Shown: positions 1 through 60,280 of the stretch, piece after piece | Position numbering within the stretch: position 1 is the stretch's first letter | Layout of the letters: each line of letters starts with the position of its first letter | Source of the DNA: Deltaproteobacteria bacterium | GTDB lineage: Bacteria; Myxococcota_A; Polyangia; JAAYKL01 | Assembly (NCBI GenBank): GCA_016935665.1 | Contig: JAFGQN010000181.1 | Coordinates: 1 to 60,280, forward strand | DNA length: 60,280 bases | Reading direction: 5' to 3' | Notes under the pieces: generated by a model | Told to the model about the DNA's origin: nothing | Database searches by the model: none | What the model saw: only the letters and a program-made list of their open reading frames with translations | Translations under genes and position numbers: made by a program

Positions 1-37
1 ACGAGCCGTCCTTGCTTTCAATGACGGACAAAAAAAT

Positions 38-75
38 GGGACAGGTCCCGTTTATGCTTGACGGGGACCCTGTTC
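38..75. repeat. Imperfect inverted repeat at left edge
   Basis: The arms GGGACAGGTCCCGT (38-51) and ACGGGGACCCTGTTC (61-75) pair with two bulged bases around a short loop. It lies just before a small ORF and could act as a terminator for a gene outside the window or be a dispersed palindromic element. There is no T-run after it, so the role is uncertain. Confidence 0.4.
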
Positions 76-88
76 ATGGGAGGTAACT

Positions 89-268
89 ATGAATTGGCTA
101 AATGACATGATTTTGGACATCCAGAAGAAAGTTTTTGGCGATAGACAAAATGCGGACGTCGCTTTCACCACTTGTAACAATGGTAACGAAAGGGATAGCG
201 AAGAGCGCTTACATCAATTCCAAACACGTTTACAGGACCTCGATCGCAGGATCCTCGAACTGAGATAA
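89..268 (+). CDS. Small hypothetical protein, 59 residues
   Basis: An ATG with a good ribosome binding site (GGGAGG, 5-6 bases upstream) opens a 59-residue frame ending in TAA. The protein is hydrophilic. Its C-terminal third (about residues 40-59) is rich in Glu, Arg, Gln and Leu with heptad-like spacing, so a short amphipathic helix or coiled coil is likely. There is no signal peptide or membrane segment. It lies 111 bases before a lipoprotein gene on the same strand and could share a transcript with it. I do not recognise a family. Support is the ribosome binding site and the protein-like composition only. Confidence 0.5.
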   Translation: MNWLNDMILDIQKKVFGDRQNADVAFTTCNNGNERDSEERLHQFQTRLQDLDRRILELR

Positions 269-379
269 TTTCAAAAAAATCTCCATCTCATTTTTATCTG
301 CAATTGTATTCGCCTGGACATCCTTCAATACCAACGATATATTTAGCGAGAAATAAGTAACTGATTTCAAGGAGGGTCT

Positions 380-862
380 ATGAGCGCCAGATGTTCATTT
401 GTCATAGCTATCATGCTGTGTCTTTCAGGATGCGGGGGCGCTGCTGCAGTCGGAGAGGATGTTATACAGTCCGGTAATGCAGGCAGCACGTCAATGAGTT
501 CAAAACCGGACAAGAAAGCGGAGGAAGCTGGAAAATACTGCGCCCACGAAATAGAAACAGCGAAAAATACGCCCAACGAACTGCTCAATAAAAAACAGAT
601 CGGAGGATGTCTGCTGGCACTTCGGCCACAGATACGCACTGACTGCGCCAAAAATCTTCCCCCTGGAGGAAAAAAGGAAGTCGTTTTGAAAATCATCATC
701 GGCAAGGACGGAAACGTAGTTGGTGTTTTTCCCATTGGCGACAATGCTGACAGCGCCGAGGCGACGTGCGTGGCGGGGAAAGTAAAACCTGTTTCTTTTC
801 CACAGTTTACAGCTAAAGACCAGCAGGTTGTTGAGAAATATCCTTTCTCTGTTGAGCCGTAA
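380..862 (+). CDS. Lipoprotein with AgmX/PglI (TonB-like) C-terminal domain
   Basis: The 160-residue product starts after a strong AAGGAGGG site. A short hydrophobic signal ends in the lipobox LSGC (Cys18), so it should be a lipoprotein. After a Gly/Ala/Ser-rich linker, residues about 75-160 follow the pattern of the AgmX/PglI C-terminal domain: a conserved Cys before the first strand, a strand VVLKIIIGKDGNV, a second Cys in EATCVAGKV, then a final strand KYPFSVEP. The same domain ends the FHA protein at 14038-15984, where the corresponding strand is VAIKFIISGTGAV and the second Cys is in VENCIAQAV. In Myxococcus such domains belong to envelope machines (GltG, GltJ). Here it is anchored as a lipoprotein without the usual inner-membrane helix. 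Function is inferred from the domain only. Confidence 0.7.
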   Translation: MSARCSFVIAIMLCLSGCGGAAAVGEDVIQSGNAGSTSMSSKPDKKAEEAGKYCAHEIETAKNTPNELLNKKQIGGCLLALRPQIRTDCAKNLPPGGKKEVVLKIIIGKDGNVVGVFPIGDNADSAEATCVAGKVKPVSFPQFTAKDQQVVEKYPFSVEP

Positions 863-1100
863 TAATTGACTAATGCTCGATCATTGCACCGGAAAATTTT
901 AAGGGCTTTGTCAACTATCTAACATTCAATGTACAACTAACGGTATAAAATTAACGATAATTTTAAAAAAATTACCATCCTCATACAAAAAGCAGTTATA
1001 ATAAATATTTATAAATAGAACTTATTTGTTTGTTCTATTGATTTTTATAGTTATTAAGCATTTAGTTAACTTAATTATTAGTAAACTTGAGGTTATTGGA

Positions 1101-3569
1101 ATGGGTCATTTTGCTACAGATTATCAAAGCATTATTTCAAGGCAATTATTTTTTTGTTTGACATGTGCGATGTTGCTAACATCGTGCGACAGCAAGACTG
1201 TTGTGTCCAATTCTGTTCCTGTCCCCGACGATAAAGATACTGCTGCGGAAGCTGCGGATACCGTGATGGAGGGCGATGGCATAGTCGATAACTATGATTA
1301 TACTTCGACTGATGAGGGCGCATTTACTGCGGAAGGTATATGGGAGCTGGAGCCCCAGTTCTGCTCCTCCACGCCTTTTCCCGATAATTATACATGTAGC
1401 AGTGATCCGGGTGGTTGGGCGAAAGCGCTTCAAATGGCGCTGTGGTTTTTCAATACGAACAAGTCCGGTGACGGTATAGATTGTACGGATGTCCAGTGGC
1501 GAGGTAATTCACACCTCGAAGATGAACACATCAAATTGCTTTCCAATGACGCGAATGGTGTTGACATGAGCAGTAGTTTTATCGACCAGTACCGTGCAAT
1601 ACTCGATCCCGATAATGACGGAGAACTGAACCTTGGCGGCGGTTACTATACTGCCGGGGACTATGGGAAATACGGTCTGACAATCGGTTATATGGTATCA
1701 ACAGTCGCATGGGCCATGTATGAATTTCCCAAAGCATTTTCAGAAACGGGTCTTAAGGACGCTGTATTGCTGCAGCTGAAATGGGCGGCGGACTACTTCA
1801 TGAAAAACACCTTCATTGCGGACAAATCCCTTCCGCCCAGCAATTGGCAGGTGATTGCATATGCGCATCAGGTTGGGACACCGGAATACAATTGTGCCTG
1901 GATGCCCCCGGAATTGCGGAATCCTGAAATCTGTCCACGACCTGCTTTTTTTGCGACTGCCGAAAAGCCGGCCGCAGATATTAGTGCCAATAGTGCTGCC
2001 GCACTCGCACAATTGTCACTGGTTTTTGATAGCGACGAAGAATACGCCACCAAAGCACTGAACTATGCAATTGCGCTTTATCAGTTTGCCAAACAGAATC
2101 CACAGGTCATTCAGGACAGCACCAACAAACCATACGTATCCGAATACGCCTGGGATGATCTGGCCTGGGCTGCGCTCTGGCTGCACCAGGCCACCGGGGA
2201 AAAAGCATATCTGGATGAGGCTCTGGAATGGCTATATAATCTCCCTGGTTTTAACAAGGACTGTATCACTTCCCAGATTATCTGGAATACTGAAACCAAC
2301 ACAAGCGGCTGCTCGACATGGTCCGAAGCGGGTACCCACACCTGGGATTATGTCCGGTCCGGCGTTTTTGTTCAAATGGCAATCGCCTTTCAGAATATTG
2401 CGAACGAAAATGTAGGAACAGATGACTGGGAAAAACTAAAAGCCATCGCAGAGGAATTTCGCAGGATAACACGATTCGATTCACTGGGATGGGTGGAAGC
2501 CTCCGCGACACCACAGGGCTTCAGTAAGAAAATAAACTCAGACCATGGTTCAGGCTGGTACAATTCGGCAGGCCAACTGGTTGCGCTGATATATGCGAAA
2601 AATTTTCCGAACGATGAACGTTCTCAGGATCTGATTGATTGGGCGCGATCCCAGTCGCTGTATCTTCTTGGAGACAACACCGTAAATGGAGATCCGGAAG
2701 GCAAATCATTTATGGTTGGTTTTACCGAGGAATCACCCCATTTTGCAAATCATCCACATCATGCTGCGAGTGGCGATCCAAATGTTGCTGAGGAAAATCG
2801 TCATATACTGTTTGGCGCATTGGTAAATGGTCCACTGGGAGACGACACCCACCAGGAAATATCGGGAGATTACGTTCAGAACAGTGTATCGATAGTGTAT
2901 AATGCAGCATTTGTGGGTGCACTGGCAGGTAACTACTACTTCGACGGAAACGCTCAATGCCCAGATCCGGACTTCCCTCCTCAGGAAGCCAAGGTGGATG
3001 AGTTCTACACACGGGGACAGCTGAACTATACTGGTGACTGTCGCAGTCAACTGAATATCACAATGGTTAACGAATCGATGCATCCCCCCAGATATAACGA
3101 GTATCTGACCGCTCGCTACTATATTAATGTTTCAGAGTTTGAAGACGCAGGAATCGATCCTTCCGGCATCTCGGCAGATATTTTAAGCGACAACTGGAAT
3201 GGGGAAGAACAACTGTCAACTGAAATTTTGGGCCCCTTTAAATGCGAAGACGATAAAAATGCAGATGCACGACATACCTGGTATTTTGTATTGAATTACG
3301 AAGGCCAGCATTTCTGGGGAAGTCAGGATCAGGGAAGTCAGGATCAGGATAAAGGCCCCAGAACCACACTAATCGATGTGGGCCAGGCATATGGCGAGGG
3401 TTGTATCTGGAACCCCGAAAACGACTGGAGCTTCGAAGGACTGACTCCCGTCGATAATATTAAAACGCCGCACATTACCGTGTACGGAGAAGAAGGAAAA
3501 CTGCTGTGGGGGGAAGAGCCCCCGTGTCACCCGATACAACATATCGTGAAGGATTGGTCCGTGGAGTAG
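1101..3569 (+). CDS. GH9 endoglucanase-like lipoprotein with CBM3-like C-terminus, catalytic residues altered
   Basis: The ATG at 1101 follows a GAGG site; the frame is open further upstream to 1026 but that extension looks untranslated. The signal ends at lipobox LTSC (Cys29). Residues about 90-625 follow glycoside hydrolase family 9: QWRGNS, GGGYYTAGDYGKYG, an HPHH motif near residue 552, ENRHILFGALVNGP, and YNAAFVGALAGNYY. Residues about 645-800 resemble a family 3c carbohydrate-binding module (TARYYINVSEFEDAG, NDWSFEGL), the usual partner in theme-B endoglucanases. Two key positions are changed: DAGD is TAGD (Thr184, Asp187 kept), and the catalytic-acid Glu of the NEVA motif is Ser595 (NSVS). 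It may bind glucan without cutting it, or use different chemistry. It is monocistronic with an AT-rich upstream region. Confidence 0.8.
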   Translation: MGHFATDYQSIISRQLFFCLTCAMLLTSCDSKTVVSNSVPVPDDKDTAAEAADTVMEGDGIVDNYDYTSTDEGAFTAEGIWELEPQFCSSTPFPDNYTCSSDPGGWAKALQMALWFFNTNKSGDGIDCTDVQWRGNSHLEDEHIKLLSNDANGVDMSSSFIDQYRAILDPDNDGELNLGGGYYTAGDYGKYGLTIGYMVSTVAWAMYEFPKAFSETGLKDAVLLQLKWAADYFMKNTFIADKSLPPSNWQVIAYAHQVGTPEYNCAWMPPELRNPEICPRPAFFATAEKPAADISANSAAALAQLSLVFDSDEEYATKALNYAIALYQFAKQNPQVIQDSTNKPYVSEYAWDDLAWAALWLHQATGEKAYLDEALEWLYNLPGFNKDCITSQIIWNTETNTSGCSTWSEAGTHTWDYVRSGVFVQMAIAFQNIANENVGTDDWEKLKAIAEEFRRITRFDSLGWVEASATPQGFSKKINSDHGSGWYNSAGQLVALIYAKNFPNDERSQDLIDWARSQSLYLLGDNTVNGDPEGKSFMVGFTEESPHFANHPHHAASGDPNVAEENRHILFGALVNGPLGDDTHQEISGDYVQNSVSIVYNAAFVGALAGNYYFDGNAQCPDPDFPPQEAKVDEFYTRGQLNYTGDCRSQLNITMVNESMHPPRYNEYLTARYYINVSEFEDAGIDPSGISADILSDNWNGEEQLSTEILGPFKCEDDKNADARHTWYFVLNYEGQHFWGSQDQGSQDQDKGPRTTLIDVGQAYGEGCIWNPENDWSFEGLTPVDNIKTPHITVYGEEGKLLWGEEPPCHPIQHIVKDWSVE
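3317..3346 (+). repeat. 15-bp tandem duplication in the GH9-like gene
   Basis: The unit GGGAAGTCAGGATCA occurs twice back to back, adding a second GSQDQ to a loop of the CBM3-like domain. It is in frame and looks recent because the two copies are identical. Confidence 0.9.
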
Positions 3570-3673
3570 TCATCCCATCTTTGTTCCTGTCTATCTTCAG
3601 GGCAGCAAATCGCATATAATTTGAAATCGTATTCAACTATCAGGTAAACGCCTGTGGACGGTTCTGAAACATA

Positions 3674-4150
3674 ATGGGGTCTGAGAAATTAAATATGGAA
3701 AACACATTATCACATCTGAAGCACATCGACTCCGATAAAGGCAATATTATTAAAGGTCTTCAACTCATTCAGAAAAACGAAGGCTATTTGTCAGACCGGG
3801 CTTTGGAAATCTGCAGTCACTATTTCTCAGTTCCGCTGGTTGAAATACAGGGAATAGTCACCTTCTATTCACAGTTTAAAAGGACAAAGCCTGGAAAGTA
3901 TCAAATCAGCATATGCGATGGCACTGCCTGTCACCTTAAGGGGGCAACACTAATACTCGACTGGATAGCAACCGAGTTGAACATAGGTGCCGGCGAAACA
4001 GACTCAACTGGGCTTTTTTCTTTGGAGACTGTTGCGTGTCTTGGATGTTGTTCGCTGGCGCCAGTAATGTCCGTGAACGGGGACATTTTTGGCAACCTCA
4101 GTAGAAAAGGCGTCCTGCAGATACTAAAAAGGTACAAAAGGCAGGGATAA
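3674..4150 (+). CDS. NuoE-like thioredoxin-fold [2Fe-2S] subunit (StnA/HydC type)
   Basis: The 158-residue protein has the NuoE fold: an N-terminal helical part (residues 10-65, with VEIQGIVTFYSQF) and a thioredoxin-like [2Fe-2S] domain whose ligands are visible as Cys81, Cys86, Cys122 and Cys126. It would pass electrons to or from the flavoprotein encoded 3 bases downstream. NuoE-like subunits occur in complex I, NAD-dependent hydrogenases and formate dehydrogenases, and in the StnABC transhydrogenase. Absence of hydrogenase or formate dehydrogenase catalytic genes nearby favours the last. The start is uncertain: the ATG at 3692 (six residues later) is equally plausible and neither has a clear ribosome binding site. 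Confidence 0.85.
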   Translation: MGSEKLNMENTLSHLKHIDSDKGNIIKGLQLIQKNEGYLSDRALEICSHYFSVPLVEIQGIVTFYSQFKRTKPGKYQISICDGTACHLKGATLILDWIATELNIGAGETDSTGLFSLETVACLGCCSLAPVMSVNGDIFGNLSRKGVLQILKRYKRQG

Positions 4151-4153
4151 TAA

Positions 4154-5896
4154 ATGCACATAAGCGAAATCCGCGTAGGCGTCAGCTCTTGTGGGCTGGC
4201 TGCCGGCGCAAATAAAGTATTAAAACAGCTTCAGGAGCGCACAGATATTCCGGTGGTGGGAGTCGGCTGCATTGGGCACTGCTATGCGGAACCACTGGTT
4301 GAAATCGTGACAGACGATTTTTCGGTACTTTATGGAAACGTTGAAGCAAACGAAACCGATCTCAGCGAAATTCTCGCCGGTAACGATTACAAGCGACTTA
4401 TACTCCGGCCCGAACGCACTCAACGAGAAAACCTTCGGTTAACCAGCATTATCGGTAAATTTGAACCAATCGATTTAAGTGCGTATATCTCATACGGTGG
4501 TTTTAAGGGCCTCAAAAAGGCTCTCCACATGGCTCCCGAATATCTGGTGCAGGAAATAACTCAGTCGCAGCTTCGTGGGCGCGGCGGTGGAGGATTCCCA
4601 ACCGGGGTCAAATGGTCTTTGCTTGCCCAAAAAGATTCCACCGACAAAGTGATCATATGCAACGCGGACGAGGGAGATCCCGGGGCGTTCATGGATCGGT
4701 CATTGATGGAGTCCCTGCCATATCAGATACTCGAAGGAATGCTCATTGCCGCTTATGCCACCGGTGCGACACAGCTTTATATTTACTGCCGAGCAGAGTA
4801 CCCATTGGCAATTCGTAATCTTGGCAGTGCCATTAATGCCATTAAGTCCAACGGACTTAACTATATCCAGGGCAATGCACTCGATATACAAATCAAAGAG
4901 GGCGCTGGTGCATTTGTGTGTGGAGAGGAAACCGCCCTTATTCATTCTCTTGAGGGAAAACGCGGCATGCCCAGGTTCCGGCCACCTTATCCCACTGATA
5001 GCGGATATAATGGTCTTCCAAGTATGATTTCCAATGTGGAGACATTTGCCAACGTGCCTGTCATTGTCAGAGACGGTGCCGAAAAATTTGCAGCTATTGG
5101 AACAGAGGGCGGCCGGGGTACAAAGTTGTTTGCTCTGGCCGGGGATGTCAAATATCCCGGTCTGGTGGAAGTCCCTATGGGAATCACCCTTGGAGAAATT
5201 ATCTACAACATTGGCGGCGCCGAGCCCGGTACAATAAAAGCCGTACAGACCGGTGGGCCATCCGGAGGCTGCATTCCCGCTGAACTCTTTGACACCCCCG
5301 TCGATTACGATTCACTAAGGTCCCTTGGTGCAATTATGGGCTCTGGCGGACTCATTGTTATTGGCAACAACAGATGCATGGTGGAAACGGCACGTTATTT
5401 TTTGGACTTCACCCACAAAGAGTCTTGCGGCAAGTGCACTTTCTGCAGAGTTGGTTCCAAGAGAATGTTCGAGGTACTGGAACGGATTACCGGTGGTACC
5501 GGTATGCCCGAAGATATCACTTTTCTTGAAAATATGGGACAAAAAGTTCGCGCTGGGTCTCTTTGCGGTTTAGGCAGTACAGCCCCCAATCCGGTACTTG
5601 CGACGTTGCGGTTTTTCCGTTCGGAATTTGAAGCCCATGTGCTCCAGCGGCAATGTCCAGCCATGCAGTGTGCATCTTTATCAGACGTTGTCCTTCATCA
5701 CGAGGCCTGTACAGAGTGTGGACGATGTATGAAGATTTGCCCGGTCAATGCGGTTACTTCGGATTGGACCATCGACAACAGCGTGTGCACCCGTTGCAAC
5801 AGCTGTGTGGAGGCATGTCCCCAACATACGATTTCCCGCGCGCCAGGGGGCAGCGGCTACCGGAGTGGAAGCTCCACGAACAAAGAGGCGATATGA
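4154..5896 (+). CDS. NuoF-like FMN/NADH flavoprotein with C-terminal ferredoxin (StnB/HydB type)
   Basis: This 580-residue subunit holds, in order, a thioredoxin-like N-terminus (SSCGLAAGA, then GCIGHC), the FMN/NADH domain with RGRGGGGFPTGVKW near residue 140, the N3-type [4Fe-4S] site (ESCGKCTFC near 423 and LCGLG near 470), and a 2x[4Fe-4S] ferredoxin tail (residues 517-560, CTECGRCMKICP and CTRCNSCVEACP). It would exchange electrons with NAD(H) at FMN and pass them through the clusters. It starts 3 bases after the NuoE-like gene and overlaps the next gene by 4 bases (ATGA), so the three are co-translated. The tail ferredoxin is typical of bifurcating enzymes rather than of respiratory complex I. 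Confidence 0.9.
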   Translation: MHISEIRVGVSSCGLAAGANKVLKQLQERTDIPVVGVGCIGHCYAEPLVEIVTDDFSVLYGNVEANETDLSEILAGNDYKRLILRPERTQRENLRLTSIIGKFEPIDLSAYISYGGFKGLKKALHMAPEYLVQEITQSQLRGRGGGGFPTGVKWSLLAQKDSTDKVIICNADEGDPGAFMDRSLMESLPYQILEGMLIAAYATGATQLYIYCRAEYPLAIRNLGSAINAIKSNGLNYIQGNALDIQIKEGAGAFVCGEETALIHSLEGKRGMPRFRPPYPTDSGYNGLPSMISNVETFANVPVIVRDGAEKFAAIGTEGGRGTKLFALAGDVKYPGLVEVPMGITLGEIIYNIGGAEPGTIKAVQTGGPSGGCIPAELFDTPVDYDSLRSLGAIMGSGGLIVIGNNRCMVETARYFLDFTHKESCGKCTFCRVGSKRMFEVLERITGGTGMPEDITFLENMGQKVRAGSLCGLGSTAPNPVLATLRFFRSEFEAHVLQRQCPAMQCASLSDVVLHHEACTECGRCMKICPVNAVTSDWTIDNSVCTRCNSCVEACPQHTISRAPGGSGYRSGSSTNKEAI

Positions 5897-7929
5897 ACAG
5901 CTCACCTGTCACTTTTTTCATTGATGGCGAGGAGATGTCTGCGGTCCCCGGGCAGTCGATCCTTGACGTGGCCCTTGAAAAAGGAATATCCATACCGACC
6001 CTTTGCCATCACCATACCATCAGTAAAACCACCTCGTGCTTCGTATGCGTGGTAAAACATACACAAACCGGGCGATACTTGCCCTCATGCGCAGCTGCAC
6101 CACAAGAAGGTCAGAATTACGAATCCAATTCCCCCGACGTCTTTGAAATGCGCCAAACCGCATTAAACCTTCTACTCAGTGAGCATACCGGCGACTGCGA
6201 AGCACCATGTAATCTATCCTGTCCCGCCCATGCCAGGGTTGAAGAGTACGTTCGGGAAGGGCGAAAAGGAAATTTTCTCGATACGTTGAAGATTTTAAAA
6301 CAGCGCATTCCACTGCCAATCTCCATTGGTCGGGTATGTCCTCGTTTCTGTGAAAAAGACTGTCGTAGAAATATCATGGATTCACCTGTGGCAATCAATG
6401 ATTTCAAACGATTGGCTGCGGATTTGTTTTACGAATCCTATCTGGAAGAATGTCCGCCGCCCGGGGGTCGAAAAGTCGCAATAGTGGGTGCTGGTCCTGC
6501 CGGGCTCTCCATCGCATATTATCTAAGATTGGCGGGTGTCCGATCCGATTTATATGAAGCCATGCCAAAACCAGGCGGGATGTTGCGCTATGGCATTCCG
6601 GAATACAGATTGCCCAAGTCCATGCTCGACAAGGAACTGGCTCACTTTGGCAAGCTCGGTGGTATCCACATTAAATGCGACAAGACCCTCGGTAAGGATT
6701 TTCAAATATCAGATCTCCAGCACAGCTACGATGCTATCGCTATAACTGTCGGATGCTGGAAGGCAACTCCCATCCGCTGTGAAGGACAAACTCTTGCGAC
6801 AGACGGCATTAGCTGGTTGAGGCAGTTGGCTCAAAACAATTGGTCCGGCGACAACCCCAGACGAACAATCGTTATTGGTGGTGGCAACACCGCCATGGAT
6901 TGTGTGCGCTCCGCTATTCGATTAGGCAGTGAGGATGTACGCTGTCTGTACAGACGGTCTGAACAGCAGATGCCGGCTGAACACCTTGAAGTGATTGAAG
7001 CGCGCGAAGAGGGCGTCAAATTTGAATTTCTCGTCGCCCCAGTCAAAATCGAGAATCGCGCCAGCAATTTGTTGCTCACTTGTCTACGCATGGAACTTGG
7101 CGAGGCGGACGCGTCTGGACGACGCCGACCTGTCCCCATTGAGGGAACAGAGTTTCACATTGAAGCGGACACAATAATCGCCGCAATCGGACAAACACCT
7201 GATGTGCCTTCACGCATCGATACCACCAAATGGGGTGGCGTTTTTGCCAGCGAAACCGATTCGCGCAACAGGGAAAACATCTATGCAGCGGGGGATTGTG
7301 TAACCGGTGCGGCGACAGTGGTCGAAGCCGTTGCCGGTGGCCGTAAAGTGGCAATGGCAATTCTTGATCGATTTAACGGGCGTCCACACACTGAACCGCC
7401 AACAATTAACGTATCCAGGGGTCACTGGCGATCCATGGCAACAAAAGATATCGTTTTTCTAAAAGAAGTACCTGCCTCAAAAAGACTTGAACTCTCGCAT
7501 ATTTCTTTGCAGGAGAGACAAAACACATTCAATGAAGTAAGCCGCACCGCAAGCATTGATATTCTTCAAAAAGAAGGCGAACGATGCCTTGAATGTTCCT
7601 GCACTGCCAAAGAATACTGCACGCTAAAAAAACATTCCGAACAATATGGCGCGTCTCCCGATGCGATTTCCGGTGAAAAACTCATCACTGATTACGACAC
7701 AAGGCACCCGTCAATCATACACGACAGGAACAAATGTATAAAATGTGGTATCTGCGTTAAAGTGTGTTCTGAAGTAATCAACAAAAACTTACTGGGATAC
7801 AAAAATCGCGGTTACACAACAGAGGTCGTCACCGCGTTCGAACGCCCCCTCCCCGATGCATGCGGTGATTGTTTTGAATGCGTCAACGCTTGCCCTGTCG
7901 GTGCTCTCGATAAGCGATTAAAAAGTTAA
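5893..7929 (+). CDS. Ferredoxin-GltD-like-ferredoxin fusion (StnC/NfnB-like) oxidoreductase
   Basis: The ATG at 5893 overlaps the upstream stop (ATGA); the frame is open further upstream, but that part is out-of-frame sequence of the previous gene. The 678 residues carry a NuoG-like [2Fe-2S] ferredoxin (residues 5-75), the Cys-rich [4Fe-4S] N-terminus of glutamate synthase small subunits (DCEAPCNLSCP, about 98-150), an FAD site VAIVGAGPAGLS near 195, an NAD(P) site VIGGGNTAMD near 325, the closing FAD motif AAGDCVTGAATVVEA, an extra Cys patch (CLECSC), and a C-terminal 2x[4Fe-4S] domain (CIKCGICVKVC, CGDCFECVNACP). The GltD-like core is the NfnB-type bifurcating flavin module. Together with its two upstream partners this matches the subunit plan of the Sporomusa StnABC ferredoxin/NADH:NADP transhydrogenase, as I recall it. 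Confidence 0.85.
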   Translation: MNSSPVTFFIDGEEMSAVPGQSILDVALEKGISIPTLCHHHTISKTTSCFVCVVKHTQTGRYLPSCAAAPQEGQNYESNSPDVFEMRQTALNLLLSEHTGDCEAPCNLSCPAHARVEEYVREGRKGNFLDTLKILKQRIPLPISIGRVCPRFCEKDCRRNIMDSPVAINDFKRLAADLFYESYLEECPPPGGRKVAIVGAGPAGLSIAYYLRLAGVRSDLYEAMPKPGGMLRYGIPEYRLPKSMLDKELAHFGKLGGIHIKCDKTLGKDFQISDLQHSYDAIAITVGCWKATPIRCEGQTLATDGISWLRQLAQNNWSGDNPRRTIVIGGGNTAMDCVRSAIRLGSEDVRCLYRRSEQQMPAEHLEVIEAREEGVKFEFLVAPVKIENRASNLLLTCLRMELGEADASGRRRPVPIEGTEFHIEADTIIAAIGQTPDVPSRIDTTKWGGVFASETDSRNRENIYAAGDCVTGAATVVEAVAGGRKVAMAILDRFNGRPHTEPPTINVSRGHWRSMATKDIVFLKEVPASKRLELSHISLQERQNTFNEVSRTASIDILQKEGERCLECSCTAKEYCTLKKHSEQYGASPDAISGEKLITDYDTRHPSIIHDRNKCIKCGICVKVCSEVINKNLLGYKNRGYTTEVVTAFERPLPDACGDCFECVNACPVGALDKRLKS

Positions 7930-8088
7930 ACACAACATCCGAAAAAAAATAAACAAAAAAGCAGAAAAAATATGGTGACCGAACCGATGTTGAGCTGACT
8001 CCATCGAATCGAGTTGATTAACAAATTGTTCGATTGAACGACGTGCGCTGGAAGGAGTATATGAAGATTGAGTGGCACACGTGTGACG

Positions 8089-9444
8089 TTACTTGAGCCA
8101 GGGCGCTTTTTCGGCCTCGATTTTACCGGAAAGAAAATCTTTTCCTACGGCGGGATTCATCGCCAGTGTCAACAGATCCTCATCGGTTTTAACCAGACCA
8201 GTGGGTTCAAATTCCTGTTTCAATTTATCCAGCTCGGGTTCCAGACTGTCAGCAGCTCGACCTTCGATTATATCCATCCCTTTCAGGATGCTTTTTTGAA
8301 ACTCGGGATCGATAGGAGCGGGCGTCTTGCCATACCCACCTCGAATGAGATTTTTGGTTTCATTGCCAACCACTTTGTATCGTCCCATCAATACGTTGAA
8401 TACGGCCTGCACTCCAACGATTTGACTGGTCGGCGTTACCAGTGGCGGATAGCCACAGTCTTTTCGAACGTTGGGTACCTCAGCCAGCACTTCCTCCAGT
8501 TTGTCGAGTTTGCCTTGCGCCTTCAATTGACTCAACAGATTGGAAAGCATCCCACCTGGCACCTGGTAGGTCAGTACACGTGTATCCACTCTCTCGGAAA
8601 TGGGGTCTATCAGAGAGTTATATCGTTCACGAACATCTTTAAAAAACTCTGTGGCCTCTGCCAATGCATCAAAATCAATTCCCGAATCGGCATCGGTTCC
8701 CTGCAGCGCATATGCCATGCTCTCGGTTGGCGGCTGCGCGGTACCACCGCTAATCGGGGAAATCGCGCAGTCAACGACGTCCACTCCGGCTTCTGCCGCA
8801 GCGTAATAGGCCATCGCTGCTGTTCCCGCTGTACAGTGAGAATGAAGTACTACCGGCAGCCCTACTTCTTTCTTAATTGCCTTCACCAGGTCGTAAGCAG
8901 TTTTGGGCATAATCACACCGGACATATCTTTGATACATATCGAATCACAATCCAGTTCTTTTAAGTCCCTTGCCTGCGCAACAAACTTTTCAGTGGTGTG
9001 TACGGGACTTGTCGTATAGGAGAGGGTACCCTGGGCATGTTTGCCCGCTTTTTTCACCGCTTGCAAGGGCCGCATCATGTTTCTGGTGTCATTCAACGCA
9101 TCAAACACTCTAAAAACGTCCACGCCATTTTTCGCCGCCACTTCTACAAAGAAGTCCACAACGTCGTCTGCATAATTTCTGTATCCAACTAGATTCTGGC
9201 CTCGGAGCAACATTTGGATGGGCGTATTTGGCGCTGCTGCCTTTACTGCACGTAAACGCTCCCAGGGGTCCTCTGCCAAAAAACGTAGACAAGCGTCAAA
9301 AGTGGCGCCGCCCCAGGCCTCCAGCGACGCGTATCCAACTTTATCCAATATGGGTGCCGCTTTTACAATATCATCCGTACGCATACGGGTTGCGAAAAGT
9401 GATTGATGTGCATCTCTCAAAGCAGTTTCTGTAATTTTTGTCAT
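8089..9444 (-). CDS. Pyruvate/oxaloacetate carboxyltransferase subunit (OadA/PycB-like), no biotin domain
   Basis: The 451 residues follow the carboxyltransferase domain of oxaloacetate decarboxylase alpha, pyruvate carboxylase B and transcarboxylase 5S: TALRDAHQSLFATRMRT at the start, VFDALNDTRN near 113, the carbamylated-lysine motif CIKDMSG near 170, the metal-binding LHSHCTAGTA, and a PYC_OADA tail with VPGGMLSNL. The family's biotinyl domain and its AMKM site are missing, so a separate biotin carrier is needed; none is nearby. It would move carboxyl groups between biotin and pyruvate/oxaloacetate, feeding anaplerosis or, with a membrane partner, sodium pumping. The start has an AAGGGA site in front of ATG. 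It is convergent with the transhydrogenase-like operon. Confidence 0.9.
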   Translation of the reverse strand: MTKITETALRDAHQSLFATRMRTDDIVKAAPILDKVGYASLEAWGGATFDACLRFLAEDPWERLRAVKAAAPNTPIQMLLRGQNLVGYRNYADDVVDFFVEVAAKNGVDVFRVFDALNDTRNMMRPLQAVKKAGKHAQGTLSYTTSPVHTTEKFVAQARDLKELDCDSICIKDMSGVIMPKTAYDLVKAIKKEVGLPVVLHSHCTAGTAAMAYYAAAEAGVDVVDCAISPISGGTAQPPTESMAYALQGTDADSGIDFDALAEATEFFKDVRERYNSLIDPISERVDTRVLTYQVPGGMLSNLLSQLKAQGKLDKLEEVLAEVPNVRKDCGYPPLVTPTSQIVGVQAVFNVLMGRYKVVGNETKNLIRGGYGKTPAPIDPEFQKSILKGMDIIEGRAADSLEPELDKLKQEFEPTGLVKTDEDLLTLAMNPAVGKDFLSGKIEAEKAPWLK

Positions 9445-9883
9445 GTCCCTTATAACTCCTCAGTTAAAATTATTCGCGCATCAGCCATGCAATTGGCGTA
9501 CCCATTCATGTAACACACCGAAAACACGCGAAATCTGTGATCACGCATAATGATTTCACCGATTATTCCCAACTATTCGCGAAAAAGGTTACGCACATTG
9601 CGGCACATGTGATGACGTACATTTCTCAGCGACGCGAATACGACGGGCCAGCGTGGCGCGTTGTATGTTTCTCACTCACCATCATTGAATTCGATTCTCT
9701 CTGTAGTGCAGGTGAACATAGTAGAGTACCCGATTTTACCGACCGTCTTATTTTCCCGTGACAAAAGCCGGATTAATCTGTTTATAAACAGCGAAGACGA
9801 TCCATGGCGAATATCCTTGTGGCAATTGCGCGTACATGGCGGGCAGCACTTCACTTTCGGCAAAAAATTGATACGTTGAGAAT
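9445..9883. other. Intergenic region between divergent genes
   Basis: The 439 bases separate the carboxyltransferase gene (minus) from the hydrolase gene (plus) and should hold both promoters. Short frames exist on both strands but lack ribosome binding sites and protein-like composition. No hairpin or operator stood out. Confidence 0.5.
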
Positions 9884-10762
9884 ATGAAAATTCCAACAGG
9901 TTCAATGCGCCACAAAAATCATCAAAAACTCTTCAAATTTTCAAATAATTGTCTCGCCCCGATTGCAACCAGCTCAGGGCTTGCAATAATCGTTGCCTTC
10001 GGCTTTTTTATTGCCAGTTGTGAACCTTCGGCTTTTGATAATTCCTCCGCTAGGGCAGCTGAGCAGGTTCACCAATTTGTATCGCCGAACATTTTCATAA
10101 ATCATCCACTGTTGTTGGACCATGCAATTGAGCAATGCCAGCACATTTTGCCAACAGCGCTGAATTTTAAAATGAAAGAGCAGACAGCTGTTATTGGAAA
10201 TGCACCGATTCGATATCTTGAAACAGGCTCGAAAGGCAATCAAACTATCTTACTGCTGCATGGCGCGACATTCCGAGCTGAGCTGTGGAAAAACCTTGGC
10301 ACGATGAAATTTCTGGCGAAAAATAGTTATCACGTTATTTCAGCAGATCTTCCCAAACACGGTAAATCTGGAAATCCAAAAATTTCCAAAGATGAATTTC
10401 TGAAGACTTTTATACAGCATACGAATCTAAACAATCCGGTTGTACTCGGCCATTCATTTGCAGGCTCCTATATTTGGCCATATTTGATAGAAGATCGCGA
10501 TTCTTCAGCCGCGGCTATTTTGGTTGCTCCCACCCACATAAAAGAATACCTGCCTCAATTATCATCCATTACCAAACCTATTTTAATCATATGGGGAGAG
10601 AAAGATGAAATGATACCAGTTCAACAGGCTTTTCTGCTAAATAAAATGTTACCCAACAGTAGATTGAAAATACTCAAAGGCGAACAACACGAGTGCTATG
10701 TGAATTCAAAAATAGAATTTCACAGCATTATTTTCGATTTCTTAACAGGAGTACAAAAATAG
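9884..10762 (+). CDS. ABHD14-like alpha/beta hydrolase, probable lipoprotein
   Basis: Residues about 65-292 form an alpha/beta hydrolase: LLLHGATFRAELW (oxyanion region), DLPKHGKSG, nucleophile elbow GHSFAG with Ser191, acid Asp241 (GEKDEMIP) and His269 (EQHECY). The opening LETGSKGNQTILLLHGATF and LWKNLGTMKFLA resemble the ABHD14/CIB family rather than typical lipases. The N-terminus is unusual: about 30 polar residues, then a hydrophobic stretch ending in FIASC (Cys46), so it may be an exported lipoprotein with a long leader, or the true start lies later. The ribosome binding site is weak (GAG). The substrate cannot be told. It stands alone, with convergent and divergent neighbours. Confidence 0.75.
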   Translation: MKIPTGSMRHKNHQKLFKFSNNCLAPIATSSGLAIIVAFGFFIASCEPSAFDNSSARAAEQVHQFVSPNIFINHPLLLDHAIEQCQHILPTALNFKMKEQTAVIGNAPIRYLETGSKGNQTILLLHGATFRAELWKNLGTMKFLAKNSYHVISADLPKHGKSGNPKISKDEFLKTFIQHTNLNNPVVLGHSFAGSYIWPYLIEDRDSSAAAILVAPTHIKEYLPQLSSITKPILIIWGEKDEMIPVQQAFLLNKMLPNSRLKILKGEQHECYVNSKIEFHSIIFDFLTGVQK

Positions 10763-10894
10763 GGGCACGTTTTCAGACCGCCCAGGGAACACTATTTCAG
10801 CCAGCATCCTCATGCATTACAGGCGTTCGGAAAAATGCTCAGGAATCATAGAATGAGGATTTAAATAAATTTGAATGGGGGGTAGGGATCACTT

Positions 10895-12679
10895 TCAATC
10901 GCTTAAATTAAACGGAATCCAGAAAATCTTAAGCTGTCTGGAATGGCCCTGTCGACGCCAACCCGCAAGCCCGTGTAATATTTCCCATCGCGCACCGGTG
11001 GGTGCGGGTGGCTTTCCAAACAACACCAGTGGGAACAGATTGAAAGTCCAAAAATCGTTGCCTTTTTGTTTTCCTTTATGAACCGAAACGTTTAACACGC
11101 CTGTTCGCTTGCTGTTTTTGTCAGATACTCGCCAAAACAGCGGTGGAAAAGTAACCGTCGTCCTTGTCTGCTGTTCCATATTTCTGAAATCCCAAAAAAA
11201 TGGAAAAAATACACGGTTGTATTCCAGATACTTGTTGTCATCAAACTGCCACCATAAAGGAAATGCCACTCGCGTCTTGCGTTTGTTAAGCAAATTATCA
11301 AATTGCCACCATACCGGGGCAATCACAGTACTGTTTCTTTTCTCATTTGAGAATCGCCAAAATACAGGCGCGAGGACCAAATGCTTCTTTTCTTTTTCTC
11401 TTCCCAGATAAAAGAGAGGATGAATTCTAAAGTGATAGCCGTCTTTGTTTTTTCCAAAATCGAAAGTTGGGAAAACCAAGGAGCGAAATCCTTCTTCGTT
11501 CAGCATCTTTTTCACTGCAAAGATTGGGGCAATGGAGAATGTTCTTGAAATGTTATGGTTGTGATAATTCCAATAAATCAAGCCAACCATCGTATTATCT
11601 TCAACAGGTGAGTCTTTCCGGTAAAACAGTGGAGCGAGAAAAAAGCTCCTTTCTAAAGTACGCGTGTTTCCCCAACGCCACACAAGAGGAGAATACATGA
11701 ACGCATATTCACCTTCATGTTTATACCAATGATAGAATGGTCCTATTCCCCCTTGACTGAGTTCATTTGAATTCTTCCAATAGGAAAGCAGAAATGGAAG
11801 ATAATGACTTCTCAAGTCATTTACATGTCGCCCGTAGTAGAAGGGCATCACCATATTTCTAGACCAGTTTTTATCCCTGGCAAAATACAGGAACGGCAAC
11901 AATCCGGCACTCCATCCATTTTCTCTGGTGCGAAAGAAAAATGGCGGCAATACCGTGGTGGTTTTATAATGAACAGGATCATTCACGTGCCAGAAAAGAG
12001 GAGGAAGTACTGTTGTTACAACGCGGTCATTCTTTTTTGCGGCAAAATAAAACGGAACAACGCCGCGACTGAATTCATTCTTGTCTCGATGGTTAAAATA
12101 GAGCAATGAGTACGTCGTCCCGCCGTCCGCTCTGGTAAAATTAAAAAAGAGCGGTGGCAACACGATTTGATAACCACTGCCTTTCTCTTTATTTTTCCCG
12201 AGAAAAAGGAAGGGAGCGAATCCAAAATGATATTGATTGTCGTTTCTGGCAAAATAGGTTTGCAATACAATATCCGTTTTAAATTTGGTGCTGCGTAAAT
12301 TCCAATAGAAAGGAAAATAAACTCGACTTTTAAGTTTTTCGCTATCGTGCGCCCAATAGAATGGCAATACCCCAACGTCTTTCCGTGCGCCTTTTCCAAC
12401 TCTTTCTGAATAGAAGAAAAAAGGCAAAACAGTCTTGAACTCAGTCTTTTCCCTTTTCACTGAAATGTAGGGCGGCAGAATAAACCTCTTTTGGATGCGT
12501 TGAACTTTCCCGGACTCTGCCTCCTCCAGTTCCACTCCCTCAAGACCAACAGGAGTCCGTTGCGGTACATCTACCTCAGAGTTTTCTTTACTATTTTCAG
12601 TACTATCGGCTTTAGTCGACAACGAAAACATTTGAAAAACAAATAGGAGGACCAAAATATAAAAGAAGTTTCGTGTCAC
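10895..12679 (-). CDS. Exported protein of about 28 short beta-strand repeats
   Basis: After a signal peptide (cleavage near ADS, residue 26) and a short acidic segment, nearly the whole 594-residue protein is a run of about 28 degenerate repeats of 16-20 residues. Each has a hydrophobic core of the type [VIL]-x-P-[LFP]-[FLV]-[FWY]-[FWY] followed by a polar, charged turn (examples VLPPLFWHVND, IAPVWWQFDN, VFFPFFWDFRN). The end (LHGLAGWRRQG, IFWIPFNLSD) is non-repeating. Alternating aromatic strands and polar turns suggest an outer-membrane barrel or a beta-solenoid. I do not recognise a named family, though similar repeat proteins exist in Myxococcota. It overlaps hisS by 4 bases (ATGA), so translation is coupled, which probably reflects operon packing rather than function. 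Confidence 0.8.
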   Translation of the reverse strand: MTRNFFYILVLLFVFQMFSLSTKADSTENSKENSEVDVPQRTPVGLEGVELEEAESGKVQRIQKRFILPPYISVKREKTEFKTVLPFFFYSERVGKGARKDVGVLPFYWAHDSEKLKSRVYFPFYWNLRSTKFKTDIVLQTYFARNDNQYHFGFAPFLFLGKNKEKGSGYQIVLPPLFFNFTRADGGTTYSLLYFNHRDKNEFSRGVVPFYFAAKKNDRVVTTVLPPLFWHVNDPVHYKTTTVLPPFFFRTRENGWSAGLLPFLYFARDKNWSRNMVMPFYYGRHVNDLRSHYLPFLLSYWKNSNELSQGGIGPFYHWYKHEGEYAFMYSPLVWRWGNTRTLERSFFLAPLFYRKDSPVEDNTMVGLIYWNYHNHNISRTFSIAPIFAVKKMLNEEGFRSLVFPTFDFGKNKDGYHFRIHPLFYLGREKEKKHLVLAPVFWRFSNEKRNSTVIAPVWWQFDNLLNKRKTRVAFPLWWQFDDNKYLEYNRVFFPFFWDFRNMEQQTRTTVTFPPLFWRVSDKNSKRTGVLNVSVHKGKQKGNDFWTFNLFPLVLFGKPPAPTGARWEILHGLAGWRRQGHSRQLKIFWIPFNLSD

Positions 12680-13935
12680 ATCAACTCCCTGATTTTCTCT
12701 GCAAGCGTATCCAAGTGAACTTCCTGCTGCTCTCCGGTTTTCAAGTTACGTAACGTCACGGCATTTCGGCAATATTCATCTTCACCGGCAATAATGGCAA
12801 CGACCGCACCACTTTTATCTGCACGTTTCAATTGAGCTCTAAGGCTTCCCTGTTTATAGGGAACGTCAACATTTATTCCAGAGCGCCTCAATTGCTCGGC
12901 AACGATGATTGCCCTGGTAACATCACCGTTCCCAACTCCGGCAACAAACGCAAAATTACTTTTCAGATGATTAGCGCCTTCCCCCAATAACAGGAGAAGT
13001 CGCTCAATCCCAAAAGCAAAACCAATCGTTGGAGTTTCTCTCCCACCAAGCTGCTTAACCAGTCCATTATATCGCCCACCCCCAACAATTGTGGATTGCG
13101 CACCTAGAAGCTCACCGGCTCCTTGAATCTCGAAAATTGTGCGCGTGTAATAATCGAGCCCTCGTACCATACCCGGTGCAACGTTAAAGGAAATGTTGTA
13201 CAAGGAGAGGTACTCCTGCAGTTTTTCGAAATGTTGACTGGAATCGCGTGTTAAAAAATCCAAAACAGATGGTGCCTCTGCACCAGCTTTTGCACAGCCA
13301 GTAACCTTGCAATCCAAAATTCTGAGTGGATTCGTATCCAACCGTCGAATACAATCCGTACACAAGTTATCTTGCAACTTCGAAAAGTATTCAACAAGTG
13401 CCTGACGATACCTGGGTCGAGTATCCTCGTCCCCCAGACTATTGATTTGAACCGTTACATTTTCAATCCCCAGCGTCTCAACGAAATGTACGGCCATCGC
13501 AATGATTTCAGCATCGGCGCTTGGCTCTTCAACTCCAATAAGTTCTGCTCCGGCCTGATAAAACTGGCGATACCGGCCTTTTGCCGGTCTTTCTCTGCGA
13601 AACATCGGACCGATGTAGTATAGCTTTGAGATAGTCGAGATACTATCCAGATTATTTTGCAAAAATGCGCGAATCACAGATGCCGTACCTTCCGGTCGCA
13701 ACGCAAGTTGTGCGTTACCCTTGTCAGAGAAAGCGTACATCTCTTTTTCAACTATATCAGTAGTTTCACCAATGCCCCGAATGAACAAATCCAAAGGCTC
13801 CAAAATTGGTGTTCTGATTTCTTCGTATCGGTATCTCCCGACAAGGGCCCGAAATGAATTCTCTATATAATGCCATTTTGAAATATCTTCTGGCAGTATA
13901 TCATGCATTCCTTTTACGCAGCGTAGCTTCTTCAT
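12676..13935 (-). CDS. hisS: Histidyl-tRNA synthetase
   Basis: This class II synthetase charges tRNA-His. The start MKKLRCVKGMHDILPED is typical, motif 2 is visible as MFRRERPAKGRYRQFYQ, and the histidine-binding motif reads LDYYTRTIFEIQG. A C-terminal anticodon-binding domain follows (residues about 325-419, ending LDTLAEKIREL). At 419 residues it has the usual length. A GTG seven codons upstream (13956) keeps the frame open, but the ATG at 13935 gives the conventional N-terminus. The stop overlaps the start of the repeat-protein gene by 4 bases. Confidence 0.97.
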   Translation of the reverse strand: MKKLRCVKGMHDILPEDISKWHYIENSFRALVGRYRYEEIRTPILEPLDLFIRGIGETTDIVEKEMYAFSDKGNAQLALRPEGTASVIRAFLQNNLDSISTISKLYYIGPMFRRERPAKGRYRQFYQAGAELIGVEEPSADAEIIAMAVHFVETLGIENVTVQINSLGDEDTRPRYRQALVEYFSKLQDNLCTDCIRRLDTNPLRILDCKVTGCAKAGAEAPSVLDFLTRDSSQHFEKLQEYLSLYNISFNVAPGMVRGLDYYTRTIFEIQGAGELLGAQSTIVGGGRYNGLVKQLGGRETPTIGFAFGIERLLLLLGEGANHLKSNFAFVAGVGNGDVTRAIIVAEQLRRSGINVDVPYKQGSLRAQLKRADKSGAVVAIIAGEDEYCRNAVTLRNLKTGEQQEVHLDTLAEKIRELM

Positions 13936-14037
13936 GGCAGCGACTCTATTCGGCACTCATATCGGTGTCAATCCTTGAGTAACCGACACAGCATTTTTTT
14001 AACGGATTGAAAAGCAGCAGAAATAATTTGATTTTAT

Positions 14038-15984
14038 TTATTGAGGCGCTGTCAGTTGGAACGGATAAGTAACGATAACAACGCCTCCACCTTTAGGCTG
14101 CGGGAATGTCCAACGCCGAACTGCCTGAGCAATACAGTTTTCAACTTTTGCATTCCCAAGTGTAGAGTTGGCGACTGCGGCCATTTGTACAGCGCCAGTA
14201 CCGGAAATGATAAACTTGATCGCTACACGACCTTCAAGGTCCGGTCGTTTCGCCAATTCGCTCTCATAGCAAAATTTAACTTCATTGATATGACGATGAA
14301 TAATTCTTCGAATCACTTCTTTTGAGAGTGATCCTTGAACCATTGCAGCACCGGAACGAATGCTAGGCGCGCCTCCTCTTCTACCGCCAAGACCACCAGC
14401 ACCGCGACCATAACCGGAACCGGAACCTCCACCGCCGCCGTGACCGATTGTGTTCAAGTTGCCAAGACCAATAGTACCTTCACCTGTACCACCACCTCCA
14501 CGACCGGTACCACTTAGTCCAAGACCACCATAACCGAAATTCTCGCCAACCTGGTTACCCATCAATGCGCCAAGCGCATTTTCAGGATCAACGCCCAGAG
14601 CCGTATCCTGACCAAAGGGTGACGTTGGTGCGTTCGCGGAAGAAAGATAACTCAAAATACCGGCGTTTTTAGCCATTTCTTTTGCTTGCGAACGAGCCAT
14701 GTGGGGATTTGGATTGTCTTTGGGCCCTTTTATCCCGTAATGATTATCAGTTTTACGGGAATCGCGTTTACCCATTTGTCCTTCTTCGCCTTTATGGCGT
14801 TTACCTTTACCGCCTTGCTGCTCATCCTTCTTTTCCTTTTTTAGCCAATCTGGAACTTCTTCCTGTTCCACTTCGGCAGCTGTAAGCATATATTTTACAA
14901 AACGGTTATTTTCTTCCAGCTGGTCCAAAGACAAACCTTCTGGACTCGGTGGAATAAAATAAATCAAGAAAAGAAAAAGTGCATGCAAAACGGCAGATAC
15001 GCCAGTGTACACTTGCTGTGTCCAATCAAATGTAAGTGGTGCCGCAAATTTTCTAGGGCTAGGTACCGCATTAACAAGGAATGTCCAACTGCCAAAGTCG
15101 ATTTTAATGCGTCCTTTGGCAGGCAATGCCATCGCATAGCCTCCCTGAACATCTGACGAAGCTGACATCTGACCTTGGGCGATTAGATCACCAATAGCAA
15201 TGCGAGACCCGTCTTCATACGTAACATCCCCCGAAGCACCAGCGAAAATATTAACCGTCGCGCCACCACCATATTGATTAACAACCAAAGGTACTTTTGT
15301 CTGCCCACCAATCGCCTCCGCAGGAATTGGAAAATTGCAAACAAAATCCTCACCTACTAAAAAATGTTCAATTTTTTTCGGATCATCATTCGTATAATGC
15401 TGAACTTGTAGAACCGAATTATTCCACATTACAACGACTTCGACAGCTTGTTTCGAAATGTCTTCGTATTTGTTTAAATCGACATAAGCCGATTGTCCAG
15501 GTGCAGTGGCTGGCGCGGCGTGGGGCATTGCTGCCCCCGTTGGTAACCCATGGCCAGTCATCGGCATTCCCCCCATCCCAGTCATCTGCATACCACCCAT
15601 CTGTGGTATCATCCCTGGAACAGCAGATGGCGTCTGGATATTTTGCGAAACTGCAATGCTGTGTGCACCAACCATATTCTGCGCTTGAATCGCAATTTGT
15701 AACTCAATACTGCCAAGCATAACACTATCGCCGCTGGAAAGTGCCGCTTTTTCAACACGTTGGCCATTTATTACAATACCAGAATCACTGCCCAAATCGA
15801 TGATTTGAGCTGAATCGGGGCCTGTAATTTCTACAACAGCGTGCATCTTCGAAATACTGTCATCGTCAATTTGCAGCTGACTTGAAGCAAGACGGCCAAT
15901 TTTAATAGCGTCTTCCGAAATGGCTTCCTCTTTTAAAAGGACACCGCCTTTTAAAACTCTGAAAATGATTGTCGCTCCACTCAT
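14038..15984 (-). CDS. FHA / TonB-like inner-membrane protein, GltG/PglI (NfsG) type
   Basis: The 648 residues have an N-terminal FHA domain (about 5-100; IGRLASSQL, SISKMHAVV, where the usual SRxH is SKMH), a Met/Gly/Pro linker, a second compact domain (about 170-310), one membrane helix near 324-346, an acidic then Lys-rich stretch, a long Gly-rich linker (about 485-545) and a C-terminal AgmX/PglI TonB-like domain (about 560-648, with Cys residues in EVKFCYESEL and VENCIAQAV). This is the architecture of M. xanthus GltG/PglI and NfsG: the FHA end is cytoplasmic and the TonB-like end reaches into the periplasm to touch TPR or outer-membrane partners. The ATG has an AGAGGA site. It is the last gene of the A-G block and is preceded by the small exported protein F. 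Confidence 0.85.
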   Translation of the reverse strand: MSGATIIFRVLKGGVLLKEEAISEDAIKIGRLASSQLQIDDDSISKMHAVVEITGPDSAQIIDLGSDSGIVINGQRVEKAALSSGDSVMLGSIELQIAIQAQNMVGAHSIAVSQNIQTPSAVPGMIPQMGGMQMTGMGGMPMTGHGLPTGAAMPHAAPATAPGQSAYVDLNKYEDISKQAVEVVVMWNNSVLQVQHYTNDDPKKIEHFLVGEDFVCNFPIPAEAIGGQTKVPLVVNQYGGGATVNIFAGASGDVTYEDGSRIAIGDLIAQGQMSASSDVQGGYAMALPAKGRIKIDFGSWTFLVNAVPSPRKFAAPLTFDWTQQVYTGVSAVLHALFLFLIYFIPPSPEGLSLDQLEENNRFVKYMLTAAEVEQEEVPDWLKKEKKDEQQGGKGKRHKGEEGQMGKRDSRKTDNHYGIKGPKDNPNPHMARSQAKEMAKNAGILSYLSSANAPTSPFGQDTALGVDPENALGALMGNQVGENFGYGGLGLSGTGRGGGGTGEGTIGLGNLNTIGHGGGGGSGSGYGRGAGGLGGRRGGAPSIRSGAAMVQGSLSKEVIRRIIHRHINEVKFCYESELAKRPDLEGRVAIKFIISGTGAVQMAAVANSTLGNAKVENCIAQAVRRWTFPQPKGGGVVIVTYPFQLTAPQ

Positions 15985-16016
15985 GATAATCCTCTGCTTA
16001 TTATCCGAAGATAATG

Positions 16017-16256
16017 TTAAATGTCCTCAACTGACTTGAGCATTTCGGGAACAAAATGCTGACGTACTTTGATAAGACTGCGCTGCTTACCCTGTTTACG
16101 GACAACAGTCATCTCTCCATCAGGACGAACCAAGTCGCCTTCAACCACGTCATCATCAAAAGAATATTCTGTAGTATCAGCAGTTTCCTGTGTAATTCCA
16201 ATTGAACTCGCTGTTACAGATAATAAAAATATGATTACTATACCGAAGCGTTTCAT
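16017..16256 (-). CDS. Small exported protein in the nfs/glt-like block (position F)
   Basis: The ATG at 16256 has an excellent AAGGAGG site 6 bases away; the longer reading from 16274 is unlikely. The 79-residue product has a signal peptide (MKRFGIVIIFLLSVTASS) followed by an acidic segment YSFDDDVVEGDLVRPDGE and a basic C-terminal half ending RQHFVPEMLKSVEDI. It should be periplasmic. Its position between the TPR lipoprotein and the FHA/TonB-like protein corresponds to nfsF/gltF in Myxococcus; homology is suspected from position and from the VEGDLxRPDG / SLIKVRxxFxPE pattern, not proven. Its YSFDDD segment resembles the acidic motif in proteins A and C of the block. Confidence 0.75.
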   Translation of the reverse strand: MKRFGIVIIFLLSVTASSIGITQETADTTEYSFDDDVVEGDLVRPDGEMTVVRKQGKQRSLIKVRQHFVPEMLKSVEDI

Positions 16257-16377
16257 TGGCGCCTCCTTTGTCAAACTATCTCCGAAAGCATTTTTGCTCC
16301 CGGTGACAGGATTTTAATTTTTCGACAATTGCCTCTTCCGTTTGTTCCCAAAAAATTCGAATAAAATTTACTGGACA

Positions 16378-16401
16378 ACTAAAAGAGGCATACAATCTAA
16401 A
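16378..16401. repeat. Short dispersed repeat, copy 1
   Basis: ACTAAAAGAGGCATACAATC plus TAAA here matches 23811-23834 at all but about four positions. This copy overlaps the stop codon of the TPR lipoprotein gene. The other copy lies upstream of the TPR protein C gene. It may be chance or a trace of a rearrangement. Confidence 0.3.
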
Positions 16402-17971
16402 GCTCAACGCCTTCTTTATCCTTGGACTCGTCTTTTTTGGCATCGTCAGCCGCTTTTTGTGCTTTTTCTTCAGCTTTCTTTGCCTCTTCTTCGGCTTTTG
16501 CTTCTTCTTTCTTTTGGGCTTCCTCAGCAGCAAGTTCTTTTTCTATCGCAGCCTCATCAACCTCTTCTGTCTTGGCCTGCTCGCCTTCAGCCTCTTTCTT
16601 GGCTAACTCCTCTGCCTGTTTTGCCAATTCAGCCATTTCTTTCTCGCGTTTTGCCTGCTCTTCCTGGAGCTTCTTCATTTCTTCCATAGCTTTTTCAGCT
16701 TCCTGAATTTGTACCACGGCTTTATTTGCGTTGTCGATTCGCTTTTGAGCTTTGTCGACCCATGATAGTTCTGGCCCCTTACCATCAGGATCTTTTTTGT
16801 GAAAATCAGTTGCGTGCTTAATGAACTTCTCAAAGACCGCCGCCGCTTTCTTGTATTCATCGACAGAACCCTGATTTTCGTAGTCCATCTCCAAAACACC
16901 CAAATTAAAAATATAATCCGTTCTGGATTTATCGATTTCAGATGCCTTTTTATATTCCGACCTTGCGAGTGCATAGTCGCCAAGTCCACGAGCCGCAACA
17001 CCCAGACCCATATGTGCATCATAACTCTTCGGCTGAAGCGCTACCGCTTTTTCGAATGCTCTTTTGGCATCTTCGTATCCACGGAAACTAAGGTTAATTG
17101 CGCCAAAACTCATGTACGCTTCAAAAAAGTTGGGATCTTTTTCAAACGCACGTTCGAAAGCCTTTAGTGCTTCAACCAATTCATTTTTTTGAAGAAGAAT
17201 CTGACCCAATACGAGATAGATAGGTGCGAACTCCGGATCTGTTTTCTTCGCTTGATCAACAACCAAAGTAGCTAAAGTCAAATAGGAGTCCTTTTTCAGA
17301 GATACCGCGATGGAGTAATACAAACGCGCCAACTGATACAGCGCGGGCATGTACTTAGCATCAATAGCAAGAGCTGTTCGCAAGCTCTTTTGCGCCTTCG
17401 CCCATGATTCTTTATCGCCTTCACTGGCGCGATTCCTTAAAATGGTGGCCGCGATAGTATAACAAGGCACTGCTTCCATGGTATTTCGCCCCAGCCCAAC
17501 ACATTCTTTCAGTTTTTGCTCAGACGCAGCTATATTACCAGCCTTAATGTCGAGATAAGCCAAATATGCAATTGATCTCTGTTTTGTTGGAACATGAGCC
17601 CCAAACTTGCTCACAGCTTTTTGAAAAGCCTCTCTCGCCTTATCTGTTTTACCGCACCGGTCGTAAACAACTCCGACGTTAAATGCAGCATCAGGCATAC
17701 CATGCTGGGACGCCACTTCTTCAAAATGCTCGGCCATGTCATCGCAGGTCTTGGCATCCCACCCAGCTTTATCCGCCTGTTTAAATTTGTCGGCCATTTT
17801 CTGAAAATCTTCTTTGGCCTGTTTGGACAAAACCGCTTTGCCCTCTGCATCAACTTTAGGCGTCGTACTTTTGCCGCCAGGACCGCTACCACCACATGCG
17901 ACGAGTGACAGAGAAGCTAAAACCATTATGGCCTTAAAGACGACTTTCATTGGTTTATTGTATGTTTTCAT
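16397..17971 (-). CDS. TPR lipoprotein with coiled-coil tail, GltE/AglT (NfsE) type
   Basis: A GAGGAGG site precedes ATG. The signal ends in lipobox LVAC (Cys26). Residues about 55-420 are tetratricopeptide repeats (for example YKKASEIDKSRTDYIFNLG, FERAFEKDPNFFEAYMSFG). From about 425 the chain becomes a long Lys/Glu/Ala-rich helix that should be a coiled coil or single alpha-helix, ending in VEL. In Myxococcus the corresponding gene aglT/gltE encodes a TPR lipoprotein between the large TPR protein and GltF/GltG. The protein is probably periplasmic, attached to a membrane, and a scaffold within the envelope machine. The order D-E-F-G is preserved here, which supports the assignment more than sequence alone. 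Confidence 0.8.
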   Translation of the reverse strand: MKTYNKPMKVVFKAIMVLASLSLVACGGSGPGGKSTTPKVDAEGKAVLSKQAKEDFQKMADKFKQADKAGWDAKTCDDMAEHFEEVASQHGMPDAAFNVGVVYDRCGKTDKAREAFQKAVSKFGAHVPTKQRSIAYLAYLDIKAGNIAASEQKLKECVGLGRNTMEAVPCYTIAATILRNRASEGDKESWAKAQKSLRTALAIDAKYMPALYQLARLYYSIAVSLKKDSYLTLATLVVDQAKKTDPEFAPIYLVLGQILLQKNELVEALKAFERAFEKDPNFFEAYMSFGAINLSFRGYEDAKRAFEKAVALQPKSYDAHMGLGVAARGLGDYALARSEYKKASEIDKSRTDYIFNLGVLEMDYENQGSVDEYKKAAAVFEKFIKHATDFHKKDPDGKGPELSWVDKAQKRIDNANKAVVQIQEAEKAMEEMKKLQEEQAKREKEMAELAKQAEELAKKEAEGEQAKTEEVDEAAIEKELAAEEAQKKEEAKAEEEAKKAEEKAQKAADDAKKDESKDKEGVEL

Positions 17972-17983
17972 TTGCAGCCTCCT

Positions 17984-20900
17984 CTATTCTTCCGCCCCGG
18001 ATTGACCTTCCGCAACAGCGTCAGCTGTTTGCGTCAGTTTTCTTTCTCGAATCTCAGCCTCAGTTTCCAGCTCAAGAACAGCGGCCGGTGCAGCGTAATA
18101 TTCAAATTCCGTCTTCGGAGTAACGCGAATTTCCTCAGAAATTGGGTATTTCAAAGGTTCCAACTGATTCAACTCTCTTTCGCATCTCAATGAGTTCTCA
18201 TTGAACCATCTAACCTTAGTGGAGATATTGAGACAATGCTCATACGCTTTTACTGCGCCAACACGATACGGTTCCGCCTTCTCGTCCATTGATCCGCGAT
18301 AAATGTCGATCAGCTCCTGGTCGCCTTCCATTGAAGGTGGCAATGGCGAATCGTAAATATCTTTCATAAAGGACAATTGCATATCAGCGGCACGTGCCGC
18401 AGCAGCCATTTCCCACTCTGGGACGTGAATTTTTGCAACATCCCCAAAGAGGATAGCTGCTTCGTTCAACGATTTCGTCTTTTCTTTGAACCAGGGACCA
18501 AGGTCGTGTTCTGCCCAATACTCAAATTGAATATTCAATTCTTCGCGTCGTTCCTCTTTTTTAACCATTTTAATCTGCTCCCGGATGGACTTGCCTTCTT
18601 CGTAATATCCCCATCGAGCAAGGCGCTTTCGCTGTTTCTTCCATTCATCCATTTCAGCAATCTGTTCGGCAGTGAATTGTTCTTTCTGCTTCTTGTCCCA
18701 CCAGGTTTGAACTTTCTTAGGCACACCTTTTTCCCCTTTGAATTCGGGGAATTTGACTTTTTCGAACTCGATGAATTTGCGTTCCGCGATATAGTATTTT
18801 GCTTTGGCAGCTGCGATAAGCATTTTAGCTTTACGCATGTTTTCAGTAACTTTTTCCTGATTCTTTTCGAAGGTGGAAAAAGCTTTATCGTACATATTCA
18901 CAGCTTTACCAAAATCAGGTCGCTTGTCGTTCCAGTAAGAATCACCCACCATCACCATGGCCTGAACTTGCTCATCATACAAAGCAGCTTTTTTATACTT
19001 TTTCAGATAATCATTGTACCATTTGCGTGTTTCTTCCCATTTTTCATCGTTAAAAAATACAAATCCTGCACTGAAAACGACACTTGCAGTCGCTTTAATA
19101 TCCTTACGCGCATATGATTTCTCATAATTCCGAACAGTATTCAAAGCCTCATCAATTTGGTTCAAACCGATATAGAACATGATGGCATTCCGCATCGCCC
19201 CTGGGGCCTCTTCTTCGCCTTCATATTTATTGGCAAATTTCACATAATACTCAGCGGCCTTTGAGAAGTTCTGAAGAGCGTGATAGTTTTGTCCAATGAA
19301 ATAAGCCGCTTTTTTGGAATGCTCACAATCGGGATACTTTTCGACCATATGCTTTCGAACATCAATCGCTTTCTGAACGAGACGTGCAGATTCAAGGTTA
19401 ATAGCAGTATTGAACAGAACCTCGCACATCCCACGATCGTCGTAAACTTCGTTGTAGTTTTTATAAATATCCAAATATATCTCGGCGGCTTCCATAAAAC
19501 GTTTTCGTTTAGTGAGCGATTCAGCCTGTTTACGCATTACTCCAACTTTCAAAGATTTAATCTGAGCAGCAAATTGTTCATCTTTCATCAGATTTGAACC
19601 AGGCGTTTTGCTGGTATCGATAAAAACATCAACGACCGCCGCAAGATCGTCATAACAAGAATCGATAGGCTCCTTAACCAGGGAACCTAAAGCATTCAGG
19701 GAGTCCAGGTAGAGATTTGCCGCGTATACGCCAATTTCTTCATCAGAATGATTGACGGCGATGTCCTTAAAAAGGACTGCCGCTTCCTGGAACATGTTGG
19801 CTTCATAATAAATACGCGCACGTCGATATTTAATATTTGCCAGGTCCGGAGCATCTTTGACTGTACAGATGTAACGCCCGTAAGACTTCAAAATGCCTTC
19901 TTCAAGAGGGCTTAATGCGATTGGCTCAAGAACCTGTCGATTTTCCTCTTTGCAAGTTTCAACACAGGCAGTCTTCTCTTCATTTTTCTTCTTTTTGCAT
20001 TGTTTGTTACATTTTTTTTCAGTGTCTTTGTCGTCAGCATTAATTTCGTGCTTTCTGTCTTTGTCGCTTTCAGCACGTTTCTGAACGTAAACTTTGTTAT
20101 AACAAAGAACGGCAGCATACGCCGCGTCGCCAGTGTACTGTCCGCTCGGATCCATTTCGACGACCTGATCGAACGCTGGACCGCATTTTTCCCAATCCTC
20201 CATGAACCAATACAGCTCAGCTTTATAATATGCAACTCTGTACCGTGTTGGCTTGGTTTTATCATCAAATCCTTCAACTTTCAGTTCATCGAGATTCGGA
20301 TAATTTTCCAGGATAGAGTTATAAAGATCAATACAGTGCTGCATCGTTTCGGGGCTCTTAGTTCCGGGCGATGACTCATTTCCTACGGATTCCAAGTGCC
20401 ATTGCGTTGCAATATCCCAAGCGATGGAAATGGACTCCTGATTACATTCGTCGATTTTTTTAGAATCGTGTTTTTCAGAACCAAATTTCTTGGAGAGTGA
20501 AATCTGTCGTGCGATCTCTTGAGTCTGTTTTTCTTTTGGAAGCGCGTTGATAGTCGCTCTGGTCACAGAAATTTGGTACTTGCAGAGATCGTCCCCATTA
20601 TTCTTGTTGTAATTTTCCACTTCCAATTTTTGTAATTGGTGAAAGACAATTATGGCATCCTGCCATTGGCCTTCATCGTAATACGAATAAGCTAGTTTAT
20701 CCAACATTTTTTGAGCAAGATCCCCACCAAGTTTCTGGAAGAGTGTCCACGCTTCTTTGGGATTTCCAATTTTCGAATATGGACTGACCAATTCCAATTT
20801 AGCTCTGCGTGCTACGGACTTAGCCTCTTTGCTATCCGGGTGACTATCCGAATACTGGATAACGCGGTTAAACTGATTGATAGCCTGTTTATGGTCCTGC

Positions 20901-21835
20901 ATATTTATCAGGCACCAAGCTTGATAATACATTGCGATGACGTAGTTCGGATTGTTTTTCTCGCCCCATTCAACTACCTGTTCATACGCTTTCATCGCTT
21001 GTTCCACGTTTTTTTCTTCGTGGAAATAATATTCGCCGTAAGCCATCCAGGCGTGAGGGATATATTTGGAATTGGGATAATTTCGAATCAATTGCTGATA
21101 AAATTCACGTGCTCGAGCCCTATAGGCAGATTTAGTAGCGGCGTCTTCCACTTCCACGGCCATCTGATCAATTTCGTAGGCAATAGCAAACAGAATTTGA
21201 TCATATGCGTCGTAATCCTGAAATTTGTCACGAATCTGAACATATGCCTTGATAGCAGCCTCACGAACGGCCGTTGATTTTTTATCGAGTGCGATTTGTT
21301 GTGCTCTCAGCTTTTTAGCAAGTTGTGCATTACCGTTATTTTTGGCTTCAAAAATTTTCTCATCAAGACTGCGCGCCATAAAGTTTATACTCGTATAAAG
21401 TTCCTTATAAGCATCCGCCAGTCGTTTGAGAATCTCAGGCTTGTCGGGGTCAGAGTCAGGCGTTCCCCTGGCGAGGCGCGTAATGAGTTGAATCTCTTGC
21501 TTGAGAATGTCGATTGCGCGGGCTTTGCGTTTAGAGGTGAAAGACGATTCAAGAATGTTTTTCACCATATCCCTATCAAGACTGGGACCAATCGGCGCCT
21601 TTTTCTTTTTTCTCTCTTTTATGGAACTCGTACCAATGTCAGCACGCGCGCCCTTTTTTCCAAGCTTAATCGACCCTTCACAACTTTTAATCTTATTCTC
21701 AACTGCCTGCGGAACACATTGCTTTTCCCCTGGCAGTGTAGCGGAGGAAGCCGCTTTGGCACCTGTACTTGCAATCAGGAGTGCACCAACTGTGACGCCA
21801 GCAGCGATTCGTGAAATAAAAAAATTGCTATTCAT
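17984..21835 (-). CDS. Large periplasmic TPR protein, GltD/AgmU (NfsD) type
   Basis: The 1283-residue product has a signal peptide ending near GAKA (residue 28), a basic segment (KERKKKKAPIG), then TPR-type repeats over nearly all of the chain. The motif ILKQEIQLITRLARGTPDSD followed by ILKRLADAYKELY resembles the start of the AgmU/GltD TPR region as I recall it. Near residues 608-632 is an unusual insertion with paired CX3C motifs (CNKQC and CVETC) separated by a Lys/Glu stretch, suggesting a disulfide-closed helical hairpin. The C-terminus is Glu-rich. Length is close to M. xanthus AgmU (about 1200 residues). The start has a GGGAGG site. It sits 6 bases after gene C and 12 bases before gene E, so they form one operon. 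Confidence 0.8.
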   Translation of the reverse strand: MNSNFFISRIAAGVTVGALLIASTGAKAASSATLPGEKQCVPQAVENKIKSCEGSIKLGKKGARADIGTSSIKERKKKKAPIGPSLDRDMVKNILESSFTSKRKARAIDILKQEIQLITRLARGTPDSDPDKPEILKRLADAYKELYTSINFMARSLDEKIFEAKNNGNAQLAKKLRAQQIALDKKSTAVREAAIKAYVQIRDKFQDYDAYDQILFAIAYEIDQMAVEVEDAATKSAYRARAREFYQQLIRNYPNSKYIPHAWMAYGEYYFHEEKNVEQAMKAYEQVVEWGEKNNPNYVIAMYYQAWCLINMQDHKQAINQFNRVIQYSDSHPDSKEAKSVARRAKLELVSPYSKIGNPKEAWTLFQKLGGDLAQKMLDKLAYSYYDEGQWQDAIIVFHQLQKLEVENYNKNNGDDLCKYQISVTRATINALPKEKQTQEIARQISLSKKFGSEKHDSKKIDECNQESISIAWDIATQWHLESVGNESSPGTKSPETMQHCIDLYNSILENYPNLDELKVEGFDDKTKPTRYRVAYYKAELYWFMEDWEKCGPAFDQVVEMDPSGQYTGDAAYAAVLCYNKVYVQKRAESDKDRKHEINADDKDTEKKCNKQCKKKKNEEKTACVETCKEENRQVLEPIALSPLEEGILKSYGRYICTVKDAPDLANIKYRRARIYYEANMFQEAAVLFKDIAVNHSDEEIGVYAANLYLDSLNALGSLVKEPIDSCYDDLAAVVDVFIDTSKTPGSNLMKDEQFAAQIKSLKVGVMRKQAESLTKRKRFMEAAEIYLDIYKNYNEVYDDRGMCEVLFNTAINLESARLVQKAIDVRKHMVEKYPDCEHSKKAAYFIGQNYHALQNFSKAAEYYVKFANKYEGEEEAPGAMRNAIMFYIGLNQIDEALNTVRNYEKSYARKDIKATASVVFSAGFVFFNDEKWEETRKWYNDYLKKYKKAALYDEQVQAMVMVGDSYWNDKRPDFGKAVNMYDKAFSTFEKNQEKVTENMRKAKMLIAAAKAKYYIAERKFIEFEKVKFPEFKGEKGVPKKVQTWWDKKQKEQFTAEQIAEMDEWKKQRKRLARWGYYEEGKSIREQIKMVKKEERREELNIQFEYWAEHDLGPWFKEKTKSLNEAAILFGDVAKIHVPEWEMAAAARAADMQLSFMKDIYDSPLPPSMEGDQELIDIYRGSMDEKAEPYRVGAVKAYEHCLNISTKVRWFNENSLRCERELNQLEPLKYPISEEIRVTPKTEFEYYAAPAAVLELETEAEIRERKLTQTADAVAEGQSGAEE

Positions 21836-21841
21836 ATTGAT

Positions 21842-23545
21842 TTACCTCCCACAATGCCTTTCCACCGGCTGACGATAGTAACCCAATTCATCGCGCCAAT
21901 ATTCACCTGTGAAAGGCCAAATAACATGTTCTTCGTCACTTGAAATTTCAGCATTCTTGGCATGGATACGAGCAATCGCCTCACCAGCCGCTGCCTCCTG
22001 CTCCAATTCACCTCGCAATGCTTTTAAAATTTCAATCTCGACCCTTGTGGTCTGATTGAGGAAGTCCTGGATCTCTGTCAAGAGACGCTCATATCGAGAG
22101 CGCGCCAGATTGCCGGTGTTGTCGATCGCAACAGATTTCGCCGTTTCAATATCCTGCATAATGCGCTGCCCAGCCGTGGAATTAACAAACTGAGCGGGCA
22201 TTTTTTTAAGCCTGTCGGCTTCTTTTTCGAGCAGGCTAACATACTCAAGATTTCTTAATAGAGTGCGGTCATCAAGGGCGCCTTTAACAACATATACGAC
22301 TTCGCGCGGTAGGCCGAGAATTGATTTCTGCTCAACGTCGTCCAATGCTCCATCATCGATTTCTTTCCTTAATTTTCTCAAAAACTGGAAGAATTGAGGG
22401 TTATCCTGAAACTTGGAAAGGTTCTTCTGCAACTGACCTTTGACTGGTTCAAAATCGCTTCTGAATTGATCTACAACCATTTTGGCGTCATCATAAAGAC
22501 ATTGATCGAAAAAAATAACGGCCTTCAAAATAACCGCTTCGGGATAGAACGATTCTTTAAAGTAGGGAGACTGCAAAGTATGAATATTCCCCAACGCACG
22601 ACTGTAATTGTCAACCTGGAAATATGCCCAGGACTCTTCAAACTGTGCATCCAAATAGTATTCTGAAGACTGCGGAATTTTGTTCCAGGCTGCGATGGCC
22701 GAGTCCCAGTGTTTCGTGGAATAATAAATTCGCGCCAGCGACAACCACGCGAGATTGAGGAATCTCTCCTCATCATCGTCAAGGAACAATTTGCCATCAT
22801 ATCTTTCAACAATTTTCAGAAACGCTTTTGATGCCGGCATCGCCTTGCGTTGCCGAATATAAGTAATGCCCGTAAAAAATTCGGCATTTACCTTCAACTC
22901 AGAATCTGCGCTCAATCCCATGAAAAAACTTCTCGCTTTTCCAAATTCGCCCATTTGATACCAATACCTACCCATCAAATACATCAACTCGTTATAAAGG
23001 TCTTTCGTTTGGGGGCGTTTAAACTCCTGCAACGCTTGAACTGAATCGCCATATCGCCCGACCAATCCGATAATACCGGCCGGCTCAGGAAGCTCGCGGG
23101 AAAGTTGCGCCAGCCATTGCAATGTAGAATGAAAATAAATGTGACCTGTTGACATCAGAGCGATCTCTTCAAACACGCCAAGAGCTGCCTGATAAAATTT
23201 AAGATGGTAAAAACACTTTCCGAGAAAAAACTGCGCTTTTTGAACGTTCGCGGGTTCGTCCCCGGTTTCGCCCTGCACGATGCGCTGAAGTTGAACCGCA
23301 GCTTGCGCGTATCGCTCCTGTTGATAGAATCTTAAAGCATTGGCCAGTGCTTCACTGGGGGGACCGCTGGGTTTTGGAGGAGGCGCAGTTACCGCCGCGG
23401 AAGGCGATGCCGCTTTACTCCCTCCTCCTGCCGCCCCTGCACCATCATCGGTGAAATCCATATCGTCCTGCGCATTAACGATACTGGAGACGGAAAAAGT
23501 CACCATGAGCGCGATTATCCCACTTAAAAACCCGTTTTTTACCAT
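21842..23545 (-). CDS. Exported TPR protein, GltC/NfsC-like position
   Basis: The 567 residues begin with a signal peptide (cleavage after NAQ, residue 26) and at once the acidic motif DDMDFTDD, then an Ala/Gly/Pro linker (about 38-65) and TPR-like helices (about 68-420: LRFYQQERYAQAAVQLQRIV, KAQFFLGKCFYHLKFYQAALGVFEEI). The last third (about 430-545) is a long helical region. In the nfs and glt loci of Myxococcus a periplasmic TPR protein (NfsC/GltC) precedes the large TPR protein, and that is the arrangement here. CGAGG lies before the ATG. It is the first gene of the C-G part of the block after the 4-kb interruption. Confidence 0.75.
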   Translation of the reverse strand: MVKNGFLSGIIALMVTFSVSSIVNAQDDMDFTDDGAGAAGGGSKAASPSAAVTAPPPKPSGPPSEALANALRFYQQERYAQAAVQLQRIVQGETGDEPANVQKAQFFLGKCFYHLKFYQAALGVFEEIALMSTGHIYFHSTLQWLAQLSRELPEPAGIIGLVGRYGDSVQALQEFKRPQTKDLYNELMYLMGRYWYQMGEFGKARSFFMGLSADSELKVNAEFFTGITYIRQRKAMPASKAFLKIVERYDGKLFLDDDEERFLNLAWLSLARIYYSTKHWDSAIAAWNKIPQSSEYYLDAQFEESWAYFQVDNYSRALGNIHTLQSPYFKESFYPEAVILKAVIFFDQCLYDDAKMVVDQFRSDFEPVKGQLQKNLSKFQDNPQFFQFLRKLRKEIDDGALDDVEQKSILGLPREVVYVVKGALDDRTLLRNLEYVSLLEKEADRLKKMPAQFVNSTAGQRIMQDIETAKSVAIDNTGNLARSRYERLLTEIQDFLNQTTRVEIEILKALRGELEQEAAAGEAIARIHAKNAEISSDEEHVIWPFTGEYWRDELGYYRQPVERHCGR

Positions 23546-23911
23546 CTTTTACCTCGTTTCAATGAAAACGTAATTGCACCTGACAAAAAACAAATGAAAA
23601 AAAGTTGTTCCGTTCAAGTTAAAAAAGTTAAAAAAAACCAACAAAATCGCTAAGTTAGAGTAGGCATACGCGCGTATAGTATTTGTAAAACCGCCAAAAG
23701 TCAAGGATTTTGTAGACCCGTTTCAGTGACACTGCAACGTTCTCTCGACAATGAAATTGTCTATTGATTTAAAGTATTTAGGCGAGTATCACAATTTATA
23801 TTCTCTCTTGACTAAAAGAGCCATACAGTTTAAAAATCAATCCGTTAAATAATTACGTTCCTTAATAAGGAACAATACCTCAAAAGCAACCATAGGAAAG
23901 AGGACATCTGC
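23546..23911. promoter_or_regulatory. Divergent AT-rich intergenic region
   Basis: These 366 bases lie between gene C (minus) and a lipoprotein gene (plus). The part next to gene C is very AT-rich with A-tracts. It should hold the promoter of the C-G operon and of the divergent lipoprotein. I could not pick convincing -35/-10 pairs. The second copy of the short dispersed repeat is at 23811-23834. Confidence 0.45.
23811..23834. repeat. Short dispersed repeat, copy 2
   Basis: ACTAAAAGAGCCATACAGTT plus TAAA matches the sequence at 16378-16401 with about four differences. Here the preceding CTCTTG makes a small hairpin with AAGAG. Confidence 0.3.
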
Positions 23912-24571
23912 ATGGGTAAGTCTATAACTTTCATTATTGTAACAGTGGCTTTTTTGGCAACCGGATGCCCGGAAAAAATGGTGGGTGCACCTTGTGTTTC
24001 CGAAACGGACAATAAAAAATTCAGCACGGAACTTCTCTCAGAAAGCGATGTTGCAACCGCTATGACCTGGTCAATCGAGACGGGGTCTGTTCAATGCGCG
24101 ACAAATCTTTGTCTCACCCAAACCAAGGTGAATAAGGATGCAGAAGCAAAAATTAAAGAATGTCAGGACGATCCGAGTGAGCAAACCTGCGGTGCTGATA
24201 TCTCTAATGGGGATGTCAAGGGAGAACCTGTTATCCTGAAATTCAGTTTTTGCTCTTGCAGATGTAAAGATGGTGATGACAATAGCTATGCTGATAATCC
24301 CGATAAATTCGGAGATCTTTGCGAATGCCCACCGTCCGCAAAATGTGTTAAAGTTTTGGATAAAATCGGTGGTACTGGGGACAGCAAAGATGACAACGAG
24401 AGTGGTGGCAGTGCCATTTCTGAAAAACTGTTCGGATCCTATTGTGTTCCCGCCTGTATAGACACACCATGCTATAACCAAAATTCATCCGATGAGAAAG
24501 GTGAAGTATGCACACCTTCTACGAATAGTGAAGAGCCATGGCTATGGTCCTGTGAAAAACTGACCCGATAA
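23912..24571 (+). CDS. Cys-rich lipoprotein of unknown function
   Basis: The signal ends in lipobox LATGC (Cys19), and an AGAGGA site precedes ATG. The mature part (about 200 residues) holds 16 further Cys residues, many closely spaced (SFCSCRCKDG, LCECPPSAKC, CVPACIDTPC), and several acidic, Asp/Ser/Gly-rich spacers. The even number and spacing suggest a disulfide-knit exported domain, as in many Myxococcota lipoproteins. I recognise no family. It lies in the 4-kb stretch that separates barrels A/B from TPR proteins C-G, on the opposite strand, so it need not belong to that machine. Confidence 0.75.
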   Translation: MGKSITFIIVTVAFLATGCPEKMVGAPCVSETDNKKFSTELLSESDVATAMTWSIETGSVQCATNLCLTQTKVNKDAEAKIKECQDDPSEQTCGADISNGDVKGEPVILKFSFCSCRCKDGDDNSYADNPDKFGDLCECPPSAKCVKVLDKIGGTGDSKDDNESGGSAISEKLFGSYCVPACIDTPCYNQNSSDEKGEVCTPSTNSEEPWLWSCEKLTR

Positions 24572-24724
24572 AAAAGTAACTTTCACATTTGTCCCTAATA
24601 TTTCCTTTATCGGCATATCGCAAAAATCACATCAGATTGTCATATCACCCCATTTGCCAGCTGCAGTATATTTTTTATTGGGGGTATAATTTCATGGTTC
24701 AGTGTCCTGTGTACTGGTGGTGAA

Positions 24725-25081
24725 ATGAATGATACAAAAATAAAAATTGGTAATCGTGGCGAGCAATTTGTTTCTGACTGGCTAATCAAAAAAGGTTACA
24801 AAGTTTTGGAGCGAAACATTAGGGATAAGATAGGCGAAATTGACATTATCGCATTGCATCCCAACAAACAGACCATTTCCTTTATAGAGGTTAGAACCAG
24901 GGCAAACACTCAATTTGGTCATCCACTAGAGACAATCTCTCCTCACAAGCAACGTAAAATAAGAAATGCGGCCAATTTATATCTCTGTAAAAATGGAATA
25001 ACCAACATCGCGATGCAATTTGATGTTGCTTCCATCGTTTGGAGCACTAATGAATTTTTATATATAGAAAATGCATTTTAG
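24725..25081 (+). CDS. yraN: YraN/UPF0102 family nuclease-fold protein
   Basis: The 118-residue protein shows the YraN pattern: GNRGEQFVSDWLIKKGYKVL at the N-terminus, then GEIDIIAL and FIEVRTRAN, the Asp/Glu-x-Lys-like residues of a PD-(D/E)XK nuclease-type fold (the usual Lys of VKTR is Arg here), then HPLETISPHKQRKI. Length is typical. Its exact role is not settled; members are found beside replication or ribosome genes. A transposase fragment on the opposite strand follows directly. Confidence 0.9.
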   Translation: MNDTKIKIGNRGEQFVSDWLIKKGYKVLERNIRDKIGEIDIIALHPNKQTISFIEVRTRANTQFGHPLETISPHKQRKIRNAANLYLCKNGITNIAMQFDVASIVWSTNEFLYIENAF

Positions 25082-25244
25082 CGCAGAAAAATTGGAACGA
25101 TACAAGATTCCGTTGATTGAATAACCGACAAGTTTTATCTATCCTTCCCGACTTTAAAATAAACAGCATACATGGATATAGCAACAGTATCGTCAAATTT
25201 TTTTCTCGTTTCAGTATCAAGACGACGTTAGATATCTTTGATTT

Positions 25245-25587
25245 TCACCTATTCTCCTCGTACAGCTTCTGCACCGACCAATGCGGAAACGCCCGGCATT
25301 TCCCGGCTATTACTACCATCTCCTTTTCCCCGATTCGCCTCGGCCAACCGTCGTCGACGCGCTTCCTCGGCAGCAGTTGGTCAAATCGCTTCTCCCAATA
25401 CACCTTCAGCCACGTCGCAATTGTCGAAACTGCCATCTTCTTTGGCCTGCTGCCCGCAAACACAGATTCCTTTTCGGCCATCTGTCTGCGATACTCATTG
25501 CGGTTGCGCCCCGTTTCCATCAATCAGCATCGGGCTGATGATTTTGTATCGCTGAAGCGATTTCTGTTTTGGGGTTTCGTCATTCAT
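25245..25587 (-). pseudogene. Frameshifted, truncated DDE transposase N-terminus
   Basis: An ATG at 25587 with a strong AGGAGG site starts MNDETPKQKSLQRYKIISPM and stops at 25495. Shifting frame, the reading continues to 25245 through NEYRRQMAEKE, VSTIATWLKVYWEKRFDQL and DDGWPRRIGEKE. This order (RYxxISP, a helix-turn-helix with STIxxWLKxY, then a Pro/Arg linker) is the N-terminus of Mu/IS481-like DDE transposases. The catalytic domain is missing; only 160 bases remain before yraN. It is a dead insertion-sequence remnant. Confidence 0.6.
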
Positions 25588-27068
25588 GAGCTTTTCCTCC
25601 TGTGAAAGAGTTATGAATCGCCGCGACACATTTATAGTTTCGGCCACAGAAGCTTAAACCCTGCATGGACACCACGCCAGCAACGCTCTGGTCTCATCGA
25701 TGGAAAACGATACGAGGACTGCTCTTATCCTATTCTGATCAGCTGATTACTGATAACTGTGACGCTGTCCGGTGTCGTCCGTTTTGAGGAAACAACCAGA
25801 ATTTGCCGTCAAATCCGATTCAACGCACACGTCAGCGCCTATGGGACGAACACCCAAACAAAAACTTGTACCATGATTTGACCATGAATACGCAACGCTG
25901 TCATTTGAGCCCATATCCGTATGGTGGGCCTCAGGCGAATGCAGGAGTATAACCGTGGACCATCTCAAGATTACTCGCAGTTCCTTCCTATCGGAATACC
26001 GACGTGAAATCATATCGGACCCACAACTCCCAGTGTGCCGCAAGAAACCTGCAGCGAATCACTGCCAGCCGCTTGCGAAGCTGCCATGATGTCACTCGGC
26101 TCTGCACCGTAAAAAATTGCTCAGCCTCATACGATGTCCCGTTGCAATCCGCGTACTTACAGTATTCCCGCCATAAAAGCAGCGCTTTCAAAATCGTTTC
26201 CACTGTATGCAAATGATACGGAATCAGCTAAAACGGCAGCATTGAAAACGCGCTGCCAATATGCGCGCCACGATACTGAAACCGCGCCACCGGAACCATT
26301 CCCTCCCGCGGTGGCCACAGCTCGGCACCCCTGCGACATTAATGCGTCAGCGCCCGATACCCGCAACTTCCCACACAAAATGGACGATATGGTCCAATCA
26401 TCGACATCCAATCGATCTTTTCTGAAAAAAAGCTTCTTCGTACTCCGCAACGGAGCGGAAGCTGTTAATGTAGACAAGCTGAATAAACGACATCCAGTAT
26501 CTGGGAGCATCGATGTTGCAGTACCGCCTCCCATTTCTATTATTTCACCATCGGTCAGTCTACCGTTGTACCAATCGCTACAAGCCTCCTCAAATCAGCT
26601 TTATATTCCGGTTAAAACATTTTTCCAATTTTCCACCAAAACACAAATCCACATGTGGAAATCAACAGTTACACTAAACTCTCGAATAATTTCAGTCTGT
26701 CGGCACATCCCATGGCATACCAGCTGCGCTGAAAACATCCGAAATGACCGTCGGACATCCGTATCATGACAAAAAATAGATTTCATGCAACAAAAGTAAA
26801 ACCACTGCGATTCTTTTTTGTACAACGCTGTAAACAACATTGATCGATGTCTAACCACCAAGTATAAACGGGAGCCATGCTTGTGGCATGGTACTTTTCT
26901 CCTATCGATACTTTCGATTTTAGCAGGCAATAAGGTACCATTTTTATTTCCCAGTGACTCCCTTGGAAGTCCAACTATTTCTATCGCTAAACGCCGCGCC
27001 CCATAACCTTTGCACGCAGTATTTGATTATTGTTACGTCAGTCGAAATCAGGGGTCCTGAATTTAGTG
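25588..27068. other. About 1.5 kb without an intact gene, probably decayed DNA
   Basis: Both strands show open stretches of 60-210 codons, but none has a ribosome binding site with a plausible N-terminus, and the translations are low in regular structure with many rare residues. On the minus strand fragments in different frames (for example DWYNGRLTDGEIIEMGGG near 26530-26578) read like pieces of a once-coding exported protein. I interpret it as a degraded gene region next to the dead transposase. I cannot name what it was. Confidence 0.5.
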
Positions 27069-27256
27069 CAAAGATGTTTGCAATTGGCAGAAAAGGGGCA
27101 ACTCTTGCCTATCGTATTCTCAAATTTGACGCTGACTACGTCGATCTGAGAGAACAGGCGTATGAACAAAAGTTTCAACAAATGCGAATCGAAGGGATTA
27201 AAAACTCCGTGTTATTTATGGATTATGAACTTTTCCTCTTGAAAGATACAGGATGA
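27069..27256 (+). pseudogene. Possible C-terminal remnant of a transposase
   Basis: The frame reads AYRILKFDADYVDLREQAYE, then QKFQQMRIEGIKNSVLFMDY and a short end. The pattern YVDxxxxxYExxxxxxR is like the tail of several insertion-sequence transposases. No intact N-terminal part precedes it. The call is weak. Confidence 0.25.
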
Positions 27257-27606
27257 AGTTTCGGGTCAGATAGCTTATTACATGCCAACTGGGGCCTTAT
27301 TAATGGCCAATGATTATTGAATCGCCATGGCTCTGCCAACAATAGGTACCCAAAATCCTACTGCGCTTTAAAAAAGGCATAAGGAATTTTCAATATTATG
27401 TATCTAGTGAACAAAATCGTATTTCAATTGAGTCGGTACACTTGTCACGAAACTCACGATGACGACTACAATAGACTGCGAAAACAATATACGAGCATCA
27501 AATCCACTAAACCCAAAATGGTTAGGATTGTTAGCAGTAACTACAGTACTCTAATACTGAAAACATTCTGAAAAAAAAGATGGAATAGGGAATTGGATGG
27601 CAGCGA
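27257..27606. other. Intergenic region with no recognisable feature
   Basis: The 350 bases downstream of barrel protein B are AT-rich and hold no convincing ORF, RNA or hairpin. They probably continue the decayed interval. Confidence 0.4.
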
Positions 27607-28554
27607 TTAATCAGTTACACGAGGTGTTCTTGGAAAGTTAAATACGACACCTACAATCACGCTTTGATTGAAATTCCAGGTTCTATCAGCATCATCGATT
27701 TTTCCATCCGGGTAATCGCCTTCACCCTCTGGGGAATACTCTACCCAGTCAAGATTCCCGTCACCGTTTTCATCGTCAACAATCCACTGATTGCCATGCT
27801 GGCCAGCCTCATCGGTACCAGCCGCATTCCACTTAAATGGAGCAAGTCTGTATTCCAAATTCAGGCCAATCCAACTATTGAAATATGCTGTAAAACCAAT
27901 ACCAAATGAAACAGTGGGTTTGAGAACAACCTCTCGAGTAACGCTACCGCCACCGGACTGAAAATCTCCAAGGTCATTACATCCCCTGCCCTCGTTGGCA
28001 GACGAATCGCAATGTTGTCGCTCTTCGAAAACAACAACACCACCGCCCACAAATACATATCCGTCCACCGCGACAAACAGTTTCTCAAACGCAGCCATCT
28101 TCCCTCTAAACGGAACCAGAGAAACCTGACCAATTAAGAGGCTTTTTAACCGCGCGACCTGTTCTTCAAAGTGATCTGCTCCGGTATAACTTGGCCAGTT
28201 ACTTGAAGAAGGAATGGACGTGGACATCATTTTATTGCTGGAATCGGAAATATGATTGGTCAAATGGGTTGGTGCATTCAGTGTATAGAAACCAACAACG
28301 CCAATACCAAGCCAATCGGTTACGTTAAATTCAGCTTTGGCGCCAAGCATGAAATTATGCATATAGTCATTCAATAGTGTGTAGCCAAACTGAGGTCCAA
28401 AGGAAAATCTCAATTTCCTGTATTGTATTTTCTTTTCGACAGCGGGAGCACCGGCCAAGGGTCCTTCCAATAAGATTTCCTGAGCAGAAACACTTTTCGC
28501 TGCACCACATAACGTAACAAGAGCGAAGGTCAACGCAAGGGCATAACGGGCCAT
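27607..28554 (-). CDS. Outer-membrane beta-barrel protein, NfsB/GltB-like position
   Basis: The ATG at 28554 is chosen because GGGAG lies 8 bases upstream and it gives a clean signal peptide (MARYALALTFALVTLCGAAK, cleavage after SAQ). Starts at 28587 and 28605 are in frame. The mature protein has many short amphipathic strands (LRFSFGPQFGYTLLND, FMLGAKAEFNVTDWLGIGVV, GFTAYFNSWIGLNLEYRLAP) and ends NQSVIVGVVFNFP, a typical barrel closing strand. Family: the Myxococcota-type outer-membrane barrel associated with the glt/nfs machines. A loop region (about residues 265-290) is rich in Asp/Gly. It lies directly downstream of the paralogous barrel A. Confidence 0.75.
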   Translation of the reverse strand: MARYALALTFALVTLCGAAKSVSAQEILLEGPLAGAPAVEKKIQYRKLRFSFGPQFGYTLLNDYMHNFMLGAKAEFNVTDWLGIGVVGFYTLNAPTHLTNHISDSSNKMMSTSIPSSSNWPSYTGADHFEEQVARLKSLLIGQVSLVPFRGKMAAFEKLFVAVDGYVFVGGGVVVFEERQHCDSSANEGRGCNDLGDFQSGGGSVTREVVLKPTVSFGIGFTAYFNSWIGLNLEYRLAPFKWNAAGTDEAGQHGNQWIVDDENGDGNLDWVEYSPEGEGDYPDGKIDDADRTWNFNQSVIVGVVFNFPRTPRVTD

Positions 28555-28611
28555 CGTTCCAACTCCCATTCGTGTATATTTGTACATTTGCTTCCCTGCT
28601 TTCATTATCGA

Positions 28612-29670
28612 TTATTTTGGTAGTTTGAAGTCAAAAGAAGGTGGCAGGAAGACGCTGATGCCAGCCTGCAACATCACATTGTTTGTCAGCTTAACTTCAT
28701 CCGAAATCCAATTGCTTTCGTCAGCGCGACGAGCCGGATCGGGAAGAGTTTTCAATTCCTCAAGTTTCTCAGGGAAGATATAATCCCTAAGTTCCACAAA
28801 AACAGCGAGGAATCGTGTAAGGTACATTCTTCCGCCTATACCAACGTTAAACGCGATTTTTATCTCCCACTCGAAGGTACGATAATCCACGTCTATCACA
28901 GAATAGGGCTTGGTAAAAATGAATCCTCCGCCACCAACAAACCATACATCCCAATGCAAAATCCAATTGTTTAGTAAAGCAAACTTTCCATACATTGGCA
29001 CATACGTCATGTTCAATTGACCGCCCCAAAAATATTCGTTAATTGGCACAGTTTGATGCGTTGCTCTTTTGATGGAGTAGTTCACATCGGTTTCCTTGTT
29101 GAGGAACCGATACCAATTGAAACTGACACCAACAGACAGAACCTCGGTAATGTAGTAAGACAAACCGAGATTCACCGATTGGTGTTGCACAAACGGGTCG
29201 TTCAGCGACACACCCAGCGATGGCTGAAAGTCAAATCTCCCTTTTCTTAAAGCATACACCTGTTGGATTGCCCAAATCGGATGTCGCTCCAGAACAGTAA
29301 GATTGCCATCACTAACTTTTTCACCTTCTTTGGTGGTTGGTTTTCCAACCCCAACATCGGCGCCTCCATCAAGCGAAAGGTCGTTGAGATCCAACAAACC
29401 GTCACCTGCTGCACCAACATCGCCAGCTGCTGCGTCACCAACAGCATCTCCGCCCATGTCCATGGGTGCATCTTCTCCTGTGCTTACATCACCTTCGTCG
29501 AAGCTCATATCATCTCCCGCCCCAGCAGCGGCGTCGCCTCCGACATTGGCCCCTGCACCGGAATCAACTTCTTCTTCGCCGAAGGTCATGTCGTCCTGTG
29601 CAAAAGCAGCAACAGGGAATAGGAGTATTGTGATTAGTAGCAACGACAGCTCAATGCGTTTTCTTTTCAT
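28612..29670 (-). CDS. Outer-membrane beta-barrel protein with acidic N-terminus, NfsA/GltA-like position
   Basis: The ATG at 29670 has GAGAGGA in front. The signal peptide is cleaved after AFAQ; then comes a low-complexity acidic/Gly/Ala region (about residues 25-105) that contains the motif DDMTFGEE and again DDMSFDEG. From about residue 125 the chain is barrel-like (FDFQPSLGVSLNDPF, VNLGLSYYITEVLSVGVSFN, GIGGRMYLTRFLAVFVELRD) and ends NVMLQAGISVFLPPSFDF. It resembles barrel B in general plan. It is the first gene of the A-B pair and would be the outer-membrane part of the machine formed with C-G. Confidence 0.75.
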   Translation of the reverse strand: MKRKRIELSLLLITILLFPVAAFAQDDMTFGEEEVDSGAGANVGGDAAAGAGDDMSFDEGDVSTGEDAPMDMGGDAVGDAAAGDVGAAGDGLLDLNDLSLDGGADVGVGKPTTKEGEKVSDGNLTVLERHPIWAIQQVYALRKGRFDFQPSLGVSLNDPFVQHQSVNLGLSYYITEVLSVGVSFNWYRFLNKETDVNYSIKRATHQTVPINEYFWGGQLNMTYVPMYGKFALLNNWILHWDVWFVGGGGFIFTKPYSVIDVDYRTFEWEIKIAFNVGIGGRMYLTRFLAVFVELRDYIFPEKLEELKTLPDPARRADESNWISDEVKLTNNVMLQAGISVFLPPSFDFKLPK

Positions 29671-29915
29671 CGCATAATCCTCTCGCGAACGATTGGTAAA
29701 CAAGTGGCATGCCTGTAACTATTGAAAATAATTGAACTTTTGTTTCCATCTGCCATTTGGACAATGACTATATCACAAGCGGCAAAAAGTAATCAATAAA
29801 TTATTTACAGTTTCTTCAAAATTTCAAATTTCAATGTGTTTGTACCGAATCGTTAAAATATTATGTAAATTCGGCAGGCCAAACCCTAATTTACGTGTTT
29901 AAATTCAAAGGCTAT

Positions 29916-31250
29916 TTAAGCCTCGTCCTCCTGAACAAAAAGTGCATCTACAAAATCTTCAACGTCAAACTGGCGCAAACTGTCCTTCGCTTCACCAATT
30001 CCAATATAGCGTACCGGAATTTTATATTCGTGACAGATGCCAATAATTACGCCACCTTTCGCTGTACCATCTAATTTGGTTAGTGCTATTCCGCTAATAT
30101 CAAGTGCATCGCCGAACTCTTTTACCTGTTGCAAAGCGTTCTGACCATTGGTTGCATCGAGAACCAACAGTATTTCGTGCGGTGCCGTATCATGTGCCTT
30201 TCCAAGCACCCGATTAATTTTTTTGAGTTCCTCCATTAGAGGCGCTTGAGTGTGCAGTCGTCCAGCGGTATCTGCAATAACAATATCCGCGCCTGTTTCT
30301 TTGGCTGTCTTTACAGCATCAAAAACAACAGAAGACGGATCTGCTCCCTCCTTAGCCGGTTTTACAACTTCACTATTGGTACGCCGTCCCCAGATTTCCA
30401 GTTGATTCACCGCAGCGGCGCGAAATGTATCGGCCGCAGCAAGTACAATCTTGTATCCATCCTGCGAAAACTGTGATGCAAGCTTACCAATGGTGGTCGT
30501 TTTGCCAGCGCCATTAACGCCTACCACCATAATAACAAATGGTTTATCAGAAGAGAAATCGTATGGCGAGGCTTTAATACTCAGTGCGTGCCGAATTTCA
30601 TCTTTTAACAAGCCCCAAACTGCTTTGGGATCTTTTAATTCTTCTTTATCAAGGGCTTCACGCACCAGATTCAATAACCATTCGGTGGTACCTGCGCCAA
30701 CATCCGACGTAATCAATGCCTCTTCCAACTTGTCCAACAGATCTGCATCGATTTCCTTTGTGCCTTTAAACAGAGCACTGATTTTCGAGATTAAACCGCC
30801 CCGTGTTTTCGATAATCCCTGTCTGAGTTTTTGTAACTTCCGTTCGCGGCGTGCCTTCTTGAGGTTTAGAACAGCTGTCTGCTCGGCGGTTTCGTCCAAC
30901 CGAACGCCCTCAGGGGCTATTTCGACTATTTCTTCTTCCTCTGACGTTTCCTCTTGTTCGTATATTTCTTCTTCGGCAGCGTCTGGTCCTTCGAAGGCCG
31001 ATTCTTCAGCCGTACATTTTTCTGGTAGTATAGACTCTACGTCGCGTTCATCCTCCGGACCTTTGGTTTCGTCAACTACCAATTCCTTCTCGGGGGTTTT
31101 CTTTTCCAACGCCTCCCTGTCCGAATCCGACCTACCTTTTTCGAACGACTTTGTTTCAGAAGCAGCGGATTTTGAACCTGATTTTTTGGCTATAAACACT
31201 ATTAGCAGAATAACCAAAATAACAGCGACAATCCCAACTACATAAGTCAT
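29916..31250 (-). CDS. ftsY: Signal recognition particle receptor FtsY
   Basis: FtsY docks the SRP-ribosome complex at the membrane. The 444-residue protein begins with a membrane helix (TYVVGIVAVILVILLIVFIA), followed by an acidic/charged A domain (about 25-145) and the NG domain: GVNGAGKTTTIGKL near 243 (P-loop), DTAGR near 331 and TKLDGTAKGG near 396. The start has GGAGGGG 5 bases upstream. The N-terminal membrane helix is a variant common in this phylum. Confidence 0.95.
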   Translation of the reverse strand: MTYVVGIVAVILVILLIVFIAKKSGSKSAASETKSFEKGRSDSDREALEKKTPEKELVVDETKGPEDERDVESILPEKCTAEESAFEGPDAAEEEIYEQEETSEEEEIVEIAPEGVRLDETAEQTAVLNLKKARRERKLQKLRQGLSKTRGGLISKISALFKGTKEIDADLLDKLEEALITSDVGAGTTEWLLNLVREALDKEELKDPKAVWGLLKDEIRHALSIKASPYDFSSDKPFVIMVVGVNGAGKTTTIGKLASQFSQDGYKIVLAAADTFRAAAVNQLEIWGRRTNSEVVKPAKEGADPSSVVFDAVKTAKETGADIVIADTAGRLHTQAPLMEELKKINRVLGKAHDTAPHEILLVLDATNGQNALQQVKEFGDALDISGIALTKLDGTAKGGVIIGICHEYKIPVRYIGIGEAKDSLRQFDVEDFVDALFVQEDEA

Positions 31251-31577
31251 TTACACCCCTCCAGACTGCTTTCTCTTTTTTTGGAAGTTATAAAAAAATA
31301 CGAGAAATCAATTCACGATTTGCGTCGTATTAAAACTCATTAAATACTTACATGTCAAGCTCTGGTGAAAACAGGCTTAAACATTTAAAATATTTATCAT
31401 AAGTCATAGTATTTTTCTAAAGTTTTGAGTAGTGATATAAAAAAAGCCAAAAAAAATAAAATTTAAGAAAAAATAGAATTTTGCCAATCTGCTGTAAATT
31501 ACTGTGCATACAAATTCTGATTTTGCGTCTGAACCTGAGGGCTGTTTTAATTCAATTCTTGCATAGAGGGCAAACCA
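31251..31577. promoter_or_regulatory. AT-rich divergent region between ftsY and the HEAT-repeat gene
   Basis: These 327 bases are strongly AT-rich and separate divergent genes, so both promoters should be here. No coding frame or stable hairpin is evident. Confidence 0.45.
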
Positions 31578-32486
31578 TTGCAGAACAAAATGAACAAAAG
31601 AAAACGATTCTGGTTTTTGGCATTCGTGTCCGGGGTTTTATTTGTTGCCGGAACGGTAAACGCCGACGTGAGAGCAGACTATCTGATTGGGCTTCTAAAA
31701 AATGGAAGCAGTTATCGCGTTAAGATTCAGGCGGCTCAATCATTGGGAAGGATTCAATGCAAAGAAGCTGTTCCCGCCCTGGAAAAAGCACTGAACGATC
31801 AATCACCGCACGTAGTGATGGCGGCCGCAGCTGCCTTGGGTGAAATCGGTGATGCATCAGTTTTACCGGCGTTGAGGGTAGCAAATAAAAAAGCGAAAAC
31901 CGCTCCAGTAAAAACACAATTGTCGGCCACTATACGTCTGCTTCAGGAGCTTTCCCCCGGCACACCCGCTTCTGCCAGCTCAGAGCTTATGGACAATTCC
32001 GACAGTAGTTTCCTTGTCAAGGTGGACGCCATGGGAAATTCTTCGACATCCAGAACGCCTGGAATTACGTCCATTTTAAAAGAAATTGTAGTTTCAGATC
32101 TGCATGGTCGCTCTGGAGTCGAAGTACAGGCTCCTTCTGTCTCTGAGTCCGATGTCAGGTCAAGGATAAAGAAGCAGAAAGTAAAGGCTTTTATTTTGTC
32201 CGGCGCGTTAATAAAATTGAATCAGGAAGGCAATTTTATCGTGGCAAAAATTGCTCTCAATGTTTTAACAAATCCGGATTACAACCTGGTGATGATGCCT
32301 TCGGGCGAAGCGCGAATCCCAATAGATTACTCCGCGGTTCAGGCCGCACGTCAGCAGGGCGCCAGCGCACATACTGTGAATAAATTGGAGGGAGAGGCGG
32401 TGGCCTCCGCCGAAAAATTGGTACTGAAAAAGCTGGTGGAGAATCTCCTTGGGAAAATACTCGAAGCCGCTCCGGACGTACTGTGA
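31578..32486 (+). CDS. Exported HEAT-repeat protein
   Basis: A TTG at 31578 with AGAGGG 7 bases upstream is preferred; the ATG at 31590 is the alternative. A signal peptide (FWFLAFVSGVLFVAGTVNA) is followed by about three HEAT repeats (residues 30-122: YRVKIQAAQSLGRIQCKEAV, PHVVMAAAAALGEIGDASVL). The C-terminal domain (about 145-302) has an alternating strand pattern (VKAFILSGALIKLNQEGNF, IVAKIALNVLTNP) and a final helix, and is not identified; a resemblance to Lpo/CsgG-like periplasmic domains is possible. It probably forms an operon with the membrane protein downstream. Confidence 0.8.
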   Translation: MQNKMNKRKRFWFLAFVSGVLFVAGTVNADVRADYLIGLLKNGSSYRVKIQAAQSLGRIQCKEAVPALEKALNDQSPHVVMAAAAALGEIGDASVLPALRVANKKAKTAPVKTQLSATIRLLQELSPGTPASASSELMDNSDSSFLVKVDAMGNSSTSRTPGITSILKEIVVSDLHGRSGVEVQAPSVSESDVRSRIKKQKVKAFILSGALIKLNQEGNFIVAKIALNVLTNPDYNLVMMPSGEARIPIDYSAVQAARQQGASAHTVNKLEGEAVASAEKLVLKKLVENLLGKILEAAPDVL

Positions 32487-32544
32487 TGCATAAGAAAAAG
32501 CGACTATTGTTTTTAAAGACATTCACTTCAAAAGGGAGACCATT

Positions 32545-33174
32545 ATGAGTGAAAATGGAAAGCCAACAGGAGAACAGGTGCACAGCAAAAGACAAATCAG
32601 AAATTTCCTAATTGACAGGAAATTTCAAATGGCCTGGGTACTCCGTGTGGCGGTAGTTGTTACTATCATTGTTTCTGTGATGGGGTACTTTCTCTACGGC
32701 ACTTTACAGGAGTCCATAGAACTTACCAACGCGCAGATTTTGAGCACGGCATCCATGACACAACAGGCCCAACAGGCAATTGTCGAAAAAGGCGCTAAAG
32801 ATAAGGTGTTCACAGGAGTGGTTCTGGCAGGTACTCTAGCCGGACTGGTGGTTCTACTGAGCCTCATGACTATCGTTGTCACTCATAAAGTAGCTGGGCC
32901 TGCCTACAAAATAAAACGACTGTTGTCGGCAGTGGATGCCAATCATCTTCAGCTTTTTGAACAATTGCGAAGAGGTGACGAGCTCCATGACGTATTCCGG
33001 GAGTTTACAGATATGCTACGCAGACTACGAGAATCGAGACATCTCGACGTTGAGCGACTCGAGTCGGTTATTCAAACGCTTGAAGCCGCACAAATCCCGA
33101 AAGAAAAATTTCAGCCGATGGTTGAAATAGTCAAACAATATAAAGAAAGCATCGAAATGCAGCACGATGATTAA
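32545..33174 (+). CDS. HAMP-domain membrane protein without output domain
   Basis: A good AAAGGGAGA site precedes ATG. The 209 residues contain two membrane helices (about 31-54 and 91-113) flanking a roughly 36-residue periplasmic loop, then a HAMP-like region (HKVAGPAYKIKRLLSAV, then RRGDELHDVFREFTDMLRRL), and a short helical tail. This is the sensor half of chemoreceptors or histidine kinases, but there is no kinase, methyl-accepting or cyclase domain. Such proteins occur widely in Myxococcota; they may pass signals by contact with another protein. Confidence 0.75.
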   Translation: MSENGKPTGEQVHSKRQIRNFLIDRKFQMAWVLRVAVVVTIIVSVMGYFLYGTLQESIELTNAQILSTASMTQQAQQAIVEKGAKDKVFTGVVLAGTLAGLVVLLSLMTIVVTHKVAGPAYKIKRLLSAVDANHLQLFEQLRRGDELHDVFREFTDMLRRLRESRHLDVERLESVIQTLEAAQIPKEKFQPMVEIVKQYKESIEMQHDD

Positions 33175-33371
33175 AGGCAATCAATGGCATTTCCATTCCC
33201 CCCAAATACTTTTCAAACGAATCTATTTGAAAAAAAAGTCACAATATTTCTCGGATTTTTTTTTAAGAGAATTTAGAAAAACAGAATAATACTTCTGGAG
33301 CCTGAGAACAGATTTCAATGGCTGTTTCAGTGTTCTCGCGAATCTGAGAGATCCTCTTCGGAGTGCCTGTT

Positions 33372-33800
33372 TTATTGCTTGCCTTTGTATTGGATGGGAA
33401 CTTTTTTCATAAAGCACTGCGTCGCATTACAAAGACTGAATTTTAACTCCAACGTCGCGACACCATCTTTAGGAAATTTTGAGACAGGCACCTTGAAGAC
33501 TACCTGCTTCTCCGAGAATACAGTTGCATCGTTTTTGGTGTAACGTTCTTTGGAAAACACGATCCCCCTGGATTCTTTGATCAGCACCTTCCAGGGGTAT
33601 TCCAGATTGCAATGAACATTTTCTTTGGGAAAAATCGCAATTTCCAGTTCGACCGATTTCCCATTCCTCAATGTTGCCATTTCGACACTATACATTTCGT
33701 CGTCGACTGCTGTTTTCCGCTGTGCCAAACAATCCGGCGATTGAAGTATTCCTAAAAAAGCAGTGGTCCAAAGTATGGTAATCAGTCTCTGATACAACAT
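33372..33800 (-). CDS. Exported small protein with Cys pair, function unknown
   Basis: A signal peptide (cleavage after CLAQ, residue 27) is followed by about 115 residues of likely beta-sandwich (VEMATLRNGKSVELEIAIFP, VVFKVPVSKFPKDGVATLEL) ending with LCNATQCFMKKVPIQY. The CX4C near the end resembles the Cys-containing edge of the N-terminal domain of DsbD-like thiol proteins, but similarity is slight. AAGGGAA precedes ATG. It is divergent from the tRNA methyltransferase gene. Confidence 0.65.
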   Translation of the reverse strand: MLYQRLITILWTTAFLGILQSPDCLAQRKTAVDDEMYSVEMATLRNGKSVELEIAIFPKENVHCNLEYPWKVLIKESRGIVFSKERYTKNDATVFSEKQVVFKVPVSKFPKDGVATLELKFSLCNATQCFMKKVPIQYKGKQ

Positions 33801-33891
33801 TCAAATTCCCTTTTATGTCTGTGCTGTTAAAATACATGGCTATTTTTATGACGCTGTCTTTAAAACAGTGTTACAGTTATTTATCTTTAAT

Positions 33892-34695
33892 ATGGAAAAA
33901 AATGAAACATATTCTACTGATGAACTCAGTTCAGACACTCTGTTTAACGGCCGTGTACTTCTATTTCAACCCAAAAAAGGGTATCGTTTTTCGGTGGATT
34001 CACCTCTTTTAACCTGGTTTTGCTGGTCAGACCGTCCAGCAGATCATTGCGCAGATTTGGGCAGCGGGTGTGGTGTGATTGGTATCAGCCTTTTAGTTGC
34101 ACAACAGGCAAAGCATGTGGTGGCCGTGGAAATTCAATCGAAGCTGGCATCGTTATCGCTGCAAAATGCGGAGGCAAATTCTGTGACGAACAATTTTACT
34201 CTCATAAAAGGAGATATGAGGGAAAACCATCGGAAGCTTCCTCAAAAAACTTTTGACCTCGTGGTTTCCAATCCACCTTTTTGGCCATCCGACAGTGGTC
34301 GTCTTCCGCCCGACGAGGAGCGCAGAATTGCGCGTCACGAGATTTCCATCACGCTTTTTGAACTGATTCAGAAGGCGGAAACACTGTTGCATCCCAGGCG
34401 CGGTCGCTTTTGCATCGCCTTTCCTGCCATGCGCGTTTCGATGCTGTTGTCATGTTTGGCACAGTCAAAACTAAATGCCAGTAAAATAATCTTTATTCAT
34501 CCCAATCAGAATTCCAACGCTGAACTGGTATTGCTGGAGGCTCGCATCGGACGCGCAGGACAGCTTAAAATAGCACCACCTTTATACTTGAGAGACACCG
34601 ATAACCAAAACAGTGAAATAGCTTCTGAAATTCTATCCGGTGCGTTTTGCCCATCGCTACACACCCTTGAAGATCTCCGCTCGGCCACGCGTTAG
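33892..34695 (+). CDS. trmN6: tRNA1(Val) A37 N6-methyltransferase-like (TrmN6/YfiC)
   Basis: The Rossmann methyltransferase shows LGSGCGVIGISLL (AdoMet loop), then the N6-adenine motif NPPFWPSD, and the TrmN6 feature RIARHE after it. The N-terminus (STDELSSDTLFNGRVLLFQP, then KKGYRFSVDSPLL) is diagnostic for the family. It would methylate N6 of A37 in tRNA-Val. A GTG at 33868 is also open; the ATG is preferred because the family starts here. The ribosome binding site is poor. Confidence 0.85.
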   Translation: MEKNETYSTDELSSDTLFNGRVLLFQPKKGYRFSVDSPLLTWFCWSDRPADHCADLGSGCGVIGISLLVAQQAKHVVAVEIQSKLASLSLQNAEANSVTNNFTLIKGDMRENHRKLPQKTFDLVVSNPPFWPSDSGRLPPDEERRIARHEISITLFELIQKAETLLHPRRGRFCIAFPAMRVSMLLSCLAQSKLNASKIIFIHPNQNSNAELVLLEARIGRAGQLKIAPPLYLRDTDNQNSEIASEILSGAFCPSLHTLEDLRSATR

Positions 34696-34703
34696 ACATA
34701 TCT

Positions 34704-34720
34704 ATTTTTCGAGGAAAAAT
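34704..34720. terminator. Small hairpin between convergent genes
   Basis: ATTTTTC-GAG-GAAAAAT is a perfect 7-bp stem followed by GGCTTTTT. It lies just after trmN6 and could stop its transcription. The stem is AT-rich, so it is a weak terminator at best. Confidence 0.3.
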
Positions 34721-34814
34721 GGCTTTTTGCAACCATCATTTAGTCTCGCCAGCGCTCGTCGCACATGGCATTAGGCACAATACGACACATCAATCACCCT
34801 AATATTGTGTTGGA

Positions 34815-37436
34815 TCAGTTGATTGGATGTTCAACCATTTCAAATTCATCGACCATGTCAAAAATCAACATCCCCTGCTCTGCCTGCTCGATAAAAATAA
34901 CGTCGTTGTTAGGAGCCACTTCGATGGACGTCACCTGGCTGCCCACTCCGATTGTCATGGGGAAAAATGAATTGTCTGTAGCAAATTGAAGTGAAAGCGT
35001 GTCGAAATCGTTCTTTGTTTTTTCGCCACCCAGATTCTCCATCTTACCCAATCTGAATTTTAAATATACATTCTCAAAATCTGCGTCCTCAAAAACTCGT
35101 GCGCTTTTCCAGGGGTGTGAATTACCGTCTCTCCACGGAACACATTTTCCATTTTGCATGCTGCCCTCAGACAATCTGCCAGAACTTTGTCCAGTCAGCA
35201 CCCACGACGCATTGGCTCGAACCTTGTAGGTAAAAACCTCGCTGAAACAATTTTGAGTGGGCAAAGGCGCATATTTTTTCCCGGGAATCACTTCAATTCG
35301 AATACGCTCTTCATCGATGACCTCACTTACGCGATACCATTTCCGCAAATCTTCGTTTTCAAATCTCTTGCAATTGGTTGCTTTAAGGCGTGGTTTGGGT
35401 TCGGATGTGATCTCGATAATATCTCCCGGATAGCCAGTAAAGCGCTGATATAACTCGGCATGCTCAACATCTGGTGGCGTTACACCCCACAAATTTCCGT
35501 CGACATCGGGCCCCAATAAACCGGCTCGACAAAAATCCTTATCGACATCGCGCAAGACAATACTGCCTGTCATGGCCAGTGTTGCATCTTTCTCCCAGAT
35601 CGCTTTGCCGGAAATACCCACTTCCCCCTGATAATTAAGCTGCCATTGCTCATTTGAACTCAATCGTTGATCGCATCGGAAATACACATTATGCCCATCT
35701 TCGGACTCAACAATCCGAAATCCAGAAGGATCCTGGGAACATGGGTTCTCAACTGCAGTAGTTTCGTCTGCGTTTGCGCTGGATGCATCATTCGTATCTA
35801 CATCAGATCCAGTACCGGAACCGGAATCAGTTGCGGCGTCGGACCCAGTGTCCATAATTGTATCCGAAACCGTATCAGCACCTGTATTTGATTCAGTATC
35901 CGTCGTATCAGCCGTTTGCGTGGCCGTGTTGGTGTCGCCAGCGGCAGTATCCACTGCGGTGTCATTTGTATCCACTACTGTGTCTGTGTCCGGCTCCAAC
36001 AATGTCACGAAAGGGTCGTCATAATCGAGAATCTCACCATCTCCATACAGGCGCGGCGTATCGGTCAATTCAGGAAAGAGCAATTCCGCTTCGTCATCAT
36101 CGGAAAACCAGTCGGCCTTTGTGCGAAGAGAGTGTGGATAAAAGGAATAGGCCACACCTGAACCGTCATTACTGTACTCTTTGCTAATCAGATCTTTCAT
36201 TTCATCATCGACTGAAACGTCGATCACATACACCAGACCAGAAGTTGTAGACACCAACGCGAACGTGCCGTTAAAATCCAGGTAGCCGGGTTTCTCATCT
36301 TCGGCGACGGATTCGGAAAAACGAACCATTTTAACTTTTTTTGCCTTACCGTACGGCATTTCGATGCTGTACGGTTGGTCTCTTGTAAAATCCCAACTAT
36401 TTACCTCAACCAGTTCGCCGCTTCGCAAGTCCAGTACGACAACGCCTCCTCTCTCGTTTTCCGAAATGTACATCCATCTCTCGAGCTCTGGTTCGATGGA
36501 CATATCGCGTACGGTATACTCCTGCAAATCCATTAGACGAATAACAATATCGGCAGGATCGAGAGGGCGTGCCTCACCGAACGTCCTGAAAGAATCCAAC
36601 GCTCTATCTATGAATATTTCTCTTTGAATTTCGGCAATATAACTGCCACTTTGGTCATCCCGTCCCAGTCTGCCGCCAACGAAAAGCGATGCCATGTTGG
36701 CGGACGCCACCATGGATGAGGGGGCAATACCATCTGGACGTTCATCGACTACGTTATCCTTCAGCGTTCCGCCGTCCAGGCGAATCCACCCCAGGACCCC
36801 TTTGGGGATAGTAAAAGTAAGACCGTTTGCATCGGTTTCGACTCTATCTTTCAGCTGCACTACCGCAACTCGTCCCGCTGCGGGCTGGCTCACAAAAGCA
36901 AATTCGTCCTGAGTTGAATCGCCACTGGCAAACTGATTTCCAACGTCGGACGCAATGATGATTTTCGAAGGTGGAAATTCGACATAAACGGACTCTGCGG
37001 GGAGCAACCTGCCACCGGCAACTGAAGTGGTCACATCCACTATCGAAATATCGCTGGTCCCATAATTGGCGGTATAAACCCTGGAACCATCCGCGGATGC
37101 GGCGATATCCACGGGACGACCGCCAACCGGTACAAAACTATTAAACGGAATGCGTTTCTCCTGGTCCACAATCTGGTAGTCTTCCAGATTGACTACCGCA
37201 ACCTCACCGTATTCTGCCTGAGTCACAAATGCAAAAATTTCTGCGTTTGTACGTTCGCTATTGCGACAGGATTTTAATGGAAGAGGACTATTCGTGCCCC
37301 GGTCAAAGCAAACCAGCGCCACAGCCTGGGGCTGATTGAACTGTGGAATATCGGCATCCTCGATATCCTCCTTGCACCCCGACGCAGCGAACAACAACAC
37401 ACAGGTCAAAAGACCGATAACTAAAAAATTACGCAC
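34815..37436 (-). CDS. Beta-propeller lipoprotein with Asp/Thr-rich linker
   Basis: GTG at 37436 is chosen: CTGAAGGA lies 9 bases upstream and it gives a clean signal with lipobox AASGC. Residues about 30-480 read as YVTN/WD-like beta-propeller blades (PVDIAASADGSRVYTANYG, TSDISIVDV). Then comes a linker of about 80 residues made nearly only of Asp, Thr, Ala, Ser and Gly (DNA about 35750-36000), and a C-terminal beta-rich domain with Cys residues that resumes propeller-like strands at the end (VTSIEVAPNNDVIFIEQAEQ). It begins 5 bases after the stop of the related lipoprotein gene. The function is unknown; such propellers often bind polysaccharide or cofactors, or support surface complexes. 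Confidence 0.8.
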   Translation of the reverse strand: MRNFLVIGLLTCVLLFAASGCKEDIEDADIPQFNQPQAVALVCFDRGTNSPLPLKSCRNSERTNAEIFAFVTQAEYGEVAVVNLEDYQIVDQEKRIPFNSFVPVGGRPVDIAASADGSRVYTANYGTSDISIVDVTTSVAGGRLLPAESVYVEFPPSKIIIASDVGNQFASGDSTQDEFAFVSQPAAGRVAVVQLKDRVETDANGLTFTIPKGVLGWIRLDGGTLKDNVVDERPDGIAPSSMVASANMASLFVGGRLGRDDQSGSYIAEIQREIFIDRALDSFRTFGEARPLDPADIVIRLMDLQEYTVRDMSIEPELERWMYISENERGGVVVLDLRSGELVEVNSWDFTRDQPYSIEMPYGKAKKVKMVRFSESVAEDEKPGYLDFNGTFALVSTTSGLVYVIDVSVDDEMKDLISKEYSNDGSGVAYSFYPHSLRTKADWFSDDDEAELLFPELTDTPRLYGDGEILDYDDPFVTLLEPDTDTVVDTNDTAVDTAAGDTNTATQTADTTDTESNTGADTVSDTIMDTGSDAATDSGSGTGSDVDTNDASSANADETTAVENPCSQDPSGFRIVESEDGHNVYFRCDQRLSSNEQWQLNYQGEVGISGKAIWEKDATLAMTGSIVLRDVDKDFCRAGLLGPDVDGNLWGVTPPDVEHAELYQRFTGYPGDIIEITSEPKPRLKATNCKRFENEDLRKWYRVSEVIDEERIRIEVIPGKKYAPLPTQNCFSEVFTYKVRANASWVLTGQSSGRLSEGSMQNGKCVPWRDGNSHPWKSARVFEDADFENVYLKFRLGKMENLGGEKTKNDFDTLSLQFATDNSFFPMTIGVGSQVTSIEVAPNNDVIFIEQAEQGMLIFDMVDEFEMVEHPIN

Positions 37437-37440
37437 GGTA

Positions 37441-38856
37441 TTAATTTCCTTCAGCTGAATTAGGGACGCCAATCCGCAAAATCAATGCCTGGTCGTCTGT
37501 CGCACCATTGTTTTTAACGTAAACCAGGTTAAAAGGCGCTTCTGTTTGAATCATTGAAATAGTGGATTCCGAAAAATTGGCAATATACGCGATTTTTCGT
37601 TTTGCATCAAAAGCGATGTCCTGCGATCCCACACCGGTTTTTCTGATCACCGGTACCATGTAATCGGCATCCACGATGTATACCTGTCCAGTCAGGAAGC
37701 ACGCCACATAGGCGTACAATTTGTCGTCAAGTTGGTTCTCCGGGTCACCTTCGTCGACATACGTTTTGACCTTAGCAGCTTCCCGACAAATGGTTATTGA
37801 GTCGGTCACTTCGTAACGTTCCAAATCCAATTTGAGCAGCATCGGTGGTCGCTGAGAAATTACAAAACCGGTTTTTCCATCAGGAGAGACCGTCACATCT
37901 CTAAGGGCTGCTCCATAACCTAAATTATAATCCGTTGACAAATTGATAGTTTTGGATTGCCCAAATGAAGGATCTGAGTAGTAGCTGCCATCGTCTCGCA
38001 AATCTGTCTGCACATCCAAAACAGCCACATGAGGTGCAGTATCCCGCTGTCCCACAAGAAGTATATCCTGATTGTGCGGATTTACCGCGAGACCAGACGC
38101 GCCCTGAATCACGCCACCAATCACCTTAATGAGATTATTATTTCCAACACTTCTTTGCCCCGAAACTGAAAACAGCGAAACCTCCCCGCGGTCGCGATGA
38201 CTGGCAAACCCAAGTGTCACCATTTGGTCATCGTAAAAATAATTCATTGTTTTCACATCGTAGGGTTCCTTGGGCATAGTTGCTATGGAATTATCCGTGA
38301 TCATATGAGCACTGTCACAATGCTGATCATCTGATTTTTTCTCGCCACAATCCATAACATCCGCTCCGTCGTTCAAATCCACGACAACAATGGCACGCTC
38401 ACCGCGAACGGGTATCAATGCGCGATCCTTATCCGGTGTAATATCAATCGTGCTTGCATATGCACCAAGGCGGATCGTCTCATTTTTTATGATGCCCTCT
38501 GACGGATTCAGGTTGCAGTATTGAGTAGTCCTGCCGCCACTGCAAAACCGCTTCAATCCCACCCCGGGTGGCAACGAAAATGTGCCGTTTCCTGGATTGT
38601 ATGACAACGGTGCACCCGCCACACTATCCAATTTATCCAGCGAATACGCAACCAACGTTCCCGCATTATACCGAAGATCAAAATTCGAGTTGACCACCAG
38701 CAGATGGCTGTCATCATGAACTGTGGACAACGCCACCGGAAACACGAATTGGTCGTCTGGTGGGTCTATGCCGTCGGTATCTCCAAGGCAGCCATTGGTA
38801 AAAAAGACTGCCGCACATATTAATGATATTAATTTTACGTATTTAAATGGTCTCAT
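37441..38856 (-). CDS. Beta-propeller lipoprotein
   Basis: The ATG at 38856 gives a signal (RPFKYVKLISLICAAVFFTN) with lipobox FTNGC; the frame is open to 38943 but the extra part is charged and unlike a signal peptide. The 471 residues are a propeller: ASTIDITPDKDRALIPVRGE, ALRDVTVSPDGKTGFVISQR and DIAFDAKRKIAYIANFSEST are blade-type repeats. It forms a translationally close pair with the larger propeller lipoprotein (4-base gap). No catalytic residues are evident. The ribosome binding site is weak. Confidence 0.8.
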   Translation of the reverse strand: MRPFKYVKLISLICAAVFFTNGCLGDTDGIDPPDDQFVFPVALSTVHDDSHLLVVNSNFDLRYNAGTLVAYSLDKLDSVAGAPLSYNPGNGTFSLPPGVGLKRFCSGGRTTQYCNLNPSEGIIKNETIRLGAYASTIDITPDKDRALIPVRGERAIVVVDLNDGADVMDCGEKKSDDQHCDSAHMITDNSIATMPKEPYDVKTMNYFYDDQMVTLGFASHRDRGEVSLFSVSGQRSVGNNNLIKVIGGVIQGASGLAVNPHNQDILLVGQRDTAPHVAVLDVQTDLRDDGSYYSDPSFGQSKTINLSTDYNLGYGAALRDVTVSPDGKTGFVISQRPPMLLKLDLERYEVTDSITICREAAKVKTYVDEGDPENQLDDKLYAYVACFLTGQVYIVDADYMVPVIRKTGVGSQDIAFDAKRKIAYIANFSESTISMIQTEAPFNLVYVKNNGATDDQALILRIGVPNSAEGN

Positions 38857-38888
38857 CAGAAGCCGGATACTAGACGAATCCAATCGGG

Positions 38889-39119
38889 TTAGCAAGGGGC
38901 GTTTTGTGAAACTTCGCGTGCTATTTTTTTGTTGAATATGCATCGTGTCAGACCATCGCGCATCGCATCATCGGCAACTGTCTCCGACAGTAAAATGCCG
39001 GCCAAACGAGTGGCCATAATTAACTGTTGGCCGTTTTTCATCGCGTTCAAAAGCGTAAAATCGCGTGTTTCTTCGGTCACTGGCTGGCATATCTTTTGTA
39101 AATCCGCAGAATATGACAC
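38889..39119 (-). CDS. Possible 76-residue helical protein
   Basis: GTG at 39119 opens a frame with natural codon and residue use (acidic and basic helices, LLNAMKNGQQLIMATRLAGI). It lies 33 bases before the propeller lipoprotein on the same strand and overlaps only the first 7 bases of comEC when comEC starts at 39113. The ribosome binding site is poor and no family is recognised, so it may not be expressed. Confidence 0.3.
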   Translation of the reverse strand: MSYSADLQKICQPVTEETRDFTLLNAMKNGQQLIMATRLAGILLSETVADDAMRDGLTRCIFNKKIAREVSQNAPC

Positions 39120-41542
39120 GCCTGCAACTCATTGCGACCAGTTTTATCGTGGGGCTAATTATGTCTGCAGCAGGCCCCCTGTTTGCCATTGGAATTATTG
39201 TTGCGCCCATATTTTTAATTCTCCGACGGTTCTCTCCAGGAATTTCACTGCCGGTTTCAATAATTTTATCCTTTTACGCAGGTATTTGCCTGTACCAACT
39301 TCGGGTCTTGCATGACTCACCACCGCCCACCGCAGCCTGCCGTCGATTGGTGGAAGGAACACTTATTTCCGCACCAGAGTCGTTTGCCGAACGTACCCGG
39401 TTAAAAATGCGATTATCCGGTATTTCTTCCTGTCAAAAAGAAAAAACCACATCTGACATCCTACCACACCATCGTTTGGCATACATCACCGTACATTCGC
39501 CGAAGCTCACAGCCATTGCTGCCGGTGATCGCCTGCGATTCGCCGCACATCTGCAACCGAGAAAACAACACAATATTTCATTTAACGATTTTAGCAATTC
39601 TTTCCATTACACCGCATCTTTGACAGAATCCTCTAATCTGATTGTCTTAAGTAAGCCAAACGCGCTGTCTCGTCGGTTACAAACTATTCGATGGCGCATC
39701 CAACGGCTAATTATGCGCACCCTTGACGAACCCGATGCAGCCGTTGCGATCGCTTTGACAACGGGCCAACGGCATCTGCTCACACCAGAGATACGACACC
39801 AGTTTCAGCAACTTGGTACAGGTCACCTTCTTGCCGTCAGCGGACTGCATCTGGGAATATTTGCGCTGTTAAGTTATCGGTTATCCCTCTTCATTTTCAG
39901 AAGAATCCCCCCCGTCGCCAGACGAACCAATGTACAGCGTATCAGCGCGGCGCTGGCCATTCCCGCGGTTTTATTCTTCACCATCTTCACTGGCGCTAAT
40001 CCGCCTGTCGTCCGGGCATGCGTAATGTCGATTTTCGTGATGCTGGCGATTATCCTGGAAAAAAATCCATATCCGTCACAATCCATCCTTTTGGCCGCCA
40101 GTCTTTTGCTGGCCAGCGATCCGGTGCTGATAACAAATGTCGGCTTCCAACTCAGTTTCGCCAGTGTTGCTGCAATCATGATATGCAACAAAACAATCCT
40201 CCCCTTTATGACAAACCTTCAGGCGAGTGCTCCCAGGCACGGGGCCCCTGAAGGACGCGTAAGCCAAATCCTCATTTTATTTTCTCGATGGTTGTCAAAT
40301 TTGTTAAAAGTTTCGATTATTGCGTCAGCGGCAACTGCCCCAATTCTCGCGATGCATTTTCACTCAGTCCCCATTCTCGCCCCCATCGCCAACATGTTTT
40401 TTGTGCCGTTGGTATCATTAATCATCATGCCTCTGCTCCTTTTGTCGCTGCCCCTGGGTATCTTTCAATCGTCGCTGGCAGAAACCCTGATTCACCTGGC
40501 ACAAACTCCTTTGAAATTATTCATTTCAACCACTTCATTTATTGCAGATTACGCGCCCGAAATATCCTGCGAAAGCTATATGTCGCGCATTTCTATATTT
40601 GCTGCATCCATGGGACTGCTGCTGTTTGTGAAAGGAAAACTTCGCCCTGCTTTTTTTGCAGTGATCACTTTTCTCGCGACAGCCCTCTGTCATCTGCTAC
40701 TGGTTTCAGATCAATTCCCGTCCGGTGCATTGACGTTGGACTTTCTGGATGTGGGACAGGGAGATGCCACGCTTGTAACGTTTCCGCAGGGTAAGCACTG
40801 GCTGATAGATGCCGGCGGCACAGCTCGATACCCTATTGGGAGCAACTACCTGCTGCCTCTGCTGCGAAATCTGAACGTACGGCAGTTAGACAAGGTCATC
40901 CTGTCACACCCGGACCCGGATCACGTGGCGGGTATTCCGGACATTTTAAAATCATTAAAAGTGAAAGAAATATGGGAAAACGGGCAGGGACGCCAGGAAG
41001 CCGCATCGCCTGCGTATAAACAAATGATTCAAATTGCGAAGCAAAAGAAGATTAGAATGGAGATGCCATCCCGGTTTTGCGGGCGTACCATGGAACAGGG
41101 CGTCACTGCTGTTGTAATACATCCGTGTGTTAAACATTCGTCTTATTTTCCAACACTATCGTTCAATGACAATTCCATCGTTGTACGTTTATCCTATACT
41201 GGCCACTCAGTACTTTTACCCGGTGATCTGAGCCGTGACGGCGAAGAAATAGTCCTCGCTTCTCCACATCAATTACACAGCGATATATTGAAGCTGGGGC
41301 ATCATGGGTCATCAAGTTCGTCAACGAAACCGTTTTTAGAGCGGGTTCGCCCACATATCGCAATTGCAAGCAGTGGCTATTTTAATCAGTTCGGATTTCC
41401 ATCGAAACCCGTCGTCGAAAGACTGCTCAGAAACGATACGAAAATCTACAGCACCAATCAAGAAGGTTGGATTCGAATCATCATTAATAAGGCAAAAATA
41501 AAAGTGATTACCCAAAAAAGGCAATTGCCGAGGCATTTTTAG
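39113..41542 (+). CDS. comEC: ComEC/Rec2-like DNA uptake channel
   Basis: ComEC moves single-stranded DNA across the inner membrane in natural transformation. The 809 residues have N-terminal hydrophobic helices and a DUF4131-like part, the competence domain (ALTTGQRHLLTPEIRHQFQQ, LGTGHLLAVSGLHLGIF), several membrane helices, and a C-terminal metallo-beta-lactamase domain (LDFLDVGQGDATLV, HPDPDHVAG near residue 598, LKLGHHGSSSSS). All three parts are present, so it is full length. The start is uncertain: a GTG at 39065 is in frame but would overlap the possible antisense small gene. Confidence 0.93.
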   Translation: MTRLQLIATSFIVGLIMSAAGPLFAIGIIVAPIFLILRRFSPGISLPVSIILSFYAGICLYQLRVLHDSPPPTAACRRLVEGTLISAPESFAERTRLKMRLSGISSCQKEKTTSDILPHHRLAYITVHSPKLTAIAAGDRLRFAAHLQPRKQHNISFNDFSNSFHYTASLTESSNLIVLSKPNALSRRLQTIRWRIQRLIMRTLDEPDAAVAIALTTGQRHLLTPEIRHQFQQLGTGHLLAVSGLHLGIFALLSYRLSLFIFRRIPPVARRTNVQRISAALAIPAVLFFTIFTGANPPVVRACVMSIFVMLAIILEKNPYPSQSILLAASLLLASDPVLITNVGFQLSFASVAAIMICNKTILPFMTNLQASAPRHGAPEGRVSQILILFSRWLSNLLKVSIIASAATAPILAMHFHSVPILAPIANMFFVPLVSLIIMPLLLLSLPLGIFQSSLAETLIHLAQTPLKLFISTTSFIADYAPEISCESYMSRISIFAASMGLLLFVKGKLRPAFFAVITFLATALCHLLLVSDQFPSGALTLDFLDVGQGDATLVTFPQGKHWLIDAGGTARYPIGSNYLLPLLRNLNVRQLDKVILSHPDPDHVAGIPDILKSLKVKEIWENGQGRQEAASPAYKQMIQIAKQKKIRMEMPSRFCGRTMEQGVTAVVIHPCVKHSSYFPTLSFNDNSIVVRLSYTGHSVLLPGDLSRDGEEIVLASPHQLHSDILKLGHHGSSSSSTKPFLERVRPHIAIASSGYFNQFGFPSKPVVERLLRNDTKIYSTNQEGWIRIIINKAKIKVITQKRQLPRHF

Positions 41543-41673
41543 TTGCCAACCCCTGGTTGCTCAGCTAAATTCATCCAATGTGTAATCCACCCTGCGGGGA
41601 TTGGACGGGTTTTTGGATAGACCACAAGACACGCATTTTTTTGCAAATCCAAAATAGAGATAACGAGCAATTC

Positions 41674-42243
41674 ATGAAAAAAGAGATTTTTGATTCGCTG
41701 GCAAAGCTTTCTCCTGAGTTTTTGACCGGCAGCGGTATTCCGAAACAAACCCCATCGGTGGAGATTCCGGGTGAACTGGCATTTTGTCTGAACACGCTCA
41801 TGACCACCGTTGGCCAACAGATGAACCTGTCGCCGGCCTCCGTTCTGGAGCGCATTCTCGACGCCGGTATCGAAGGCTGGGTGAGCCAGTTGCCGGACAA
41901 CACCAAAAGATTTATTGGCCTGAATGCTTTTGGCGCCAGTTCGCCCCATGCATCCGATCTGGACGACTACGACGATGACAATGACCCCGATCCCGCCGAC
42001 GCCCAACAGGCTGCGTATGCCCAAATGACCGAATCATACGGATATACACCACTGACAGCGCACAATTTGTCTAAATCTGCCGGTGGGAAAGGCAGGGGGG
42101 ACCAGCGCAGCAATGGTTCAAACGGGCGTAAAAGCACCCGGCAGAAAAAGGTTCGCAATACCGGGAAGAAACAGCCGCCACGGAAGAACAACTCCAGAAG
42201 GCGACGATACGCCTCCGCCAAACCGCAGGCCCAGGCTCAGTAG
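41674..42243 (+). CDS. Hypothetical protein with basic C-terminal tail
   Basis: The ATG at 41674 is preferred to the open frame from 41578, which has a Cys/Trp-rich, unlikely N-terminus. Of 189 residues, about 1-90 are compact and helical (LAFCLNTLMTTVGQQMNLSP, SVLERILDAGIEGW, somewhat like a ribbon-helix-helix or small helical domain). An acidic stretch DLDDYDDDNDPDPAD follows, then a strongly basic Lys/Arg/Gly/Ser tail (about 140-189). Such charge layout is seen in DNA- or RNA-binding proteins. Function unknown. It follows comEC on the same strand. Confidence 0.6.
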   Translation: MKKEIFDSLAKLSPEFLTGSGIPKQTPSVEIPGELAFCLNTLMTTVGQQMNLSPASVLERILDAGIEGWVSQLPDNTKRFIGLNAFGASSPHASDLDDYDDDNDPDPADAQQAAYAQMTESYGYTPLTAHNLSKSAGGKGRGDQRSNGSNGRKSTRQKKVRNTGKKQPPRKNNSRRRRYASAKPQAQAQ

Positions 42244-42532
42244 TTCACTGAACAACTGTTTTTCTTGCATCACATGCCGTGTTTTTGGATAGTCAATACA
42301 TCGATGACCAAGAATATCTCAATGCGAAGCTTTATCAGGTTTCAATTACACTGAAATTTTAATTGCAGTTTAGCAAACCAAAAAAAGTTTAGTGACACGG
42401 AAAAGCGTTTGACAATACATTCCCGAAATATTACTGATCAAACATGTGCCATATAAGGATTTACTCCATTTAGAAGAAACAATTTTTCTATATTTCTGAT
42501 CAGTCAGGAAAGAAAGTTATCAGGTGTATGTC

Positions 42533-43510
42533 ATGAAGAGGTTATTTTTATTCGTTCTGTGTATTGCAGCACTTGTGATGGCTGCCTGCACCACAATGGA
42601 AGCAGATGAGCCCGCTACAGAAGTATGGACAGATGGGTTGAGTTTGGAAGAAGTTGTATCTGTAATGCCCGTTACCGTTGATTTAGCTGAACCAGCAGCA
42701 CCCCAGGCATCCAATTTAGTGAAACGAAATATTGTCGCAGCAGATTCCACCACTGACACTGCCATCAAAATCACATGGGCATGGCCTGTTGCCTGGTGTA
42801 CCGGCGAAATCGCCGAGTACTGCACGTCATCCAAGCTGTGGAAAATTTACGGTCAGGATGAAAACGGAGAGTGGCAACCTCTTCCAGCCAGCATCGTGAA
42901 AAAGACAATTAAAAATTCCGTTACCGGCGAATTTGATTATGAGTGGAGCGCATATTTCAGTTGGATCCCTCAACATGTTTTGACGTACTTTAAAGTGTCA
43001 TTGCCGGATCACAACACTGGAGCGCTTTACGAAAGTATTGTGACTTTCTTTGTCACCCCACCCCTACCTAATCTCCTCCAGCCGTCAGATATTCGCGTTT
43101 CCCTGTTGGAAGCTTCTGCCAAGGCACCTTCCAAACTATATGGAATGGTTGGCGCATCAAAAGGAAAGGCCTCCCAGGAAGTATTCACATCACTTCAAAA
43201 TTTTGCGGGTGGTGTCGATCTTCCTTCTGCTACGCTGGTTACAAGTCAGCTTCCTTTCAACCATCCAATCAAATTCGCAATCGAAACCGATTTCAGCGCT
43301 ACCGAATGGGGTTTCGCAAATCCGGTTGTTGTGCATGAATCCAATTCATCATTCTGTAAAGTGACCGAAGTCACCGACAACGTTCCAACGGACACAATAT
43401 GGCGCTTCAAATTTGCTTTTGAAGATCTGCCTCTCGATAAAGCCTCATTCGAAGCCGGCGGGTTGTTTGATTACAACGACCTGGTTTTCTATGTTGATGT
43501 GTTGAAATAG
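42533..43510 (+). CDS. Lipoprotein with DUF4114-like end
   Basis: The ATG at 42533 with AGGTG upstream gives MKRLFLFVLCIAALVMAAC, a clear lipobox (MAAC). The body is beta-rich, with an early domain around ITWAWPVAWCTGEIAEYC and a C-terminal pattern FEDLPLDKASFEAGGLFDYN followed by DLVFYVDVL. The phrase FEDLP...DYNDLVF is the signature of DUF4114 carbohydrate/calcium-related domains. Function unknown, likely surface-exposed. A 280-base AT-rich leader region precedes it and holds a TTGACA near 42409 with no matching -10. Confidence 0.65.
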   Translation: MKRLFLFVLCIAALVMAACTTMEADEPATEVWTDGLSLEEVVSVMPVTVDLAEPAAPQASNLVKRNIVAADSTTDTAIKITWAWPVAWCTGEIAEYCTSSKLWKIYGQDENGEWQPLPASIVKKTIKNSVTGEFDYEWSAYFSWIPQHVLTYFKVSLPDHNTGALYESIVTFFVTPPLPNLLQPSDIRVSLLEASAKAPSKLYGMVGASKGKASQEVFTSLQNFAGGVDLPSATLVTSQLPFNHPIKFAIETDFSATEWGFANPVVVHESNSSFCKVTEVTDNVPTDTIWRFKFAFEDLPLDKASFEAGGLFDYNDLVFYVDVLK

Positions 43511-43675
43511 TCCACTCGCAACCGCCTCCCATTCACCTGGCCATGGCCAGCGGCCGAAATCGCATTTGGCCACCCCATTTCAAGTCAAAAGACGCTGTCA
43601 CACTGAAAACATAACGCTGTTGGGACAAGAAGACATCTATTTTTCCTGGCACAGGAGTTGCCACACTGTCGTTCC

Positions 43676-45193
43676 ATGAGCAGAGCTATTCAAATCAGCG
43701 TGCGACAGGGGGCCAAACAGTTGGCGGACTATCAGTTTGCCGTCCCCAACACGCTTCGTGTCGGTAGAAGCGATGACTGTGACATCGTGCTCGATTCCAA
43801 AGAAGTCTCCCGATGTCACTGCAACATGGAACTCGAAACCAAAGGATTTCGAATAGTGGACCATTCCCTGAACGGAACAACTCTCGCGCGCCCAGCCCAA
43901 AATGGCCGCAATTCGTACAATAATATATGTGGTATCGGCCCATTCCATTTGCATATTCAGGCAGAGGACACCGATTCCGCCCCGTTGGATACAATCAATA
44001 TCCGCAAAGACGTACTGGAGCAGTTGGTGCACGAACTCAAAATCTCGGAGGTACAAAAAAATGCGCCCCAACTGGTACATCGCGTCGAAAGTGTCCTGGA
44101 ACGACTTTTAAGTCAGTACGAACTCAGCCAATCGGCTCAGATCGAGCTGAGGGAAATACTTCGCGATGAAGCGCTGGGGCTTGGTCCCCTGGAAACTCTC
44201 CTGAAGGATGACACCGTCAGCGAAATCATGGTGGTGCGCCCCGATACTGTTTATGTGGAACGGAAAGGTATTATCGAAAAGTCGCCGTTGACCTTTTCCA
44301 GCGAAACGTCTGTGCGAACTGTCATTGATCGAATAGTCGCCCCTCTTGGCAGACGTGTTGATGAGGCTTCCCCCATGGTCGATGCCCGATTGGCGGATGG
44401 ATCCCGAGTCAACGCGGTTATTCCCCCGCTGGCGATAGGCGGCTCAGCCATAACCATCCGCAAATTTTCCAGCGCCACCCCCACTATGGACGATTTGGTT
44501 TCGTTTGGCAGTCTGAACGATGGCATGGCGGAATTTCTTTGCTGCGCTGTGGCATCCCGACAGAACATCGTCATATCCGGCGGAACCGGTTCGGGCAAAA
44601 CCACACTTTTGAACATTCTGTCGGCACAGATTTCCCCCAGCGAGCGCATCGTTACCATTGAGGATGCCGCGGAACTGAAGCTGCAGCAGCCTCATGTGGT
44701 TTCACTGGAGACCCGTCCAGAAAACAGCGAAGGACGAGGGGTCGTAACCATTAGAGACCTGGTAAAAAACGCGCTTCGAATGCGTCCCGATCGCATCATC
44801 GTTGGCGAGTGTCGCGGAGGTGAAACACTGGACATGCTGCAGGCCATGAATACCGGACATGATGGCTCCCTCACCACCACCCATGCGAACTCCCCGACTG
44901 AGGCCATCACCCGTTTGGAGACACTCACACTGCTGTCCGGATTGAACCTGCCGGCTCGAGCCATAAAGGAACAGATTTGCGGTGCCATCGACATCATTGT
45001 TCAGCAAAAACGCTTTCACGATGGAAAACGGCGAATAACCGCGATAACGGAGGTAGGCCATATTGATGATGACGGAAACATCGAAACGTTTGATTTGTGG
45101 CGATACAATCCACCTTCGGCACACAGCGATGCAAAGGACGGCTCCTTCCAGGCGAGCGGCAGAATTCCGCGCTTTCAACTTTTGAAAGGATAA
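43676..45193 (+). CDS. cpaF: FHA-domain CpaF/TadA-type secretion ATPase
   Basis: The ATPase drives assembly of Tad/Flp pili or a related secretion system. Residues 5-100 are an FHA domain ([20 protein letters not shown]); residues 120-460 are the CpaF core with [15 protein letters not shown], Walker [13 protein letters not shown] near 301, [20 protein letters not shown] and a Walker B/His box ([15 protein letters not shown]). The TTG at 43658 is also open, but the ATG is closer to the FHA start. It leads a unit with tadB and tadC (4 bases to tadB). The FHA domain suggests control by a Ser/Thr kinase. Confidence 0.92.
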
Positions 45194-45197
45194 ACTG

Positions 45198-46004
45198 ATG
45201 GTCATACTGATTTCCATTTCAACCTTCATCGCCACTGCTCTACTGGTGTGGGCCATCGCATCCACCAACACTGGCAAAGGGTCTGCTCCGCCACATGCAA
45301 CTGGGCGCCCAACCATCGAAAAGTCGCAAGTCATCCTGCTCGGTGCAACGATGGCGTTGTGTCTGTTTTTCGCATTCTACTTTAACATATATCCTCTGAT
45401 TGCTGTGGGTGTTGTGCTGCCTGTACTGCCCCTGATCTACAGATTCCGAAAGCGCAAAATCCGTCACGACAAACTCTATTTTCAAATGGACGGCATGCTC
45501 GCCAACCTTGCCAATGCGGTTCGGGTAACTGGAAATCTGTACATTGCGGTGGAGGACGTGGCCGATGGTGAAATGGAGCCCATGCGCGAGGAATTGTACC
45601 AGGTGCTCCACCAGATTCGTTTGGGACAAAGCGAGGAAGACGCACTGCACAATCTGGCGCAGCGATGCGGAATCCCGCTACTTAGAACGGCCATTGGTGC
45701 GGTCATTGTGGGAAAACGCTCCGGAGGCAACCTTGGCCAGATACTCGCCAGTACCGCTTCTGGCATTCGCGAAATCAAACGACTGGAGGGCGTTCTAAAG
45801 ACAAAAACATCAGAAGCGCGAAGTCAGGCATGGGTGATGGGGTTGGTACCCTTTGTTTTATGTGGGCTGCTTGAAATGATCAATCCGGAATGGCTGGATC
45901 CTATGTGGTCTACGCCTTTTGGATGGTTGCTACTCGCCTGCTGTGTCATTCTCGAAGTGGCAGCGATATTTTTGATCCGCAAAATTCTGTCGGTGGCGTT
46001 ATGA
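45198..46004 (+). CDS. tadB: TadB-like inner-membrane platform protein
   Basis: The 268 residues have hydrophobic helices at both ends (about 1-20, 50-85, 215-265) and the T2SS-F cytoplasmic domain in between (MDGMLANLANAVRVTGNLYI, LLRTAIGAVIVGKRSGGNLG). It would be the membrane platform on which the CpaF ATPase acts. AAAGGA precedes ATG. The stop overlaps tadC by 4 bases. Confidence 0.85.
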   Translation: MVILISISTFIATALLVWAIASTNTGKGSAPPHATGRPTIEKSQVILLGATMALCLFFAFYFNIYPLIAVGVVLPVLPLIYRFRKRKIRHDKLYFQMDGMLANLANAVRVTGNLYIAVEDVADGEMEPMREELYQVLHQIRLGQSEEDALHNLAQRCGIPLLRTAIGAVIVGKRSGGNLGQILASTASGIREIKRLEGVLKTKTSEARSQAWVMGLVPFVLCGLLEMINPEWLDPMWSTPFGWLLLACCVILEVAAIFLIRKILSVAL

Positions 46005-46900
46005 CTTTTGTCGATTCATTTGTCCCATCTCTTCTGATTGGACTCGCTGCGCTCTGCGCGCTGATTTACCTCCTGCGACCGTTTCGTTTTTATCGAAAAC
46101 CCAAAGGCGACCGCGCTGGGGCGTTCGATGTCCTGGCCCGAAAAAGCCCTCTCTACAAAATCGGACATCAGGTTATCTGGCTATGGGCGTACTGGTTGGC
46201 GTTTATGATACCAACATCCGTCATTGAAAAGCTGGATAAAAAAATGGAAAAGGCCGGCACGCCGGGCGGCTTGAATGGAATCGAGTTTCTGGCGACGGTT
46301 CCCCTGTCTATTGCCTCTCTGTCCATGACTGGTGGCATCCTTTCGGGGCAACTGGCGGACGATGGCCTCCCGGGTGCATTGCTGGGGCTGGTCCTTGGTA
46401 CAGCGCTCCCATTTGCCAAACTGGACACCGCGCTGGTGCAGAGAAAACGCGCCATCCTCATTGAATTGCCCACCACCATCGACCTTCTGGCATTGTGCAT
46501 GCGCGCAGGACAAAATTTTAACGGCGCCCTGAAGACGGTGTCTTCGGAAATGCAGCGGCAACATCCCTTGCGGCTCGAACTGGAACATATGTCTGCCCGA
46601 ATCGCACTCGGGGCGTCCTACACAGATGCCCTCAAATCTCTCGCCGCCAGGGTGGACCTGGTTGAACTGCGGCAATTCGCTCAAAGTGCCATTCGAGCTC
46701 AAGTCAAAGGCAGTTCTCTGGCTGACGTGCTTTCCATTCAGGCTGAGATCATTCGCACGCGCCGATCACAAAATGCGGAACAAACAGCCAGTCGCGCGGC
46801 AGTGGCCATGCTGGGACCGCTCATGCTGATTTTTCTGGCTGTATTTGTTCTTCTCCTCGGGCCATTTGGAGTCAAGGCGTGGTACGGAACGCTAATGTAG
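46001..46900 (+). CDS. tadC: TadC-like inner-membrane platform protein
   Basis: Starting at the ATGA overlap with tadB, the 299-residue protein has four hydrophobic segments and a T2SS-F domain (ELPTTIDLLALCMRAGQNFN, LRQFAQSAIRAQVKGSSLAD, then ending LLGPFGVKAWYG). With CpaF and TadB it makes a minimal Tad motor-platform core. No pilin, prepilin peptidase, secretin or CpaE-like gene is adjacent in the window. Confidence 0.85.
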   Translation: MTFVDSFVPSLLIGLAALCALIYLLRPFRFYRKPKGDRAGAFDVLARKSPLYKIGHQVIWLWAYWLAFMIPTSVIEKLDKKMEKAGTPGGLNGIEFLATVPLSIASLSMTGGILSGQLADDGLPGALLGLVLGTALPFAKLDTALVQRKRAILIELPTTIDLLALCMRAGQNFNGALKTVSSEMQRQHPLRLELEHMSARIALGASYTDALKSLAARVDLVELRQFAQSAIRAQVKGSSLADVLSIQAEIIRTRRSQNAEQTASRAAVAMLGPLMLIFLAVFVLLLGPFGVKAWYGTLM

Positions 46901-47034
46901 ATTATCTGTAAAATCAATACCCTGGATAATACCAGTATGAATTGCAACACTGCTTTTTTATGGCATTTTTAAAGAGAAATGTTGACCTCCCCTGCCCAGC
47001 GTGTTCATAACTGTTTCCACAGGAGAGGTACCGC

Positions 47035-47658
47035 ATGTCCAAAGCTAAATTGATTGTATTTGAAGGAGTCGATGGCTCCGGCACCACCACGCAGGTGGCC
47101 AGACTTCAGCAGCGCCTGGTAAAAGAAAATATTCCCGCCTGCAAAACGGCGCAACCTTCTGAACGCCCAACTGGAAAAATGATACGCGAAATACTCGCCG
47201 GGCGGCTGATACAGAATCCCGGATTTGCCACCATGTCGCTGCTCTTTGCGGCAGATCGGCAGGACCAGCAGGAAAGCGAAATCCTCCCCTGCCTGTACCG
47301 AGGTGAATCCGTCATCTGTGACCGGTATGTTCATTCGTCTGTCATTTATCAGAGCCTCAGCGCTCAGGACCCATCCATTCGCACCTGGATAAAAGAGGTG
47401 AACCGACACATAATGGTTCCTCATCAGGTGATTTATCTGAGAATCGATGCCAAAACAGCTGCACAAAGAAGAGCGGAGCGAGGCGGGGACGAGGAAATAT
47501 TTGACAAAATGCCCTTTCAGCAAAGACTCGTGGATACCTACGATTCCATACAACGCATTTTTCCCAACCACCGTATCGCCACCATTGATGCGACACAATC
47601 CATTGAACAGATAGAGGAAGAAGTGTGGGGGGTCGTTGAGCCTATGTACAGGAAATAA
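47035..47658 (+). CDS. tmk: Thymidylate kinase
   Basis: The enzyme phosphorylates dTMP to dTDP. P-loop FEGVDGSGTTTQ, the DRYVHSSVIYQ motif and RRAERGGDEE lid region are visible in 207 residues, which is normal length. The site GGAGAGG lies before ATG. The P-loop has Thr-Thr-Thr where most have Lys-Ser-Thr, i.e. the usual P-loop lysine appears to be missing: GSGTTT in place of GSGKST. That is a known variant in some deltaproteobacterial members as I recall, but worth noting. Confidence 0.88.
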   Translation: MSKAKLIVFEGVDGSGTTTQVARLQQRLVKENIPACKTAQPSERPTGKMIREILAGRLIQNPGFATMSLLFAADRQDQQESEILPCLYRGESVICDRYVHSSVIYQSLSAQDPSIRTWIKEVNRHIMVPHQVIYLRIDAKTAAQRRAERGGDEEIFDKMPFQQRLVDTYDSIQRIFPNHRIATIDATQSIEQIEEEVWGVVEPMYRK

Positions 47659-47683
47659 AGCGGCCCCAAAAAAGGAGAGACGC

Positions 47684-48172
47684 ATGAAACGATGGTCTTT
47701 TTTATTCTGTTTTTTAGTCGCCTGCAGCGGTGCTCCGACCCAACCAAATCAACCGACCAGTCTCGGCGCCGATGGTGATTCGTCCGCTTCAGGCGACACA
47801 GCATCCCCGGAATCGCAATCGGCCGACGTGCCTGCAGAACCGCCCAAAGCCACCCCAATCACATCTGTATCTCGCCCGGAACTGGACGGCATCCTGGACA
47901 AAGGGCCTGGGCATCTGCTGGCGATGGTTCAGACCGACTCAGTAAAAGAGAATGGCAGATTTGTTGGTTTTAGAATTGTTGGATTCCGCCTGAATGCCCC
48001 CGCAATCCTCGGCATTCAACCCGGTGACATTGTTGTGGCCATTAACGGCATGCCAGTGGAGCGTCCCGAACACCTCATCGCGTTGTTCAAGCAGCTGCGA
48101 ACTGCAGCCAGCATTAAATTTTCAATCATTCGCGACGGAAAAAACGAGATTGCCCAAACCCCTGTCGACTAA
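47684..48172 (+). CDS. PDZ-domain lipoprotein (GspC C-terminus-like)
   Basis: The ATG at 47684 follows AAGGAGAG; the open frame upstream overlaps tmk. Lipobox LVAC (Cys13). After a Ser/Pro/Thr-rich linker (about 18-65), residues 70-160 form a PDZ-like domain (ENGRFVGFRIVGFRLNAPA, then LGIQPGDIVVAINGMPVE) as in type II secretion GspC. It could link the outer-membrane or substrate side to a secretion platform, and its closeness to tadC is suggestive. Function is inferred. Confidence 0.75.
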   Translation: MKRWSFLFCFLVACSGAPTQPNQPTSLGADGDSSASGDTASPESQSADVPAEPPKATPITSVSRPELDGILDKGPGHLLAMVQTDSVKENGRFVGFRIVGFRLNAPAILGIQPGDIVVAINGMPVERPEHLIALFKQLRTAASIKFSIIRDGKNEIAQTPVD

Positions 48173-48363
48173 ACAGGCAGTCTCAATCGGAATCTCTCGG
48201 TCGACGCCATTCCACTCCACATTGCTACTGTAATTAATTTTTTTATTATTAAAAATAAAGATTGAAAATGTAATTACTGACAACCGGCGTTATGCCCAAA
48301 CACAAGATCTCCCACATCGGGGGTATCGAATCCCAGTCAACTTTGAGTTGTCCCTTTGTCCAA

Positions 48364-49740
48364 CTACTGGACATTGGCAAGAGGATTCACATATGGTGCT
48401 GCCTGCACGGTTTCAACGGAGGACATATCCATAATGGGGGAGGATATAGATTGGCCAAGATCTTCCTCGGTCAAATAACCGAATTGTTTTTGAAACTCTT
48501 CCTGTGTGCACGACGCCACGCGGGCCAGGCGCGACAACCGCTTTTGATCCAGAAAATCACTTCTGTCGAGTCGCACCATGTACTCTCTGCACATGCGGTA
48601 GTACGCGCTCTCGATAGACACACGTCTTGTCTTTATGCGTCCACTGGCCGGATCCAGTATTGTTTCAAATGGAATGCCCCAGGGTCTGCCGTCTCGAACT
48701 GTAATCATGGCGCCAGTGCCGCCACTCAAAAGAAATCGCGTGGCGATAAATCCGAGATTCTGCGTATAATCCATGTCAAATGAATTTGGCGGCTGGCACC
48801 TCAATTCGTAGCCAATATCTTTTTTAACCAGTGTGCAATCAATGCCACGGGCCTTGAGCCGCTTGCGAAGACTGTCCTTGAGCATCTCTGCCAACGCAAT
48901 CTCCGCATATCGAATGTTACCGTGAGCGTCCCGCTCCACCTCATTTTGCAACAGATCCGTTTGATCTATGGATTCGATTATGCCTTCCGACAACACTGCC
49001 ACGCCATAATCCTTACCCAGCAGGCGCCGCTTAATAATTGCCCCTTCGAGAATGTCACAAAGATGAGAGAGCTTTATGGGGGTTTTCCTGAACTCCTCTC
49101 CAATTACGGTGAGCGTGGCCCCGGCGGCATTGCCAATTCCCAGTGCGAGATGGCCCGCACTCCGTCCCATGGTGACCACGATATACCAGCGCCGAGTGGT
49201 ATAGGCGTCTTCCATGATATTCTTAACGAGGTTGGCGCCCGCTTCCCGTGCTGTTTCAAATCCAAAAGTGACCATTCGCCCCGGCAGCGGCAAATCGTTG
49301 TCGATGGTTTTGGGCACATGGGCCACCTGAATCTGGTCTCCCGCACGTTTCACCAACTGACTGGCCGTATATGCCGTATCATCGCCCCCAATGCTAATCA
49401 AATAATCCACTTCAAGCGCCGTCAGATTTTTAATCACCGTATCCATCATGACTGGATCTTTGGTGGGATTCACCCGCGATGTGCTCAGAATCGACCCGCC
49501 GCGGTAATGAATGCGAGATACTTTGTCAATGGTCAAAGTTTCTATTCGACGCGAATGCTCTTTGGCCAGCCAATTGTACCCTTCGTGAATGCCAATGACA
49601 TCCAGACCTGCTTTGACACCTTCGATGGTTGCAGAACGAATGACGCCATTTATCCCCGGCGCCGGACCACCGCCAACCAGAATCGCCAGTGTCTTGTTGA
49701 ATTTGCGATTCATTGGACTGAAACCATTTATCTCGTTCAT
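48364..49740 (-). CDS. pfp: Phosphofructokinase, probably PPi-dependent
   Basis: The ATG at 49740 has GGAGGGGGG upstream. The 458 residues contain GGGPAPGIN, SIGGDDTAYTA near 115, PKTIDND near 145, and MGRSAGHLALGIGNAAGATL. In ATP-dependent enzymes the first motif is GGDGS and the second PGTIDND; Asp after GGD and Lys before TIDND are the markers of PPi use. It would convert fructose-6-phosphate and PPi to the 1,6-bisphosphate reversibly, saving ATP in fermentative glycolysis. It is convergent with the PDZ lipoprotein gene. Confidence 0.9.
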   Translation of the reverse strand: MNEINGFSPMNRKFNKTLAILVGGGPAPGINGVIRSATIEGVKAGLDVIGIHEGYNWLAKEHSRRIETLTIDKVSRIHYRGGSILSTSRVNPTKDPVMMDTVIKNLTALEVDYLISIGGDDTAYTASQLVKRAGDQIQVAHVPKTIDNDLPLPGRMVTFGFETAREAGANLVKNIMEDAYTTRRWYIVVTMGRSAGHLALGIGNAAGATLTVIGEEFRKTPIKLSHLCDILEGAIIKRRLLGKDYGVAVLSEGIIESIDQTDLLQNEVERDAHGNIRYAEIALAEMLKDSLRKRLKARGIDCTLVKKDIGYELRCQPPNSFDMDYTQNLGFIATRFLLSGGTGAMITVRDGRPWGIPFETILDPASGRIKTRRVSIESAYYRMCREYMVRLDRSDFLDQKRLSRLARVASCTQEEFQKQFGYLTEEDLGQSISSPIMDMSSVETVQAAPYVNPLANVQ

Positions 49741-49863
49741 GATTTGCCCCCCTCCATGTCGAAAAAGGCAATGTGGTGATGCCTTCAAGTACAATATATG
49801 ACCTTTTCCGGGAGATGGGCAATTTTGTTGTGACCGTTGATATACACTGAGAGAAGGAGGCGG

Positions 49864-50757
49864 TCACTGGCCAACTGAGGTATCTTTGACACAGCGGATA
49901 CTGGCCATATCTGTGTGATAAAACTTCGTAAATTCCAGAGATTCAGCTTCGTTTTTCAGAAAATAACATGGCTTTTCCAGATCCTCCCCATATGGAGACG
50001 GGGGCATCCCAAAGTCGGACGGGTCAACCCAAAATAGCGCCTGTTCGCCGATTCTTGCCGGTTCGTCCCCCGACAGATACCACCCAGCCGGCAGGATATT
50101 CAGTCCAACCTTATCCTGACCGTTATAAAATGCCCCCCAGTCATCGGTTGATTTCAGCACGTCAGCCTCAGTGATTGTGGGATACGTTTCTGATATAAAC
50201 TGTCTAAGAGCACTCATATCTGAACTCGAAGGCAAATGCCAACCGTCAGGACAAACACCTTGAATATGAGGCGACCCTTCGGGCAACACACCGACTTCGT
50301 ATGGATTCTCCGGGGCATTTTCGACCAAAAGCGCCTTGTTCCAGCTGTACAACCGCCCATACCTGTCACAATTGCTCGCCAGATTGTCATAACATATACT
50401 GCCAAACAGGGCGTAATTCAGGTTTTCCGCCATCCATACCTGCTGTCCCACCGTTACCACTTGATACGATTTCCCGTCCCTCGCGTCACACAATATTCCG
50501 TCAACCGGTGTCAATGGATCGCAGGCTTCAATGGTCGTTCCATCGGTTGAATTGCCATCACCGTTCGACGCGCTCTCGGTACTCACAGAGGTATCATCGG
50601 TTCCATTGTCGTGATTCGTAGCTGTATCTGAATGGGATGCAACCTCAGACAGTATTTCCTCGTCCACATCTGACGAAACGTAATCACATCCCAGCGCTCC
50701 CCCGGCTACCATCACCACAACCGATACCCATGTGAAAATTGATTCAAAATGATTCAT
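49864..50757 (-). CDS. FISUMP-domain lipoprotein
   Basis: The ATG at 50757 has AAGGAGA 8 bases upstream; an open frame continues to 50835 but is unlikely. Lipobox ALGC. After an acidic Asp/Ser/Thr linker (about residues 30-75), residues 95-297 match the Fibrobacter succinogenes major paralogous domain: VTVGQQVWMAENLNYA, CDRYGRLYSWNKAL, GVCPDGWHLPSSSDMSALRQ, VGLNILPAGW and a closing SIRCVKD. The domain occurs in exported proteins of unknown function. It is divergent from the ECF sigma factor gene, sharing a 156-base control region. Confidence 0.85.
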   Translation of the reverse strand: MNHFESIFTWVSVVVMVAGGALGCDYVSSDVDEEILSEVASHSDTATNHDNGTDDTSVSTESASNGDGNSTDGTTIEACDPLTPVDGILCDARDGKSYQVVTVGQQVWMAENLNYALFGSICYDNLASNCDRYGRLYSWNKALLVENAPENPYEVGVLPEGSPHIQGVCPDGWHLPSSSDMSALRQFISETYPTITEADVLKSTDDWGAFYNGQDKVGLNILPAGWYLSGDEPARIGEQALFWVDPSDFGMPPSPYGEDLEKPCYFLKNEAESLEFTKFYHTDMASIRCVKDTSVGQ

Positions 50758-50838
50758 AATTTCTATCTCCTTAGTTATAGTTCCAAAGATATGATTCCAA
50801 CAGAAACGGCGCCATCCGCACAATATGGAGCGCATTTC

Positions 50839-50889
50839 AAAAAAAACGGCTCAAAGAAAAAAAAATACTCAAGCTGAGCTGTTTTTTTT
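50839..50889. promoter_or_regulatory. Strong inverted repeat / possible attenuator before the ECF sigma gene
   Basis: Left arm 50839-50853 (eight A then CGGCTCA) pairs with right arm 50875-50889 (TGAGCTG then eight T) in a 15-bp stem with one G.T pair and a 21-base loop. On either strand the transcript would end in a run of U, so it can act as a bidirectional terminator. It ends 24 bases before the sigma factor ATG, so it may sit in that gene's leader and attenuate it, or insulate the divergent genes. Confidence 0.55.
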
Positions 50890-50913
50890 AAAAGTGCCTC
50901 CTTAACAAACATA

Positions 50914-51525
50914 ATGAAAGCCACAAAACACTTAAGTTCGTCATCTCCTTACGTATCCCCCTCTTTGCCCGCAGACGAAGAACTGGTGTCGCGGGCCATT
51001 AATGGTGATGGATGGGCAGAAGAAGCCATTTTTCGCAAACATGTTCATTTTGTCACATCTTTGGCCGCCAAATTACTTCGTCGACAGGCGGAAGTTGAAG
51101 ATGTGGTTCAGGATACATTTTTATTGGCCTACAGAGATTTAAACAAACTCAACAACACACACCTCCTGCGTCACTGGCTGGCGCGTATCACCGTTCGCAG
51201 CGCCCAGTCCCAGTACAGACGACGCCGAATCAAACAGGTGCTGGGGCTGGACACGGGCATAGATGATGAACGGCTCTGTGATCAATTGCGCACCGATGCA
51301 CCTCAGGAAATTCTGGTGGAGTTGTCACTGCTGGATTCGGTGTTTGATTCACTGTCGGTTTCGGAACGTATTTGCTGGGTCTTGCGCAAACTGGAGGGCT
51401 ATCAACTCAATGAAATCTGCGCCATCAGCGGATGTTCATTGGCAACGGCAAAAAGACGGATTAACAGCGCGAACCAAAAAATCCGGGAATACATCGCCAC
51501 AAAGGAGGCGGACGAATGCATATAA
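50914..51525 (+). CDS. ECF-type RNA polymerase sigma factor
   Basis: The 203 residues show region 2 (HVHFVTSLAAKLLRRQAEVE, then DVVQDTFLLAYRDL) and region 4 (LSVSERICWVLRKLEGYQLN, then EICAISGCSLATAKRRINSA). A short non-conserved N-terminus and a linker separate them. It should direct RNA polymerase to its own small regulon, often envelope genes. There is no ribosome binding site at the ATG, so it may be leaderless or start later. It overlaps the FecR-like gene by 10 bases, so the two form a sigma/anti-sigma pair. Confidence 0.9.
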   Translation: MKATKHLSSSSPYVSPSLPADEELVSRAINGDGWAEEAIFRKHVHFVTSLAAKLLRRQAEVEDVVQDTFLLAYRDLNKLNNTHLLRHWLARITVRSAQSQYRRRRIKQVLGLDTGIDDERLCDQLRTDAPQEILVELSLLDSVFDSLSVSERICWVLRKLEGYQLNEICAISGCSLATAKRRINSANQKIREYIATKEADECI

Positions 51526-52763
51526 ATGCCATCAAACGGATTCTCGCTGCGCCCCAGGAGGAGGTTCGCGTCAATCGTATCTGGCAGGGCATTGAGGCAC
51601 GTCGCCATGTGCCTGTCCGCAACGGCTGGGCAGTCAAATCGCTGATGCCGGCAGGTGCTGCTATCTCCATAGTCCTGCTGCTTATACTCATCAAGGAACC
51701 GACATCCCGACCGCTGCAGCTCGCAGATAATACACCGCTGCCCGCCATGCTGAAACCAGGGCGGGCGGTTGAAACGGTGTTATCCGATGGTTCCAGAATC
51801 CGTATGAACGAAGCGACACAACTGGCTGTGCTCAATAATTCCAGCACGGATGTGCACCTTCAGCTGCAACGCGGATCTGTACTTTTCGATGTGGTTCCCA
51901 ACCGGGATAAAAAATGGACCATCGTTTGTGATCGCACCGAAATCATTGTTGTGGGAACGCGATTCAAAGTATCGCGCAGCCAGGGTGATGTGGTGGTGTC
52001 AGTCAGCCGTGGTGCTGTGCTGGTAAAAAGTGACCGTATCGACGGCGGCATTCGGCGTCTAAACGCCGGTAAATCACTGACGGTCTCACATCATTCCAAA
52101 CTCGCATCACCGAATCCGTCCAGTCCACAGGATTTGAAACCTGTCAAAAACGCATCGCCCGCACCTGAAAACGTGGCTGATACCACATCCGACGAGGAGC
52201 CTGTCTCTCCTGACGATCCCAAAAACGTCATTGCTCATACACCCGTGGATGTCGACGTCGCGCCCGTTCCTCGCGCACAACCCGGGACCCGCGTGATTTG
52301 GAAGGAACATGCCATGAAGGGAAACTACCAGGACGCATATAAAGAACTGGGGGCACAGGGAGTGGCCACGCTGTCCAAAACGTCTCACAGCCCAAAGGAG
52401 CTGTTTGCGCTGGCGGATGTGGCGCGCCTGGGAGGACACCCACGTGACGCTGTAATGCCATTGGAAAAAATGATTCGACAATTTCCCGAGAACCAAAAGT
52501 CGGGGCTGGCCGCATATACCCTTGCCCGGCTGTATATGGAACAGCTGAATAATCCCGGAGAGGCCGCGGTGATGTTTGAATATGCGATTTCTTTAAATTT
52601 GCCGGCAGCAATGGTAGAAACGGCCATGGCCAAACGCGTACAGGCGTTTATGAAAATCGGAGATGTGCGAAAACGCGAAGCCGGGACTGCATATCTGCAA
52701 AAGTATCCCAAAGGCAGGTATACAAAACGCGTACAAGAATGGATGAGAACACCAACCCACTAA
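51516..52763 (+). CDS. FecR-domain membrane protein with TPR tail
   Basis: An AAAGGAGG site precedes ATG, and the gene starts within the sigma gene. The 415 residues have a short cytoplasmic N-terminus (about 1-40, the likely anti-sigma part), one membrane helix near 42-62, a FecR domain (about 75-200: LSDGSRIRMNEATQLAV, LQRGSVLFDVVPNRDKKWTI), a variable linker and TPR-like helices (about 265-405: GGHPRDAVMPLEKMIRQFPE). FecR proteins carry an outside signal to the sigma factor. TPR in place of the usual TonB-receptor contact suggests a different input partner, probably the protein encoded next. Confidence 0.85.
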   Translation: MHINAIKRILAAPQEEVRVNRIWQGIEARRHVPVRNGWAVKSLMPAGAAISIVLLLILIKEPTSRPLQLADNTPLPAMLKPGRAVETVLSDGSRIRMNEATQLAVLNNSSTDVHLQLQRGSVLFDVVPNRDKKWTIVCDRTEIIVVGTRFKVSRSQGDVVVSVSRGAVLVKSDRIDGGIRRLNAGKSLTVSHHSKLASPNPSSPQDLKPVKNASPAPENVADTTSDEEPVSPDDPKNVIAHTPVDVDVAPVPRAQPGTRVIWKEHAMKGNYQDAYKELGAQGVATLSKTSHSPKELFALADVARLGGHPRDAVMPLEKMIRQFPENQKSGLAAYTLARLYMEQLNNPGEAAVMFEYAISLNLPAAMVETAMAKRVQAFMKIGDVRKREAGTAYLQKYPKGRYTKRVQEWMRTPTH

Positions 52764-54076
52764 TGCGACGCTTTCCAATCCCTGCGACGTTATGTGCATT
52801 GCTGGTCACACTGTGTGCCTCGACGGCTCCGGCCGCCGTGGGTGTGAAATTGTGCGACGCACCATGGCTGTCCGTTTCAAAGTTTCAAAAACTATTGTCC
52901 GTGGAGTTGGCGCAACACCCAAAAATGGATTCCAACCAGCTACACATCTCCATCACAAAATGCAGCGATACATCGGTAATGCTATCAGTGATGTACAGAG
53001 ATACTGAAATGCACACTCCCATTCCCCTTTTCGATACCTCCTCCGAAAATAGAATGCGGACGATCGTTTTGACCTGCGCTGAATTATTGCAGGAACTCAA
53101 ACAGAGCGCACCGATGGACGCTTCCGTGGAAAATACGACAGTACCAAAGTCGGTCACGCTATCTCAAAGAGAACAGAACGGCAAAATCGCATCACCGCAT
53201 CCGCAGCCCGCACCCCGCCAAACACCACAGCAAACGTCACCACAAACATCACCACAAACGTCACCACAAACGTCACCACAAACGTCACCACAAAAAAAAG
53301 TTGCGACCCAGGCCCCCAAAGCCAGTGGAATGTCAGACCAAAGCGCGTCGGTTCATACCACGGAAACGACTCAAAACCTCCGTGTCGAACCAGCATCAGA
53401 CGCCACAGCCGCTCTGCCTGAGAATCAGGTTGCAGCTTCGCGGCCGCCGATCGTCCCCCCCAAAAAAAACGGAAGAAAAACCACTCATGCCAACCCAAAA
53501 TCAGGCTCCATCCCCCCAACGCTATCCCCGGACCAGGTGCCTGAACCAACTCAAACAGATGTCTCGACTCACACCAGCCAATCCAAACGAAAAGAGATTC
53601 GCTTAGGCATTGGTGTCCAGGGTGCTTTCTTTGCACTCCAAAACACGTCAACACCGCAATTTCGCCTCAGCCTGAGAATAAAACGCTTTGTTACCGGCAC
53701 GCTTGTCTTTGGACGAAGATGGCAGGACAAACTGGGAAATGTTTATATCGCAGGCACGGAGGGATTTGCGGGCATGGAGATATGGAGAGGACGCGGAAAA
53801 ACAAAATGGGGGCTGGATATGATTGCGGAGCTGGGTGCTATCGGCTCACTGGGAGTCTCGGGAAATGGAGCCACAGACTCTCGCGTCACGCACTTTGCGT
53901 TTGGGGGGCAGACCTGCGGGTGGATTCGCTCTGGCAAGCCGGACAATCAGCTGGAAATCACCTTCAGTGCCGGTTGGCTGCGCGGGTTAAACGCCTTTGC
54001 CGCCACACGCAAGCTGGGGGGATTTCACGGACTTTTCTTTTCGATTGGCTTCGCATGGTCCCATCGCGTCCGTTGA
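52763..54076 (+). CDS. Exported protein with QTSP repeats and barrel-like C-terminus
   Basis: The ATG overlaps the upstream stop (TAATG), so translation is coupled. A signal peptide (cleavage after APAAVG region, about residue 24) is followed by a globular part with paired Cys (about 25-130), then a long Pro/Gln/Thr/Ser linker that contains five QTSP repeats, and a C-terminal region (about 290-437) of amphipathic strands (LGIGVQGAFFALQNTSTPQF, RLSLRIKRFVTGTLVFGRR) ending GLFFSIGFAWSHRVR. The terminal strand pattern suggests an outer-membrane barrel. Function unknown; as third gene of a sigma/FecR unit it is a candidate sensor or target. Confidence 0.7.
   Translation: MRRFPIPATLCALLVTLCASTAPAAVGVKLCDAPWLSVSKFQKLLSVELAQHPKMDSNQLHISITKCSDTSVMLSVMYRDTEMHTPIPLFDTSSENRMRTIVLTCAELLQELKQSAPMDASVENTTVPKSVTLSQREQNGKIASPHPQPAPRQTPQQTSPQTSPQTSPQTSPQTSPQKKVATQAPKASGMSDQSASVHTTETTQNLRVEPASDATAALPENQVAASRPPIVPPKKNGRKTTHANPKSGSIPPTLSPDQVPEPTQTDVSTHTSQSKRKEIRLGIGVQGAFFALQNTSTPQFRLSLRIKRFVTGTLVFGRRWQDKLGNVYIAGTEGFAGMEIWRGRGKTKWGLDMIAELGAIGSLGVSGNGATDSRVTHFAFGGQTCGWIRSGKPDNQLEITFSAGWLRGLNAFAATRKLGGFHGLFFSIGFAWSHRVR
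53231..53290 (+). repeat. Five tandem 12-bp repeats
   Basis: The unit CAAACGTCACCA occurs five times in a row, one copy with G to A. It encodes five QTSP units in the linker of the exported protein. Copy number could vary by slippage. Confidence 0.9.
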
Positions 54077-54140
54077 ATATTCATCATCCGTTGAATCCGC
54101 AGCGACCGTTGTACCCACCTGGCCACTGCAGAGCTTGTTT

Positions 54141-55145
54141 TCATTTGGTGCGCGCTAAAAAATGCGTCAGGAAAAAGGAAACAGCCGGTTCCAATAACGC
54201 TTTATGCGCGGCCTCCCCTTCGCCGGTATCCACCACAAAACTTTTTATCACCCCGTCACGGGTGGCGCTGCAGCGATAGGGCAATGTTCTTAATTTCTGA
54301 CCCGGATGCACTTTGGGACAGGACACGGGTTCAATGCCCAAAGGGGCATACGCTCTGCCAAAATCAAAATTCGCCTGATATTCGGGTCGTTGGCGCGGTC
54401 GAAACCCCGCAGTCTCCACGGAGTGGATATTAAACGTCTCCACTCCTGCCTGCTGCAGCTGTTTTACTTCCTGTTGCCAATCTTTGCCAAGGCATGTGTC
54501 GAAAAAACCCACGCCTTTAGGGGAAATCAAATGAATTTGATTCAGGCCGTTTCCGCCACATCCCGCTGCACCGGAATGACCAAATGCATACCATTCCCGG
54601 GCAGTAACCCCTTCTTCTGCCAACAATTCGATAACCTTTTTTTGAAACAGGCGAGGATTGAATTTGGGCCAGTTGGTGCCCAGAAATCGAAAAACAGGCA
54701 TCACCAGAATAACCGATTCAATTTTGCCGCTATCCATCATGTGCATCACCTGCTGCTGCACCGGTTCCATAAACATGTAGTGGCGCGGATCTTTTCCCCG
54801 TTTCGGCTGACCGTGAAAAGCGATGACCACCGGATAGGATTGACCCCGTTTCATGCCTTTGGGAAACACCACTCGGTGCTGGTCCAACGGGTCGGTTAAC
54901 GAGTAGGCGCCATGAAACCCCTTTGTGGGGCTCCATTCAAATCGCACCACTCTGTGTTTGTCCTCTACACTATTGCCAACAGAACTGTCTTTTTTTGGGA
55001 TCGATGCCGTCGCCACTACCTCACTGGTCTGGACGACCTGGGCCCCCACGCCTGGTGCAATTAATCCAATACTCATCCCAGTCAGGCCCAGCATCACCAC
55101 CAGCGCCCAACGCCATCTATCGTGCATGAGAACCCGTTTTACCAT
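54141..55145 (-). CDS. Exported alpha/beta hydrolase-like protein
   Basis: The ATG overlaps the stop of the upstream exonuclease gene (ATGGTAA). A signal peptide (about residues 10-36, cleavage near GVGAQ) leads to a hydrolase fold: VVIAFHGQPKRGKD (oxyanion region), YAFGHSGAAGCG (nucleophile elbow with Ser), and a C-terminal His candidate in EGEAAHKALL. Likely a periplasmic esterase or peptidase-like enzyme; the substrate is unknown. The Cys near the elbow is unusual. The position after the repair genes appears to be operon sharing only. Confidence 0.75.
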   Translation of the reverse strand: MVKRVLMHDRWRWALVVMLGLTGMSIGLIAPGVGAQVVQTSEVVATASIPKKDSSVGNSVEDKHRVVRFEWSPTKGFHGAYSLTDPLDQHRVVFPKGMKRGQSYPVVIAFHGQPKRGKDPRHYMFMEPVQQQVMHMMDSGKIESVILVMPVFRFLGTNWPKFNPRLFQKKVIELLAEEGVTAREWYAFGHSGAAGCGGNGLNQIHLISPKGVGFFDTCLGKDWQQEVKQLQQAGVETFNIHSVETAGFRPRQRPEYQANFDFGRAYAPLGIEPVSCPKVHPGQKLRTLPYRCSATRDGVIKSFVVDTGEGEAAHKALLEPAVSFFLTHFLARTK

Positions 55146-56728
55146 TTGCGCAAACCTTTTTTGACTTTCTTTTTTTCAATCCGCAACACACGCCGCTCTC
55201 CGGCCGCTTCACCTTCCAGCGCCGCTGCTTCCTTCGCATGATGCAATGCCAAATCAAAATCCTTTAGTCGATGCTCATAGAGCTTGGCCAGCTGCAAATG
55301 GGCATCCACATCGGCTTCATCTATTTCAAGCACTCTATGATAGAGTGTCACGGCTTGCCCATACGCCTTGCGCCGAAGTGCCTCCCTGGCCTGCATGTGG
55401 AGTGCAATGCGCCTGTCGTCTCCGTCGGCCATGTCATCTGCCGCCGCCAGATGCAGGTCACCAATTTCAGTTTCTCCTGCCAAAAACGCCTCTTTGGCCA
55501 GGCCCAGATGATCCGCGGCATGAGCCACCGCCGCCGGGTCGCTGTAAATTTCATCCAACCGACCGGCCAACGCTGCCAACGCCACAATATCCAACAGGTT
55601 ATGTTCCAAAATGGCCGCAATCTGCGCTTCCCCATGCCCAAACAGGTAATCCCGATACGCTTCAGGGATAAGCGCTCCTTGAATATCGCCTTGCCTGTGA
55701 AAACCCAGAATCACTCGCTCCAGATTTTGCAGGGATCTATCTGAAAGTCGCCGCTTGAAAATGCGCCGACACACGTGCAGCAGGTCCAGGTGCGGCAAAT
55801 TGTATCCCGGGTTTTTCATCCGATTCAGGATGTAACGCGTGTTAATCAGCGGCATATCGAAAGACTTGCCATTGAAAGAAACCAGATATTGTGCATTCGC
55901 CAACCGATGGGAAAGTGCTTCCAACTGTGCGGGCTCCTCGACGGGCTCCCGGCAAAAGTATTGCTCCACCATAAACACCCCATCCTCAAAGAAACCGCAT
56001 CCCACCAAAAACGCCAGAGTACCCGCACCACTGCTCAATCCCGTCGTTTCCGTGTCGATAAACAACGCGCCCTCTGGCGCCAGTTGAGCCAGCCGGTCGT
56101 CTTTGGCAAACGCCGCCATGGATAGCCCCACAGCGAGATAGCGATCCACCGCGCCATTGCCATGAAACCAACCTGGATACCGTTTGCGGTTACGCCATAC
56201 TTCGCCCATGGGTGTATCCATCACTTCACCGGGAATCAGCGCATCCTTGTGCAACGTCAGTTCTAAAGGTCCCTCTAACCCATGAGTCGAAATATCCTGA
56301 TGCGGGGATTCCACAACCTCTTTTGCCCTATCGCTCTTTGGCGAAGCTGGCTCTATGGGTGAGTGTTGATCAATCATTGTGCCCATGGGCGTAATGGAAG
56401 GCGCGCCCATGGGTGCAGACGGTCTGTTTTTCGTTCCAAACGCTTTCACTTTTTTGCGCTGAATCTTTTCCATCCGTCGTTGCAACTGCGCAATAATTTC
56501 CGACTTGCTTCCACCAGCGGTTTCAGCCAATGTCCCGCTATCCCGAGGCTGCGGATCAACTCCGGCCATCTCATCAGTCGTCCCAATCAAATCGGGCGTA
56601 CCAGATGCCACGTCCAGTTGATACGCTTCCATCTCCTTATGAGAATTCTCATACACACCTGCGTCCTGCGCTTTGTCTGTTTCAGTCCGCTTGCGTCTCC
56701 TGGCCAGTTTTCCCTGCAGCCTGCTCAA
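55139..56728 (-). CDS. mrfB: MrfB/YprB-like exonuclease with TPR tail
   Basis: The start is a TTG (TTGA overlap with the helicase stop) with GAGGTG 6 bases upstream. The 529 residues contain a charged, low-complexity N-terminus (about 1-170), the RNase H-like YprB domain (about 195-420: FIDTETTGLSSGAGTLAFLV, VSFNGKSFDMPLI, LDLLHVCRRIFKRRL, EHNLLDIVAL), and C-terminal TPR-like helices (about 425-515). The DEDD-type acidic residues appear intact. In Bacillus subtilis MrfB works with the helicase MrfA in repair of mitomycin-type damage. The pair is co-directional and overlapping here, so the same role is inferred. Confidence 0.85.
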   Translation of the reverse strand: MSRLQGKLARRRKRTETDKAQDAGVYENSHKEMEAYQLDVASGTPDLIGTTDEMAGVDPQPRDSGTLAETAGGSKSEIIAQLQRRMEKIQRKKVKAFGTKNRPSAPMGAPSITPMGTMIDQHSPIEPASPKSDRAKEVVESPHQDISTHGLEGPLELTLHKDALIPGEVMDTPMGEVWRNRKRYPGWFHGNGAVDRYLAVGLSMAAFAKDDRLAQLAPEGALFIDTETTGLSSGAGTLAFLVGCGFFEDGVFMVEQYFCREPVEEPAQLEALSHRLANAQYLVSFNGKSFDMPLINTRYILNRMKNPGYNLPHLDLLHVCRRIFKRRLSDRSLQNLERVILGFHRQGDIQGALIPEAYRDYLFGHGEAQIAAILEHNLLDIVALAALAGRLDEIYSDPAAVAHAADHLGLAKEAFLAGETEIGDLHLAAADDMADGDDRRIALHMQAREALRRKAYGQAVTLYHRVLEIDEADVDAHLQLAKLYEHRLKDFDLALHHAKEAAALEGEAAGERRVLRIEKKKVKKGLRKW

Positions 56729-59055
56729 TTACACACCTCATTGCCTAATCTGGCGCTCCCCATCAGCAACGCCAAAATGGTACGCGCCGCATCCTTGACG
56801 CCGGTTTGATCTTTTGATACCGGCGGCCCTATGCACACAGGACACCCTTCATCACACGGGCAACCATTTACAAGCGCCATGGCATCGTTCAACAGCAGCT
56901 CCATCTCATCAAATGCCCGCTCCGACAATCCCACGCCACCCTCATGAGTGTCGTAAATGTACACGACTGGCTGCCAATGCGTCTGCTGCCCACCTTCGGG
57001 GACAGCGGTCTGCACACTCAGTGCAATATCTCTGGGATCGCACATCAACCGTAACGAAGCCACCTGCAGCAACGCATCGGCAATGCCATCCAACGCCAAC
57101 GCCGCCGTTGCCGGATTAAACGATTGGGTGATGGACGGATGAAACCGCAACCACAACGCTTCGGTTTCCATCGTTAATGGTGGCAGCGAAAGATCGCCGT
57201 AACCCAGGTTTTCGTGGGTTTTGAATCGAATTTTTTTAAATCCAACCACATTTTCCAACACCTCCACATCCCCGCAAAATAAAGTGGACGATGCAATATC
57301 CCGATGCCGGCGCTCCTGCAAAAGATTAATTCGTGTCTGGTCTACCGCAGTGGTGTAGTATACGGGCGCAACCGGCTGAACAAAGGCTTTGGCGTTTGCG
57401 GGATCAAAACGTGTCACTTCAAATGTACTGCCTTCATGCTGATAGATAGCTCCCTCGTGAAGCTCAAAACGCGCGCTGTGAGCGGCGACATCGGCCAACG
57501 GCTCATTATCGGTCATATTGTACACCACCACATTTTGCGCCATGGTCACTCGAATATTTACATCCGCCGCCGGGTACCCATTGGCCACATAGTGAAAACG
57601 CTCCCCGCTTTTTTTCAAGATTCCCTCGTCTGCCAGCACCGACAGGGCCGCCTGGGAATCGGTCACCAGAACCGTACCAAAACATTCCACATCGCCAAAC
57701 GGCAATTCGAATGCAGCGCAGCGCAGATGAGACAGCAATATCTCCACGTTGTCGGGTTGCACCAGCGCCTGCTCCGGACTGGCCTCCAGCAGATAGGCGG
57801 GATGATGCGCCAAAAACTGATCCATGGGGGTACTGCGGGCAATCAACACCGAAAGGGACGGATGCTGTCGACGTCCCGCCCGACCCGCGCGCTGATGCGT
57901 GGCGGCAATGGTTCCCGGATATCCCGCCAGTAATACGGCATCGAGCTCCCCCACATCAATTCCCAGTTCCAGGGCATTGGTGGCCACCACCGCCTTTAAT
58001 CTGCCATCCCGCAAGTCAGATTCGATTTCACGCCGCAAATTGGGCAGGTAACCGCCGCGGTAGCCGCGAATCACTTCCTGCACATCCCCCTCCACTCTCA
58101 CGCGGTCCCGCAGATAGTGCAGCACTATCTCCACACCGCGGCGGGTTTGACAAAAGACAAGCGTGGTAATATCGCGTTGAACCAAATCCGCCGCCAGTTT
58201 GGCAGCGGTACGAAACGCCGATGCCCGGGTTCCCATAACCGGGTCCACCACCTCCGGGTTGTACATTAAAAACGTCTTCTTTCCGGTGGGCGCACCACTT
58301 TGCGAAATGGTTCGCACCGGATGTCCCAGAATTTTTTTTGCCAGCTCCCCTGGGTTGCCAATGGTGGCGGAGCATCCCACGTACTTTGGGCGTGCGCCGT
58401 AGAATCTGCAAATACGATCCAGTCTGCGAAACACGTTGGCCACATGAGATCCAAAAACACCGCGATACTGATGAAGCTCGTCCACCACCACGTAACGCAG
58501 ACGCGAAAAAAACTGCGCCCAGCCGGCATGATGGGGCAGGATACCTGCATGCAACATGTCTGGATTGGAAATGATGACATTGGCCGATTTCTTTGCGGCA
58601 CGTCGAACATCTGCTGGTGTATCCCCATCGTAGACTGCGGCTTTGGCATCCAGACCGCACAATGCCAGCAGCTTGCGCACTGAACTTTCCTGGTCTCTGG
58701 CCAACGCTTTGGTGGGAAATAGATACAACGCCCTGGCCGAATCATCACTGAGAAGCGCATGGGCGACCGGTACATTGTAACACAACGTTTTCCCCGACGC
58801 TGTGGGGGTGGCAATCACCAGATTCTCACCATCGTACAGTGTATTCCAGGCGTTCACCTGATGAGCATAGGGCTGTTGCACTCCCATAGCGCTCAATGCC
58901 GCACAAACACCCCGGTGAAGCCAGTCGGGATAAGATTTGTTCTGTGCACCGGTGGCGGCGGTCACCGATTTTACGGTGAATTCACCACGAAGCATCCGCT
59001 CCCAGTTGGCGATCGCAGAATCAATTTTATAATTTGAATTCTTCACAGCAGACAC
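56725..59055 (-). CDS. mrfA: MrfA/YprA-like DEAD/DEAH helicase with DUF1998
   Basis: The 776-residue helicase has VIATPTASGKTLCYN (Walker A, about 80-95), VVVDELHQYRGVFGSH (DELH box near 188), YVGCSATIGNPGELA, ALELGIDVGELDAVLLAGYP and QRAGRAGRR, and a C-terminal DUF1998 metal-binding site (CPCDEGCPVCIGP near 730-742). This is the MrfA architecture. It unwinds DNA 3'-5' for the partner nuclease. The start is a GTG without a clear ribosome binding site. The stop overlaps the start of mrfB. Confidence 0.92.
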   Translation of the reverse strand: MSAVKNSNYKIDSAIANWERMLRGEFTVKSVTAATGAQNKSYPDWLHRGVCAALSAMGVQQPYAHQVNAWNTLYDGENLVIATPTASGKTLCYNVPVAHALLSDDSARALYLFPTKALARDQESSVRKLLALCGLDAKAAVYDGDTPADVRRAAKKSANVIISNPDMLHAGILPHHAGWAQFFSRLRYVVVDELHQYRGVFGSHVANVFRRLDRICRFYGARPKYVGCSATIGNPGELAKKILGHPVRTISQSGAPTGKKTFLMYNPEVVDPVMGTRASAFRTAAKLAADLVQRDITTLVFCQTRRGVEIVLHYLRDRVRVEGDVQEVIRGYRGGYLPNLRREIESDLRDGRLKAVVATNALELGIDVGELDAVLLAGYPGTIAATHQRAGRAGRRQHPSLSVLIARSTPMDQFLAHHPAYLLEASPEQALVQPDNVEILLSHLRCAAFELPFGDVECFGTVLVTDSQAALSVLADEGILKKSGERFHYVANGYPAADVNIRVTMAQNVVVYNMTDNEPLADVAAHSARFELHEGAIYQHEGSTFEVTRFDPANAKAFVQPVAPVYYTTAVDQTRINLLQERRHRDIASSTLFCGDVEVLENVVGFKKIRFKTHENLGYGDLSLPPLTMETEALWLRFHPSITQSFNPATAALALDGIADALLQVASLRLMCDPRDIALSVQTAVPEGGQQTHWQPVVYIYDTHEGGVGLSERAFDEMELLLNDAMALVNGCPCDEGCPVCIGPPVSKDQTGVKDAARTILALLMGSARLGNEVCN

Positions 59056-59103
59056 AGTGTTGCGTTCAACAACAAAAGAGACAAATGGTGTTTCGGTTAA
59101 ATG

Positions 59104-59841
59104 TTACACACCAATAAACAGACGATTGCCAAAATTCCGTTCCAGCCCCAATTTGAAAATCTTGGATGCAGCGGTTTCAATATCGTATTCCACCCGTTTG
59201 AAATAGAATGTCGAAGTGGCATGGTCGTATATCGTATAACTGGCCCGGTTATCGTAGTCTCTGGGCTGGCCAACCGACCCCACCGATATAATATATTTTT
59301 TATCCGGTGCGAGCGAAAATGTTTTGTTGGCGATTTCATTGACAGCGGTTTTGCTTAACTCAAATACGCGGCATAAATGAGAATGCCCAATAAAAGTCAC
59401 ATGGCTGAGGGATTCATAATACGGCAAAAGCGCATATGCCTGCTCCGGTAAAAAGATATAATCAAACTCTTCCTGATCGACGGGAGACCCGTGACAAAGC
59501 GTGAAATCATATTCTTCAAAGAGTCGGGAATATGGCAGCGCCTTGAGCCACTGCATATTATCGGGGGTTAATGCATTTTTGTGCGCATCGAGCACTTTGC
59601 GCGCCGCATCGTAATAATATGAGTAATCCATCAAACCTGCCACTGCCGCATCGTGGTTTCCCACCACCACGGATTCAGTCAGATTCCGAACCACATTCAC
59701 ACATTCATTGGGATTGGCGCCATATCCAACAACATCTCCAGCGCAAAGAAAATGATCTATTTCCTCGCTTTCATAAGCTGCCAATACCGCACTGAGCGCT
59801 TCAAGGTTCGCGTGGACGTCGCTAAATATTCCAAACTTCAT
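59104..59841 (-). CDS. Calcineurin-like metallophosphoesterase
   Basis: The 245 residues carry the metal-binding motifs DVHAN (Asp8, His10), CAGDVVGYGANP, VVGNHDAAV, CHGSPV and FIGHSHLCR, and the closing SVGSVGQPRDYD. This is the YfcE/MJ0936-like family of small phosphodiesterases or phosphatases. AAAGGG precedes ATG. The substrate is unknown; the gene is followed on the same strand, after about 50 bases, by the helicase gene, so it may share its transcript. Confidence 0.9.
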   Translation of the reverse strand: MKFGIFSDVHANLEALSAVLAAYESEEIDHFLCAGDVVGYGANPNECVNVVRNLTESVVVGNHDAAVAGLMDYSYYYDAARKVLDAHKNALTPDNMQWLKALPYSRLFEEYDFTLCHGSPVDQEEFDYIFLPEQAYALLPYYESLSHVTFIGHSHLCRVFELSKTAVNEIANKTFSLAPDKKYIISVGSVGQPRDYDNRASYTIYDHATSTFYFKRVEYDIETAASKIFKLGLERNFGNRLFIGV

Positions 59842-60280
59842 TTAACCCTTTCCATCTTCAGCAGTCACACCCAACTACCACATACCACATTGTGACCGTG
59901 AAACTGGCTCAGTCTACCTTAATTATTGCAAACTGTTAACATTTAAGAACATGGAACAACGCTGTCGCTAAAAATCACGTGATTTTGTCGTATTAAAGCA
60001 TTTCCACATTTCCGGACACTTATCTCGCCAAATAGCGTTAAAAACATAATCTGGAGCTATTCGGAATGCATATCATCAGATGCCGGATTTGTAAGCCGTT
60101 TTTATCTCGTCGACTGATTTTTTTTCAACCTCTGGTCACACAACTCAAAACCGAGGAAGCGATGGAATCGCTAATGCTGTAACTGGCAGGTTTATTCAGG
60201 GCAATCGCAAAGTCGAAATTGATAGAAAAAAATTGTAGGGCGGTAGTTTATCTGCCGCCGCAACCAGTTTTCGGCCGGGG
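59842..60280. other. Right-edge intergenic region
   Basis: These 439 bases hold the presumed promoter of the metallophosphoesterase and no convincing gene. A 38-codon frame from 60066 lacks a ribosome binding site. Confidence 0.45.
60239..60259. repeat. GC-rich hairpin at right edge
   Basis: GGCGGTAG (60239-60246) and CTGCCGCC (60252-60259) form an 8-bp stem with one G.T pair around TTTAT. It could be a dispersed palindromic element or a terminator stem for a gene beyond the window. Confidence 0.4.

Follow-up and report, generated by a model that had tools for sequence, protein, structure and literature searches.

Seven genes (A–G) on a contig of a Deltaproteobacteria bacterium (Myxococcota_A, Polyangia) recall the Glt and Nfs machines of Myxococcus xanthus, and no motor gene lies with them. 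The locus thus raises the question of which kind of machine is encoded and which motor could move it. The DNA analyzed, here called the window, is 60,280 nucleotides long and makes up an entire contig of a draft genome (8.16 Mb, 249 contigs, 95% complete). It was compared with 80 named GltC loci with flanks of up to 10 kb, the comparison loci being from Myxococcota MAGs, without Myxococcaceae or M. xanthus sequence. The motor distribution was followed in 14 genomes of the bacterial family, with a TolQ tree of 58 rows and an ExbD alignment of 96 rows; all genomes compared are drafts.

Components of the Complex

Seven minus-strand ORFs had been predicted between 14038 and 29670, and each is found at the position claimed; their domains, signal peptides and the tight spacing of C–G are confirmed by profile search and ORF check. 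Signal sequences start A–F, the gaps from C to G measure 6, 12, 140, and 32 bp, and B and A are separated by 6 bp.

Protein A (28612–29670, minus strand, 352 aa) is a putative exported eight-stranded outer-membrane barrel of the GltA/GltB/NfsA/NfsB type, and B (27607–28605, minus, 332 aa) is a second barrel and its paralogue, the profile of each retrieving the other. With TIGR04565 (OMP_myx_plus; cut-off 60 bits), A scores 89.4 bits and B, slightly below the cut-off, 54.5 bits. The AF2 model of A has eight strands, in which pLDDT is mostly 80–93; disorder in the N-terminal third lowers the overall value to 61. The nearest known fold is that of the OmpA membrane domain (1qjp, TM 0.82 by target).

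Protein C (21842–23545, minus, 567 aa) is an exported TPR protein of the GltC family, matching NF033756 (gliding_GltC) with 278.8 bits (cut-off 450) over residues 66–565, nearly the whole mature protein, against 45 bits for the best generic TPR model. The very large exported TPR protein D (17984–21835, minus, 1283 aa) matches generic TPR models and no GltD model; its size, signal peptide and position fit GltD, it sits between C and E in relatives too, and it is identified by size and position as a putative GltD-like protein. For the TPR lipoprotein E (16397–17971, minus, 524 aa; lipobox LVAC-GG), the best match is NF033758 (gliding_GltE; 74.7 bits, cut-off 225, residues 34–444), followed by a model with 58.6 bits. 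The small exported protein F (16017–16256, minus, 79 aa) is of the GltF/CglF type, CglF being the same as GltF (PMC4488436), and scores 61.4 bits with NF033764 (cut-off 90); its homologues in relatives conserve the core DDVVxGDLVRPDG and FxPEMLKS. Protein G (14038–15984, minus, 648 aa) belongs to the GltG family (NF033760; 396.3 bits, cut-off 650, residues 6–646) and consists of an FHA domain (54.7 bits), one transmembrane (TM) helix, a linker and a TonB-like AgmX/PglI tail (NF033768; 112 bits). In the helix, VSAVLHALFLFLIY, the S-x3-H portion of the motif by which TolA and TonB bind their motors (PMC12204202) is retained.

The prediction of an Nfs/Glt-type trans-envelope machine is thus backed by the profile matches and by the fold of barrel A, and C and E match GltC and GltE better than generic TPR families. 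A and B prove to be paralogous OmpA-like barrels, as published for GltA and GltB, which bind GltC and each other (PMC4488436), rather than members of an unrelated family. In NCBIfam, Glt models are the top hits for C, E, F, and G, all four of which stay under the curated same-gene (equivalog) cut-offs (279/450, 75/225, 61/90, and 396/650 bits, respectively), and A–G are assigned on sequence to the Glt/Nfs superfamily, at superfamily level and to neither Glt nor Nfs. A chance grouping of generic TPR proteins (C, D, and E) with ordinary small porins (A and B) is hardly credible and already largely refuted: TPR repeats and small barrels are common and D has generic matches only, but C matches GltC along its length and far above the next model, most of those among the 80 named loci that are long enough to show it retain the order C-D-E-F-G, and B-A-ftsY stays near C–G across several families.

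Such machines are common in the phylum and the present one is not exceptional, the GltF model being matched in 256 of 379 phylum genomes, with scores of at most 105 bits throughout this sample.

Gene Order and Inversion

The original prediction described a conserved A–G order, that of nfsA–G, split by about 4 kb. The split stands: the gap between A/B and C–G measures 4.06 kb and holds two conserved plus-strand genes, for a Cys-rich lipoprotein and a UPF0102/YraN protein, together with ~2.5 kb without genes. The conserved order does not stand, since relatives have A/B divergent from C–G. In a genome of the same genus (G002), B, A, and ftsY (minus) are followed by genes for a HEAT protein and a 209-aa protein (u209; both plus) and by yraN and the lipoprotein gene (minus), after which C-D-E-F-G-hisS-orf594 are found on the plus strand; the remainder of the window is collinear with G002. 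The block B-A-ftsY-HEAT-u209 is oppositely oriented, with A/B divergent from C–G, in six related genomes from several families (L056/L063, L042, L171, L172, L173, and L198), and its arrangement relative to yraN and the lipoprotein gene or to C is the same in G004, in G012 (on a contig without C–G) and in L171, L172, and L173.

From the opposite orientation in relatives it follows that the order in the window is the product of an inversion of B-A-ftsY-HEAT-u209 (27607–33174), with B, A, and ftsY on the minus strand and the genes for the HEAT protein and the 209-aa membrane protein on the plus strand. By this comparison, the window carries an inversion of ~5.6 kb (27.6–33.2 kb), seen in this genome only among those examined, and the likeness to the nfsA–G order is therefore secondary. 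The conserved feature, as judged from gene arrangement, is the neighborhood and not the order, the lined-up A–G order being a local accident.

The left breakpoint region corresponds to a gene-poor spacer (25082–27606) that has no match in the compared loci and contains a weak transposase-like trace (HTH_32, E 1.7e-4), which may be transposase debris at one breakpoint. This debris and the fragmentation of the draft into 249 contigs would fit an assembly error, with an artefactual gene order in the window; however, long inverted repeats that could cause a false inversion were not found around the block and G002 is collinear with the window outside it, making such an error improbable.

Neighboring Genes

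The Cys-rich lipoprotein gene (23912–24571, plus) is divergent from C and conserved in relatives, with 58% identity in L056 and further copies in L042, L057, L058, L173, L174, and L198, belonging to several families. Its product had no match in Pfam or NCBIfam and is a possible accessory part of the machine. Downstream, both in the window and in relatives from the family, G is directly followed by hisS, a position in which an NfsH-like gene is not found, and the last 4 bp of hisS are shared with a gene for a 594-aa exported protein (10895–12679, minus). The 594-aa protein had no match in Pfam or NCBIfam; it has repeated aromatic PFYW-like strands and is kept in the family downstream of G-hisS. 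No Rfam match was found in the window.

Elsewhere in this genome (G000), a second GltF homologue of 52% identity is encoded on contig C10 (L240, 9667–9903). It was rejected as a second cluster, being a lone gene whose neighbors encode an ECF sigma factor and unrelated exported proteins. Contig C104 (L029, 8532–10085) encodes a 517-aa GltG-like protein without FHA (171 bits, with an S-x3-H helix), distant from any motor or Glt cluster.

Motor Genes and Their Distribution

Profile searches found 14 MotA/TolQ and 13 ExbD matches in the genome, none of either on the contig of the window, and TolQ/ExbD-type genes near GltC were likewise absent from all 80 named loci (up to 10 kb of flank). The lack of motor genes in the window had been noted and a motor encoded elsewhere suggested as possible, and the genome-wide search found two unlinked AglRQS-like motors, with one TolQ and two ExbD, on contigs C160 and C242 only, each within another Glt-like cluster. 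The C160 cluster combines C-, D-, E-, and G-like proteins with the motor, which is the published core-complex layout, and the C242 cluster combines an FHA-G protein, a small barrel, TPR lipoproteins and the motor. Single-ExbD Tol/Exb motors are present as well, e.g., on C16, C95, C136, C162, and C215. An ExbD gene on C24 (L062, 9856–10389) was rejected as a third motor, being an orphan without TolQ that resembles the Asn-bearing C160 subunit.

The TolQ tree separates four types, M1, C242-type, C160-type and M2, with M2 as sister to C160-type. C160-type TolQ occurs in 12 of the 14 family genomes and C242-type in seven, the C242-type motor being rejected as an obligatory partner since it is missing in half of the family. 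Outside this family, the M1 type occurs in the majority of families of the class (15 searched genomes); within it, G006 alone has this type (1 of 14). The family seems to have lost a motor type found in related families, an absence seen in several genomes, all of them drafts. In three genomes of the class, M1 and M2 motors lie side by side in divergent orientation (L200, L205, and L207), and some M1 loci have tandem TolQ genes.

Both motors of G006 fall in clades other than C160-type. G006 has the closest homologue of the window G (55% identity), which scores 424 bits with the GltG model, and this gene adjoins an M1-type TolQ-ExbD-ExbD motor in convergent orientation, with one 337-aa ORF between them. 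The idea that this gene was simply relocated from the D-E-F cluster was softened, given weak G-like matches (34–38% identity) ~3 kb past F on C1.

In the ExbD alignment, the position of the ion-binding Asp of TolR is Asn in 24 of 96 proteins. All 24 (encoded in L031, L032, L191–L196, L212–L222, L226, L228, L229, L233, and L234) are the first ExbD of C160-type, C242-type or related motors in other families, the second ExbD having Asp; in M1- and M2-type pairs, Asp occupies this position in each subunit. The near-universal motor of the family thus has Asn for the ion-binding Asp in one ExbD subunit. A motor swap is conceivable on these data, albeit rather doubtful: the family would have lost the Asp/Asp AglRQS-like motor of the class, kept A–G and come to borrow the motor of the second Glt-like cluster, a motor of a different clade in which the Asn-bearing ExbD would make an obligate hetero-pair with one active site.

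Proposed Working of the Complex

AglRQS powers Glt as well as Nfs in M. xanthus, where GltG or NfsG is coupled to the motor through binding by AglR and the complex is thereby moved along the surface (PMC3169522; PMC3858216). By analogy, A–G probably form a Glt/Nfs-type trans-envelope cargo complex moved by a proton-driven motor encoded elsewhere, for which the C160 motor with one TolQ and two ExbD is the likeliest candidate. G would be the inner-membrane component: its FHA domain would face the cytoplasm, its TolA/TonB-like helix would couple to the TolQ/ExbD-type ion motor, and its flexible arm, with a TonB-like end, would extend into the periplasm. The periplasm would be spanned by D, E, and F, with C as their connection to the barrel pair A/B in the outer membrane, such that the pull would be transmitted from G via D, E, F, and C to A and B. 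The motor would move the complex along the cell surface, carrying adhesions or polymers.

The C160 motor may be shared with A–G, as AglRQS is common to Glt and Nfs in M. xanthus, and TolA and TonB are able to bind each other's motors via the motif of which G carries the S-x3-H part (PMC12204202). The C160 assignment is drawn from co-occurrence. Against sharing, G-, C-, D-, and E-like partners are already encoded in the cluster of the C160 motor. The motor beside G in G006 also speaks against this model, being of the M1 clade and convergent with G, not in one operon with it.

The complex could instead be driven by a general single-ExbD Tol/Exb motor and act in envelope maintenance or as an import transducer. 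Motors of this kind are encoded in the genome, G has the S-x3-H helix in common with TolA and TonB, and two-ExbD motors are not linked to the GltC loci; the published Glt/Nfs complexes, however, use AglRQS, and the closest G homologue, that of G006, adjoins a two-ExbD motor, which renders this alternative unlikely.

Gliding or Surface Coat

Bacteria with AglRQS and GltA–G have been regarded, as a rule of thumb, as potential gliders (PMC3169522). The genome encodes MglA, matching solved MglA structures over the whole length, and MglB, as well as a 658-aa protein on C197 with a zinc finger-TM-tail layout, which scores 107.6 bits with the GltJ model, far under the cut-off of 450. With MglA, MglB, and this weak GltJ-like protein, gliding or directed surface transport by A–G is plausible.

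In comparison with the Glt system of M. xanthus (GltA–K with AglRQS; PMC3169522; PMC4488436), the locus has a homologue of every protein from GltA to GltG except GltD, for which it has a putative GltD-like protein. The shared features further include paralogous OmpA-like barrels, the FHA-TM-TonB architecture of GltG, unlinked motor genes and MglA/MglB in the genome. It differs in that the window cluster has no GltH, GltI or GltK gene and the only GltJ-like gene, a weak one, lies outside it, in that A/B are ancestrally divergent from C–G and beside ftsY, and in that the widespread Asp/Asp-type motor of the class is absent from this genome. The Nfs system (NfsA–H; PMC3858216) has the same seven part types A–G nearby in a cluster without motor, but here hisS takes the place of an NfsH-like gene behind G and the single-strand order is a product of inversion. 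Types C, D, E, and G are also common to the clusters of Gammaproteobacteria and Geobacter that unite a GltC-D-E-G core complex with AglRQS (PMC3169522); unlike these, the cluster in the window also includes A, B, and F and has no motor genes.

An Nfs-like apparatus for surface or spore coat, and not a gliding machine, would agree with the neighboring A–G genes, the nfs genes forming one A–H cluster without GltI/J/K (PMC3169522; PMC3858216), and with the lack of a full-strength GltJ match in the genome. Nevertheless, the single-strand A–G cluster is secondary and MglA and MglB are present, and this reading is given a low probability compared with the broader one of a Glt/Nfs-type cargo complex.

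Implications

The machine itself is ordinary, and the interesting part is the question of its motor. Among uncultured relatives of the myxobacteria, the cargo half of the gliding/spore-coat machine is widely distributed, while the presumed motor is present in some and missing from others; whether Glt-like complexes share motors can therefore be tested. AglQ and AglS both carry Asp, and whether they form homo- or heterodimers is described as unknown (PMC9389320). That two motor clades conserve Asn in their first ExbD is relevant to this question.
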